Assembly: GCA_002049455.2 (NCBI GenBank)
Contig: KV919179.1
Span: 1 to 54,968 of the forward strand
Direction: 5' to 3'
DNA length: 54,968 nucleotides
Source of the DNA: Porphyra umbilicalis
Lineage: Eukaryota; Rhodophyta; Bangiophyceae; Bangiales; Bangiaceae
Positions within the stretch are counted from its first letter, which is position 1; every line of letters begins with the position of its first letter. Made by a program: the position numbers and the translations under genes. Below are positions 1 to 54,968 of this stretch, in pieces. The notes under the pieces were generated by a model, which had not been told where the DNA came from, ran no database searches, and saw only the letters and a list, made by a program, of their open reading frames with translations.

Positions 1-2
1 TC

Positions 3-300
3 AACCGCCGCTATGGCGGCGGCTGGGCCGTCGACGGCGACGGGCGGGTCGGGCGGGCCTTTGACTTTCCCACCCCCGCCGCCGCGTGGGCGTACGTGGC
101 GTCTGTGGCGGCGGCGGTGGCGCCGCTCGGGGCGGGGCGCGGGTGGCCCGCCCTCCGCGTCGACGGGCGCGCCGTGGCCGTGGCGGTGGGGGGGGGGGGG
201 TGGGGGGGGCCGTCGCCCGCGAACTCGCGGAAGCCTACGAGGCGGCGGTGGGGGCCGCGGCGGCGGCGCCGTCGGGGGTTGAGGGGGGGGGGGCTGGGGC
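3..300 (+). CDS. 3' part of a pterin-4a-carbinolamine dehydratase-like protein (partial, frame broken at G-runs)
   Basis: The frame starting at base 3 is open to the left edge and reads W-x7-R-x2-R-x-F-D-F-P, then a helix AAAWAYVASVAAAV, a WPALRV strand and a VAVAV strand. This is the order seen in PCD/DCoH domains, where a W...R.F.F strand is followed by a helix, HHP and a V.v.l strand. PCD recycles pterin cofactor. The usual HHP is replaced here by GRGWP, so activity is doubtful. At 188-209 a run of 13 G, a T and 8 G shifts the frame: the expected last helix (ARELAEAYEAAV) continues from 209 in another frame. This fits a miscounted homopolymer, though a short intron is possible. The C-terminus is unclear because a second long G-run follows at about 300. 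The family call rests on remembered fold pattern, not on a search. Confidence 0.4.
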
Positions 301-978
301 GGGGGGGGGGGGGGGGGGGGGGGGGCGACGCCCGCCGCCGCGTCGCCGACGCGGCCGCCACGGCCGCCAGGCTCGTCTGCCGGAAAGCGGGGCTCCCTGC
401 GTTTCGCCACCGCCCGGACCGCCGAGCGCGCTGCGTGCGTGCGCCCCGCGCGTGCGGCGGCGCCCACGGGTGGCAGCGCCCGACGGCGGGCGCCCCGCGG
501 GTTGCGCCACGCGCCCGCCCCGCTGCTGGTGCAGCTATAGAGACAGTAGACAGGGGTACACAGACCTGTACAGTACCGGTCGCGACGCTGCCGACGCGCC
601 GTCGCGCCGGGCCGCCGCCGGCGCCCCGTCACGGGTCAACGGGCAGAAGAATGGGGTCAAATACGCGGGATCACGGCGCCCGGCGCGGATCTCGCTTCCA
701 GGCGCCATCCCCCCGCTGGCAGGCCACTTTTGGGCGGGCACCCAGCGGCACCGACGCGAAGCACGGGGGAACGCCCGCCCGTTCGACTGGGCGCACGCGG
801 CTCGCCGCGTCTGCCGCTGCCCTGCCCCTGCCCCTGCCCCTACCCCTGCCCCTGCCCCTGCCCCCTGCCCCTGCCCCTGCCTCGGCCGTCGCGTCACTGT
901 CCTCGGCCGCCCCGCACAAGACGTCTCGTTCCCTCTGGTCGGGGTTGTTGGCCCCAGCTCCCTTTCCCCCGTACCACC
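301..978. other. Intergenic / dapA upstream region
   Basis: GC-rich DNA between the PCD-like gene and dapA. It holds a long G-run near 300-325, the hexanucleotide repeat listed separately at 820-882, and the start-codon context of dapA. Open frames here run in several phases at once because stops are rare in GC-rich DNA. I see no supported gene. Confidence 0.5.
820..882 (+). repeat. CCCCTG hexanucleotide microsatellite upstream of dapA
   Basis: About ten near-perfect copies of CCCCTG, with single-base interruptions, end about 100 bp before the dapA start codon. They probably lie in its 5' UTR or promoter. The opposite strand is CAGGGG-rich and could form G-quadruplexes (inference). Confidence 0.75.
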
Positions 979-2067
979 ATGACCATGACCGTGACAAGCG
1001 CTTTTGTGGGTGCGCCGCTGCACCCCGCGGCCGCCGCGACCACTGTCGGGCGGCAACCGGCGGCCGGCGTCTGCGCCCGGCGGCCGGCCGTGCGCATGGT
1101 CGCCGCCGCCTCCCCCGCTTCCCCCTCCTCGCCGCCCGCCACGGAGACGTCCCCTCAGGCGTATGGCCGGACGGAGGCCCACTTTGGCCGCATCGTCACG
1201 GCCATGATTACGCCGTTCAAGACGGCCCGCGGCGGCGCCGAGGTCGACTATGCCGTCGCCGAGCAGCTGGCCGCCTACCTCGCTGGCCACGGCTCGGACG
1301 CGCTGGTGGTTGGCGGCACCACTGGGGAGTCCCCCACCCTCAAGTGGTCCGAGCAGTACGAGCTGTTCAACGTCGTCCGCCAGACGGTCGGCCACAAGGT
1401 GCGCTTGATTGCGGGCGCCGGCAGCAACAGCACGGACGAGGCCATTGAGGCCACCCGCCGGGCCAAGAAGCTCAACTATGATGGCACCCTGCAGGTGGTG
1501 CCCTACTACAACAAGCCCCCGCAGGAGGGCCTCTACCAACACTTTAAGAGCATCGCCGCGGCCGAGCCGGACCTGCCCGTGATGCTCTACAACATCCCTG
1601 GGCGGTCTGGGATCAACATGAGCGCGGAAGTCACGTCCCGCCTCGCCCGCCTGGACAATGTGGTGGCGACCAAAGAGGCGAGCGGCGACCTCGACCAGTT
1701 TACCGACATCCGCCGCAACACCGACGCGGACTTTCACATGTACTCGGGGGACGATGCGCTCACGCTGCCGCTCATGTCGCTCGGTGCGACGGGCGTTGTG
1801 TCGGTTGCGAGCCACTTTATCGGCCCCGAACTCCAGCGCATGGTCAAGCTGTACCTCGACGGCCACGTGGCGGACGCGACGGCGCTGCACTTGCGCTACT
1901 CGCGGCTGTTTGCGGACCTGTTTTGCATGGCCAACCCGATCCCAACCAAGGCGGGGCTGCGGCTGCAGGGGTGGGCGGTCGGACCACCACGCCTGCCCCT
2001 CACGGACGCCACCCCAGAGGTGGAGGCCAAGATTGCGGCGCTGTTCAGGGACTTGGGGCTGGCCTAG
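979..2067 (+). CDS. dapA: 4-hydroxy-tetrahydrodipicolinate synthase (DHDPS), plastid-targeted
   Basis: 362 residues. It condenses pyruvate with aspartate semialdehyde, the first committed step of lysine synthesis, in the plastid stroma. The ATG at 979 sits in ACCACCATGA, a strong eukaryotic context, although the frame stays open upstream to 730. Residues 1-60 are Ala/Pro/Ser-rich with Arg and no acidic residue before position 56, and contain VRMVAA near 38-43, typical of a transit peptide and its cleavage zone. The TIM barrel follows: GGTTGES (112-118, pyruvate and carboxylate binding), PYYNKPP (175-181), the proton-relay Tyr204 in MLYNIPGRSG, and the Schiff-base Lys232 in VATKEASGDL. YSGDDALTLP is at 255-264. 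The length after the transit peptide, about 300, is normal for the family. It is a single exon convergent with SRP54. Confidence 0.95.
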   Translation: MTMTVTSAFVGAPLHPAAAATTVGRQPAAGVCARRPAVRMVAAASPASPSSPPATETSPQAYGRTEAHFGRIVTAMITPFKTARGGAEVDYAVAEQLAAYLAGHGSDALVVGGTTGESPTLKWSEQYELFNVVRQTVGHKVRLIAGAGSNSTDEAIEATRRAKKLNYDGTLQVVPYYNKPPQEGLYQHFKSIAAAEPDLPVMLYNIPGRSGINMSAEVTSRLARLDNVVATKEASGDLDQFTDIRRNTDADFHMYSGDDALTLPLMSLGATGVVSVASHFIGPELQRMVKLYLDGHVADATALHLRYSRLFADLFCMANPIPTKAGLRLQGWAVGPPRLPLTDATPEVEAKIAALFRDLGLA

Positions 2068-2553
2068 GGTGCCGTGTTGGGGGGGGGGGAGGGGGGCTCG
2101 CGAGGGGAAGCGTCGTGGGGTGGCGGCGCTCAACGGGTTTGTTGTTGCGCGGTAGTTCTTTTCTTTTTTTTCACCCGTGCGTTCCTGTGGTACGTTGTGC
2201 TTGCCTTGTTGTAAGGTAGTGCATGGACAAAAAAAGGCAAGCATGTCATTGAGAGTAGTGCACCAGGCGTCGCGAGGAGAGCTGCGTAAAAGGCAGCGCA
2301 AAGCGGAGGAGCAATCGAGTGTACACCCCTTCACCCCGTGCACTTGACATCTGCATTGCGAGAGGCGGGCGCCACACGCAGAGGCACGGCTGCCCTTCAT
2401 GTCGACTACGCAATGTCGTGCGCAATGTGCACGTGCCGTCGTGACGAAAAGGGAGCGGGCCAAACACACCCAACTTCATCCACTGTACACGTGCCAGCCA
2501 CCAAAACAGAGCAACGCCCACCCGTCCACTCCTTCCCACGCTCCCTTCCCGCC
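2068..2553. other. Convergent 3' region between dapA and SRP54
   Basis: 486 bp between two converging stop codons. It should hold both 3' UTRs and polyadenylation sites. TTGTAAGGTAG at about 2208 and an A-run at 2228-2234 lie where the dapA message could end. No gene or repeat is seen. Confidence 0.5.
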
Positions 2554-4077
2554 CTACTTCCGACCGCCCCCCCCCATCTGCTGCATCATGGCCGAAAGTG
2601 CTTCTTGCATGTTGCCCGCCCCTCCCAATTGCCGCAGCATCGCCGGGTCCATGGCCGCTTGCGCCATTTTGGCCTGCATGGCCGGGGACATGCCGCCGGC
2701 GCCGCCCAAGCCGCCCATACCCCCCATGCCACCCAAGCCACCCAGGCCGCCCATGCCGCCCTTCTTGGACATGGAGCCGACCGACTGCACCATCTTGGCA
2801 AACCGCTTGTACTCGGTTAAGAGGCCTTCTACCTCGGCAGGATGGCGGCCCGACCCCCGCGCGACGCGTCGTATCCGGCTTTGGCACCAAACAATCTTGG
2901 GGTTGTCGAGCTCCTCGTCCGTCATCGCGTCCATCATGTACCCAAACACCTGGATGCGCTTGGCGCCCTCTGAGCCGTTGCCGGCCGCGCCCTCGGGCAG
3001 CATTTGGCTCAGGCCGGGAATCATCCCCATCACCTTGTCAAGCGGCCCCATTCGCGCAATCCCCTCAAACTGCTCGTTCATGTCCCGCAGCGTGAAGACA
3101 CCTCCCGTCAGCCGCTTGACCATGTCTGGGTTGTTGGCCAGCCCCGCATCCTGTATCGTACTCATCAAGCCGCTGACGTCGCCCATCCCCAGTAGCCGAC
3201 CCACAAACCGCTCCGCCGCAAACGGCTCAAACTCGTCAATGTGCTCGCCAGTGCCGATAAAGGTGATGGGCGAGCGGGTGGCGGCCACCGCCGACAGGGC
3301 GCCGCCGCCCTTGGCGTGCCCGTCTAGTTTGGTGATGATGACTGAGCCGACGGCGACGCGCGAGCGGAAGGCCGCCGCTTGGTCGTGCGCGGCCTGCCCG
3401 ATGGATGAGTCCATCACAAACACAATGTCGGTCGGCTCCACCGCCGCCGCCATCTGTTCCATCTCGTCAAACAGCGCCACCTCCTGCTTGTGCCTCCCAG
3501 ACGTGTCGACCACAATGAGGTCGTACCGCTCCGCGCGGAAGCGGTCCACCCCGGCCGTCGCAATGGCCACTGGGTCTGTCTCAGTGTAGGAGCCGTAAAA
3601 CGGGATCTTGGCCTTGGTGGCGTTCTGCTTCAATTGGTCAAACGCGCCCGCCCGGAAGGTGTCGGCACATACCAAGCAGGTCTTCCACCCCTTGCGGCTG
3701 TAGTGGTAGGCATACTTGGCGCAGGTCGTCGTCTTGCCGTTGCCCTGCAAGCCGACAAACATCACGACGTTGCTGCCGTGGCCGCGCTTCAGCGCCACCG
3801 GCTTCTGACCGGCGTCGAGCATGCGGCAGAGTTCATCAAAGACGGCCTTTTGGATCAACTTCACCTTGTTGACGCCCGCGCCCAGGGCGGACAGGTCCAC
3901 AGCCGCCAGCACGTTGCCACGCAGCTGCTGTACCGCCCGCACGTTGACGTCCGCCTCCAGCAGCGCGCGCGCGATTTCAGACAGCATCTGCTTTAAAACC
4001 GTCTCATCAGGAACGGTGTTGGCGCTCATGCGCTTGATGGCGGCCGATATCTTGCCACCCAGCTCATTGAGGACCAT
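2554..4077 (-). CDS. SRP54: Signal recognition particle 54 kDa protein (SRP54), cytosolic type
   Basis: 507 residues. It binds signal sequences on ribosomes and, as a GTPase, hands the ribosome to the SRP receptor at the ER. I chose ATG 4077 because MVLNELGGKIS is the family's N-terminus; the frame extends 31 codons further upstream without similarity. The N domain is at about 1-95. The G domain has the P-loop GLQGNGKTTT (109-118), DTFRAGAFDQLKQNA (139-153), DTSGRH (191-196) and TKLDGHAKGGG (249-259). The M domain is at about 320-440, with MGPLDKVMGMIPGLSQM and RIRRVARGSG. The C-tail has repeated GGMGG/GGLGG blocks and ends GGGGRK. Lack of a transit peptide and the eukaryotic-style M domain argue against the chloroplast cpSRP54. 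It is a single exon. Confidence 0.95.
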   Translation of the reverse strand: MVLNELGGKISAAIKRMSANTVPDETVLKQMLSEIARALLEADVNVRAVQQLRGNVLAAVDLSALGAGVNKVKLIQKAVFDELCRMLDAGQKPVALKRGHGSNVVMFVGLQGNGKTTTCAKYAYHYSRKGWKTCLVCADTFRAGAFDQLKQNATKAKIPFYGSYTETDPVAIATAGVDRFRAERYDLIVVDTSGRHKQEVALFDEMEQMAAAVEPTDIVFVMDSSIGQAAHDQAAAFRSRVAVGSVIITKLDGHAKGGGALSAVAATRSPITFIGTGEHIDEFEPFAAERFVGRLLGMGDVSGLMSTIQDAGLANNPDMVKRLTGGVFTLRDMNEQFEGIARMGPLDKVMGMIPGLSQMLPEGAAGNGSEGAKRIQVFGYMMDAMTDEELDNPKIVWCQSRIRRVARGSGRHPAEVEGLLTEYKRFAKMVQSVGSMSKKGGMGGLGGLGGMGGMGGLGGAGGMSPAMQAKMAQAAMDPAMLRQLGGAGNMQEALSAMMQQMGGGGRK

Positions 4078-4329
4078 TGCGGCGGCGGCACCGGGTCGGG
4101 CCGCCCCAACCAACTCACGACACAAGCAAGTCGGCTGCTCGCCAGCAGCAGGATGGCCAGCGCAACACAAACAGTGCGGTGCTCACAAAAGACGTAAAGG
4201 AGAATGAGCCCCGGCGCCACGGAACACGCAGCCACAAAGCTCTCTGACGAAGACGACGCGACTGACCAGCCGTCAGGCAGCGACACGGCGAAGACGGTCA
4301 CGTGTGCCGCGAGTCAAGTGTCATTTCTA

Positions 4330-4501
4330 TTGCTGTCTTCCCAATTTTGGCTGATGCTGTCGATGTCAAGAGGGGTGATCAACGGCGTGAAACAGTTTCT
4401 CAGCCATCCACCCAGCCGGATAATTTGGGTCGACCAATGGGCAGTTGACCGAAACCCTGTCTTGACTTCGACCTCATCAGCCAAGATTGGGAAGACAGCA
4501 A
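4330..4501. mobile_element. 172-bp MITE with inverted ends and TA target duplication
   Basis: The left end TTGCTGTCTTCCCAATTTTG (from 4330) and the right end (to 4501), read on the other strand, match at 19 of 20 bases. The match continues through GGCTGATG and, more weakly, through GTCGATGTCAAGA. TA lies immediately outside both ends (4328-4329 and 4502-4503), as expected of Tc1/mariner-type insertions. It encodes nothing. A diverged relative lies near 53240-53370. Confidence 0.7.
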
Positions 4502-4503
4502 TA

Positions 4504-5274
4504 CCATCTGAATCAGAGGATACAAAAAGGATCGATTGATGCTGGATGTGGCTGGGCTGTGCTGCGGAAATCGCTGAGCGCAACCCGATTCTGACGGAAG
4601 AAACGGAACCAGCGGTGCCCGTTTAGTCTTGGGCGAGCAGCGGGAGCATTAACTCTTGGTCAAATGCCCTCGGGAAACCAGGGAGCGTCAATGATTCCCA
4701 CGCCCAGGAGGTCCATGGCGGGGGGGAGGGGCCGTCTCCTAGAAGTTGTTGGGCTACGCTTCAGCCCAGAGAGAGAGTAAGTACCTATGGCAAGCCCCAT
4801 ATTGGCAATTATAAATCAATTGATATTATGAATTTAATACCAGCAGGCAATGAAGTTCAGGGTGGGCCCGAAATTCCTAAAGTGTAGATACTGAATGTAC
4901 TAAATTCGTTGCATCATGTATTGCTGTCATCCAAGAAACTGGCGGTTGCACAGAACGAGGTTGCAGACGACACAGCGTGGCATACAGTCAGTATCCGCTT
5001 ATATGACACCCTTGCGCACTTGGTCAGCTGTCCAGGTTGCTGGATTGTTGCTGACTACGTCGCCACATCTGCAGGATCTGACCAATGAGATGCCCTCGGG
5101 CGACTCGGTCGTCTGCAAACAGTTGAATACTGGGTTCTCGTGCGCCCTCGGGCAAGGAAACCCCTCCAGTTATATGACATGTCATATAACTGGAGCGCGA
5201 AAAACCGGATATTGACTGTACAAATGCGATTGGATTAGCTGATGCTGAGGCCGCCCAAGAACTACAGGTTATTG
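4504..5274. other. Non-coding stretch with a 32-bp palindrome and an old dispersed repeat
   Basis: No supported gene. Around 4911-4965 there is an old copy of a dispersed repeat (core ATTGCTGTCATCCAAGAAAC, then TGGCGGTTGCA) also seen at 22788-22830 and, inverted, at 21760-21810 and 23205-23250. A perfect palindrome is at 5164-5195. Confidence 0.5.
5164..5195. repeat. 32-bp perfect palindrome
   Basis: From CTCCAGTTATATGACA at 5164 to its exact reverse complement ending at 5195, with no spacer. No mismatch is present and the match stops at both outer bases. Confidence 0.95.
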
Positions 5275-5289
5275 TAGGGTTGGTTCGCA

Positions 5290-5323
5290 CGCCTGGGGCG
5301 TGTTTAAAATCACGCCCCAGGCG
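5290..5323. repeat. Hairpin in the left hAT end
   Basis: CGCCTGGGGCGTG (5290-5302) pairs perfectly with CACGCCCCAGGCG (5311-5323) around the 8-base loop TTTAAAAT. It lies 15 bp inside the TAGGGTTG terminus, where hAT subterminal transposase-binding repeats usually sit. Confidence 0.85.
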
Positions 5324-5336
5324 GGTTCTAACGTGT

Positions 5337-5374
5337 TATGGTGCTTTGCTGAGAAATGGAGCATGCACGTTTGC
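5337..5374 (+). repeat. Left arm of a 38-bp inverted repeat (pair with 6271-6308)
   Basis: 38 bp beginning TATGGTGCTTTGCTGAGAAA. The reverse complement occurs at 6271-6308 with one mismatch (TTTGC/TTCGC). Outward from each arm the sequence is again rich in CACGCC motifs, so 5275 to about 6376 looks like a shorter non-autonomous member of the same family. Confidence 0.85.
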
Positions 5375-6270
5375 GAGTGCAAACGTTTGCCGAGGTGGAC
5401 CGATGTCAGGATGTCCGTCAGATCGTCTCTCACCTGGCTTCAGGGGACCGATAGCGTCCCAAGTGCATTTGCACCTGGCACCACCGGCGATAGCCACAGC
5501 CACCCACTGGCACATGGTATGACGTGGGACTGAGGCCTCATCATGCAGCCAATGACTTCTCGTGATTCAATGTCAAGAACACTGCCCAAACCCTCTCAGA
5601 ATGCAGGTTCAATGAAAGTGACCACCTGCCCATTGGCCGCGTCAGGCGGCCTAGTTCCACAGTATTTTTGACAGATCTCCACGGTTGACAGAACAGGGAC
5701 TGCGCACCTGTACCATCTGGTGCCCCAGAAGAGACGCAGGTGGGCTGGATCCAGTCACTGCTGTACCCTTCATCGACGGCGATTGGTCAACAGATTGTCA
5801 GTGACACGTTTCGATGTCAATGAACAAAGGCGATCTACTGGTCACAGGGCTCACATGTTCGGAGGGCCAATGAGCGGCCCGAACGGACAGAAAAGAATTG
5901 GAAGATCTCCTCAAACGTCCTGCATGTTCGGAGGCCGATTCAGCCTCTTCGAGCAAACATGAGGGGCCGGTTAGGGGGGACGCTTCTGACGGCACCGCAG
6001 TGGCCGGTGGCTTAAGAAGTCTTGTCCTGATTAGGCTGTCAGCGTGCATGTTCTGGCATCGTTGCACAAAGACCGCCGCGGGTGTCAGCAGGTACTTGTC
6101 ACAGGGTCACTCAGAGTGCGGTTTTCCAGCTGCCGTCAGCCTTTGTCGGCCCAAGGGCCCGGCGAACCTGGTCGGGATGCTTGACATGTCACACATCACC
6201 CGGAGATATCACGGGTCTCCCTGCAGCACGGGTCAATGCTCACAGTGGCCGGGTCTGCGTGATTGTTTGT

Positions 6271-6308
6271 GCGAACGTGCATGCTCCATTTCTCAGCAAA
6301 GCACCATA
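6271..6308 (-). repeat. Right arm of the 38-bp inverted repeat
   Basis: Matches 5337-5374 on the opposite strand at 37 of 38 bases. It is followed by CACGCC-rich sequence to about 6366, ending GCGTGCGATC, comparable with the left terminus read outward. Confidence 0.85.
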
Positions 6309-6376
6309 TAAGACGTGTCACGCCTCACGCCCAACATGAAAAGGGCGTGTTTTGGGGCGTGCGATCCCCCCGGTTT

Positions 6377-7772
6377 TGACAATCTCGCGGAAAGCAGTGC
6401 AACTTTTCACGAAAGTGGCACGGTGACAAGCGGCGGTGGCTGGCGCGGCGGCACGAAGCTGCTTTGTCGGCTGCCCACAAAGGTGCGTGGCGGCTGTGAC
6501 TGCCACGCTCGCCCGCGAGATCGATGTCGGCTTGCAGCGCTGGCTGACAGTCTGCTTAGTCAGCGCGGCCTTGGCGACGGCGCGGAGCTACGTGTGGGTC
6601 GGCAGGCAAGGGGTGCGCGTGACGCTGCTGAGGCACGGCCTCCATCCCCCCGATAAAAGTCGAGGGATTTGAGGTGCCCCTGCAGCTGGCAGAGAGACGT
6701 CGGGAGAGGCCGCCAGATGCACGCTCGATCCACTCGAATAAGAGGGGGGGGGGCCGTGGCCGCGCACGCATGCGACAGGCCTTAAAATGGCCATCAGCGC
6801 GACACGTGATCCGGTCCAATTTGGAGGGTGCCACAGGCTCCCCGAGGCGATGTGTAGTGGCACGCACCGCCAAGCCGTCATCGATCGCTGCCGTCCCATG
6901 CGTCTCCCTCCTCGCCATCCCCCCCCCCCCCCCCCCCCCTTCCGCTTTTGACAAGGCAATGGAAGAGAACGGGCCTCCTGACCAGGCTGTGTCTCGCTGC
7001 TCCCTCATCGTTGCGTGGCGCGTCCGTCTGAAGACCGTTTCATCATTTGCCGCGTTGTCGTGCCTGAGCGCGGGTGGATTCGAGGGAGCGATCGGGTGCC
7101 CCTTATCCTCCTCGGCGCCGCGCGACGCTCGGCTGACATGCTTGGGGTGGGGCAGAGCACAGGCAGCCACGCAGCTCTACCGCCCCGCGGGGGCGTTTGG
7201 CGCTCACCCCATTGCTGTCGCTGCAGTCCTACCACCACAATCGTCCTGGAGAGCCCCTCTCTCCCTAGACCTGTGTGAGCTCGTGTGCAACGCTTTGCCC
7301 CCTTGCCACTGGCGTGCGTTGCAGGCTCGCGTCTTGGCTGCGCCAGAAGAGGCCCTCCACTGGCATGACCTGGTACATCAGCGCTGGTACTTTCTTCCGA
7401 TAACCGTGAGAACCCCCCCCCGCCCACCACCCGACAGCTTCCGAGTCCGTCCCATCCCCGCGCATCACCCTGCCGCCGCCACGTTGCCACCCTGCCGCAT
7501 CCCGGCCCACATCACTCCCTTGCCGACGAAGGAGTTAGGGAGGCGCCAGACTACGCCACCACACAGGCGGGGACGGTCCGTGAAACGGGACACCCGAGCG
7601 TGAACTGCGGGGGCCAAACGCTACGTTAAGAGCGCACAGGAGCAGAAACACAGAGCGGGGACCATGAGGTCAGAACAGGGCTGCCACGACAGGCCGTACG
7701 ACACCAGCCTCCACTACCCTGACCCTCTTCCACCCGACCCCACCCTCGTGGCACGCGGCATCCGAAGTCGCA
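6377..7772. other. Non-coding stretch before the hAT transposase
   Basis: No supported gene. It contains homopolymer G/C runs (for example a C-run at about 6920-6938) and overlapping weak open frames on both strands. It may hold the 5' UTR and promoter of the transposase. Confidence 0.4.
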
Positions 7773-7874
7773 ATGCATCCAGTGCCGTGCATAAAGACGT
7801 CTCCCAGCAAGAACACATACGTATTGCGGGCGGCCGCGGCCAGAGCGGGAGCGCTTGCCTCGCCAGAGGTGTCT

Positions 7875-10175
7875 ATGGCACCCGACACCCGGCGGAGCAA
7901 TGGCGACGACCAGAGGGGCCATTTCGTGGTGCGGTGCCGCGTTTGTGCACTCGGAGGGGTCAGCTCGTGTTACCTTCTGCGCAACGGCAAGTCGAGCAAT
8001 GCGTGGCGCCATTTCAACAACGTCGCCTGCTCTGCAGCCGCGGAGGAGGTCCAGCGTCGCCGCCACTAAGACGTGGCGGAATGGCGGGCCAAGAGTACTC
8101 GGCAGCTCGTCGCTGCACCTGGAGGACCAAGCGGGCCTATTGACGGCTCCCTCACGGCAACGCGCTCTCGCGAGATGACGCCTGCCCAAGCCCGTCCTCA
8201 TCATCTGCGCTTCGTCCTCATGCTGGTGATGACGATGTCTCCATTTGCTCTGTCCGGCAGCAGTTATATGCTAGAATTCGTTCGTGGCCTCTGTGTGTCG
8301 TACGACCCGCCCGCAACGAGTGGAGTCCGCGACATCCTTCTTGATCTCTACTGCTTCATCACCGATCAACTACGCGAGAAAGTGCGGCGCCTACAGTCGC
8401 GGTACAGAGGGCTACCTTTCTTTCACCTGATCACGGATCTGTGGACAGAGAGGCACGGATCCGGGTCATATGGCTCGCTTTTGCTGCGGTGCATTGACCC
8501 CGACAGCTCGGCTGTTGCGGAGCTCCACCCTGGTGTCGCTCTATTCACCGGACGGCACGACAGCGCCACCATCAAGGCGTGGGCGCAGAGCTTCCTGCAG
8601 CGGCAAGGTGTGCGTCACGAGGACGTGAGTTCATCGACTTCCGACTCGGGTGCCAATGTGAAGAAGGCCTTGACGAACCTTTGGCCGCGGTGGGTCCCCT
8701 GTGCCGCCCACACCATGCATCTTGCGGTAAAGGCGTCTCTCGGCGCGACGGGAGCAACTGGAGCAGCTGCGCGGCGGGGCCACGGTGGGCCTTCATCTGT
8801 CCGGGTGACACGGGGCAGCCGAGGAAATCAGGCAACCGCCGACCTCCTGAGCCGCGGGCGCAAGATTGCCAACCACTTCCACAAGTCTCCGGCAAGCGTC
8901 GAGAAGCTCAACTCGGTCCCATTTCCGGGGGACGACGCGCCTCGGAAAATGGTTACCGAGACGCCGGGACGGTGGGGCTCCACATATCAATCCTTTGTTC
9001 GGTTCTTCACACTAATGCCGCGGTTGATGGGGTTTTGGGACGTAGACGACCTAACGGCCGCACAGCAGGAGCGGCAGCTTGGCCAATGGGATTGGGAGGC
9101 TGTGCGCCATCTTATTGGCGTGTTGCAGCCGGCGTACGAGGCAGGCATAGCGGTTCAGAGCTCTTACGCGACGGTGGCCGATGCGTTCGGGCTTGTCTGT
9201 CGTCTTCGGCGCACTATCCAGCTCAGAGTGTTTCCGTGCCCCAAGGCTTTCGACAAGCCGCAGTCGGTAGGACACGAGGCCATCTTTGAATTCCTTAAGG
9301 CCGACAAGGGCCGCACAAATGTGATGGAGCTCGACGGGCGCCTGTACAAGCACGAGAATCTTTCAACAACGACCTCCAGGGGCTCTGGCGGGCTCCGAGA
9401 GGAGGCCGTTGCCGTTGTCGAGATCCTACGCGAGGAACTCGACCGAAGGTTTTTCCACACCTCGGACGACGCGAAGAACTGGTTGAACAACGATGCGGTT
9501 CTGGCGGCGACGCTGTTGACGCCCGGCGGGGCGGCGATGCTGAGCAAGGCCGCATCCCGCGTTGGCCAAGACGACCCCACTGGACGAGCACGGTCAGCAG
9601 TGATGGAAACGGCGTCGCACCTGGCCTTGGTCGAACCTACGATGCCAATTCAAGAGCAGCAGCTGCAGATGGAGCGCAATTTGTGCCGTACAACATTGCT
9701 TGGCTGGGACTCTGATGACGCTGATGATGCACAGGTGGTCACGCCGCTTGAGGCAGTCGAGCGCGAGCTCGACTGCTTCCTGGCAACGTACGTCAGTGCT
9801 GACGACGCAGTTTCCTTCTGGGGGTCTCGTTCCTCTGAGTTTCCTGTGCTACACCTCGTGGCACTCTCCCTTCTTGGAGCATCAGGGTCATCGGCCGCGT
9901 CGGAGCGCGACTTCTCTGTGGCTGTCCTTGTGTTAGGCAAGGACCGCTCAAGGCTGCTACCAGAACACGTCGAGATGCACTGCCTGGTGAGGTTCAACAC
10001 TCACCTTCTTCCGGCGGACCTGTCTAGCACACCTGCATTGTCGCATGGTGCGCGATTGAGTACCCGCTCTGACATGAGTGCGATTTCCGTTGACACATCG
10101 GCTGGGGGTGGGTCTCAGGGCTTTTCGTCGGATAGCGGCGGTGACTCCGTTTTCGACACGTCGGACTCAGAATAG
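7875..10175 (+). pseudogene. hAT-superfamily transposase with N-terminal BED zinc finger, one in-frame stop
   Basis: The first frame, from ATG 7875, encodes a BED-type finger: CRVC, then W-R-H and a final C about 30 residues later. A TAA at 8067-8069 interrupts it, and the same frame resumes at 8070 and stays open to 10175. The body has hAT landmarks. A first acidic site is in ITDLWTE and GSYGSLLLRC. A second is in SDSGANVKKAL, followed by PCAAHTMHLAVK. Then come GRWGSTYQS and the C-terminal dimerisation block FPVLHLVALSLLGASGSSAA, then SERDFS. A single exact in-frame stop suggests a recent lesion, a very short intron or translation of two products. It would bind the element's ends and cut them in the nucleus if intact. 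Confidence 0.85.
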
Positions 10176-11780
10176 GTCTGTGGATGACGATGGAGTGTCG
10201 GTACCTGTTCTTTGAAGTTAGATGCGTGCCTGTTTTGATGGAGACGACTTTTGGAACACTCATCGTGCTGGTCACTTGTCCAGCTCCACACTCGCCCCCG
10301 GCACGACCGCCAGTGGCACGCCGCCGCCGCCGATTGCATCTGAGACCACGGTCAGCCTCCTCACACGCCGCAATCCTGGATCCTTGAGCGCATCTATGCC
10401 TTCACTTGGAGCCGCCAACACCTCGGCGACCTGCTCAGCACCCCCCCTCTCAATCCACTTGGATGCCAATCTGCGGCAGCCGACCGCCTCGGACAGGACA
10501 TCCAGCTGTACAAATCACCTCCCTGATAACCCAAATGAGGACAACATACCGCGGCTGAGTGACGCCGACACCACGACCTGGTGACTCACGTATCATTGGA
10601 CATAGACCACTAACAACGTCTGGGCGCCACCAACTGAAGCCGACACTATCAGCTGTTCCAGTCTGTCCATTGAAAGAACAAGCCTCTGCGGTACAAGTAT
10701 CTCTTCAGTCTCTTACGCATGAGACGAGAACCTCACACCACCCCCTCGATGACACCACGACGCACTCTTATCACTTCCTGCCCTGTCTCACATGCCCACT
10801 CCACGACTGCCACGGCCGCCCTGTCGCCGACGACAACCGCCGACACGACTCACAGCTCCACCGCGCACACCGCCTCAACGTCTGCCATGGCCACCTGACC
10901 GGCCTCGTCCAGGGGCGATACCAAAGCTAGGCGCCACGCGCATATAGACACCACGACCGCGCTACGCACCCGTGTAGCACGATCACCGGCATTTTCTCAG
11001 CCGTGCGTCCCTGACCTCACAGGGAATTCCGTCAGACATCTCTCGAAAACGACCACAAACGCCACGCTTACGCCGCCGATCACCGCTCGAGAAACGAGCT
11101 TTCCTGGTCGACCTACACATACGACATGTCCTATCAAGTCGAGTTTCTGGTTGAGGATGATGTTCAGGTCACAGAGCGGCGCAAGCAGTCAGCGTAAGCG
11201 AGACCCGCCGGTCCCGCGTCATCATACAACAGGAGCTCTCTGCCCATGACCACGACGGCAGTCTCATCTCCCCCGGCCACCGACGACTCAGCCATCAGCC
11301 CGGGAGCGCACCGCCCCGCCACTACCTCCTACCCGACCTTTCCGCCGCCGAGCTCCGCCGACAGGACCTCCAGACCCGCCACACGCACACCAACCACTAC
11401 AGCGGACCCCGCCTCGACGCCTCCGAGCAACGCAGCCAGGACCTCCAGCTGCGTCTCACAACCCTCAACCAAGACAGCGGACACTGCCTTTCCGCCGCAC
11501 CCCCCACCACTGGTCGGCGGGCTACGCCGACGACGAGTTGGCGCCCGCAGGCGTCCGTCGCACCGCCGACAACGTGCGTACCCGCCATGACCTCGCTGCG
11601 CGATCAGGGCGGACGCCTGCGCGGCAAAAAGACACGTACGCACGGGAGAGCGAGCGACGCGCCGCTGCGGGGCGTCGCAGGGGAAACTTCACCCCATTCC
11701 CGAAAGAATGAAAAGTGCTTTCACGACAGGACCCAAGACACGTGGCCACATCCGCGCCTCCCCATCTTTACCGCCACGCC
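10176..11780. other. Non-coding stretch between hAT transposase and satellite
   Basis: Pyrimidine-rich, CCAC/CGAC-rich DNA with many Ser/Thr/Pro-rich open frames that begin and end at random. No motif is recognised. CTCACAACCCTC at about 11455 resembles a hAT right end (CAACCCTA) but lacks the final A, and I could not match a duplication. Confidence 0.4.
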
Positions 11781-11859
11781 CACAGCTGCACCACGTCGCG
11801 ACCGCTGCCTCTCGCACCGCCTCCACCACGGACATCGCTCTTGCAAAGCGCCGCACATG

Positions 11860-14800
11860 CCGCCGTGCCGCCGCCTTGCCGCCGCCGCCCCGCCACGCCG
11901 CCGCGCCGCCAAAACGCCGCCGCCGCCAACCTTGTGCGCGCCGGCGGAGGCGGCGTCGCGGCGGTCATCGTGCCGGTGTCGCCGCGGCGGTGGCCGCCGC
12001 GTGTTGGGTGCGGCGGCGGGGCGGGCTTCTCCAGCACCCGCCCCGCCGCCGCCGCCGCAACCAAAGAGCCCCCCCCCAACGACTGCACCAACACCCCCTT
12101 CGCGCCGTCGCGCCGCCGTGCCGCCGCTTTGCCGCCGCCGCGCCGCCGCGTTGCCGCGCTGCCACCATGCCGCCGCCGCGAACCTTGTGAGCGCCGGCGG
12201 CGGTGGCGGCGCGGCGGCGATCGTGCCGCCGCCGGCGCGGCGGCGACCGCAGCGTATTGGGTGCGGTGGCGGGGTGGGCGTCTCCAGCACCCGCCCCGCC
12301 GCCGCCGCCCCGACTAAACCCCCCCCCCCCACGACCGCACCATCACCCCCCCAGCGCCGCAGCGCCGCCGTGCCGGCGCCTTGACGCCGCCGCGCCGCCG
12401 CGCCGCCGCGCCGCCGGATCGCCGCCGCCGCCGACCTTGTGCGCCCCGGCGAAGGGGGCGCCGCGGCGGTGATCGTGCCGCTGCCGACGCGGCGGCGGCC
12501 GCCGCGTGTTGGGTGCGGCGGCGGGGCGGGCATCTCCAGCACCCGCCCTGCCGCCGCCACCGCAACCAAAAAGCCCGACGCTACGACGCCCAGGGCCCCC
12601 CCATCTCTGCAAACGCACGCGTTGGCCACACTGTACCCTTCCTCTCCGCCTCGAGAATAAGCGTGTAGAGTTTAGCACCCGTCCGACACCTTGCGTAAGA
12701 GTTATGCTCGTCGCCGTACCCCAAGTCCCAATCTTGCTATTCAGAATAATTTGACACGGGGTCATGTAGAACGGAATATTCATCACTCTTTCCACGCTCG
12801 CCCACACGTTGAAAACAAACCGAGACTCATTCACTCTCATATGCGTCCGTAGTACTTCAGGCATGCGACCCCCGAACTGAATCCTACTTCGCTCTCCGGA
12901 GATACACCTCCAAATCCAAATCTTCGGTTTCAGTTCACTTGAGCCGCCCACACCGCCCAAAATTTGCTGCCTTGGCCCACCTGCCCCATACCACCGGCAT
13001 GCCCGTTGGATGTAGATAATAACTGTAGAGTTACATGGACATTGAACGTCTAGGTACAGAGATACACCTCCCAATCCATCACCCCCCCAGCGCCGCCGCG
13101 CCGCCGTGCCGGCGCCTTGCCGCCGCCGCGCCGCCGCGCCGCCGAACCGCCGCCGCCGCCGACCTTGTGCGCCTCGGCGGAGGCGACGCCGCGGCGGCGA
13201 TCGTGCCGCTGCCGACGCGGCGGCAGCCGCCGCGTGTTGGGTGCGGCGGCGGGGCGGGCTTCTCCAGCACCCGCCCCGCCGCCGCCGACGCAACCAAAAA
13301 GCCCCCCCCCCCACGACTGCACCAACACCCCCTTCGCGCCGTCGCGCCGCCGTGCCGCCGCTTTGCCACCGCCGCGCCGCCGCGTTGCCGCGCTGCCACC
13401 ATGCCGCCGCCGCGAACCTTGTCAGCGCCGGCGGCGGTGGCGGCGCGGCGGCGATCGTGCCGCCGCCGGCGCGGCGGCGACCGCAGCGTATTGGGTGCGG
13501 TGGCGGGGTGGGCGTCTCCAGCACCCGCCCCGCCGCCGCCGCCCCAACTAAACCCCCCCCCCCCACGACCGCACCATCACCCCCCCAGCGCCGCAGCGCC
13601 GCCGTGCCGGCGCCTTGACGCCGCCGCGCCGCCGCGCCGCCGCGCCGCCGGATCGCCGCCGCCGCCGACCTTGTGCGCCCCGGCGAAGGGGGCGCCGCGG
13701 CGGTGATCGTGCCGCTGCCGACGCGGCGGCGGCCGCCGCGTGTTGGGTGCGGCGGCGGGGCGGGCATCTCCAGCACCCGCCCTGCCGCCGCCACCGCAAC
13801 CAAAAAGCCCGACGCTACGACGCCCAGGGCCCCCCCATCTCTGCAAACGCACGCGTTGGCCACACTGTACCCTTCCTCTCCGCCTCGAGAATAAGCGTGT
13901 AGAGTTTAGCACCCGTCCGACACCTTGCGTAAGAGTTATGCTCGTCGCCGTACCCCAAGTCCCAATCTTGCTATTCAGAATAATTTGACACGGGGTCATG
14001 TAGAACGGAATATTCATCACTCTTTCCACGCTCGCCCACACGTTGAAAACAAACCGAGACTCATTCACTCTCATATGCGTCCGTAGTACTTCAGGCATGC
14101 GACCCCCGAACTGAATCCTACTTCGCTCTCCGGAGATACACCTCCAAATCCAAATCTTCGGTTTCAGTTCACTTGAGCCGCCCACACCGCCCAAAATTTG
14201 CTGCCTTGGCCCACCTGCCCCATACCACCGGCATGCCCGTTGGATGTAGATAATAACTGTAGAGTTACATGGACATTGAACGTCTAGGTACAGAGATACA
14301 CCTCCCAATCCATCACCCCCCCAGCGCCGCCGCGCCGCCGTGCCGGCGCCTTGCCGCCGCCGCGCCGCCGCGCCGCCGGATCGCCGTCGCCGCCGACCTT
14401 GTGCGCCTCGGCGGAGGCGACGCCGCGGCGGCGATCGTGCCGCTGCCGACGCGGCGGCAGCCGCCGCGTGTTGGGTGCGGCGGCGGGGCGGGCATCTCCA
14501 GCACCCGCCCCGCCGCCGCCACCCCGAACAAAACACCCCCCCCCCCTCGACCGCACCATCACCCCCCCCGCGCCGCCGCACCGCCGTGCCGCCGGCTTGC
14601 CGCCGCCGCGCCGCCGCCGCCAACTTTGTGTGCGCCGGCGCCGGCGGCGACGCGGCGGCGATCCTGCCGCCTCCGGCACGGCGGCAGCCGCCGCGTGTTG
14701 AGTGCGCCGGCGGGGCGGGCGTTTCCAGCACCCGCCCCGCCGCCGGCGCCCCCGACCAGAACACCTCCTCTGGGACATACACCCTTCCCGCGCCGCCGCG

Positions 14801-15060
14801 CCGCCGTGCCGCCGCCTTGACGCCGCGGCGCCGCCGCGCGGCCGAGCCGCCACCACGCCGCCGCCGCCGGCCTTGTGCGCGGCGGCGGCGGCGGCGGCGC
14901 GGCGACGATCGTGCCGCTGCCGGCGCGGCGACGGCAGCCGCGTGTTGGGTGCGGCGGCAGGGCGGGTTTCTCCAGCACCCGCCCCGCCGCCGCGGCCCCA
15001 ACCAAGACGCCCCCCCCCCCACGACCGCGCCAACGCCCGCACCGCGCCGTCGCGCCGTCG
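11860..15060 (+). repeat. GC-rich satellite block of about 250-bp monomers (block 1)
   Basis: Nine monomers can be recognised from the conserved core GTGTTGGGTGCGGCGGCGGG (variants GTATTGGGTG, GTGTTGAGTG) followed by CTCCAGCACCCGCCCCGCC. The cores start near 12001, 12252, 12506, 13235, 13487, 13740, 14470, 14695 and 14942. Each unit also has ACCTTGTGCGCGCCGGCGG before the core and a C-run with ACCGCACCAACACCCCC after it. The many open frames across it are by-products of the CCG/CGG content. Two identical AT-richer inserts split the block (see the higher-order duplication). Confidence 0.9.
12000..14520 (+). repeat. 1,234-bp tandem higher-order duplication inside satellite block 1
   Basis: Copy 1 is about 12000-13233 and copy 2 about 13234-14520, offset by 1,234 bp throughout. 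Each copy holds three satellite monomers plus a 500-bp non-satellite insert (about 12570-13083 and 13804-14317). The insert begins GCCCGACGCTACGACGCCCA and ends just before CACCCCCCCAGCGCC. The inserts look identical by eye, so the duplication is recent. Confidence 0.9.
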
Positions 15061-15085
15061 TTGTGATGGTATTGGGAAAAAGTGA

Positions 15086-15160
15086 ATATCGGAGCGTAGG
15101 AATCGAACATGTGACCTCCCGGAGAGTAGTTTGGCGCGCTAAACCACTTGGCCGCAGGCA
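15086..15160 (-). ncRNA. tRNA-like / SINE-like relic
   Basis: The minus strand carries an A-box-like CGGCCAAGTGGTTTAGCGCG and a B-box TGTTCGATTCC, spaced as in a tRNA gene, followed by ACGCTCC. The T-stem and acceptor stem do not pair well, so it is not a working tRNA. It is better explained as a tRNA-derived SINE head or a tRNA relic between two satellite blocks. Confidence 0.35.
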
Positions 15161-15299
15161 TTTCATCCATGATCTCAAGCCAAGTTGGGGGTTCCAAGTC
15201 CCCTCGTATTACGAATACCCACCCCGGGTAAGCCTGCTCCTCCACGACCTTGTGCAGTTCAAGTACCATCCCAGCGTTTGCCACAAATGCTACAGCCGT

Positions 15300-15600
15300 G
15301 CCGCCGCCATGGCGCCTTGGCGCCGCCGCGCAGCCGCGCCGCCACCACGCCGCCGCCGCCGACCTTGTGCGCGCCGGCGGCTACGGCAGCGCAACGGGGA
15401 CTGTGCCGCCGCCAGCGCGGTGGCACCTGCCGCATGTTGAGTGCGACGGCGGGGCAGGCGTTTCCAGCTCCAGCCCCGCCGCCGCCGCCCCGACCAAAGC
15501 ACCGCCCGCCCCACGACAGCACTACCACCCCCCCAGCGCCGTCGCGCCGCCGTGCCGCCGCCTTGCCGCCGCCGCGCCGGCGCCGCTAACCTCTTGCCGG
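15300..15600 (+). repeat. Satellite block 2 (one diverged monomer)
   Basis: One monomer of the same family, with core ATGTTGAGTGCGACGGCGGG at about 15432, then CAGGCGTTTCCAGCTCCAGC. It is separated from block 1 by 240 bp that contain the tRNA-like relic. Confidence 0.8.
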
Positions 15601-16064
15601 GCGACAGGCAGCAGTCAGAGCACAGCGCACACCACACGTTCAGCTCATGGCTCTCGCCATCCTCGCGTCAACGCCAAAAGATCGTCCAGGAACCCTCCAG
15701 AAGCGGCCCTGCGCGAAGGCCAGCTGGCCGGTTGGACATCACAAGAGCAGCACTGTTGCACGCGCGTCGTTCCTATTTTCTGGACTGGCGCCCCCGGAAT
15801 CCGTACGAATCAATCGGATTAGACTATTCGATTATATCAACAATCGAACGAATACATGATTCAGAGAAAAATTCTGATCTGGACACCGATCAAAAGGAGA
15901 TATCTTAATCTGGAATCGAGCCCGTGTCGAAAATTTTATCTGGAATGCTCTCTGACAGCCAAAGATTGTATCTGATTGTTGCATGAAATCGCTGCTCCGA
16001 AAGCCCCTGGTTGTAAGGTGTCACGCCTTCACGCCCCGGAAATCGGGGCGTGTTCACCAACCCT
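15601..16064. other. AT-richer non-coding stretch up to the hAT right end
   Basis: No gene. Base composition drops to near 45-50% GC around 15790-15960, unlike the flanking satellite. CACGCCTTCACGCCCC at 16023-16038 and GGGGCGTG at 16045-16052 form the hairpin-bearing subterminal region of the proposed hAT right end. Confidence 0.5.
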
Positions 16065-16252
16065 AGGTTTTTGTGCCCCGGGAAAGGTTGGGCCCGAAGG
16101 AATAGGCGAAATTAGTCAAGAGGTGCCCCAACGACCTTACTCGCGCAGGTCTCAGATTTCTGGCCCGACCGCGACCTTTCCCCGGCCCGAACCGCGGATC
16201 AAGTTACGGAAGCCTCTTTGGCCAATCACATGCCCGTGTCCAACATTTGCTA

Positions 16253-16411
16253 GCGATCGAGCGCAAGCGCGCTCTAAGTGCGCCGAGCGCCACTTCGCCA
16301 GCGCCAAAAATGGACCTCCCGGCGCCCTTCCCCCAGCCGATGTCGGCGACAGACCATCGCCGCGCGCGATGTGGCGCTCGGCGCACTTCGAGCGCGCTTG
16401 CGCTCGATCGC
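16253..16411. mobile_element. 159-bp foldback element
   Basis: Arms of 41 bp, 16253-16293 and 16371-16411, are reverse complements with one mismatch (starting GCGATCGAGCGCAAGCGCGC) around a 77-bp loop. No target duplication is recognisable. It is probably a small foldback MITE, or a structured DNA of unknown role. Confidence 0.75.
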
Positions 16412-16779
16412 GCACGAGTATCCAGACAGCCGTTGTCTCAGGCAGCCTTCAAATCTGATATTGTCGACGATTCCAATTTGAATCTACCAGAGAGCGCAAC
16501 ACGTGGGCTCCCGCATCGCTAGATAACCCATCTGCTGCAGGCCACTGCCGGTTGAGAAGCATCAGGTATGTTGTGGGCAGACGACCTTACCCAGGGGGGT
16601 TGGTAGGACCTTTCCCGCCGTGGTTCCTGCGAGTTATGGTACTCCGGGAAAGGTTCCCCGGGGAGACTGCGAGAGAGCACAAACGGCGCACGTGTCACTG
16701 AGAAACCCCCCACAGAGGCACTTGGAGTGGGTTCGGTGGGTTAGGACTAACTAGGGGTCTAATCGGAACTAGGGGGGAC
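16412..16779. other. Short non-coding stretch before the LTR
   Basis: No gene is seen. Two GGGAAAGGTT motifs, one at about 16079 and one at about 16646, may be old repeat traces. Confidence 0.4.
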
Positions 16780-17327
16780 TGTAGCACCACTGGGCGGGGG
16801 TGGTGCTGGCAACCCCTGACGGGGACCGGGGGGACGCGGCCCGCGGGTGGCAAGCAGCGGGACGCGCGGCACGGGCCACACGGCCACGCGGAAAGCGGTG
16901 GCGTGGGCCCCGCGCCCAATCCGGGCGCCGCGCGCCGTGGCGGTTTTGGGGCCCGCGCGCGCCACCGCGGGGCCTCGCCAGGGGCCGCCACGTCAGGCGC
17001 GCCCCGGCAGCCGCGATCCCCCCTCGTCTCTACTTATCGCATTGGGGGATTTACCTCGTATTGTACTTAGTTGTATTGGTTGGTCGGCGGCCGGGGACAA
17101 TTCCCATTAGGGGAATTGGGCCCCCGCAACGGTTCCCGCCCGATTTAGGAAGAAGGGCGACGACGGTGGGAGGCACCGTCGTCGCCGGCAAGTTAACCGT
17201 GCCTGTTGTCTTGTACCTTTGGCGGCCCCTCTTCCCGGATCGGGTGATCCTATAGGGGGCACGTTCTTTGGGCGGCCGCTGTGGGTTGCTTCCCTCCCCG
17301 GGACCGTGGCTACGGGGTTGTGCTACA
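16780..17327 (+). repeat. 5' long terminal repeat of an LTR retrotransposon
   Basis: 548 bp beginning TGTAGCACCAC and ending GTTGTGCTACA. The two ends share the perfect 8-bp inverted terminus TGTAGCAC/GTGCTACA and obey the TG...CA rule. A candidate primer-binding site follows two bases later and a gag frame after that. No second copy of this LTR is visible in the window. Confidence 0.75.
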
Positions 17328-17329
17328 TT

Positions 17330-17347
17330 TGGCGCTCCGGGTGAGAC
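17330..17347 (+). promoter_or_regulatory. Candidate primer-binding site
   Basis: TGGCGCTCCGGGTGAGAC starts two bases after the LTR. TGG at the start would pair with a tRNA 3'-CCA end, as LTR retrotransposons require. The matching tRNA is not identified. Confidence 0.5.
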
Positions 17348-17450
17348 CATTGGTCTTACGCCCGGTTTCACGACCCTCGGCCCCGATCTCGAGGTTGTAC
17401 AGGCCCGTGGGAGGAACCGCTTCAAGGCACGCGCCGCGGCCCTCGAAGTC

Positions 17451-19637
17451 ATGGACCGCGTCGCTTCCTCTTCTTCTTCCCCGTCCCTCGCCGGGGGCGC
17501 TCCCCGCGCGGTCGTGAGCGACAGCGACGTCGCCGCGGTTGCCGGGGCCCGGCCGGACGGACGGGGCGGGCTGCCATCCTTGCCTGACCTCATCGCCCTG
17601 GGGCGAGGGGGCCCGGCGGCGTCGACGGCGGGCGGTGGTTCGGTGGCGACGGTGCACGGCACGTCGCCCTCTGGCCCCGACCACGCGCATCCCGCGGCGA
17701 CCGACCGAGCCGTCGCCTCAGACCAGGGGCTGACGGGGATGACATCCCAACGGGGTCCGGGGGGGCCCGCGAACACCCCCCGGGACGTGGCGCGTCGGAG
17801 CGGCGTTTTCGCCCCGCCGAGGCGCCGGGACTCAGGGGCGACCCGTCTGCCCCCGGCGTCCGACGCGCGCCGACGGGCGGACGCGGAGACGACGGAGTTG
17901 GACACGACGGAGACGGAGGAGACGTTCTCTGCATGTGCGGCGGCGCGCAGCGCGCGTCGCCGCGGGGCCCCGCCGCCGACGGATGGCAGCGCGGCCCAGA
18001 TGGGGACTCGCTCGGGGCGCCGTGGTCATGCCACGCGTGGGTCCCGTCGGTCGGGCGGGCACCGCCTCGAGCCGGTCGCCGATACGACCGAGTCGCAGTT
18101 GCTCACGGCCGAGATGCGACAAGAGCTGGGGGAGCTGCGTCGCCTGCGGGACCAGATCGCCGAGACGGCCTCCTCGGCAGCCATGCCCGAGGCGCCGGCC
18201 GCGCCTCCTCGCGTGACCCCGCGCGCGGGACCGATCGCGTCCACCCGGTCTGCGGCGCCTACGCCCGGATGGGCCACCTCTCCAGCGGGGGGCGTCCATG
18301 CTGGGGCCCACTCCTCCGACAGCGAGGCGGATTCGGATGACACGGCTGAACCGGCGTCGTCAATGGCGGAATTCCGTGAGTCGATCGTTGGCGAGGCGGT
18401 CCGTCGCCTGCGGCGCGACCAACGGTTGGAACGGGTCACGGACCCCAGGTTTGTGCCCCTGTTCAAGACGGACGCCTATCGGATGTACGACCGCACGCCC
18501 GGGTTCTCGCGCACACAGCGGGCGCAGCAGCGCTACAACCGGCGTGACCTCAAGGAGATGATGCTCGCGGAGGACCGGCGCTGGGACGCCAAGGATCGGG
18601 TGAGCGTCATCAACTTTCTGCGAAAGCTGAAAAACTCCTGCGACGACCTAGGTGTGGCCGAGGGAGCCGCGGTGTACCTGCTTCAGTGGCTGGTCTCCGA
18701 GACCGTCATGGTGGTCATCCGCCGCGTGGTGCCCATGGGCAGCGATACGGCGGCAGTGGCCGCCCAGCCCAAGTTTAAACACATCATCCGTGAACTGCTG
18801 GAGGAATACGTGGACGAAGACGTCCTCTCTGATCGCCCCCGCGAGTTGCAGTACGCCAAGCAACACGCTTGGGAAACCGAGGGGCAGTTCGGGGACCGCA
18901 TCGTGGCGTTGAACGCCGCCCTCGGGGCCCTCCTGGACGGCAAACAGCTCAAGGCGGTGCTGGTGCAAGGAGTCTCCGAATCCCTCCGGGCCGCGGCGCG
19001 GCAGTACAACACGGCCGGGCGGTCGTTCACGAAGCTGAAGGCCCACCTTGATCGTGAAGGGAAGTCTTCCCGTGCCCTGCACAAGGTGAAGTTGGCGCCG
19101 AAGCCACCGGCCCGGAACCGGCTGTCGCTGACCCCGCGGAGCAAGGCCCCCGCGTCCAAGGCCCTCGGGGGCTCCCCCGAGGGGGATGGCGACGTGGCCA
19201 CGGTCGATGCCACCGCCGCGCCTTGGGATTGGCAGGCGGCGCAGACCGCCCTGGCGGCGGCTCAGGCAGAGGGCCCCGCGGCCTTCGTCGCCGGCCCCGG
19301 TGGACCGCCCCCGTCGGGGTGGGGACCGAGCCCGGCCCCCCGACCGGGTTACCGCCGCACGACGGAATTTGCGTCACCACTGACACAGGGCCCCGGTCCC
19401 GCGGCTTCCGGAGCCGCCGGGTCCCGGCTGGGCACCGCGGTCCCCTTCCCAGACCGCCCCAACGCGGCATACAGCCACGCGGGGCGGGACCGCGCACTAC
19501 CCCGCCCCTGGGGACGTGATCCACCTGCGGACGTCGCGTTGGTGCGGCGTGCAACCCGCCCACACAGACGCGAGGGAGCCGTGACTTGTGCATGGATCTC
19601 TGCCGTCAATGTCTCTGAGCATTGCGCTGGAGGATAA
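17451..19637 (+). CDS. Retrotransposon Gag-like capsid protein (element truncated before pol)
   Basis: 728 residues from the first ATG (17451) after the LTR and primer site; the frame is open from 17268. The first 300 residues are Ala/Gly/Ser/Arg-rich and low in complexity. The capsid-like helical region begins near MAEFRESIVGEAVRRL and contains FKTDAYRMYDRTPGF, DRVSVINFLRKLKNSC, LEEYVDEDVL and ETEGQFGDRIVALNAALGA. It resembles retrotransposon gag domains in helix spacing and in the R-x-Y/F-x-Q-x8-F pattern. A Pro/Gly-rich tail follows. No CCHC knuckle, protease or reverse transcriptase follows: from about 19590 the DNA changes to a dioxygenase-like fragment. The last ten or so codons are therefore probably not original. 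Confidence 0.65.
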   Translation: MDRVASSSSSPSLAGGAPRAVVSDSDVAAVAGARPDGRGGLPSLPDLIALGRGGPAASTAGGGSVATVHGTSPSGPDHAHPAATDRAVASDQGLTGMTSQRGPGGPANTPRDVARRSGVFAPPRRRDSGATRLPPASDARRRADAETTELDTTETEETFSACAAARSARRRGAPPPTDGSAAQMGTRSGRRGHATRGSRRSGGHRLEPVADTTESQLLTAEMRQELGELRRLRDQIAETASSAAMPEAPAAPPRVTPRAGPIASTRSAAPTPGWATSPAGGVHAGAHSSDSEADSDDTAEPASSMAEFRESIVGEAVRRLRRDQRLERVTDPRFVPLFKTDAYRMYDRTPGFSRTQRAQQRYNRRDLKEMMLAEDRRWDAKDRVSVINFLRKLKNSCDDLGVAEGAAVYLLQWLVSETVMVVIRRVVPMGSDTAAVAAQPKFKHIIRELLEEYVDEDVLSDRPRELQYAKQHAWETEGQFGDRIVALNAALGALLDGKQLKAVLVQGVSESLRAAARQYNTAGRSFTKLKAHLDREGKSSRALHKVKLAPKPPARNRLSLTPRSKAPASKALGGSPEGDGDVATVDATAAPWDWQAAQTALAAAQAEGPAAFVAGPGGPPPSGWGPSPAPRPGYRRTTEFASPLTQGPGPAASGAAGSRLGTAVPFPDRPNAAYSHAGRDRALPRPWGRDPPADVALVRRATRPHRREGAVTCAWISAVNVSEHCAGG

Positions 19638-19960
19638 TACGCGGGTAATGGTCTACCCCGGCAGCCACCGGCTCTCTCGCCGGTACGGCCATGCGAAGGT
19701 GTCCCGCAGCGAGGCGGGCAAGCCGGTCATCCTTACCCTTCGTCAGGGGTCTGCTCTGCTTCTTCGCCAAGACCTCATCCACCATGGCATGAAGGAAACA
19801 AAGGAAGAGGGCCCGCATGGAGGTATGTGCCCTGTACAGAACGATCGTCACTTTTTGTATATTCATCAAGGTCAGATGTCTGTAAGACCTGCATTGTGGA
19901 GTGGGTCTAACGATAGCTGTAGAATGTTCTTTTGCGCGACACACTCGTGGAATACCCAGG
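19609..19960 (+). pseudogene. 2-oxoglutarate/Fe(II) dioxygenase-like (PhyH-type) fragment
   Basis: The frame from ATG 19609 reads VMVYPGSHRLSRR, then a spacer, ILTLRQGSALLLRQDLIHHG and a short tail before running into satellite. A PGSH turn, a hydrophobic LRxGSALLLxxxLIHHG strand and the distal His are the C-terminal half of the double-stranded beta-helix of phytanoyl-CoA-dioxygenase-like enzymes. The proximal HxD half is missing, and a TGA stands just upstream (19582). It abuts the gag frame on the left and satellite on the right, so it is a captured or truncated piece, not a working gene. The family call is from motif memory. Confidence 0.4.
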
Positions 19961-19964
19961 CGCC

Positions 19965-20605
19965 ACCGCGCCCCCGCCGCGCCGCTGCCGCCGACTTTGT
20001 GTGCGGCGGCGGCGGCGGCGGCGCGGCGGCGATCGTGCCGCCGCCGGCGCGGCGGCAGCCACGGCGTGTTGGTTGCGCGGCGGCGAGGCGGGCTTTTCCA
20101 GCTCCCGCCCCGGCGCCGACGCCCAAGACCAAAACACCCCCCCCCCACGGCAGCACCAACACCCCCCCGGCACCGCCACGCCGCCGTGCCGCCGCCTTGC
20201 CGCCGCCTTGCCGCCGCCACGCCGTCGCCGCCGACCTTTTGGGCGATGGCGGCGGCGGCGGAGTGGCAGCAATCGTGCCGATGCGGCGCGGCGGCGGACG
20301 CCGCGTGTTGGGTGCGGCATCGAAGCGGGGCCTTCCAGTACCCGCCCCGCCGCCGCCGCCCACGACCAAAGTACCGCCCCTCCGACGACAGCACCAGCAC
20401 CCCCCCGGCGCCGCAGAGCCGCCGTGCCGCCGCCTTGCCTTCGCCGCGCCGCCGCGCCGCCGCTACGCCGCGGCCGCCGACCTTGAGAGCGGCTGCGGCG
20501 TCGGCGGCGCGGCGGCGATGGTGCCGCCGCCGGCGCGGAGGGGGTCGCCGTGTGCCGGGTGCGGTGACGGAGCGGGATTTTCCAGCGGGGCTACTCCACG
20601 TCATT
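19965..20605 (+). repeat. GC-rich satellite, block 3 (three diverged monomers)
   Basis: Cores lie near 20068 (GTGTTGGTTGCGCGGCGGCG), 20305 (GTGTTGGGTGCGGCATCGAA) and 20552 (GTGTGCCGGGTGCGG). They share the CCGACTTTGTGTGCGGCGGC and ACGGCAGCACCAACACCCCC flanks with block 1. They are more diverged than blocks 1 and 2. Confidence 0.85.
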
Positions 20606-21639
20606 GCTTTCTGCCACGTCGTGCATTGTCTCGTGGTGCGTTTTCATTGGCTAATCCGTATTTCTAGAGGGGACATAAGGTCGCGAATCGATTGGCCCTC
20701 CCAATTGGTATGTCCACCCAGGCATGGTAGGCGGGCCCACGTGCGTGCCATACCCAGGCCTTCCGGGCGCTGGCGCGCTCGGGGACGCATCGGCACCGTG
20801 CACGCCGGCCGGCTCTATGGCCACGAGCACGCACAGGGGCACGAACAGCCACGTTGACGTGGCGGGGGGGGGGCGGGGCGTGGAAAGGGGTGCCGCCACC
20901 GCCATTGCGGCGGCGGCGTGGCGCAACGCACACGGGCGGGGCAGTCACCCCGCCACGCAGCTCACCTGAGCGCGGCGGGCGGGGCGGTCGACATGGCGCA
21001 CGGGCGGGCGGGCGGGATCAACCGCCGCACGACGGGGCGCCTCTAAGCGCACCGGTAGGTGGCGTCAGCAACTGACGACGCGCAGCCGCCACAGAAGTCG
21101 GCGCGCAGGCACTATCACCCGCGGGTCATCCTGGGAGCTTCGAACCCCGGATGTCGCTACGCACGATCGCCGCGCCCAACTCGGGGCGGTCGGGGGGGGC
21201 AGGGGGGCAGGCGCTGTCCCGGCCCTGTGACTTTTCTGGCAGGACAGTCCTTCTCAGCCACGTAACTCCATTCGCTTTTAGCGTCATCCCGACCGTCGCA
21301 TCACTGACACGCCTTCACATCCTTGAGGACACGAATGCAGAACGCGATCTCTGAAACGAAGAGCAAGTCCATCCATCTAAGTATACGTGTGCATCACTAC
21401 ACTGAAAGAGGACCCTGTCCTAAACGCCAGCTAACTGAGTGAAACCATTGAAATCACGATAATTACAATCACATAAATACCACCTGCCACCTCTGCAATG
21501 TTTTTTTCCGGCTGAAGAATTGTAGAGCGTCAGCGCCCGAATCGAGATAATCAGGCATTTTTTTCAGATTCTTCTGGCCCGAACGTGACCTGAAGGCAAT
21601 GCAGGGTCTGTTATGATACTTCTCGAAAGATTGTGAGAC

Positions 21640-21810
21640 TTTTCGAGATTTTCTCAAATGCTGATGAGCGCTTCCAGGCCGTAGGGCCATGTCGGCCAGA
21701 GCTGCAAGAATTGACACGAATTCCGTCGATCCCATTGGTGCACGTACGGTGCTTGTTGAATGCAACAACTGTGCAACCGCCAACTTTCGGAGATCCGCAA
21801 TATCATCATG
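21640..21810 (-). repeat. Diverged dispersed repeat, copy 1
   Basis: Shares, in order, TTCTCAAATGCTGATG / GCGCTTCCAG, then ATTGGTGCACGTACGGTG, GCAACCGCC and GGAGATCCGCAATA with 23080-23255. The last segment also matches 22788-22830 and 4911-4965 on the other strand. Confidence 0.6.
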
Positions 21811-22379
21811 CAAGTATCAGAAGAATTACAGCTCCGCACGTAAGAATCAGTCGATAGAAAATACCTGCACGTTCGTCGCTACGAAAAGCGCACCGATCGC
21901 AGGACAACCTGCCGATCGCACGAACGAAGCCCCATTGGTGTTGCAGTGGTCTGTCAAACGACCGCCAGACGAAGGGTTCGAGACTACCACCTCCCTACTG
22001 CTGTACAGTCATCATTCGGGTAAATCCGTCCCGGTCTTATCCACAGTAGACATAACCGGGCCGAAGAACGCACCACAAGCGCCGAGAGAACGGGGAATGT
22101 GGACTGGAAACACATTTTTGGTCAACCTGTTGAGCTTATTCTCAGGCAGAATCAACTTACACAAATTCGAGCTCATCCTAGAGGAATGGAACGCAATGCT
22201 GCCCACGCAGATTGCCCGCCGGTCTGCCTGAAGGCGGACTGCCTGCCCAACAGGGCCAACACTAAGCTCAGACGCCAGCCTGATGAGGTTCAGCCTGTTG
22301 CTGACAACGAAAAGTTGGACATGTCTTCTCTAGTAGCCATGATGACCAACACGACGCTGGAGCGCGAGTTCCAGAGCGT

Positions 22380-22513
22380 ACAGCCGTTCTCCCAAACATA
22401 TCGCACTCCAACAGTTGCAAAAGAGTTCCTAATCGGCCTCGACGACCCCGCAGAGGCCGATTTGGAACTCTTTTGCAACAGTTGGAGTGCGGGATTTTTG
22501 GGAGAACGGCTGT
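22380..22513. mobile_element. 134-bp hairpin MITE
   Basis: Arms of about 60 bp (22380-22440 and about 22453-22513) are near-perfect reverse complements around a loop of about 12 bp. The outermost bases are ACAGCCGTTCTCCCAAA. TA-like bases flank both ends, which hints at a Tc1/mariner-type origin. Confidence 0.8.
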
Positions 22514-23079
22514 AAGGGCAATCCCAGCAGCGTCGGCCCCATCTTCCATTTAACCCCATCTGGAGGTGCAACGTGGGGGTCACTGAATGGAAAGACCATC
22601 CTGGGGGCCCCATATCCCAAACGTCGGCATGGAATTTGCCACATCAACCATCGACATCACTCTGGCAGATGCAACGATAGGGCCGACGTTGCTGGTTCTG
22701 ATGAGGCCCCAATCTGACCTCGCCTGGTATTGCGGGGGACTAGTTAAACGACGATGGCTGATGTTTCCAAAACCGATTGCAGATCGTGCAGAGATATTGC
22801 TATCCTCCAAAAAATGGCGGTTCCAGAGAGAATGGAGGCAGAGCCGACGACACACATGGAAATGAAGTCGGATTGGTTAATCGACAAGCCACGATCGTAC
22901 TGTTGGCTGAGAGTTGCCGCCAGAAATCTTGCAAGCCAATCAACGTGTCTTGCAGGGGTCACGCAGAGCCATTGCAACCCGCAATGAGATTTTCTGAGAT
23001 TTTTGGGCTGCTTGCTCGGGACTGAAGAGGGCATGGAGAGGGTTCTGGGCCAGACCTGTGATTTGTCATGAGATCAACA

Positions 23080-23260
23080 AATTTCTTCAGATTTCTTGAG
23101 ATCCTGATGTGCGTTTCCAGCGCTCAGAGCTGCATGAGGAGACTGTGTAAGAAACTCACATGATTCCTAGCCTTTCCATTGGTCCACGTACGCTGTTGAA
23201 TGATTGCAACCACTCTGCAACCGCCATTTGTTGGAGGTCAGCAATAGTCATTTTATTCAT
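23080..23260 (-). repeat. Diverged dispersed repeat, copy 2
   Basis: The same order of segments as copy 1: TTCTTGAGATCCTGATG, GCGTTTCCAG, ATTGGTCCACGTACGCTG, GCAACCGCC and GGAGGTCAGCAATA. The two copies are in direct orientation about 1.45 kb apart. Confidence 0.6.
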
Positions 23261-26200
23261 TCAATAATGGACTCGGGCATGCCACGCGACAAAGAATTGA
23301 AGCACAGCATGCGAATGAAGCCCAATCCGACCAGAATAGAGCTCAACACGCAATAACATGGTGTGAATGCGACGACACCTGGCAGTGCCACGGCATTTCG
23401 CGCAAGAATTTTCGATGTCAACGCCTGGTACAGGCGACGACCCGCGTTGCACGAGGCGCAACACCGGAGATCTGGGCCAGTCTGGTGGACAATCACCTGC
23501 GCGAGCGGACCAAGGCACTTTTCGCACCGCAGAGTGGTCCTGTCAAACAGCTTGCATCGCCCGTGTACATCTCTCGGGAGTGCAAGCTTGTAGAATCGAT
23601 TGCCCTGAGCCGCTCTCGGGTCAGACTCTCCGGTCAGTGGACGGAATAGGCTCTCTTTGATTGGCTGTCGATGTAAAAGTTCTCGGCCGTGCCCCTGCCT
23701 CGCAGTGTCTTTCGCCCAGTCCAGGTATTTTCAAAATGTTATGTCTCGATCTGGACGCGATCTGGGCGGGACTGGAGCCGCCATCAGTTTTCCTGTGAAC
23801 ATGATTGGACGCCGCTCGTCTCAAACGGATGGTGTGGCGGGCAGGTGTGACACTGGGTGAGAGATGAGAGAGCGCTGCGCAACAATGAGCGGCTTCTCTT
23901 GACCGTCGCGTGATCGCGACTTGGGCCTCACACACACGTCTGTCAGCTGAGCGCATTGTGTGGGCGGACACTGAGGATGGCTGCCATGGCCCGGGCGTCA
24001 GTCCGCGCATCGCCGGCGGTCCAATGCACAGGCATTGTGAGCTCGCGCGTGCCAGCGCGGGTGAACCCCACCTCGCCAGACAACGTATAGGAGGACCTCT
24101 ATCAGATTCCCTACACGTGTCCGGCGGGCGCAGCCTTTTTTTGTGGCGAAGGCGGGCCCGGGCGGCCCTCGTCACGCGCGTGCGCCACGCACCCGTTCGT
24201 CAGGCGGGCCCTGCTCGCACACGTGAGTCCGCTGACAGGCGCCTCCCTGCGTGAGCAGTCCGAGGGGGCCGACAGGCGGTCTCCTGCCACGTGAGGCAAC
24301 GTGTGGGGGGACCTGTCGCGTTGCCCCCTCGCGCGCTCGACGTTTTTTGGCCTCGTGCCGGACAGCACGGGCGCGGCACACGCCGTCGCTTTCCCACCCA
24401 AGCACGCAGAGGGGGCATTCGGTGGGATGCCGCGCGCGGCCCGCACCCGACTCGCTTTCGCGCTGCGGAGACGGACGCAGGCCGGCAGCCAACGGTCCGC
24501 CCCCCATCGCAGACGCGCCCTTTGGGGGCCCTGTGGAGTCTCCCGTGCGCGGGTCCGCCGCGTGCCATGTGTGTACGCACAAACCACCGCCACCGCCGCG
24601 GCGTCCGCCTCCATTTCCCACCCGCACGGCGTCTTTAGCCCGCGCTGACCGTCTCTCCCGCCGTTGCGACTCCCGCGCTCTTGAGAATGACGCGCGCGAA
24701 GGGCGCCAACGACTCCCGGCGGCGGCGCATGCAGCGGAAGCGATACGGTACCTGGTGCCCGCCTCCTCCTCCTCGTCCCTGCGAGGAAGATTTCGAGCAC
24801 CCGAACATGCCCCCCCCACCCCCTCCCCCCCCTCCACCTCCCACGCCGCACGCGGCGCCGGTTGGGCATCGCCCGCCTCCCGGATTTGGCCGTGCCGCAG
24901 AGGGTGGGCGACCCCGGCCATTTAAGCGGCCTCACTCCCATCTCGGTCGCGGCCACCAACATGGAGAGCGTGACGACTGTGAGGAGCTACGAAGGAACGT
25001 GCGCTACCGCGGCGATTGGGACGGCCGCCGTGCTGCCGGCGGCCGTCCCGGCCCTTTGCATGCGGATCCGCGTCGCGGTGGCGACAACGACGGCTGGCGA
25101 ACGCCGAGCCGCCCTCGGCCGCCCTTAGGCGCCCCTCCTCGGCTGACAAGGGGCCCGCCATTCTTTCTCAACCACTTTGGTGGGGGCGCTCGGCTCCTCG
25201 CCGTGGACTTGGTGGCCCGCGCCGTCGCAGCCGTTGCGGCAGCCGACGTCAGCCGAGCCCCCGAGCCGTCCGGTGTACGTCTTGCAGGGGAACCACCCCT
25301 CTGTCGACCCGAATTACCAGCTCGTTCCTGGCTCTCAGCGGTCAAGACCATGCGCAGGTGATGCGTCGCTGGGTGGTGGATGAGATCGATGTTGGGGCCG
25401 TCGATCAGACGGTTGACGTGGTTTTGGCTGGGGCGGACGATGAAGAGTGATGGGGCATGGTGGGTTCGTACCAGGCACACTCTTGCGTGATCAGGTTCTG
25501 CGAAGGCAAGTAAAGTTGAACTTCATCTCGTCCGAGTTCCCCGTAAATGCTGTCTTTCGTACTTCTCTTTCTTTTCAGAGTATTGAAATCACCTCACGGC
25601 AGCCGATTGCAAGTCGAGCCAGAGGACCCTAAGTACTGTCAGCAACGGTAAACAAATGGCGATAGATATAACAGAATAATTACTGTAACACGCTGACGCC
25701 ATTACCGGTGGAAGCCGCCTCCACGTTGGCATCCCACTCTGAGGTAAGCCTGACACCTCGAACCCCCATGAGCCCACTGGTCAACTGTCTGTCTCTTTGC
25801 AAAAAGAACTGTCGGACGCCTCGTGGCAATCAATCGCCATCCATGACGCCGCAATCACCGTCCGCCATCGGCCGGCAATGTGGCAGCTGAATCCCAGCAA
25901 CATCGCGTACAGGCGAGCCCGCCCTCAAGCAGCCCCGCCGCCAAAAGCAATGCCACGAGACACAGTCGCAAAAGGGCTGCTCGAAGGGCCGTTCAAGCGG
26001 GTAGCGGCACTCGCCGCCGGCATTGCTCGTTTTCATCGGCCGCCCAGGACGGCATGGCGGGAGGCTTTTCGTCGACAAAGCTGCCGTCTCGGCAGGGTGT
26101 GTCCGGCGGCCATGACGACTGGCGGGGAAGCGTGTTTCGCTATGCCGAGCGAATGCCATACCGGTATGATGCCGCACTCACAGAGGCGGCGGATCGGCAA

Positions 26201-27555
26201 GCGCGTGTCCTCTGGTCGGATGACTGTTCGTATCGAAGGGTTCCTACCCATCCCATGATGAGGTCTGGGCATCCGCATGATCGGGTGAGGGGGGGGGGGG
26301 GCTCCAGTGGGAGTCCAGGCCGGCTCTAGCGAGCTTTCAGCTGCGTCCGCGTGCTCGTTGGCGTTGCGGCCGCGGTGCTCTGCCTCGTGTCTTGCGCCGC
26401 CAAAGGCGCCCCTTTCAGTGCCCTCGAGAAGGTGGTGGCGCCGGATTCTTTTCCTGGCGCACCGTCGCCCCAGGGCCGTTCGTCACCCCGTTCAACCAAA
26501 GCGGATCAGCGGCGAGCCCGGCGTGCCCCGCGCTTGGCCCCTCTGATCGGTGCAATGGGTTCACATTGTGGACCGTTTTCGGCTACAGCGGAAGGAGGGC
26601 CTCCCGCCGTCGCCACGGATCTGACCGGTGCCCACTAGCGAGACGCTGCATGGGCGTACAGAAACTTCTGTAACCCCTCACTGAGGGCGAAACGATCCTG
26701 GACACGGTGGCGCGGTGGCGCCCGCGCCTGGATGTTGCACAGACCTCGCCGAGCAGCCCCGGCACCCGGCCAAAGTGCGTACCCACGCAACGGTGACGCG
26801 GGTTCTGGCAACCGGACCCCCCACACCTGCAAAAGACGCTCAGCGCCCGACTTTGAAACACCTACTGCCAGTTCACCCACTCTCCCGCCTCTTCGCATGT
26901 AGGATTTATCGACCGCCCGCCCACCCACTCACCTGCCCTCCGACCCGCCTGAACCCTTTCAGAGTTGGCGGCCTCCGATCCACAACGATCCTGGTGCGGT
27001 GGCGCGGGGATTTGTCGAACCGAAGCGCCCTAATTGGCCGCCGCCGGCTCTGACGGGACCGACGGTCGAGGTGAACAGCCACCCTTACGCCCTGGCGAGA
27101 CGATAGTGCGCTCTTCTCGGACCACCGTGTGGCGCGAAGCGGCGGCGGGGACCGCGCAGGTGACCACAGGCGTCCTACGAAGTATGACCACGTGTGGATA
27201 GCCAGTGGATGGGGGCGCTTCAGTGGGGGGGGGCGGGGGGGGGGGTGAGCGGTCTCGACTGTTGAATCGTCAGAAGACTAGACACAATCACGGGGCACCC
27301 GACGGGTGTTTCGTCGAGGGGCCGTCTGCACAGAAGCGATCTGGACGATGACGCTGTTCACGACGGAAGTCTAGAGGGGAAGAGTTTCGCTGGCCATAGA
27401 GTGCAAGGCATTTACATTGCCCATCGTCTGGCATCACGTGCTCCTGCCAAAGTATGATTCGTTGCTGCTCTCGACCAATGATACTCTTTAGAGTACGCAT
27501 TCCCCTATATACATGTAGCGTGCTATCTGAAGTGGCCATCAATTGTACTCGGGAC

Positions 27556-27704
27556 TAGGATTGCACACGACGCCCCTTCGCGACGCCTTGCTGACGCCCT
27601 TTTGAGTTGGGGCGTTAGGGGCGCACGACGCACAAATGACGCCCTGATGACGCCCTTAACGACGCCCTTAACGACGGACGCCCCGGGCGTTCTGAGCAAC
27701 CCTA
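27556..27704. mobile_element. 149-bp hAT MITE with 8-bp target duplication
   Basis: The left end TAGGATTGCACACGACGCC and the right end, read inward as TAGGGTTGCTCAGAACGCCC, match. The flanking 8-mers are CTCGGGAC (27548-27555) and CTCGGGGC (27705-27712), differing by one base. The interior is a run of GACGCC-containing units. The termini match the large hAT element at 5275/16065, so that family's transposase may have moved it. Confidence 0.75.
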
Positions 27705-29019
27705 CTCGGGGCTCCTTGTATGACTCAGACAGCTCGGCGATATTGACAAACATGACACGACAGAGACATCGACTACATCGCAATCAATTCGAAATCATGT
27801 CGTTCCTCCGAATCGATCAACACTCATTTGTATGCATTTGTGCAGCCCTGTAATCTCGAGACCGTGCCCAACAATGTCTGTGAAGCGAGTTTTTCGCCCA
27901 GGGCGCCATCGAGCGACAGGCACCTGCACGAGAATCCCCGCCGTCGGGCATGTCGGTTTGTCTGGCGCGTGTTGGCGTTGCAAGAGTTGCGAACGCGGCG
28001 ACCGGCCCGATGAGCACCGGCGTGCGGTGGCGAGTGACGCGTCCATCCTACGCAGCAGTCGGTCGGCTGACGCTTTGGGCCGAGGCGGCCAGGTGCGGGC
28101 GGGTAAGAGGTGTGCAAGAAATAGCAGGCAGCGAACGGTGGACGTGCCTCACCGCTGCCACCCGCTTCGCCGCGTGCCCCGGAGGAGTTGGGAGCGCGGC
28201 CGCCGCTACCTGCTTTCACAACGACAACTCCAGCGGGAACGGTGCGGGCCCGCTGATCTCAGGGGCTGGGGGCGGGCGGGGGCGGGCACGAGTCAATGCA
28301 AAGTGGCGTGGGCAGCCGCACAGTAGACGCGGTGGGTGCTTGTCCTGGGGCTCTCCACGTGGGGTATCAAAGATTCGCGAACCGCCACCATGCGCCGGCT
28401 CTCGTGGTTGCGGTCAGCCCGAGCCCGCTAACCGCCCGCGATTGTGCGGCTTGTGGGAGGTGAGCGGAGTGTGCGGCGCGGGAGAGATCCAAGTGGTCAA
28501 GTTCCGTACCCGCCCGTCAGGTCCCACGAGATGGTTGACGGAACCGGTCGCACGGTTGGAAAGGTTTCACTTTTTCCCTCCGCCCAGCAATGACCGCGCC
28601 CCTGCGCATGGGTGGGGCGCGCGGCGTCCAGGAGTCCCTCGCTGTGTTTTCTCTGCTTTTTCAGTGCCTGGAACACCCCGTCATCTCTGTCGTCCAGAGG
28701 CCAATGTCGCGAGGAGGACTGCGGGGCCGGCATGGGCGAACCTGCGCGAGCCGGCTCCAGGTGTCTCCCAGCAGCACACAGCATTGTGAGCACCAATGTG
28801 GCCGCCTTACCTTAAAAGGAGGACAACAGCGCCGTCTGCGCCGCGGGAAGTCAGCGGCAAGAGTCACGACTCCCGCGACGCAAGCACCCCGTTCCAACAC
28901 CCCCATCTACATCGGCGGCGCGACCGAGCTCGAGGCAACCCCCACCCCCAAGCTGCCGCCAGCGGTTGTCGCGCGGTATTCTCCCCGGTCGCAACTCTTG
29001 TGACCGGACCAGTCCAACC

Positions 29020-29685
29020 ATGAACTCGCTGGCTGCCCGACCGCGGTGCGTGTCCATGGCCTCCACGCTGCTGCTGTGCGTGCTAACGGCTGTTGTCCCG
29101 TGGACAACGCATGGAGCTGCCGTGCTGGCGCCCACTGACTCGACGCGCACCGCCGACGCCCGTAGTGTTGCCCCGCTATCAGCTTGGCTGATGGCGGCGG
29201 GCCGCGACCACGTCGACCGCCTGCGTCTCGGTCAAGTCAGCGCCCACCTCGTGGACCTCAAGGCTCAGCTCCAGAGCAAGGCCCAGGCGCCCATCCGCGA
29301 TTGTCAACCGGCGGTGGCCTTCCTCAAGGACCAGTACATGCTCGCGTGGGCTGTGGCGCGCTTGTACGTGGTCGCGGAACCGGCGTGGTCCATCTTCCTC
29401 CGCGCCCGAGCGCATGCGGCGGCCTACGCAAAGCAGAACCCTCAGTCCAAGACCGTGTGCGGCCTCCGCAAGCTTGTCCCGGATCTCGAACGCCGCGCCC
29501 TGAAGCTCCTCCAAGCGCACGCGCGTTGCCACAAGCGCAAGGACTCCAATTGCCCGCTGCCACCGGGCGGCAAGTTCCGCAAGGAGATGAACGGCGCAGA
29601 GAAGGCCACTCGCGCGCGCGTCGTAGCCGTGCCTCTGTCCAAGCCGCTGCCGAAGAGTTTGCTGCCGAAGCGGGTGTCGCCTTGA
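29020..29685 (+). CDS. Small secreted helical protein, function unknown
   Basis: 221 residues. The ATG at 29020 has the context CCAACCATGA; the frame is open 18 codons upstream. Residues 1-33 form a signal peptide: R6 and R8, a hydrophobic core at 14-27, and likely cleavage after THG (31-33). The mature part is Ala/Leu/Lys/Arg-rich and predicted helical, with exactly four cysteines (95, 147, 170, 178) that could make two disulfides, and a basic Lys/Pro-rich tail ending PKRVSP. I recognise no family. Location is probably secretory pathway or cell wall. Confidence 0.7.
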   Translation: MNSLAARPRCVSMASTLLLCVLTAVVPWTTHGAAVLAPTDSTRTADARSVAPLSAWLMAAGRDHVDRLRLGQVSAHLVDLKAQLQSKAQAPIRDCQPAVAFLKDQYMLAWAVARLYVVAEPAWSIFLRARAHAAAYAKQNPQSKTVCGLRKLVPDLERRALKLLQAHARCHKRKDSNCPLPPGGKFRKEMNGAEKATRARVVAVPLSKPLPKSLLPKRVSP

Positions 29686-30221
29686 GATGCCCACCGTTGA
29701 CACGGGGCTGGCGGCGGGCCTCGGTCGGTGCGCCCACCAGCGAGTTATCATAGCTTGTGCGCGGTGGCGGCGCCCAGCCTGTAGCAGATGACCCAGCTAA
29801 CACATCGCCAAGATCGACGAACAAGATCGAGGGTGCGAGGGGTGCAACAACATGAATAGATGAGTCACAGTTATAGACGCCCGAGTGCGCCCCTCGTGTG
29901 AATATGCAAGGGCACAAGGTTCAGAAACCAGAAAAGGGCACCCACGATGCAAACGTTCCGGCCCCAATGACGCATCGACTCGAGATGCGACTCCACCATG
30001 GCGCCCACTCTACAACCAATGACAGCCGTGTTCGACAGCAGGTTCGTGGACGACAAACAAGATATGCACAGCATGGAGTCAACCACGCGGCTCACACAAA
30101 TCGCACGAGCTCCTCTGCTCCCGCACACCCACGTGCGTGCACACCACACCACCACCAAGCAATACATGCAATACATTCTCCTCCCTGCACCTGCCACAAG
30201 CGCAGCACAGCGCAACACGTA
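29686..30221. other. Intergenic region between the secreted protein and CMC1
   Basis: Holds the 3' regions of both converging genes. CA-rich tracts such as CACACCACACCACCACCAAG lie at 30140-30160. No gene is seen. Confidence 0.4.
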
Positions 30222-30875
30222 TCAGGCAGTGGGCGAGTCTTCCACCGGGGCCCACCGCACGACCTCCATCGGAAACTTGGCGGCAAAGGCGGCACGTGCC
30301 CTGTTCATCACCGCCTCGTCGCGGGTGACTGTACCGAGGCAGTCGTTCAGCGCATTCTGTTGCGTGCGGCACGCCCAGACAACGGACAGGGTATGGGCCT
30401 ACGTGGCAGTGCGCAGGCCACGAGAGGGCGGAGGGACAGGTCGACGGTAGGCGAAACCAAAGTCAGGCGAAGACGCAGACCAGGTCAAACAAGTCGCCAG
30501 TAGCGACGCAAGAGCCAAGCAAGAGCAGCATCCACAAGTGAACAAGAGAAAAGGGAGGGACAGGCACTCAAGTGTACAAGAACGAGTCAGCAGTCGGTCA
30601 CGCCGACAGCCAAGGTCGTCCCCTCCAGTACTCACCAACCAAACCTGTGATGGCTCGGGGCGCACATCCAATAACTAACGCATCCATCATGTGCTAAAAA
30701 GGCAGTACAAAGTCTCATGGGCACGCTCACCTACCTTGGTGCAGTCAACAAACTCCTTGACGAGGCCGTCGCAGTGCTTGAGGGCCTCCTTCTTGACATT
30801 CTCTCGCACCCGATTCTCCGACCGGCGTTTCAGAACCGGCACCGCGCCAGGAGCTGGGGCTGGCGTTGACGTCAT
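30222..30875 (-). CDS. CMC1: CMC1-like cytochrome c oxidase assembly factor (two exons)
   Basis: Exon 1 is 30735-30875 and exon 2 is 30222-30398, both on the minus strand, giving 105 residues; human CMC1 has 106. Exon 1 ends CDGLVKEFVDCTK and exon 2 begins AHTLSVVWAC. Together they give the twin CX9C motif: C35-x9-C45, an 11-residue spacer exactly as in human CMC1, then C-x9-C (CRTQQNALNDC). CMC1 sits in the mitochondrial intermembrane space, is oxidised by the MIA pathway, and helps COX1/copper delivery. The splice is phase 0, AAG|GTAGGTGAG...CACGTAG|GCC. The start chosen is ATG 30875. The frame extends upstream, so a longer N-terminus is possible. The divergent neighbour is the BSD2-like gene. 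Confidence 0.85.
30399..30734 (-). other. CMC1 intron, 336 bp, GT-AG
   Basis: Donor GTAGGTGAG follows AAG, and the acceptor CACGTAG precedes GCC. Removing it joins two CX9C halves with the correct 11-residue spacing, which no unspliced reading gives. It is the only intron I can support in this window. Confidence 0.85.
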
Positions 30876-31267
30876 AAAGGTGAGGAAGCAGAGCAGATGG
30901 AGGACTGGACCGTGCAAAGCGGGAGGCTGCCGGCGCAGCGGTGATGGCGCGAGCAAGACCGACGAGGCGGCACAGCATGGAGGCGTAGCTGCCAAGCGAA
31001 GCTATGATCGTCCGTGAAAAGTTTCGGTAGGCTTTTTTATTAAGTTCCACGCGGGGACATTATCCGGCCTGTCTTTCGAACTGCCAACATCTATCCACGG
31101 ACGTTGAGCTCCCACCTCGATGTGCCGTGCAGCTTCGCGATCCCCCCTTGTCTACGTTGCCGTCGGCGTCGCCCCCCGCTGCGATTCCCTCACCCGTTTC
31201 TTGTCTCACCCCTGCATACATTGTCTTTCCCTGCGCTCACCTTCTCCCCACTACCCTCCCCCCCACT
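30876..31267. promoter_or_regulatory. Shared upstream region of CMC1 (-) and BSD2-like gene (+)
   Basis: 392 bp between divergent start codons. TGACGTCA (30867-30874, a CRE/bZIP-type palindrome) overlaps the CMC1 start. TTTTTTATTAAG at about 31032-31043 is the only AT-rich patch and could hold a core promoter. Function is inferred from position only. Confidence 0.4.
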
Positions 31268-31819
31268 ATGGACTCCCCAACTTTTGTGCCAGCGCCGGTT
31301 GGCGTGGCCTCCCGCAGCTGCCGCCGCGCCGCCGCCGCTTGCACTTGCCGGCGGGTGCCCGTCGCCCCCGCTGCCCCCCGCATGGCCGACGGCCGCACAG
31401 ACCCCAACGCGGATGCCCCTACTCCTCCAGACGCTGACGCCCGCGCTGCCGCTCGTGAGCTGCGAAAAAACAAGCCAAAGTCCAACGCGTCCTGGGCCAA
31501 TAACTTCCTCTCTGTGGTCGGCGTCAAGGGCGCCGGCTCCATCCCCGGCTGGGACCTGCGGCCCGTGTCGTTGCGGGAAGCGTCGGCTGGTGCGGACACC
31601 AAGGAGTCGTCCACGTGCACCTATTGCAAAGGCACCGGCCGCACCAGGTGCACTTTTTGCATGGGCCTGACGTCCATGGGGCCGGACGGCAAGCCCATCC
31701 CGTGCCCGGGCTGCGGTGGCGAGACGACCATGACCTGCTCGACGTGCTTTGGGTCTACCAAGCAGATTGAGCTCAAGGGCCAGTGGTGGAAAACGGGAAT
31801 TGACACGTTGTTCAAGTAG
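31268..31819 (+). CDS. BSD2-like DnaJ-type zinc-finger protein, probably plastid
   Basis: 183 residues from ATG 31268. Residues 1-38 are Ser/Ala/Arg/Pro-rich without acidic residues after position 2, transit-peptide-like. Four Cys pairs build two DnaJ-type zinc sites: CTYCKGTG (117-124), CTFCMG (128-133), CPGCGG (146-151) and CSTCFG (157-162). There is no J domain. This is the layout of BSD2, a plastid chaperone that stabilises the RuBisCO large subunit, and of related small zinc-finger proteins (LTO/PSA2 group). The tail ends WWKTGIDTLFK. The exact client cannot be told from sequence. Confidence 0.75.
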   Translation: MDSPTFVPAPVGVASRSCRRAAAACTCRRVPVAPAAPRMADGRTDPNADAPTPPDADARAAARELRKNKPKSNASWANNFLSVVGVKGAGSIPGWDLRPVSLREASAGADTKESSTCTYCKGTGRTRCTFCMGLTSMGPDGKPIPCPGCGGETTMTCSTCFGSTKQIELKGQWWKTGIDTLFK

Positions 31820-32193
31820 GCGTACGGAGGGGGAGGGTGCTGTGTTGAGGCGGACAGAAACGAGGGGCAACTGGTTGGCCTCTTTCGGGCGGTGGGTGTG
31901 GTGGGCGCGGTACGTTGCTTGCGGCATGCATTTGGTGCAGCGGGAGGTGCGGCGGGCGTAAGCTGTGTCTGGGTCTTCGCTGCGCGCTTGCTTTTGTGGG
32001 TGCCATATCTCTGCGTGTGTGGATTCTTCACCTGTCATTTCTGCTCCCCGTGTATTGCCACTCTTCCCTGCTGCTCTTTCGTGCGGGCACTATGAGGCGG
32101 GCATTGTGAGACCGTCTCGCGTTGTCTGCTTGTGCTCTGCACGGAAGTGGAGTGGGTCAGTCTCTGTGTTATGTGCTCGAAAACCGGGCACGA
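31820..32193. other. Convergent 3' region between the BSD2-like and lipase genes
   Basis: 374 bp between two converging stop codons, expected to hold both 3' UTRs. No gene or repeat is seen. Confidence 0.4.
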
Positions 32194-33820
32194 CTATCGC
32201 TCAAACGCGGTCGGGGCCCGATGCGTTTGTGCCCCCGCCGCCTCCCCCCCCCCCCCCTGCCTCGCTGGGGACGGAAACCGGAACAGGCGGTGCACGTTGT
32301 CGCCAAGGACAAACGGCCAGAAGTCGTCGGCCAAGTCGTCCGCCCCCCCCCGGTAGGCGCGGCACGCCGCCTTGACGGCGAGAACGTAGCTCGCCCGGAA
32401 GTGGAGGCGGTAGCCGGTCGTCGCGCCGACCGCCGACGCCCACCAGGCCGTCTCGACAAACGACGGGTCGACGACCAGCCGCCCCGAGCGGTCGAGGAGC
32501 ACCTCCACCCCGACGTGGTGGTAGCCGAGCAACCGCGGCTGCCGCACGACCGGGTCGGCGGCGAGGACCACCCGCCAATGCGTCGCGACGGTCGCGTCGT
32601 AGCGCAACGCAAAGGCCGAGTTGCCGACACGCGGCGCGCCAAAGGTCGTCACCGCCACGTCCTCGGCAGACCCGAGGCCGAGCTGCCGCCAGTGGCGCGC
32701 CGCCTCGTACGACGCGAGCGTTGCGAGGGAGCCCCCCATCGAGTGGCCCGTGAAAAAGATGGGCTTGCCGCGGCCGCGGCCGCGCCACCTGCTGGCGTTG
32801 TACGCGGTGCGGGCGTTGGGGGGTGACGGTGTCGACGGGCGGCCGCGACTGCCGTCGCCGCCAGAGCGGCTGCCCGCGCTGCTGCTGCTGTCATTGGCGC
32901 CATAGCTGCTATCGTCGCTGCTGCTGCCGTCTCCAGAGGATGTGCTGGCCGGGCTCCACCCGCCGCCGCGGCCGGCGGGCGCCCACTCCTCCCCGCTGCC
33001 ATCCTCATCGACGGGGGCGTCAGAGTCCTCATCGCTGACCCCGGCGCCGCTGCCGTTGCCGCCCCCGCGGCGGCGGCGGCGGTCACGCGTCCCCCTCGCC
33101 GACGGCGACAGGACTGGTGGCAGGTACAGGTTGGCAATCGCCGACAGCACGTCGGGCCGCAGCTGCTTGTATACCCGCCCGTGGCCGCCGTGCACGGACG
33201 CCTGCCCGAGCGTCATCACGTCCTTGGCAAACGCCGCGAGGCCGCCACTAGACGCGGGGGGAGGCAAATCGTCGGTCGCCGCCTTGCCAGACGCGGCGAT
33301 TGCGTCGCCCAGAAAGGTCGACGGCGACGCGCCAATGTCGCGGACCGGGCGCCCGACAACTGCGATGCTGCCATAGTCAGACGCGTCGAGCGTGGCCGCC
33401 GCCGCGCTGTTGGTAAATGCCGCCGCGCCGCCGCTGGTAGATGCCACCGTCATTGTGGCCGCCACGGTGGCGCCCGCGTCGGTAGAGGACCCCCCGGCGC
33501 GACCACCACGATCGGTGTATAGGCTCCGGTCCAGCGGCAGCTCGTCCGAAAAGAGGTCGTCAAAGGGCGTTGCGGACACCTCCAGGTTGGCCGCCCAGTT
33601 GGTCACATCGCGAGTGCCCGAAAAGGTGACGACCACCCGGTCGGCCGAGACGAGCACGAGCGCGTGCGCCGACAGCGCGGGAGCCGTGATGTAGCGGACG
33701 ACCGAGTAGCCGCGGGAGGCAGCGAGCGCAAACGGGTCGATACGGAGGCCGTCAGCCGACGTAAAGCCGTTTGGGGCCACGCCACCTGCCGCGGCGGCGG
33801 CAGCCGCCCCCTCCCCACCC

Positions 33821-33859
<39 letters not shown>

Positions 33860-36800
33860 CCGCCCCCCGACGATGATGCCACTAGAAGAGTCGTCGCCGC
33901 CCCCACGCGGGGCGGAGGGAAAAACCCGGCGGCGCCGGACCCCACCTCGGGCGACGCGACCGACGATGGGGCACCCGCGGTCGGCACCAGCGGGCGTCGG
34001 CCCCACGTGTCGAGCGACGGCGACGACATGCGCGACGCCGTGTGCGCGGTCGCCGAGAGCGGGCGGCGGCCCCAGGGGTCGGCGCCGCCGCTGCCACTGT
34101 CGCCGGCCAGCGTCGGCGCAAAGACCGACGCGCGGGACCACGAGTGTGGCTGGGAGGCGGTTTGGCGCGCGCCAAAGAACCCGCCGTCGCCGCTGCCGCC
34201 ACCGCCGCCGCCGTCCGCGTGCAGCATGGAGAGTGGGGGAATGGGTTGCCGTCGCGGCGGTACTGCAAAGGGCGCCGACGCGCCAACGGCGCCCGCGCCA
34301 GAGCTGCCGCCACCGCTGACGCCGCTGGCACCCGCCAACAACATGTCGTGGCGCTCCTGCTCCAGGAGCGCCGCCAGCTCGTCGGCCCCCCCGCTGGCAA
34401 CCGACGTTGGCGTCGGCCGCCGTGGCGGCCGACGCGGCGGCGGCGGAGGCCGCACCAGCTCCTCCCGCGCATTGCCCGGGATGTACGCCAAGTACGCGCA
34501 GTTGACCATGAGGACGACCGTCTGCATGACAAGCACATTCTTCTTCATGCCGAGACGAAAGTAGGCACCCTGGTCAGGGTCCGCGTCGAGGAGGGTGCGC
34601 TCAAAGCGGGCGCGCGCGTGGCGGTGCCGCCGCCACACGCGGTCCACACGGCGGGGGCCGACCGGCACCTGCTGCAGGCCCCGCTCGTCGGGCGCACCCG
34701 GCCCGCCACCGCCGACGCCATCCATCCCCCCCCCGCCGTCGAGGGCGACCCCGCCAAGGTAGTCCCCAAACGACCCCGTCGACGCCGCCGCCCCCGACGT
34801 GTAAGTGTTGACCATGGACGAAGCGGGCGGAGGCGGGTGGAAGTCGCGCTCCCGGCGGGCCCGCCGCCGCCCCCGCCGTCGCCGGTGAGCGCGGTCGCCT
34901 GACCGGCGGGGCAGCTTCCGGCGCCCGTCGCCACCGTCGCCGCCATCGCGGGCATCGCCGCCGCCGCCGCCGCCATGGTCATCGTCGCCGCTGCTATCGC
35001 TGTCGGTGGCGGCGGCCACGCGCCCCCACTTGCGCGCGCCGCGGAGGTTGTCTGGCCGCGCAACGCCGCCGACCACGGGGCCGCCGCGGAGGCTCCCGTT
35101 GAGCACCCGCCACTCGCGGTGGCGATAGCGGAGGGGCATGTCACGGCCCCAGGGGATCCCCTTGCCGGTCGTCGTCAACGCCGATGACGGCAGGCGCACG
35201 CGGCGGCGCCGCCCGCCGCCGCGCCGCCGGTCGTCGGTCACCAACGGCGCGCGCTCTGGGTCGTTGTCGGCCGCTGCCGGCGCGTGGCCGCTGGAAAAGA
35301 CGCGGTGGATGGCGGTGAAGAAGACGCGCGCGAGGCTCCGCTCCATCAGCAGCGGCACCCGCCCGCTGGCCGACAGCGACGGCGCGAGCGGCGCCGGCGA
35401 CGCCGGTGACCTCCCCGACGCGCCGGCAGCGGCGGCGGCGGCGGCTTCCGCTTCCGCCTCGGCCGCCGCCGCCGACGCCGACTCCACGTCCCGCCACAGC
35501 CCCGCCGGCAGGTTGACATACGCCGCGAGGGTGATGCTCGTCAAGTAGACAGCGGCGATGCCGAGGTTGGCCACCGGCGGCACCAGCGACGCGTCGGCGA
35601 GCGACGGCGGCGGCGGGCGGGCGGTGAGGACGAGCACCTCAATCGGCAGCCGCGCAATCGTCAAGAGGCGGAGGCCAATCATGGCCGTCGCGCACGCGGG
35701 CGTTTGGTAGGCAAAACAGCGAAAGCCGAGCTGCTTGGTCCGCGTCTCGGCGTAGGGTTGGGAGGCGAGCGCGACGCTCGTCGCGCGCATGGCGGAAAAC
35801 ATGGAGATGGCAATGACCACGTCGAGGGCGACGGCCGCAATCGCGGCGCCGCCGACGAGCGGCGGGAGCTCCCCGACGCGCGCCAACCGAAACACCGACA
35901 GGGCGCGCGCAAAGGGCACAAAGCCGAGCGACACGCCCGCGGCGGCGGCCAGCACGCCCTTGATCAAAAAGACAAACACGACGGCCGCCACTTTGGGCGC
36001 GTAGAAGCGGGCGCGCTCGAGCTGGGAGCCGGGCCTCAACAGCAGCCGGTACGAGTGGGAGGCGGAGAGGAGGTAAAAGGTCACCGACGCCGTGTACACA
36101 GCGTCGGTGAGGATGCGCAGCAGCCCTCCCGCGGAGAGGGGCGGGAAGAGCGCCGCTGCCGCCGGCCACGCCGGCATCAGCAGCGACCGCAAGGCCGCCA
36201 CCGCGTCCGCCACGGGTCGGAATTCGGCAATCGGCGCCACCGCCGCCGCCGTCGGCAGGTCGCCCGGCAGCGCCGCGAGCGTCATGGGGCTCGTGCACAG
36301 GAGGCCCGCGCCGACCAGCACCGCCGTCCACACCTGCTCCTCGGTGCGCTCCGCGCGGGGGATCGCCGCGAGGGCGAGGAGGAAGAGCGCGGCGACGCCC
36401 ACGCCCGCCACATTGATGCCGACGGCGGCCGCGTGGGAGAGAAGCGACGGCGCCAGCGCGGCCGCCACGTCCGCCGGCGACGCGCCAGCGGGGCGGTGCG
36501 CCCACGCCATCGACGCGCGCCCCGTGGCGGCGAGGGTGTAGACGAGGCCCGCGAGGAGCGTCACGTACAGGGCGCCAATGCTCACATTGACCTCCCCCGC
36601 GGTCATGACTTCGAGGCGCAGCTTGGCCGCATTGTCGTCAAAGCCCCCCGGCGCGGGCATCATGCTCGGGTGGCGGGTGAGGGGGCCCCCGTCGCCGCCC
36701 GTGGAGAAAAAGCTCTCCCCGGCCTCCCCATAGCCGCCGCCGCCCCGCGACGGGGAGGCGCCGGGCGACGCGTGGCTATCCTCCTCCGCGTCCGTGCCGA

Positions 36801-37272
36801 AAAAGGAGCGGATGCGGGCGAGGTCCGCCCGCAGCCCGGCAAAGCGCTCCTGCAACGACGCGGAGAGGGAGGAGGACCGGTGCGCAGACGTGCCGACGCC
36901 GGGCGCGAGGCCCGTCAGGTGGCTGCTGCTGTCGGCGCTGCTGCCGCCGTCGACGGCGCTCGACGGGAGGCTGCGGTCCCCATCCCCGCCGCCGCCGCCG
37001 CCGCCGCCGCTGGGCGAGCCCGCCCCACCGAGGGACGCCCACGACGCCGGCGACCGGTGGCCACCACTGCCGTGGACCCGTGTGTGGTCACCCCGGTCGT
37101 CCCAGCCGCCGCCGCCCGCGTCTTGGCCGCCCCCCCGCGGGCGGCGGTCGCCGCCAATGGCCACGGGCGGGGTGGCAATATGGCCGGCGCTGCAGCCCCG
37201 CGGCGGCCGCGGCGGCGGCGGCGTGGCGGGAGGCGCCCCGTCCCCCGCCTCCAGCGCCGCCCCCGGGTCCAT
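32194..37272 (-). CDS. Multi-pass membrane class-3 lipase, diacylglycerol-lipase-like
   Basis: 1,692 residues from ATG 37272 (MDPGAALEAGDG). Residues 1-220 are Gly/Ser/Pro-rich and disordered. About 224-590 holds roughly eight hydrophobic helices (for example IGALYVTLLAGLVYTLAA). A long disordered stretch follows, then another hydrophobic helix near 907-935. The Lipase_3 domain is at about 1180-1640: VVTFSGTRDVTNWAANLEV, the nucleophile elbow TGHSMGG with Ser1511, Asp1573 in LAADPVV, and His1585/1586 in GYHHVG. TM helices before a Lipase_3 domain are the layout of sn1-specific diacylglycerol lipases, though those have four helices and are shorter. Gly/Ser inserts split the catalytic domain. 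Substrate is inferred. It is a single exon; the KDZ transposon ends 0.67 kb upstream of its start. Confidence 0.85.
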
Positions 37273-37945
37273 GCGCCGCGCGCCGGCGGCTGCCCGCGGG
37301 GACCGGCCAGACGCCGACGCTGCCGCCACCGCCGCCGGCAGGGCACAGGCACCCGGCGCCACGGGTGCCGTTACGCGTCCGCCTCTCCCCCAACGCCAGA
37401 CGCTTCGTCTCCTCTCCCCGCTGGGTGTCCCCCGCCCCAAGTCCTCCCCAGGCAGGCCGCCAGCGGCGGGGCGCGCCCCGCGGTCGCGGTGCGGACGGGC
37501 CGTAGCGGGCCAGACGCCGACCCAGCACCGACGCCCGCCGTCAATGCATGCCTTGCGACGCCGCCCGTGGGGGGGGGGAGGGGCGCCCGCGGGAAGCCGC
37601 CGACCGAACCTGGTCACGGCGGGCGGGGGGGTAGAGGGTGCGAAACAACGCAGGTAGCAGCCGCCGCAGTGGCGTGGGAGGACGGAGGGATCGGCACCCG
37701 GCCCACCACGATCCGTTGGCGGCGCGGCGGCAGCCGCGGGCGGCGGCCGACCAGACCCACCCGACCAGGAGGACCCCTTTCGCAGTTCCTTTGGTCGGAT
37801 GCGCCTGGTTCTCTAGCGACGATGAGAGCTGCGTCCGGCCGGGCCTCCGGCCCGGCCCGGGCACGCCGGGCCGGGCCAGGGTCCCAGCCAGATGGTGGCG
37901 GATGAGCACAAATCTGGGTCCGTGGGGTTTCTGGGTCTCCGACAG
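37273..37945. other. Lipase upstream region up to the transposon end
   Basis: The 673 bp before the lipase ATG should contain its promoter and 5' UTR. GGGCCTCCGGCCCGGCCC at about 37842-37859 is a strong GC hairpin. No separate gene is seen. Confidence 0.4.
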
Positions 37946-38588
37946 ATCAGGACAGTCGACTGCAGTCCCGCTCTCTTGGGCGCCACCGTCGCCGATCGGC
38001 ACCCCTCTGCACCCCTCCCCCACGGCGGGGGATCTGGGCGGTCGCCCACACGTGTGCCCGCCCGCACCACCCGCCACCCCTCTGCACCCCCCCCACGGGG
38101 GGGAAATCTGGGCGGTCGCGCACCCATCCGCCCGCCCGCACCGACCGCCACCCCTCTGCACCCCCCCCCACGGGGGGGGATCTGGGCGGTCGCGCACCCA
38201 TCCGCCCGCCCGCACCGACCGCCACCCCTCTGTACCCCCCCCCACGCGGGGGGATCTGGGCGGTCGCCCACCCGTCCGCCCGCCCGCGCCCGCCGCCGTC
38301 GTCGGCCCCGTCGTCGTCGTCCGCGCCGCCGCCGTCGGCGGTGCTCCGCCCCCGCCGGCACGTCCGCCGGCACCGCCGCTGCCGCCGCGCTGCACGGCGG
38401 TCGCCCCCGCTCTCCCCGCCCCCCACACGCCGTCGACCGCCGTGCTGCGTGCGTGGGTCCGCGGGGGTGCTCGGCCACCGTCGGCGCTCCTCCATCCCCG
38501 CCGGCACGCCCACCGGCGCGCCTACCGGCACAACGGTCGGCTCCCCCCGCCGCATCGAGGTCGCTCCCCCTCCCCCCGCCCCACCGCC
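37946..38588 (+). repeat. Left terminal inverted repeat of the KDZ element
   Basis: About 643 bp. It includes four subterminal tandem units of about 74 bp, each with GATCTGGGCGGTCGCSCACC and CACCCCTCTGCACCCC, at about 38030, 38104, 38178 and 38251. A GTCGTC-rich part and a GCCGGCACG-rich part follow. Confidence 0.9.
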
Positions 38589-38722
38589 CCGTCGGCTCCG
38601 CGAGTTGCGTGCACACCGTTGCCGTTGCCGCCGGTTGTCCATGTGCCCTTGTGGTTTGCGACGCTCGGCGGCTCTCCCCGCCTCTCCGTTTGCGACGGGC
38701 GCTGCCGCTCTGCATTGGTCGC

Positions 38723-41614
38723 ATGGCGCCGGTCCCCCAGTCGACTTTGCGGGCTACTAGGCTGCGGGCGCTATTACGCGTGCTGCTGGGTGTTTCCTCG
38801 CTCCCTTCCGACGTCGATGGACTTGTTAGCGTGCTCGTTCAGACCTTGGTCGACCTGGAGGAGCGGTGCCCGTCGCTATGCTGTCACTTCCACCTGTCGG
38901 GCGTATCCAAGGCGACGGGCAAGGCGTTTTTCGTCGTCCTGTACGACGCGGCGCTCTCGGCGCACGAGGACGCCAAGCGTGTGATCCAAACGGTCTACAC
39001 CCACATTCACTCCGAGCTGTCGATGACAACTACCTCCGGACTTTTTCGGCGGTCGTTGCGTGAGAGGGGCTGTGTACCTGCGGCCCCCCGGGAGGACGAG
39101 GACCGCTCTACGGCGCACGGTGACGGTGATTCCTTGGTGGCGAGCGCCTTCGCTGATGCTACCGCCGACGTCGCACCGCGGGGTTCTACGGAAGACGCGG
39201 TCCAACAAGCTCTCGCCTTCGATCCAGAAGGAGACGCGGCTGGTGCTCCTCCCCCTGCCGCCGACGCTCCTCTACCTGCCCCCGGTGCTCGTCCCCATGC
39301 CGCTGATGCTCCTCCCGCCGCCGCCGTGGGTCTGTCGCCTCCCGTGCTCGAGCCAACCTTTGCTTTTTTCAAGCGGCCGGACATCCACTTTCCCAGTGAA
39401 GCCGGCATCTGGGTCATGGAGGCGCTCTTCACAGCTGTTCAAAAGGGCTGGGTCGGTCCCGTCCGCGAGACGGTCACCGTGGCGCGCAACGCGTTGCTCC
39501 ACAAGTACGGCGTGTCGTGCCGAGCATTCATCCAAGGCAAGCTGCCATGGTGGCCGGTCGATATGGGCAACACGAGGGCATCGGCGGACGTCGGTGGCAC
39601 CGTGAGGTGCATGCACTTCCCGTTCCCTGTCGCCGTGCAGCGACGGCACCTGCCGACGGGCGAGCGGACGCGGGACGTGGACAACGTCGAGGAGGCGATG
39701 GTCACCCTGGTGGAGATTGGCACTTCCAAGACGCCCGACTTCAACCTGGTCGTGGCGGTGCTGCTTCTACTCTTTGACAAGGAGCGTGGTGTCAGGGTTG
39801 CCATCTGTGACCGTCTTGCAATGCTCGGCGTCAAGCTGGACCCGTCCGTTTTCTCCGTGTCGTCAGAGGCCGTGGCGGGCTTGACAATTAACGATCACCG
39901 CTTGACGGACGGCTTCGGGTTGGCCCCCGGCACGCCCCGCACACCTTCCACGGCGTCGACACCGCCGTACCGGTCCCCCACCGGGTCCCCTAGCCCCGCC
40001 AATGGCGCGCCGGGCGCCGACATGTCTACTCTGGCCGCTGCGCGCATGGCCGCTCGTCGTGCAGCCGGTGCCGCCGGAAGAGAGGCTGCTGCCGCTGATC
40101 GCCTCGCCAAGGCACAGGCGGCGGCCGCTCGTGCGTCGCTCAAGAGGAGCGCCGACGCAACCGCGCAGCCCTCTGCTAAGAAGCCGAAAGGTCAAGCACG
40201 TCGGAGCGCGGTGGATCTGGAGCTGCCGATACTCGACGCATCGGAGGACGTGGTGTGCTTGCCACTACACGCCGAGGCGGCGCTGTTGGCGGACCACACC
40301 TTTTTTTCGCTGGCCACCAACTGGTGCCCTCCCGTCGTGTTTGTCGTCGACGACGAGATTGTGATTGAGACGGTGGCGGTGAGCGACTGGTCGGCCTTCA
40401 CCAAGTCGCAAACGCTCTTTGAGTGTGTGCTTGACGACAAGGTCGCGCGCTCGGCGCGAAAGCAGCTGATGGAGAAGGCGGCGGCAATGAGGGTTGGCGG
40501 TGAGGTCGACGTCGACGACGAGTGCAAGATCACCGCAAAGTTCAAGGCGCTTGAGTCGGGCGACACGGTGCGTGTGTCCATGGCATCGCTCGTCGCCATG
40601 GGCGAGCTCCACCTGGCTGCTGAGCGGCTGCAGGCCCTCCGCGGCGTTGTCGCATGGGTACGGGAGGCGGCCGTCCTGTACAACTCACGGGTCTCTACCT
40701 TCTACGGGGTCAAGGAGTCGACGACCGGCGAGCTGGGCACGGAGGTGATGCAGGTCGTGCTCAAGAGCAACCCGAACGCGACGGTCTGGCGCACGGACGC
40801 TCAGCCGGAGGACGCGGCGGAGGAGGACGCGGGGCTGACGGCCAACCGGCTCGTCGCCAACCTCGGCGACGTCTGGATGTCGGACGACTTTCTGGCGGTC
40901 AACCAGACCATTCTTCGACGGTGGCTGAAGAAAAACAAGCCAACGTCGTACGCCTTGCCGTGCTCCTTCTTCGTTTCCTTGCTGCAGCCGCCGCGGGGCC
41001 CCACCCACGCCGCTGCCGTAGCGGCCGCCGTTGACGCGGCCGCCCAAAAGGCCTTCCGGTTGGCGGGCATTGTCGAGCAGCTGGCCGGCGTATGCAACAT
41101 TGACAACTCGCACTGGGTCGCCTTTGCCGTCCACCTGCCGAGCAAGACGGTGACGCTGTACGACTCGGGACAGCACTTTGCAACGCTGCGTCCTGATGTT
41201 GCCGAGGCGGTGGTGCGCGTCAAGGCTATGGGCAAGCGGTTGCGCGTGCTCTTTGACGAGGCGGCGATGAGCAAGTCGATTGAGGAGGCGAGGGTGGCTG
41301 GGTCGGTGGGGGGCGAGGGCGAGGGCGAGCAAGACAAGGGGGCAAAGAAAAGCTGGTCGCACAAAAAAATCAAGGCTCCTTCGCAGACCGACTCAACCAG
41401 CTGTGGGGCGTACGCTTTCTCCTTTGTTTGGCACACTTTACGTGAGGAGAAGTCGAAGGTGCAGGCGGGAGATGCGAGTGCCGTGCGTCTAGAAATGGCT
41501 GCCAGCCTTGTGCGTGACGGGGTTGCCCAGCAGGAGGCCCGGGAGGAGCGTGCAGCACGGGCTGCCGCTGACCGGTCGTTTGCTTTAGGCGGCGCCGACG
41601 CCATGGAGAGCTAA
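38723..41614 (+). CDS. Ulp1/SENP-type (C48) cysteine peptidase of the KDZ element
   Basis: 963 residues from ATG 38723; the frame is open upstream through the inverted repeat only because stops are rare there. The C-terminal peptidase domain (about 690-930) has His797 in DNSHWVAFAV, Asp814 in LYDSGQ, Gln888 in PSQTDS and Cys894 in STSCGAYAF, the full SUMO/Ulp1 set. A likely nuclear signal KKPKGQARR lies near 490. The N-terminal half, with FFKRPDIHFPSEAGIWVM and LPWWPVDMGNTRASAD, matches nothing I know and may bind DNA or the transposase. Ulp1 partners are common in KDZ, MULE and CACTA elements; they may remove SUMO or ubiquitin-like marks from element proteins or host chromatin. It converges with the transposase gene. 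Confidence 0.9.
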   Translation: MAPVPQSTLRATRLRALLRVLLGVSSLPSDVDGLVSVLVQTLVDLEERCPSLCCHFHLSGVSKATGKAFFVVLYDAALSAHEDAKRVIQTVYTHIHSELSMTTTSGLFRRSLRERGCVPAAPREDEDRSTAHGDGDSLVASAFADATADVAPRGSTEDAVQQALAFDPEGDAAGAPPPAADAPLPAPGARPHAADAPPAAAVGLSPPVLEPTFAFFKRPDIHFPSEAGIWVMEALFTAVQKGWVGPVRETVTVARNALLHKYGVSCRAFIQGKLPWWPVDMGNTRASADVGGTVRCMHFPFPVAVQRRHLPTGERTRDVDNVEEAMVTLVEIGTSKTPDFNLVVAVLLLLFDKERGVRVAICDRLAMLGVKLDPSVFSVSSEAVAGLTINDHRLTDGFGLAPGTPRTPSTASTPPYRSPTGSPSPANGAPGADMSTLAAARMAARRAAGAAGREAAAADRLAKAQAAAARASLKRSADATAQPSAKKPKGQARRSAVDLELPILDASEDVVCLPLHAEAALLADHTFFSLATNWCPPVVFVVDDEIVIETVAVSDWSAFTKSQTLFECVLDDKVARSARKQLMEKAAAMRVGGEVDVDDECKITAKFKALESGDTVRVSMASLVAMGELHLAAERLQALRGVVAWVREAAVLYNSRVSTFYGVKESTTGELGTEVMQVVLKSNPNATVWRTDAQPEDAAEEDAGLTANRLVANLGDVWMSDDFLAVNQTILRRWLKKNKPTSYALPCSFFVSLLQPPRGPTHAAAVAAAVDAAAQKAFRLAGIVEQLAGVCNIDNSHWVAFAVHLPSKTVTLYDSGQHFATLRPDVAEAVVRVKAMGKRLRVLFDEAAMSKSIEEARVAGSVGGEGEGEQDKGAKKSWSHKKIKAPSQTDSTSCGAYAFSFVWHTLREEKSKVQAGDASAVRLEMAASLVRDGVAQQEAREERAARAAADRSFALGGADAMES

Positions 41615-44146
41615 CAGTAAACCACACTGCTCGAATACACTTCCTGCACACTCGCGCAAAGAGACAAAGAGAGCAGGCCAGCTCGCAGTGACGCCAGCAC
41701 GGCGCCCACCCCCTGGCGGCGCGGGCTGATGGTACAGCCCCCGTCGCTGCCCATTGCCGCTATCGCCGTCGCAATCAGTCCCGCACGGACCAATTGCCCA
41801 TCCCCCCCCCCATCCACCCCAGCCGCTGCCGCACGTGAGGAACACAACGGCAGAGATAGCGGCCACGCCGGCGGCGGCATTGGGGCGCTGCTGCGGTGGA
41901 GAAACTGCAGTGGCGGCACTCCAGTGGGGAGGGATATGGACACAACGGCCATGGCAACACTCGATTGTCGTAAAGTACCAACCCAAACCAAATCGAAAAC
42001 GATGCGTCTTCTACTTTCGAGAGACCCAAATGAGATCCGTAAACGCTCGACGGGCCCCGTGTCAGGCAGCTGCACAGCGCCCATCCGACAACATGAATAC
42101 AGAACGAGAGAATACCAGTTTGTCAACCGACACAACGACCGACATCCTTTCGGAAAATATACCCGTACAGAAGAATCGCGAAAGAGACGACATATGGCAG
42201 CGAAATGGAGTGGCAGATCCAATGCACCGTCCATGCTCACATGCGGCCGTTTTAACAAGGCGGAATCGTGGCCCAAATCCGGTGGATCAGGCGATGTGGG
42301 CGCGAGCCGCCTCTGCTCAACAGCTGTGCTTTCGCATCGTATTACGTGAAAATATTATTAAAACTGAAGCTTCTGTAACAGAGTCATATCTAATCCATAT
42401 CTAAACCATATAAAATGTCAAAAATCATATTTGAATCGGACATTCTTCACGGTGTCCGCGTTGGAAAGGGTGCTGAGGGGGGTCGCGGTTCGGGAGCTTG
42501 TCAATTACGGTGTGTATTTGATAAATTCGTCTGGCGAAAGTTCAGTCATTGATGCTCACCATTTGCACGCCCAAGAGGCGGCAAGCATGACTCGTGTTGG
42601 GCGGTGCTGGACCCGCCCGTGTTGGTCTGTTGGGCGTTCCCACAACGGCGGCTTGCTGCTGTGTGGGGCCGCTCCTCGCCGGCTATGCACCCGCCGCTCT
42701 GGCTGCGCTCCCTGGCTGCGCAGCCGGACCGCGCTTGTCCCGCCCGCATTGCTCGCACGAGACGACCACAGTGCCGCTGCTCCAGGCGCCGTCAATGGTC
42801 CTGCTCCCGCGGGCTGCTGGCTGTGTCCCGGCGGAGCGGCTGGCCCCCGCACCCAGGGGACCACTGTGGCACGCCGTAGGATGACCATGAGATCCGCCAC
42901 ATGCGGCCCCTACCAACTCTCTTTGACAACAGACGCTGGGGCTTCGGCGGGAAAGGCTTTGTGTGGAATCTGTAGAGTAAATGGATGGGAGGCGGCCGGT
43001 TTTCTTTCTATGGTAGACTGGTGTGGTGTCCGTCTGGCGATAGGGACTGGATGGGACGCTGGGGCAGGTGGGGGGGGCTGCTACTCGTGTATGTCATGCC
43101 AAGTGCCACGCATAGAAGCAATACAGTCGAATGTGCGCTTGCCCATCTGTGGTGAGCTTCGCAGCGCAGTTCTTCCCCCTCGGTGCGGGTTAGAAAGAAA
43201 GTGGCGTCTTCCATACTGTCTGAAAGGGTCACTGAGACACCCGGCCTGAACCTGTCCGGTAAAAGGCGTTCCCTCGTCTCCCTTTTGGTACCCCTTTCTG
43301 CGCAATCCAGCGCGCCACGAGCAGCCGTGGTATGGCACAGTGATTTATGGGGAGGAACCGAAGCGCAGGGGCGGTGGAGCTCACCAGAGTGAAAGTGGCG
43401 AGCGGCTGTGGGGGGGTTGTGGTTGGGAGACAACCGCCAGAGTGGACGCGGTCCATATGTTGGCCCGGGAAACAGGTAACGGCCGTGGGACGGTGCATGG
43501 CAATGTATGATGGCAGTGGCTACGGGTGGTAGTACTCAGCGGGCATCCAACACGTGAGCAGGGGAGGGCCGCGCCCTGGTTTGGCCTGGCTGCCCGTAGT
43601 CACCAGTCTTTCGATATGCGTAAGTGGCGCCATCAGTAGGGCAGAGCACGTCCTGGGTGCGGTGCGAGGCGGCGACGACGAGAGTATCGGGCAGTTTGTG
43701 GTGAAGCGGCGGCGACGGCTGCTCCCGCAGCCGCTGTCACGCGATGGGCCGTATTGCCCTCCCCCCCCGCCCCACTCAATCTTTTTGTCCAGTGGCGGCC
43801 CTACTGGCACTGAACAGCATGGCTGCCATCGTCGCCGCTGTGAGCAGCGGCGTTGCTGCGTCGAGAGGGGCGGGGAAGCGGTCCAGTTGGGGCTGGTGGC
43901 GGCGGTGCAATGCCCAGCTGGCAGCGACGGCGGCCGCAGCGGCTACAACAGCGACGCCGGCCGCACGGACGCGCACGCCCGGCTGTTGTCACCAACAGAG
44001 GCTACCGTTGACTTTCTGCAAAGGGATGTATACTAGTGGGGAGCCTGCTGATTCTTCTAAGGGCAACGGACGCGGGCCAGGTATCGACGGGTACAGTGAA
44101 GCTGTCGATGGTACCATAGAGGAGAGGATGTGACAAGGAAACAGGT
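41615..44146. other. Transposon interior between the two convergent genes
   Basis: 2.5 kb without a supported gene. An AT-rich patch at 42340-42440 (ATATTATTAAAACTG and neighbours) stands out in the GC-rich element and resembles the AT-rich DNA near 15790-15960. The remaining open frames are short and motif-free. It may carry both 3' UTRs and nested debris. Confidence 0.5.
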
Positions 44147-47100
44147 TTACTGACGACATGCACACACCACACGCTCGCACTGAGACACCAAGTGAGAATG
44201 GAAAAAGGACGGCAGGGGGCGATGACGCACGTCTGACTTGCCTATTGTACGTCGGTACAAGATGAGCAGGTTGTTGATGGCCCCAATCAACCGCATTTGG
44301 ACGACGAAGCGGTCTTGCCCCAAGTAGGTTAGGTGCGACTTCAGCGGCTTGTTGAGTGAATGGCGGTTTTCGGCCGCCGACGTCTTGTGGAGGCCCGACC
44401 GCTCGGGGTAGTTGTTGGCATCAAACAAGGGAGAGCACTTGTGAGCGACCGCGTGGAAGCGGTCGAGCGCCCACGACGTCTCGGACAGCCGCACAAGCCA
44501 CGGCATTCGGCGGGTAGCATTGCGGGAGGACTGACAGGCGGTGTCAAAATACACCGTCTTGGGCAAGCGGGGGAAGCGCGCCGCCAAGGCAGCCACGATG
44601 CCCGCCGGGCTCTCGGCGGTTTCGAGGACCTCGAACCCGATGAGCACCCCGCACGGGCAGAGGTAAGACACGACGCCAGGCGTGAAGACATTGTGGGTGA
44701 TGAAGGCGTGCCGGCAGTCGTCGTCGCCCAAGCCGCCGTTCTCCATATCCGCCCGTTTGCGCTTCGTCTTCTTGGTGGGGTTGGTCTGCTTCTCCTTGTC
44801 ACGGGCGGCGCGCGCCGCCGCCGCCGCCACGTTGTCCGTCGGGTGCGGGCGCACTTGGTCCAAGTCGGGCATGACCACGCCCGACCTGATCTCAGCAGCT
44901 TGGTCGTCTGCCCTGCCGGCCGACGCCGCCTTGGACACGAGGCCAGATGGCAAACGCGGCTCTGCCGGCGCCGGCTGGCGCAGCTGCCACTCCTTGAACT
45001 TGGCCGCGTCGGTATCGGTCCAGTCCGCCTCGAAGCGGAGCGCCTCGGCGTTCATACGACAGCGCCACAGGGCCTCCATGTGGAGGTCCGTGTGCACCGC
45101 AAACAGGATCAGCTCGCCCATCGCACGGGAGAGCTCCACGTCGTCGTCCATGCTGTCGGCCAGCAGGTCGAGCGCCGGCCAAACGACGTGCAGCGACTGG
45201 ATGCCCGTGGTGTTCTCGTTCCACTGCTCCTGCTTCTTGCCGTCAATCAACGCTTGGCTGAGCTCCGTCAGCTCGTCTACGTTGCACCCCGAAAAAATGC
45301 CGATGACCGGCTCGGCAACGAAGGTCGAAAAAAAATCAAATAGGATGCACCACCGCTCCCGACGCACAATCGGCAGCACGTCATCCCCTCCAATGGCCTC
45401 GGGGATTACCTTACAAAAGCGAAAGCCGGCCGTGCTCTGCACCGCTCCATTCGCGTCATCCGCCACGCCCCCACCTCGCAGCGTTGGCTTAAATGTTGAC
45501 GACGTGTTATTGATGGCAGGGGGGGGGACGGACGGCGAGAGCAAAGCCTTGGGGGGCGGCGGCGACCCCGGTGGAGACCTCGAGGCGTCCGTCAGCTCCT
45601 CGTCATCGTTCCCGCCTTGCGCCTCGGCAGTGGTGGCGAAAAAAGAGCACCAGAAGATGCTGGCCGCCCACGAGCCGGCCTTCTTGCGGTGCTCCGCGTC
45701 GGTGTGGACGCCGAGAGCGGGTGCAACGTCGCTCAGCGACGCAAAGGTTGACAGCGCCTTTTGCTCGGCCTTGTTGAACGTCACCTCGGCTGAGTAGCCA
45801 GCCTTGAGGCGCTGCCGCACGCACAACCGCACCTTGGGGTCGAACGCGGCGCACGCGTCGTTGATTGAGATAGGAATTGTCGGCACGTTGATTGTGTCCT
45901 TCTCAAACGGGAACGATGCCTCTCGGAAGATGCCGATGGTCTGGCCGTCGGCGACGACCGCCGCGTACGGCGTCTCGCTGCAGTGGTAGCAGTCGACGCA
46001 CCGGTACAACGACCGCGGCACGATGAGGGTGCGCGAGTATTGGTCGGTCGCGTACGACAACTCCTGCCGCGTTTGCGTCGAGTCGTTGGCGTGGACCGCC
46101 CCGCTGCAGTGGAGGTTGAAGGCCGAGACCGCCGTCGCCGCCGAGATGCTGCTCTTGGTGGAGATAATCGTAAACAGGATGACATCGAGGAGCGTGCGCG
46201 TGTAGATCGTCTCGGCGTTGTAGGCAAACAGCCCGTAGTCTGAGCCGTCGAACCGGACAATCTCGGCGCACTCCTTGTCTGGGCACAGCCACTGTCGGGT
46301 GCGGATCTTGGTCGGCCCGCTCAGCGTGTACAGGTCGCCGAGGACGGCCGGTCCCAGGACGCCCGCCGCCGTACCGCACTTGTGACACTTCGACTCGTAT
46401 AGATCCTCACCCACGTCCGCCGGCAGCGGGGTCCCACGCGCGACGCCGTCCCAGACGAGGCAAACACGTGTCTCCGACGCACACGGCAGCAGGTTGCGTG
46501 CCCGTCGCCGGTAGTCTGTGTCCAGATAGACACGCTCTTGGCCCTTTTTCTTGGCCGCGTGAGCAGCTGGGCGCCGCCGCCGTGGAGCAGTGGAAGCAGC
46601 CGGCGGCGGGGCCGTCCGTGCCTCACCTTCAGCGCCACCGTTCTGGTCGCTGTTCTCGCTCGCAGCGCCGCCGTCGTCGTCGCCTTTGTTTTCCGCTCCC
46701 TCTTTGGCCGGGTTGTTGAAGCCGCCGTAGCCGCCAATCGGTGGCTTGACGGCAAAAGAGTGAAGGCAGCGACTGTTCCGCGTCCTACACGGCACGTGCT
46801 GGCACACGGGCCGGGTCTTGCGCGTGCGCGCCCCAGGCGTGTGCACGATGCACCAGATGTGGTTGTACCCGACCACATGGATCGCCGCGCCGTCGGGGAG
46901 CGGCTGCATCATGAAGGTGTCGACGTGCAGCGCGTTGACCGAGAAGTTGTCGATGGCGGGATAGAGCCTCAGCAAGGCCCGGGTGGTGCTACAAAGAAAA
47001 TGCTTGACGGCTTGCTGCAGCGCCTGAGAATAGGCCTCGGCGTGCATGCACGTAGAGGACTTGCTCGATCGGACGCGCGCACCGACGTTCTCGTCCTTGC

Positions 47101-47638
47101 TCGCCGTCCCACACGAGCAAAACGTGCAGACGCTCGTCTTGGTGGCCGCCGCCCAAACCACGTAAGGGGCCTCGGTGGCGCTCCGCACAAACACGGCCCG
47201 TCCCCCGGGCACCGGCACGATGACCGGGCCCTTGCGTCCCATCAGCTCGACGTCCGGCAGCACCAGGTCGAGCCCGACAAGTAGAGCATCCAGCAGCTGG
47301 CACGAAAGGGCAGCAACGAATGCCGCCCGCCCCTCCACGTCGAACGCCTGTTGCGCTGCGCCCACCCCCCGCGACCGAGCCCGGGAAGCGCCCGATGGAA
47401 GCGGGTCGGGAGAAGCTGCCCGAGTACCGTCGGGACCGCGCGTCCCTACCATCGGCTCGGCGCGCACGTTCAAGCCCGCGCCACGGTGCTGCAGCAGAGC
47501 TTGCAACAGCTCCGCTGGCGGGTAGAACCCAAGCGCCTCCGCGCCGAGAGCCGCAAAGTACGGCACGTCGACGCCCTCCCCATCCTGTGCCTCCCCACAA
47601 ACCGCGTCAAGATCCTCCACGCAGCAAGCCTCCCCCAT
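44147..47638 (-). CDS. KDZ-type DDE transposase with SWIM and cysteine-cluster zinc domains
   Basis: 1,163 residues from ATG 47638. The frame begins 11 codons earlier at a TTG, and no in-frame ATG precedes it. Near 160-210 is a SWIM-type finger, CTFCSCG...STCMHAEAY. A second Cys cluster (PVCQHVPCRTRN, SRCLHSF) and further pairs (KCHKCG, CPDKECAEI, RCVDCYHC) follow. The catalytic core reads VADGQTIGIF with Asp564, YFDTACQSSRN with Asp1032, DRFHAVAHKCSPLFD, and SAAENRHSLNK with Glu1090. These are the D, D, FHAxxHxxxC and E blocks of Kyakuja/Dileera/Zisupton transposases. The triad assignment is inference from spacing. No stop or frameshift is present, so it could be active. Confidence 0.88.
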   Translation of the reverse strand: MGEACCVEDLDAVCGEAQDGEGVDVPYFAALGAEALGFYPPAELLQALLQHRGAGLNVRAEPMVGTRGPDGTRAASPDPLPSGASRARSRGVGAAQQAFDVEGRAAFVAALSCQLLDALLVGLDLVLPDVELMGRKGPVIVPVPGGRAVFVRSATEAPYVVWAAATKTSVCTFCSCGTASKDENVGARVRSSKSSTCMHAEAYSQALQQAVKHFLCSTTRALLRLYPAIDNFSVNALHVDTFMMQPLPDGAAIHVVGYNHIWCIVHTPGARTRKTRPVCQHVPCRTRNSRCLHSFAVKPPIGGYGGFNNPAKEGAENKGDDDGGAASENSDQNGGAEGEARTAPPPAASTAPRRRRPAAHAAKKKGQERVYLDTDYRRRARNLLPCASETRVCLVWDGVARGTPLPADVGEDLYESKCHKCGTAAGVLGPAVLGDLYTLSGPTKIRTRQWLCPDKECAEIVRFDGSDYGLFAYNAETIYTRTLLDVILFTIISTKSSISAATAVSAFNLHCSGAVHANDSTQTRQELSYATDQYSRTLIVPRSLYRCVDCYHCSETPYAAVVADGQTIGIFREASFPFEKDTINVPTIPISINDACAAFDPKVRLCVRQRLKAGYSAEVTFNKAEQKALSTFASLSDVAPALGVHTDAEHRKKAGSWAASIFWCSFFATTAEAQGGNDDEELTDASRSPPGSPPPPKALLSPSVPPPAINNTSSTFKPTLRGGGVADDANGAVQSTAGFRFCKVIPEAIGGDDVLPIVRRERWCILFDFFSTFVAEPVIGIFSGCNVDELTELSQALIDGKKQEQWNENTTGIQSLHVVWPALDLLADSMDDDVELSRAMGELILFAVHTDLHMEALWRCRMNAEALRFEADWTDTDAAKFKEWQLRQPAPAEPRLPSGLVSKAASAGRADDQAAEIRSGVVMPDLDQVRPHPTDNVAAAAARAARDKEKQTNPTKKTKRKRADMENGGLGDDDCRHAFITHNVFTPGVVSYLCPCGVLIGFEVLETAESPAGIVAALAARFPRLPKTVYFDTACQSSRNATRRMPWLVRLSETSWALDRFHAVAHKCSPLFDANNYPERSGLHKTSAAENRHSLNKPLKSHLTYLGQDRFVVQMRLIGAINNLLILYRRTIGKSDVRHRPLPSFFHSHLVSQCERVVCACRQ

Positions 47639-47831
47639 GGCAAGCCGTCCATCCACAAAAACTCCCTCCAATGCTCCACATGCACACGAACGCAGCCGTT
47701 GCGAGAGGGGAAGAGCCGAGAAGGTGGGTGGGTGGGGGGGCGAGCAGGGATGGGTGACTAAAAAAGAGATGCAGCAACAGAAATGCCATCACCGATTACC
47801 GGCACGGTCCCGGCGCGCCGGCAAATGGCGC
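47639..47831. promoter_or_regulatory. Upstream region of the KDZ transposase gene
   Basis: Between the transposase start and the right inverted repeat. It must contain the gene's promoter, or share the inverted repeat as promoter. GTGGGTGGGTGGGG at about 47722-47736 is the only notable tract. Confidence 0.4.
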
Positions 47832-48481
47832 GGTGCCGGGGGGGGAAGGGGGCGCGACCGCGGTGCGGCGGGGGGAGCCGGCCGTGCTGCCGGTAGGCGC
47901 GCCGGTGGGCGTGCCGGCGGGGATGGAGGAGCGCCGACGGTGGCCGAGCACCCCCGCGGACCCACGCACGCAGCACGGCGGTCGACGGCGTGTGGGGGGC
48001 GGGGAGAGCGGGGGCGACCGCCGTGCAGCGCGGCGGCAGCGGCGGTGCCGGCGGACGTGCCGGCGGGGGCGGAGCACCGCCGACGGCGGCGGCGCGGACG
48101 ACGACGACGGGGCCGACGACGGCGGCGGGCGCGGGCGGGCGGACGGGTGGGCGACCGCCCAGATCCCCCCGCGTGGGGGGGGGTGCAGAGGGGTGGCGGT
48201 TGGTGCGGGCGTGCAGACGGGTGGGCGACCGCCCAGATCCCCCCCCGTGGGGGGGGGTGCAGAGGGGTGGCGGTCGGTGCGGGCGCGGGCGGATGGGTGC
48301 GCGACCGCCCAGATCCCCCCCCGGCGGGGGGGGTGCAGAGGGGTGGCGGTTGGTGCGGGCGGGCAGACGGGTGGGCGACCGCCCAGATTCCCCCCCTTGG
48401 GGCGTGCGGGGGGGGTGCAGAGGGGTGCCGATCGGCGACGGTGGCGCCCAAAAGAGCCGGACTGCAGCCGACTGTCCTGAT
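47832..48481 (-). repeat. Right terminal inverted repeat of the KDZ element
   Basis: Mirror of 37946-38588. It holds four matching subterminal units, GCGACCGCCCAGATCCCCCC, at about 48160, 48227, 48300 and 48377, with slightly different spacings because of C-run length changes. Confidence 0.9.
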
Positions 48482-50385
48482 CGGCGGGGCGCCGCAGGCG
48501 CTAAAATCGAAGGGTGTAGGCGCGCGGTCATTGGTCAGAATACTGAACACGCGACAGGACGCAGAACCGCCACCCCACGATATCCTTGTAGTATCTCAGT
48601 GGATTGATTGGAGAGTGACCCTGAAGCGGCCTGTGGCGGGGAGCCGACAGCCGGGCCAAGCTCGTATCCGTAATAAACCATGCGGCCAGGGTCCGCTTGG
48701 GACTGCCCTGTAGGCACCTGTAGCGACTGTGGGCCCCGCGCAATATGGCGGCGGCCCTGCCCAATATTGTGGCGGCCGCGGTGAAATCGCAGGGGGGAGA
48801 TACGGGCCGGGCATGCGGCAGATCGGGATGCACGTGGGCCCGCCACTGTCGATGGTCGGATGCGGTGCTGTAAGGAAGCCGCGCTGGGTGACCACGGCGC
48901 TGTACTGTCGGCGCATTCGACCAAAGGAACTGCGAAAGGGGTCTGACATCCTCGACCCACCCGCCACAGTTGCGGTGGGTCTGACCACGACCGGCCGTGC
49001 ACAGAGATTCTGCGTGCAGCTGCAGCAGTGGTGGGGGTGCCGGCTCCGTCTCGTTTCCCTCCTGCTGGGTGAGAGATTCCGAGTGTCACCGCGCTCGGCG
49101 GGATGTGCCACCGACACCGTCTTGCGAGACGATTGGTTCCTCCATAGTCTTACAGTAAGCAGTACAAATACTTTGTGCAATTATGTGTTGATCGTATTTT
49201 GGGCAGCAACCGGCCAGCGCGCGTCGCTGGTGCAACATGTCAGTCGATGGCCTCCAATTGGTCATGCTCCCAAGCCTTGCGCCTTCCTCGCAGGGAACCA
49301 ATGGGTCTGGGGGCCATCGGCCTGCCCCTGAGGCCGACCCCACCGCAGCCGTTTTGCACGGTTGGGCACGTGTCTGCCCGCAAGTCTGCCGCAGCCGCCG
49401 CGAGGCGCGGCACACGTCGCCGCACGGTTCTGACGGCGCCGCCTCGTGGGGAGGCTCGTCGCTGCCGGCCACGGTCTCGGGCGGTGGCGCCCCGCTCGCG
49501 CGGCCGTACACGGCACGTCTCGTCCGTAGCCCGAGGTCGAACCGGCTGTCATTCCAGAAAGCGCGTCGGCGCGGACGGGTCTGCCGCTTGCACCCCTTCC
49601 GCCGCGCCTCCGCCTCCCCAGCTCCCCGATGGGTGGCTTCCATGAACACAGGGGCGCCACGTGAGTGGCCGCTGACGGGGGGATAGGCCATCCCCGTTGC
49701 CGCGCATTGTGTGTACACAAAGAATTATTTGGCACCCACTCTGCGGGTGCTGCCTCGACCACCGAACGCCGTCGCTCCTGCTGGGCAGCGACGCTGCGGG
49801 CGGCCCGCCCGATCTTGGTGGGAGGAGCCGGCCGCCGGTCCCAGGGGCAGTGCCTCTGCTTGAAAGCGGCTGTCGCCGCGCGGTGCGCTGATCCGCCGCC
49901 ATCCCCCGCCGTCGGCTAACAGTGGTGGCGACCGCTCGTTGCCGCAACGCCGACCGCCGTGACAGTTGCATGGCGGCTCACGGGGGTACACCTTCCATTT
50001 GTCTGCATGGCAGTGGGGCGGCGGCGCCAGCGAGGCCAGAGCCGTGCGTGTGCACCGCAGAGGGGGTCTACGCAGACGGGTCTGCCCGCGTTGCACGACG
50101 GCGGCGGCGGTGCTCTGAGCGGGGCGGCGGTGGCGCTCGGGATGCCTTTTAGGCGCGCCGACCCGATGGCCATGTCGGGCCTCAATCGCCGCACTCCCCA
50201 TCGATTCCTGACCTCGACTACAAGGAGCCACTCATTGCAGTGCCTTCCGACCTGTACGTTAGAGCGCCGCCGTCGTCACTGCCGTCGTCGCCGCCAAGTT
50301 CAACGCCTGTTGCCTCGCCTTTACCCGGCTACTGCACCACCTATCCTTCGCCCGTACCAGCACCCGCCTTACTCAGACGACAACC
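48482..50385. other. Non-coding stretch right of the KDZ element
   Basis: No supported gene. Near 48734-48780 two copies of a GCAATATGGCGGCGGCC-like unit occur (GCGCAATATGGCGG, CCCAATATTGTGGCGG). A hairpin GGCACCCACTCTGCGGGTGC is at 49731-49750. CT-rich DNA precedes the start of the next gene. Confidence 0.45.
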
Positions 50386-51156
50386 ATGGCGTCCACCTGC
50401 CGCACCCTGTCCACGGTCGCTACCGTTGCCACCGCGGCCGCCCTGGCGGTGGTGGTGGCGCTCACTGGTGCCCCTGTTGCCGCCGTCCGCTGTGCCCTCC
50501 CTAACGCCTACGAGGGCAAATCGGGGGTCATCTCCATCGAGGCCGAGTGGCAGGCCCCCAGCCGATCCTCCAAGTGGTCCCGCACCGACCGCCTCATTGG
50601 TGGGCGCCGCACAACATTTTTGGCGTACAAGGCTGGCAGCCACACGCATCGGGTGGAGCCGCCGCCAAGGAAGAATGCGAACGACATTCTGTCCTATCCC
50701 TTCACGGTCGACAAGAGCGGCAACTATCGCGTGCTGCTCCGCTCCGCCGCCCCGCACAAATCCGAGTGGAACGACGCCTGGGTGTCCCTCCCCGACCCGT
50801 ACCGGCAGACGCATGGCTTTATCCGCCGCCGCTGGGGCAACAACAAGGCGTGGACGCCCCTCAACGCCGCCGCCACTCGCGGGTGGACAAAGGCGTACCA
50901 GAACAAGGGGACAACCGCCCAAGCTACTTTTGACACCTTTACAGTCGACCACAAACCGTCCGTTCTCGTCACCCGCTGGCTCCGCCGCGGCCGAACCTAC
51001 ACGCTCCGAGTGGCCGGCCGCGGCACCCGCTGGGCGTTGGACCGCATCGTCCTCTTCCAGTGCACCCGCCACGGGAGGGACGACTGCGTCCTCGAGAGCA
51101 AGGCTGCCTTCCAGGCTGCCATTCGCGCGCCACGGAGCAAGTGCCGCGTCGTTTAA
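50386..51156 (+). CDS. Secreted protein with a CBM6/35-like carbohydrate-binding fold
   Basis: 256 residues. The ATG at 50386 is in CAACCATGGC. The signal peptide covers 1-33 (hydrophobic 10-30, ending APVAA). The mature part begins RCALPNAYEGKSGVISIEAE, with the IEAE strand typical of CBM families 6 and 35. It goes on with YPFTVDKSGNYRVLLRSAAP, WNDAWVSLPD, WTPLNAAATRGWTKAY, LRRGRTYTLRVAGRGT and ALDRIVLF, which is the usual strand order ending in a lD-x-ivL strand. A Cys-containing tail follows (C at FQC, DDC and SKC). It probably binds a polysaccharide of the wall or outside the cell. No catalytic domain is attached. The family is assigned by pattern only. Confidence 0.65.
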   Translation: MASTCRTLSTVATVATAAALAVVVALTGAPVAAVRCALPNAYEGKSGVISIEAEWQAPSRSSKWSRTDRLIGGRRTTFLAYKAGSHTHRVEPPPRKNANDILSYPFTVDKSGNYRVLLRSAAPHKSEWNDAWVSLPDPYRQTHGFIRRRWGNNKAWTPLNAAATRGWTKAYQNKGTTAQATFDTFTVDHKPSVLVTRWLRRGRTYTLRVAGRGTRWALDRIVLFQCTRHGRDDCVLESKAAFQAAIRAPRSKCRVV

Positions 51157-51524
51157 TGGGGCGCAATGGTGTGGGGGCGTCCGCTGTGGGTACCACGGCG
51201 AGGGCAGTGGTGACAATGGAGGGGGGTGGAAGTGGGCGTACTCCCGAATGGAAGTGATGACGAGCGCACCGCAGTGCGGGCGGTTGTCACACCCAGACAA
51301 GACCGGCATCGTGCAAATAGTAGACGATAATTTTTGAAGCTGCCCGAACAAACAACTGTGCAAGAAAACGACGGCCTACGAAACTAAACGCAGGGTGACG
51401 GGCTCGTCGCTGACCACCAACCGTCGACCGCCGCCACTACGACGGCCATGGCACCCCTTCGTACAAGGTACAAACGGCGCAACGAGCATGCTCGCCCGCC
51501 CGAGCGATTGCCGTTGCTCCCGTG

Positions 51525-52970
51525 TCACCCGACGTCCCCGCCCGCTTCCTCCTGCCATGTCGACGGGTCCACCGGCACACGGTCGGCAACGCGCCCGTCT
51601 GGAAGCACCACCAACCCCCGCGGGATACGGTCCCACGCCGGCACACCCGCGAGCATCATGGCGCGGCGCACCTCCTCGACCAACCCGCCGAGCACCCGCG
51701 CCACGCCCTCCTCCCCCGCGACAGCGAGCCCCCACAACACGGGTCGGCCGACCATGACCGCGTCCGCGCCGAGGGCGACCGCTTTGAGCACGTCCGTCCC
51801 GCGGCGGATGGCCCCGTCGACAAGCACCAGGCCGGGAGGAGACCCGGCGGGGCGGTCGGGCCCTTTGACGGCAGCAACCACCTCCCGCAGCGCCGTGATT
51901 GGCGCGACCGCCCCGTCCAGCTGCCGCGCGCCGTGGTTGGACACGACGATGCCAGCGGCGCCCGCGGCCATGGCCGCCGCCGCGTCGTCGCCACGGAGGA
52001 CGCCTTTGACGAGGATCGGGAGGGTGGTCATGGAGCGAAGCCAGGCGATGCACTCAAGCGACAGGTCAGGGTCGAGCATCGTGTCGCCAAAGGGGGCCAG
52101 GCCGCTGCTGCCCGCCGAAGGCTCGTCCATGTCGGCCACACGCCAGCCGCCTGCATCGCCATCGCCGCAGCCGCTGTCGCCGCCACCGCCGCCGCCACCA
52201 CCACCGTCCCCGTCGCCGCCGAGGCGGCCGCGGGCGTCGGGGGGCACCGGCTCGCCCGCCGCCCCCCCCGACGCGCCCCCTGCCGGCGGCGCGTCGCCGA
52301 CAAAGTTGGCCAACCGCAGCCCCGCTGGCAACCCAAAGCCGTTGCGCACGTCCGTCTCGCGGTTGCCATACACGGGCGCGTCGACGGTCAAGACGAGCGC
52401 CGTGTAGCCGGCGGCTTGGGCACGGCGGACGAGCTTCTCCGCCATTGCCCGACCGGCGCCCCTAAAGACGTACAGTTGGAACCAGCGGGTGCCGACGCTG
52501 CCCGCGGGCGCCGCCGCCACCGCCTCGAGGCTGCTCGTCGACATGGTCGACAATGTCATGGGCACGCCGACCGCCGCGGCGGCACGGGCCACCGCCAACT
52601 CTCCGTCCGCGTGCGCCATCCGCTGCATCGCTGTTGGGGCGACCACGATGGGCGCAGCGGCGGCGACGCCGAGGAGGGAGGTGGCGGCCGACACGCCGCC
52701 GACCGGCACCAGCACCCGCGGGCGGAGGGCGTGGGCGGCGAGCGCCGACGCGTTGGCGGCGAGCGACACCAGGTCGTCCGCGCCGGCAGCGTAGTAGTCG
52801 TACACTAGGCGGGGGAGGAGGGCTTTGGCGGCGGCCTGCCAGTCGGCGGTGTTGAGTAGCAGCCGGGGGGGGGCGTCGCCGTCTGAAGGGGCAGTGAGGT
52901 GCGTTGGGTCAAACGTGAGGGGTGGCGGCACAGCGCCCGCCTCCGTGCCTGTATCCGCGTCGGGCGCCAT
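51525..52970 (-). CDS. FMN-dependent alpha-hydroxyacid oxidase (glycolate/lactate oxidase family)
   Basis: 481 residues from ATG 52970; a longer TTG-started frame has no family similarity. It oxidises a 2-hydroxyacid (glycolate, lactate or longer) to a 2-oxoacid using FMN. Motifs: YDYYAAGADD (57-66), PIVVAPTAMQRMAH (107-120), STMSTSSLE (141-149), WFQLYVFRG with Tyr167, LTVDAPVYGNRE (194-205), Lys322 in ILVKGVL, catalytic His346 and Arg349 in VVSNHGARQLD, and GADAVMVGRP (401-410). Residues about 222-295 are a Gly/Asp-rich insert in the flexible loop-4 region. The C-terminus is EEAGGDVG, without a peroxisomal SKL-type signal, so location is open. It converges with the CBM-like gene. Confidence 0.9.
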   Translation of the reverse strand: MAPDADTGTEAGAVPPPLTFDPTHLTAPSDGDAPPRLLLNTADWQAAAKALLPRLVYDYYAAGADDLVSLAANASALAAHALRPRVLVPVGGVSAATSLLGVAAAAPIVVAPTAMQRMAHADGELAVARAAAAVGVPMTLSTMSTSSLEAVAAAPAGSVGTRWFQLYVFRGAGRAMAEKLVRRAQAAGYTALVLTVDAPVYGNRETDVRNGFGLPAGLRLANFVGDAPPAGGASGGAAGEPVPPDARGRLGGDGDGGGGGGGGGDSGCGDGDAGGWRVADMDEPSAGSSGLAPFGDTMLDPDLSLECIAWLRSMTTLPILVKGVLRGDDAAAAMAAGAAGIVVSNHGARQLDGAVAPITALREVVAAVKGPDRPAGSPPGLVLVDGAIRRGTDVLKAVALGADAVMVGRPVLWGLAVAGEEGVARVLGGLVEEVRRAMMLAGVPAWDRIPRGLVVLPDGRVADRVPVDPSTWQEEAGGDVG

Positions 52971-53923
52971 TGTGCCGCAGAGGAGGAGAACAAGATGAGG
53001 GCAGGAGAACAGGACGGAGGACGAGATGGAGAACAAAATGGAGGATGAAGAACAAGAAGGGGGACGGAATTAAGGTGGGGGGCGGCGTCACGGCGCAAGA
53101 GTAGTGGGACAAGAGCAACCAATGCCGTTTGGTGAGGGCCTCGCACTGGGTTGCAGATGCATCAAGGTTCAGGCAACCAAGGTTCCAGCAAGAACAGGCC
53201 CACAACACACAGCCCAACGTTGGTTTTTGTTTGAAAAAGTGGGCCAATCCTGTCGATGTCGCACCAACCAGGAACTGTGCATCGACCATCCATTCAGCCG
53301 GATAAAGCGGATCAACCAATGGAAAGGGACCCTGCCTTGACTTGGAGCACATCAGGAACATTTGGGGAACACAGGAATTTGTGGTGTAAGTTCCTTGCAC
53401 GTTGTCAACCATCGGGCCGCCTGTCGAAGAAAAAATGACTTTTGACCGCCATGGCACCGAGGACCTCGTGACTCTGCTGCCGTAGACCGCCGTGGACGCC
53501 ACCCCCCGAGGTGGACGCGTCAGGGTGTGATGCAGATTCTGACGCACCCTCAAGACTATGGCCTGGATGTATGGCTGCCGCTTGGTGCGGCACGAGCAGC
53601 CACGATCCCAGCAGGACGCGCCCGAAGAGCTGTGTCGGGTCTGGGCCACGCAAAGGGGCGCACCCAACAGACCCACGGGCGTTCCCAGCCGCTCGTGGCC
53701 CACGCCGTGGGTGGGGCCCACGTGTTTCTCTGGCCACCGCCCCGGGGGGGGGGTGGCCCTCGTCCACGATGCCGTACTCGTCTAGTTGGGGTGGCACCCT
53801 TGCGTGACGCGCGCCTTGTCACCCTTGCGAGACGCGCGCCCTGCCCCACGCGCGCGCACGGCCGCCCCACCGCCGCTGCTGCGACGCGCCGGGCGTCACC
53901 CCTACCCCGCCCCGCCGTCTGCC
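52971..53923. other. Intergenic region between FMN oxidase and membrane protein
   Basis: Divergent promoters for both neighbours. AG/GGA-rich DNA (52980-53060) lies just upstream of the oxidase gene. An old MITE copy is at 53240-53370. No gene is seen. Confidence 0.45.
53240..53370. repeat. Diverged relative of the 4330-4501 MITE
   Basis: Shares, in order, CCTGTCGATGTC, CATCCATTCAGCCGGATAA, the (T/C)(C/A)(G/A)ACCAATGG segment, CCTGCCTTGACTT and CATCAGGAACATTTGGGG with the MITE near 4.4 kb. It is too diverged to fix its ends. Confidence 0.6.
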
Positions 53924-54572
53924 ATGGCGCCGACCGCCGCCCGCCCGCGTGGCGGGTGGGGCCGCCCGACCGGGCGGCGCCCCCCCCCCCTCCTCGCCGC
54001 CGCCCTGGTGGTCCTCGCCCTCGTCGCCGCCCTCCCCCACCCCGCTGCCGGCGGCTGCCCCGACGGGGATGAGGAGCTGGACGGCCCCCGGTGCCGCGCC
54101 GTCTGCACCACCTCCTTTCGGCCGTGTATCTCCTCGCGGTGGGTGTCGTGCGGGTCTTGGTTTTGGCGCCGCTCCTGCTGCCGCTCCTCCGACTTGAGCG
54201 TGTGTGCGAATGGGCGCGAGTGGGCGCGCTGCTACTGCAGCATCAACTCGGTGCGGCCGGCGGGGGTGGTGCTCCTCGTCCTTGCCGGGTTGGCCATTGT
54301 CGCCACCCTGCTGTCCCTGGCTGTGATGCTGCGCCGCCGCCGCAAGGCGGCGGCGGCGGTACCCCCCGTGTATGGGGCCGACTTGGGGGGGGGGTGGCCG
54401 CGCCGCCGCCGCCGCCGCCGCCGCCGGCGTATGGCTACCCTCCGGGGGGAATGGGGGGCGGGTATGGTGGCGGACCCCCGCCGCCGTACCAGGGCTACCC
54501 CCCGCCGCCGGCGTACCCCGGGGGGGGGGGAGCTCGGGCGGGCCGCCGCCGGGGTACCCGACCAAGCTGTGA
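53924..54572 (+). CDS. Cys-rich type-I membrane protein with Pro/Gly/Tyr tail (frame broken at two G-runs)
   Basis: The ATG at 53924 is in GCCATGGC. Residues 1-43 are a signal peptide (hydrophobic 22-38). An ectodomain with ten cysteines (45-105) and one TM helix (about 113-135, GVVLLVLAGLAIVATLLSLA) follow, then RRRRK as stop-transfer. The cytoplasmic part begins VPPVYG. At the G-run 54385-54394 the frame changes; the continuing frame gives a poly-Pro run, AYGYPPGGMGGGYGGG and PPPPYQGYPPPPAYP. A second G-run (54520-54530) shifts again to SSGGPPPGYPTKL and the stop at 54570-54572. Both breaks sit exactly in G homopolymers, so wrong base counts are likely. PPxY motifs recruit WW-domain proteins. 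The layout resembles Shisa-like proteins, but I claim no homology. Confidence 0.65.
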
Positions 54573-54872
54573 GCGGCATGGCGGCTGCGCCCGCGGGCGG
54601 CACCCACGCGGCCATGGCGGCGTCGACGGGGTGGCGGCGCGGTGCCAGACGGGCGAGTCGCAGGGGAGGCGGGCACCTGGCGAGTTGCGAGGGTAGAGGG
54701 CACCCGACGGGCGAGCGGTGGGTGCAGGGAAGATCACGGGTCGGACTGGCTCGCGCCTTGGAATCCAACTGATTTCGTTTTGTGTCTTGTTCATACACCG
54801 GCGGCGCTCCGTACAGCGCGTCGTACAGCGCTGCGTGCACAGCACAGCCGTCCACCCCCCCCCCCACCCCCC

Positions 54873-54968
54873 TCACATGTACTTGCGCTCCGTCGAGTGC
54901 CCAAAGCGGCTGCCGAGGGAGCCGACCTGCCCCAAAAACGCTTCCGCGGTCGACGCCTTGTGGTTGGC
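54873..54968 (-). CDS. C-terminal 31 codons of a gene running off the right edge
   Basis: On the minus strand the frame from the edge reads FLGQVGSLGSRFGHSTERKY near its end, then Met and TGA at 54873-54875. Third positions are almost all G/C, as in the window's real genes, and the sequence is not low-complexity. I do not recognise the family. A C-run (54854-54872) follows the stop. Confidence 0.45.
   Translation of the reverse strand, partial: ANHKASTAEAFLGQVGSLGSRFGHSTERKYM

Follow-up and report, generated by a model that had tools for sequence, protein, structure and literature searches.

A probable autonomous KDZ-superfamily DNA transposon with a convergent C48 peptidase gene in the red alga Porphyra umbilicalis

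KDZ transposons are little studied, and the locus described here raises two questions: where exactly does such an element begin and end, and what is an Ulp1-type peptidase doing beside its transposase? The stretch of DNA analyzed, hereafter the window (54,968 nucleotides), is contig C419 of the Porphyra umbilicalis genome (83.8 Mb, 665 contigs). An earlier note, made from the letters of this stretch alone, had proposed an apparently intact KDZ (Kyakuja/Dileera/Zisupton) transposon of 10.5 kb in what looked like a red-algal genome, and the host is indeed a bangiophyte red alga. The best explanation of the locus is, with high confidence, an autonomous DNA transposon, and its assignment to the KDZ superfamily, with ends at 37762 and 48953, is very probable. 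The element has discrete ends and 8-bp target duplications, near-identical copies of it exist elsewhere in the genome, the catalytic residues are in place, the substitution pattern is that of purifying selection and a peptidase gene is a regular partner of the transposase. The coordinates of these features are collected in Table 1.

Table 1. Position of the element and of its parts in the window
Feature	Position	Strand	Basis or remark
Whole mobile element	37762..48953	.	Common stretch of three copies, unrelated flanks, 8-bp duplications
Left target-site duplication, GACCCACC	37754..37761	+	8-bp direct repeat
Right target-site duplication, GACCCACC	48954..48961	+	8-bp direct repeat
Left terminal inverted repeat (34 bp), starting 10 bp in from the element end	37772..37805	+	
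Right terminal inverted repeat (34 bp), starting 10 bp in from the element end	48910..48943	-	
Left sub-terminal inverted repeat, 74-bp tandem units (array 37992-38287)	37945..38590	+	
Right sub-terminal inverted repeat, 74-bp tandem units (array 48131-48402)	47827..48482	-	
Predicted C48 (Ulp1-type) peptidase gene, 963 aa	38723..41614	+	PF02902 E 5.1e-8
Peptidase active site	H797 41111-41113; D814 41162-41164; Q888 41384-41386; C894 41402-41404	+	
Spacer between the convergent genes	41615..44146	.	No convincing conservation with C117
Predicted KDZ transposase gene, 1,163 aa, CxC4 cluster	44147..47638	-	Open frame, profile and homology comparisons
Transposase catalytic candidates	D564 45947-45949; D1032 44543-44545; E1090 44369-44371	-	Counted from Met

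The extent of the mobile unit was set by comparison with two further copies, C28 (11,187 bp) and C187 (11,188 bp), which are about 99.7% identical to the element of the window. The three sequences diverge exactly at its two ends, so that its size is 11,192 bp and not the 10.5 kb first proposed. The inverted repeats of about 640 bp that were thought to bound the smaller unit do exist: the suggested self-alignment of 37.9-38.6 kb against 47.8-48.5 kb gives two inverted arms, partly composed of 74-bp tandem units, that are 93.9% identical over 656 aligned columns. They are sub-terminal and do not form the boundaries of the element. The terminal inverted repeats match at 33 of 34 positions, and the target duplication that the note had proposed to look for is found, as a perfect 8-bp repeat, at the outer ends. 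Within each copy the two sub-terminal arms are about 6% apart; the copies are only 0.22-0.29% apart by substitutions.

The strong inversion of the long repeats, and their sharp limits at both sides, could suggest that the transposon is the inner stretch 37946-48481, with the flanking 183 and 471 bp belonging to the host or to an older element that it invaded. This is extremely improbable, given that the outer stretches are present in all three copies, that the target duplications sit at the outer ends, that no 8-bp duplication occurs at the inner-repeat boundaries (window sequence at about 37946 and 48481) and that the relative C117 has homologous outer ends without a long inner inverted repeat. 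No inner unit free of the outer stretches was found in the genome searches, one of which scored the best 40 of 135 candidates. The mobile unit retained here is the full 11.2-kb element.

The very ends of this element and of its relatives are poorly inverted or not inverted at all. At positions 11-44 the inverted matching amounts to 33/34 in the window, 26/34 in C117, 27/34 in C392 and 24/34 in C222; at positions 1-10 it is 1/10, 4/10, 5/10 and 7/10, respectively, and the outermost four positions show no match in the first three and two in C222. In all four families the right end, read inward, starts with GAGG, and the left end starts with C. Three diverged relatives with the same layout could be delimited: C117 (11,152 bp, duplication CCACCTTT), C392 (11,290 bp, duplication CTATTCCA, 31/38 inner positions matching) and C222 (11,797 bp, duplication GGGTGTCT, 27/38). 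The ends of the last two come from a scan in which the end regions of four further relatives were examined for an inverted repeat with an 8-bp duplication beside it; the same scan returned nothing for C31 and, for C4, only candidates inside G+C-rich inner repeats, its ends not being located. At the looser threshold of 24/38, C392 and C117 also give G+C-only candidates inside their arrays, and a single candidate, a palindrome, appears within the inner repeats of the window element. Mismatched pairings, in which the left region of one element was set against the right region of another, served as a control: 29 of the 30 gave none at 27/38 or more; the exception, C4 with C392, gave two matches at 27/38, one with a palindromic 8-mer and the other of G+C only. 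Perfect 8-bp duplications are thus present in six elements (window, C28, C187, C117, C392 and C222) of the eight loci with a convergent peptidase. When similar termini were sought near the transposase start of other KDZ loci, C117 alone was found, in a search insensitive enough to miss the ends of C392 and C222.

The tandem arrays of C117 lie at similar distances from its ends and are different in sequence. Because its transposase and its peptidase each change frame once, this copy may be broken or may bear an intron. C4 (loci L033 and L067) likewise has long inverted arms in sub-terminal position (99% over 697 bp), and the core of its transposase has an almost identical counterpart in the metagenome protein P0006.

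The picture of a single copy gives way to one of three near-identical copies, five diverged relatives of the same layout and dozens of other KDZ-type loci. The window element differs from C28 and C187 by 25 and 33 substitutions and by 5 and 4 gap columns, respectively; the three pairwise comparisons give 25, 33 and 32 substitutions over 11,184-11,188 columns, with 4-7 gap columns. Each copy is enclosed by its own perfect 8-bp duplication (GACCCACC in the window, GTGGCCGT for C28, GGCCAGCG for C187), in flanks that are otherwise unrelated. The three copies demonstrate recent movement, as the earlier note had suspected; the statement concerns past movement of the family and not the present mobility of the window copy. 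Both frames, of 1,163 and 963 residues, are open in the window, as described. C28 has a single frameshift, in the peptidase, and C187 a single one, in the transposase; sequencing error is possible in both cases. The changes among the three copies are too few for a selection test, and most of these few are non-synonymous.

An identity of about 99.7% could also point to segmental duplications or redundant contigs, which would say nothing of recent movement. Such an origin is hardly credible and was rejected: identity stops at the limits of the element, where each copy has its own duplication, and no long shared flanks appear in the 14.8-14.9 kb stretches of C28 and C187. In addition, the right flank in the window matches only itself, and the left flank otherwise matches only short dispersed repeats. 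The genome search for further members, proposed in the earlier note, thus yielded two near-identical copies of a recently moving family, and the flank searches found no empty insertion site in the assembly.

Some features of the surrounding sequence can be mentioned here. To the left of the element, window 36930-37370 is a G+C-rich dispersed repeat with many short genome matches on both strands (68-94%, and 100% over some 25 bp). A stop-to-stop frame of 1,872 aa on the minus strand (window 32197-37812) crosses the left edge of the element; Lipase_3 is recognized at its residues 1685-1759 (E 5e-19), and the orientation of this lipase-like gene is away from the element. Very G+C-rich tandem arrays of about 252-bp and about 227-bp repeats occupy window 11847-14837.

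The nature of the transposase had to be approached indirectly. The 1,163-aa minus-strand frame is present as announced, and the absence of a KDZ hit, which would have spoken against the proposal, is literally what the Pfam model gives: PF18758 (KDZ) fails to match the window protein, also when E is relaxed to 10. This objection is overturned by PF18758-positive homologues encoded in the same genome, where the model gives 34 matches at E <= 1, 19 above the cut-off and 15 below; of seven that were excised and rescanned, five are above the cut-off and two just below it as cut. In BLASTP, the alignments of the window transposase with L060 (2e-32; PF18758 35.8 bits) and with L065 (7e-36; PF18758 26.4 bits as cut and 28.0 in the genome search, for a cut-off of 26.6) span about 400 aa and take in the catalytic D and E. 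Comparison by hhalign of the window-family alignment (20 sequences) with the seven PF18758 proteins gives a probability of 100 and E 2.9e-41. On the basis of this homology, of the core alignment and of the profile-profile match, the window protein is, as far as sequence comparison tells, a divergent KDZ transposase. In the family as a whole, PF18758 matches 3 of the 20 aligned members at E <= 1, the best being P0014 (8e-5, 22.9 bits against a cut-off of 26.6). A PF18758 search of 14 control genomes, a weak control for eukaryotes, gave no match.

The residues proposed in the earlier note for the active site are conserved wherever the aligned members have letters there (20 aligned, window included): D564 in 20/20, D1032 in 18/18 and E1090 in 18/18. 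The CxC4 profile PF18717 scores 27.7 bits on the window protein (cut-off 26.9) and is found in 18/20 members at E <= 1, in many cases below the cut-off. As for the SWIM cluster of the earlier note, C/H residues of this kind at 173/175/196/198 (numbering without Met) are invariant in 20/20 aligned transposases; the Pfam SWIM model matches 1/20 members (E 0.0069). One relative, P0024, is a transcript-derived protein (64% over 39% of the query). With C117 as reference, dN/dS is 0.32 (730 codons) and 0.096 (427 codons) in two parts of the transposase, rough values obtained at a dS of about 1 and more, and these ratios point to purifying selection between the two elements.

hAT elements also make 8-bp duplications. 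Together with the failure of the Pfam KDZ model on the window protein, one could therefore think of another superfamily that resembles KDZ, namely a hAT, CACTA/EnSpm or Plavaka relative. This is very unlikely, considering that no other transposase family in Pfam is matched by the window protein or by the 19 relatives scanned, and that the homology to PF18758-positive proteins extends over the core with D and E aligned; hAT and CACTA identities were rejected on these grounds. The duplications of 2-3 bp that passages of PMC12730594 give for fungal Plavaka and EnSpm do not fit either. A sequence search of the PDB with the transposase and the peptidase gave 0 matches at E 1 and at E 10. A divergent member of the KDZ superfamily remains the reading adopted here.

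The second gene, convergent with the transposase, had been described as a C48 peptidase with H, D, Q and C all present, and this description holds. PF02902 matches its frame with 33.4 bits (cut-off 20.7), and the four residues are kept in 5/5 aligned members. Its dN/dS against C117 is 0.32 (831 codons) and 0.086 (81 codons, dS saturated); these values are again rough, with dS of about 1 and more, and count in-frame blocks only; the tail, whose frame is shifted in C117, is excluded. They place the peptidase, too, under purifying selection. A third gene in the spacer was considered and rejected, the best BLASTN match between the spacers of the window and C117 having an E of 0.059; of the many short frames none did better than a TBLASTN E of 2.6e-5 over 27 residues, an isolated match judged compositional.

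How general is this association in the genome? TBLASTN with the window transposase gives at least 47 matches, merged into at least 38 loci, which together with the 34 PF18758 loci (one shared) make at least 71 distinct KDZ-type loci; this is a lower bound, the best 40 of 584 first-look candidates having been scored, and 15 of the 34 PF18758 matches behind it lie below the cut-off. C48 peptidases are themselves numerous (131 PF02902 matches), and one lies within 8 kb of 46/71 KDZ-type loci, for a chance expectation of about 2.5% per locus. The nearest C48 is convergent and downstream at 8 loci, upstream on the same strand at 13 and downstream on the same strand at 25. None was found at the other 25, where absence is weak evidence: this class is defined by a single protein query together with PF02902, a model that on its own failed to pick up 4 of the 8 convergent peptidases. 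In 16 of the 25 downstream same-strand pairs the two matches have equal open-frame length and are in frame, and are apparently fused, as read from open-frame lengths (16 pairs) and from the matching frame (all 20 pairs checked), not from joined sequence. The convergent loci coincide exactly with the 8 whose identity to the window transposase reaches 55% or more along most of the protein. All 8 of these have a convergent C48, so the peptidase is a regular component of the subfamily to which the window element belongs. Used as a query, the window peptidase gives 21 matches. The 8 convergent loci account for 20 of them; the last, a weak one on C141 (E 1.7e-4), is not near any listed KDZ locus.

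Forty-three of the 131 C48 matches have a listed KDZ locus nearby. Other transposons, or KDZ loci that were not scored, may account for the remaining 88, several of which sit in open frames of some 1,000 aa or longer. Two KDZ-type loci, C295:88201-90615 and C303:85644-88058, have near-equal scores and the same length and strand; they may be recent copies or redundant contigs.

The distribution of these layouts was followed on a tree of 37 transposase cores, comprising 6 of the 8 convergent loci (C28 and C187 omitted), 3 of the 13 upstream, 3 of the 25 downstream same-strand (two in one open frame and one not, all labelled 'fused'), 14 of the 17 'none' loci of the transposase search, 4 of the 9 PF18758 'none' loci and 7 metagenome proteins whose layout is not known. 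The six convergent loci fall in one 12-row group with six of these metagenome proteins (100/99). The sampled rows of the upstream (3), downstream/fused (3) and PF18758-without-C48 (4) classes form one group each. The 'none' rows are not one group (3 changes), and C58, a long row, stands beside the convergent group; the software warned that long branches meet. Among the sampled rows, each C48 layout is thus confined to one group, and the position of the peptidase appears to shift by lineage.

It can be asked whether the peptidase is a mere passenger, without a role in transposition, as the 25 of 71 KDZ-type loci with no C48 found within 8 kb might indicate. This is unlikely: the gene is present in all 8 loci of the subfamily, its dN/dS against C117 is 0.32, its active-site residues are kept in 5/5 members, and C48 peptidases stand beside KDZ transposases in three layouts. 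It is tentatively proposed instead that the peptidase is a working part of red-algal KDZ transposition and that it was rearranged or regained at least twice, giving the C-terminal fusion, the upstream and the convergent arrangements. If so, movement or escape from silencing would require either that a SUMO-like modifier be controlled or that the transposase be cleaved.

A plausible mechanism can be outlined from the anatomy of the element. The minus-strand DDE transposase would most likely bind the sub-terminal arrays and the terminal repeats via its cysteine-rich N-terminal half, and would cut or copy the element out through D564, D1032 and E1090, presumably by cut-and-paste. The element would then be joined to a staggered 8-bp target by DDE strand transfer, the 8-bp duplications being what is observed of this step. 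The C48 peptidase probably strips SUMO or a similar modifier from its substrate, either the transposase or silencing proteins of the host; alternatively, it may process the transposase.

Elements of this superfamily are known from several lineages. Passages of PMC8226300 record both Zisupton and Kyakuja in green algae, PMC12477816 reports KDZ from brown algae, and PMC9297572, which cites fish, fungi and algae, describes Zisupton from nematodes. The literature search retrieved no Zisupton report for Porphyra, and earlier red-algal KDZ entries are possible, for example in Repbase. Among the papers covered, mostly without subscription papers, Ulp1 and KDZ as whole words were not found together, and the Ectocarpus paper alone combined Zisupton with 'red alga'. 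The only co-mention of Zisupton and Rhodophyta found is in a Repbase paper, in a passage that gives 1,181 Chondrus crispus families with superfamilies not specified there. The present locus provides exact ends, target duplications and the full two-gene anatomy of a red-algal KDZ family with recent copies. KDZ-type loci number in the dozens in its genome, where an Ulp1-type peptidase recurs beside the transposase in three lineage-specific arrangements. Why deSUMOylase-like enzymes are found on large DNA transposons becomes testable by clade comparison and by assay of one element.

The fish Zisupton, in the 2012 description attributed to Bohne, is said to be about 11 kb long and to have a C-terminal cysteine-peptidase domain; the peptidase of the window is a separate, convergent gene. 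Zisupton of fish, fungi and algae, as outlined in PMC12730594, resembles the window element by a KDZ transposase of more than 1,000 aa, a cysteine cluster, terminal inverted repeats and 8-bp duplications. It is described as multi-exonic in a passage of PMC9297572, whereas the window transposase is a single open frame; the platyfish Zisupton has CxC7 according to a passage of PMC12062965, and the window transposase CxC4. A further difference is that the outermost nucleotides of the window element are not inverted. In this last respect it resembles Kyakuja of fungi and green algae, which likewise has a KDZ transposase and outermost bases that are not inverted repeats. Two Laccaria Kyakuja families have 7-bp duplications, CA..TG ends and no inverted repeats in the account of PMC12730594; the window element has 8 bp and a repeat just inside its ends. 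The giant KDZ elements of Ectocarpus (up to 30.3 kb) and Chlamydomonas (31.7 kb, seen to move), treated in PMC12477816, are likewise large and algal, whereas the Porphyra elements measure 11-12 kb and are red algal; the Ectocarpus main text contains no word starting with 'Ulp1' or 'peptidase'. Finally, fungal KDZ elements (with Plavaka and others) that carry TET/JBP, as reported in PMC12730594, are likewise DNA transposons that bring along a gene for an accessory enzyme, the one of the window element being a C48 peptidase and not a dioxygenase.
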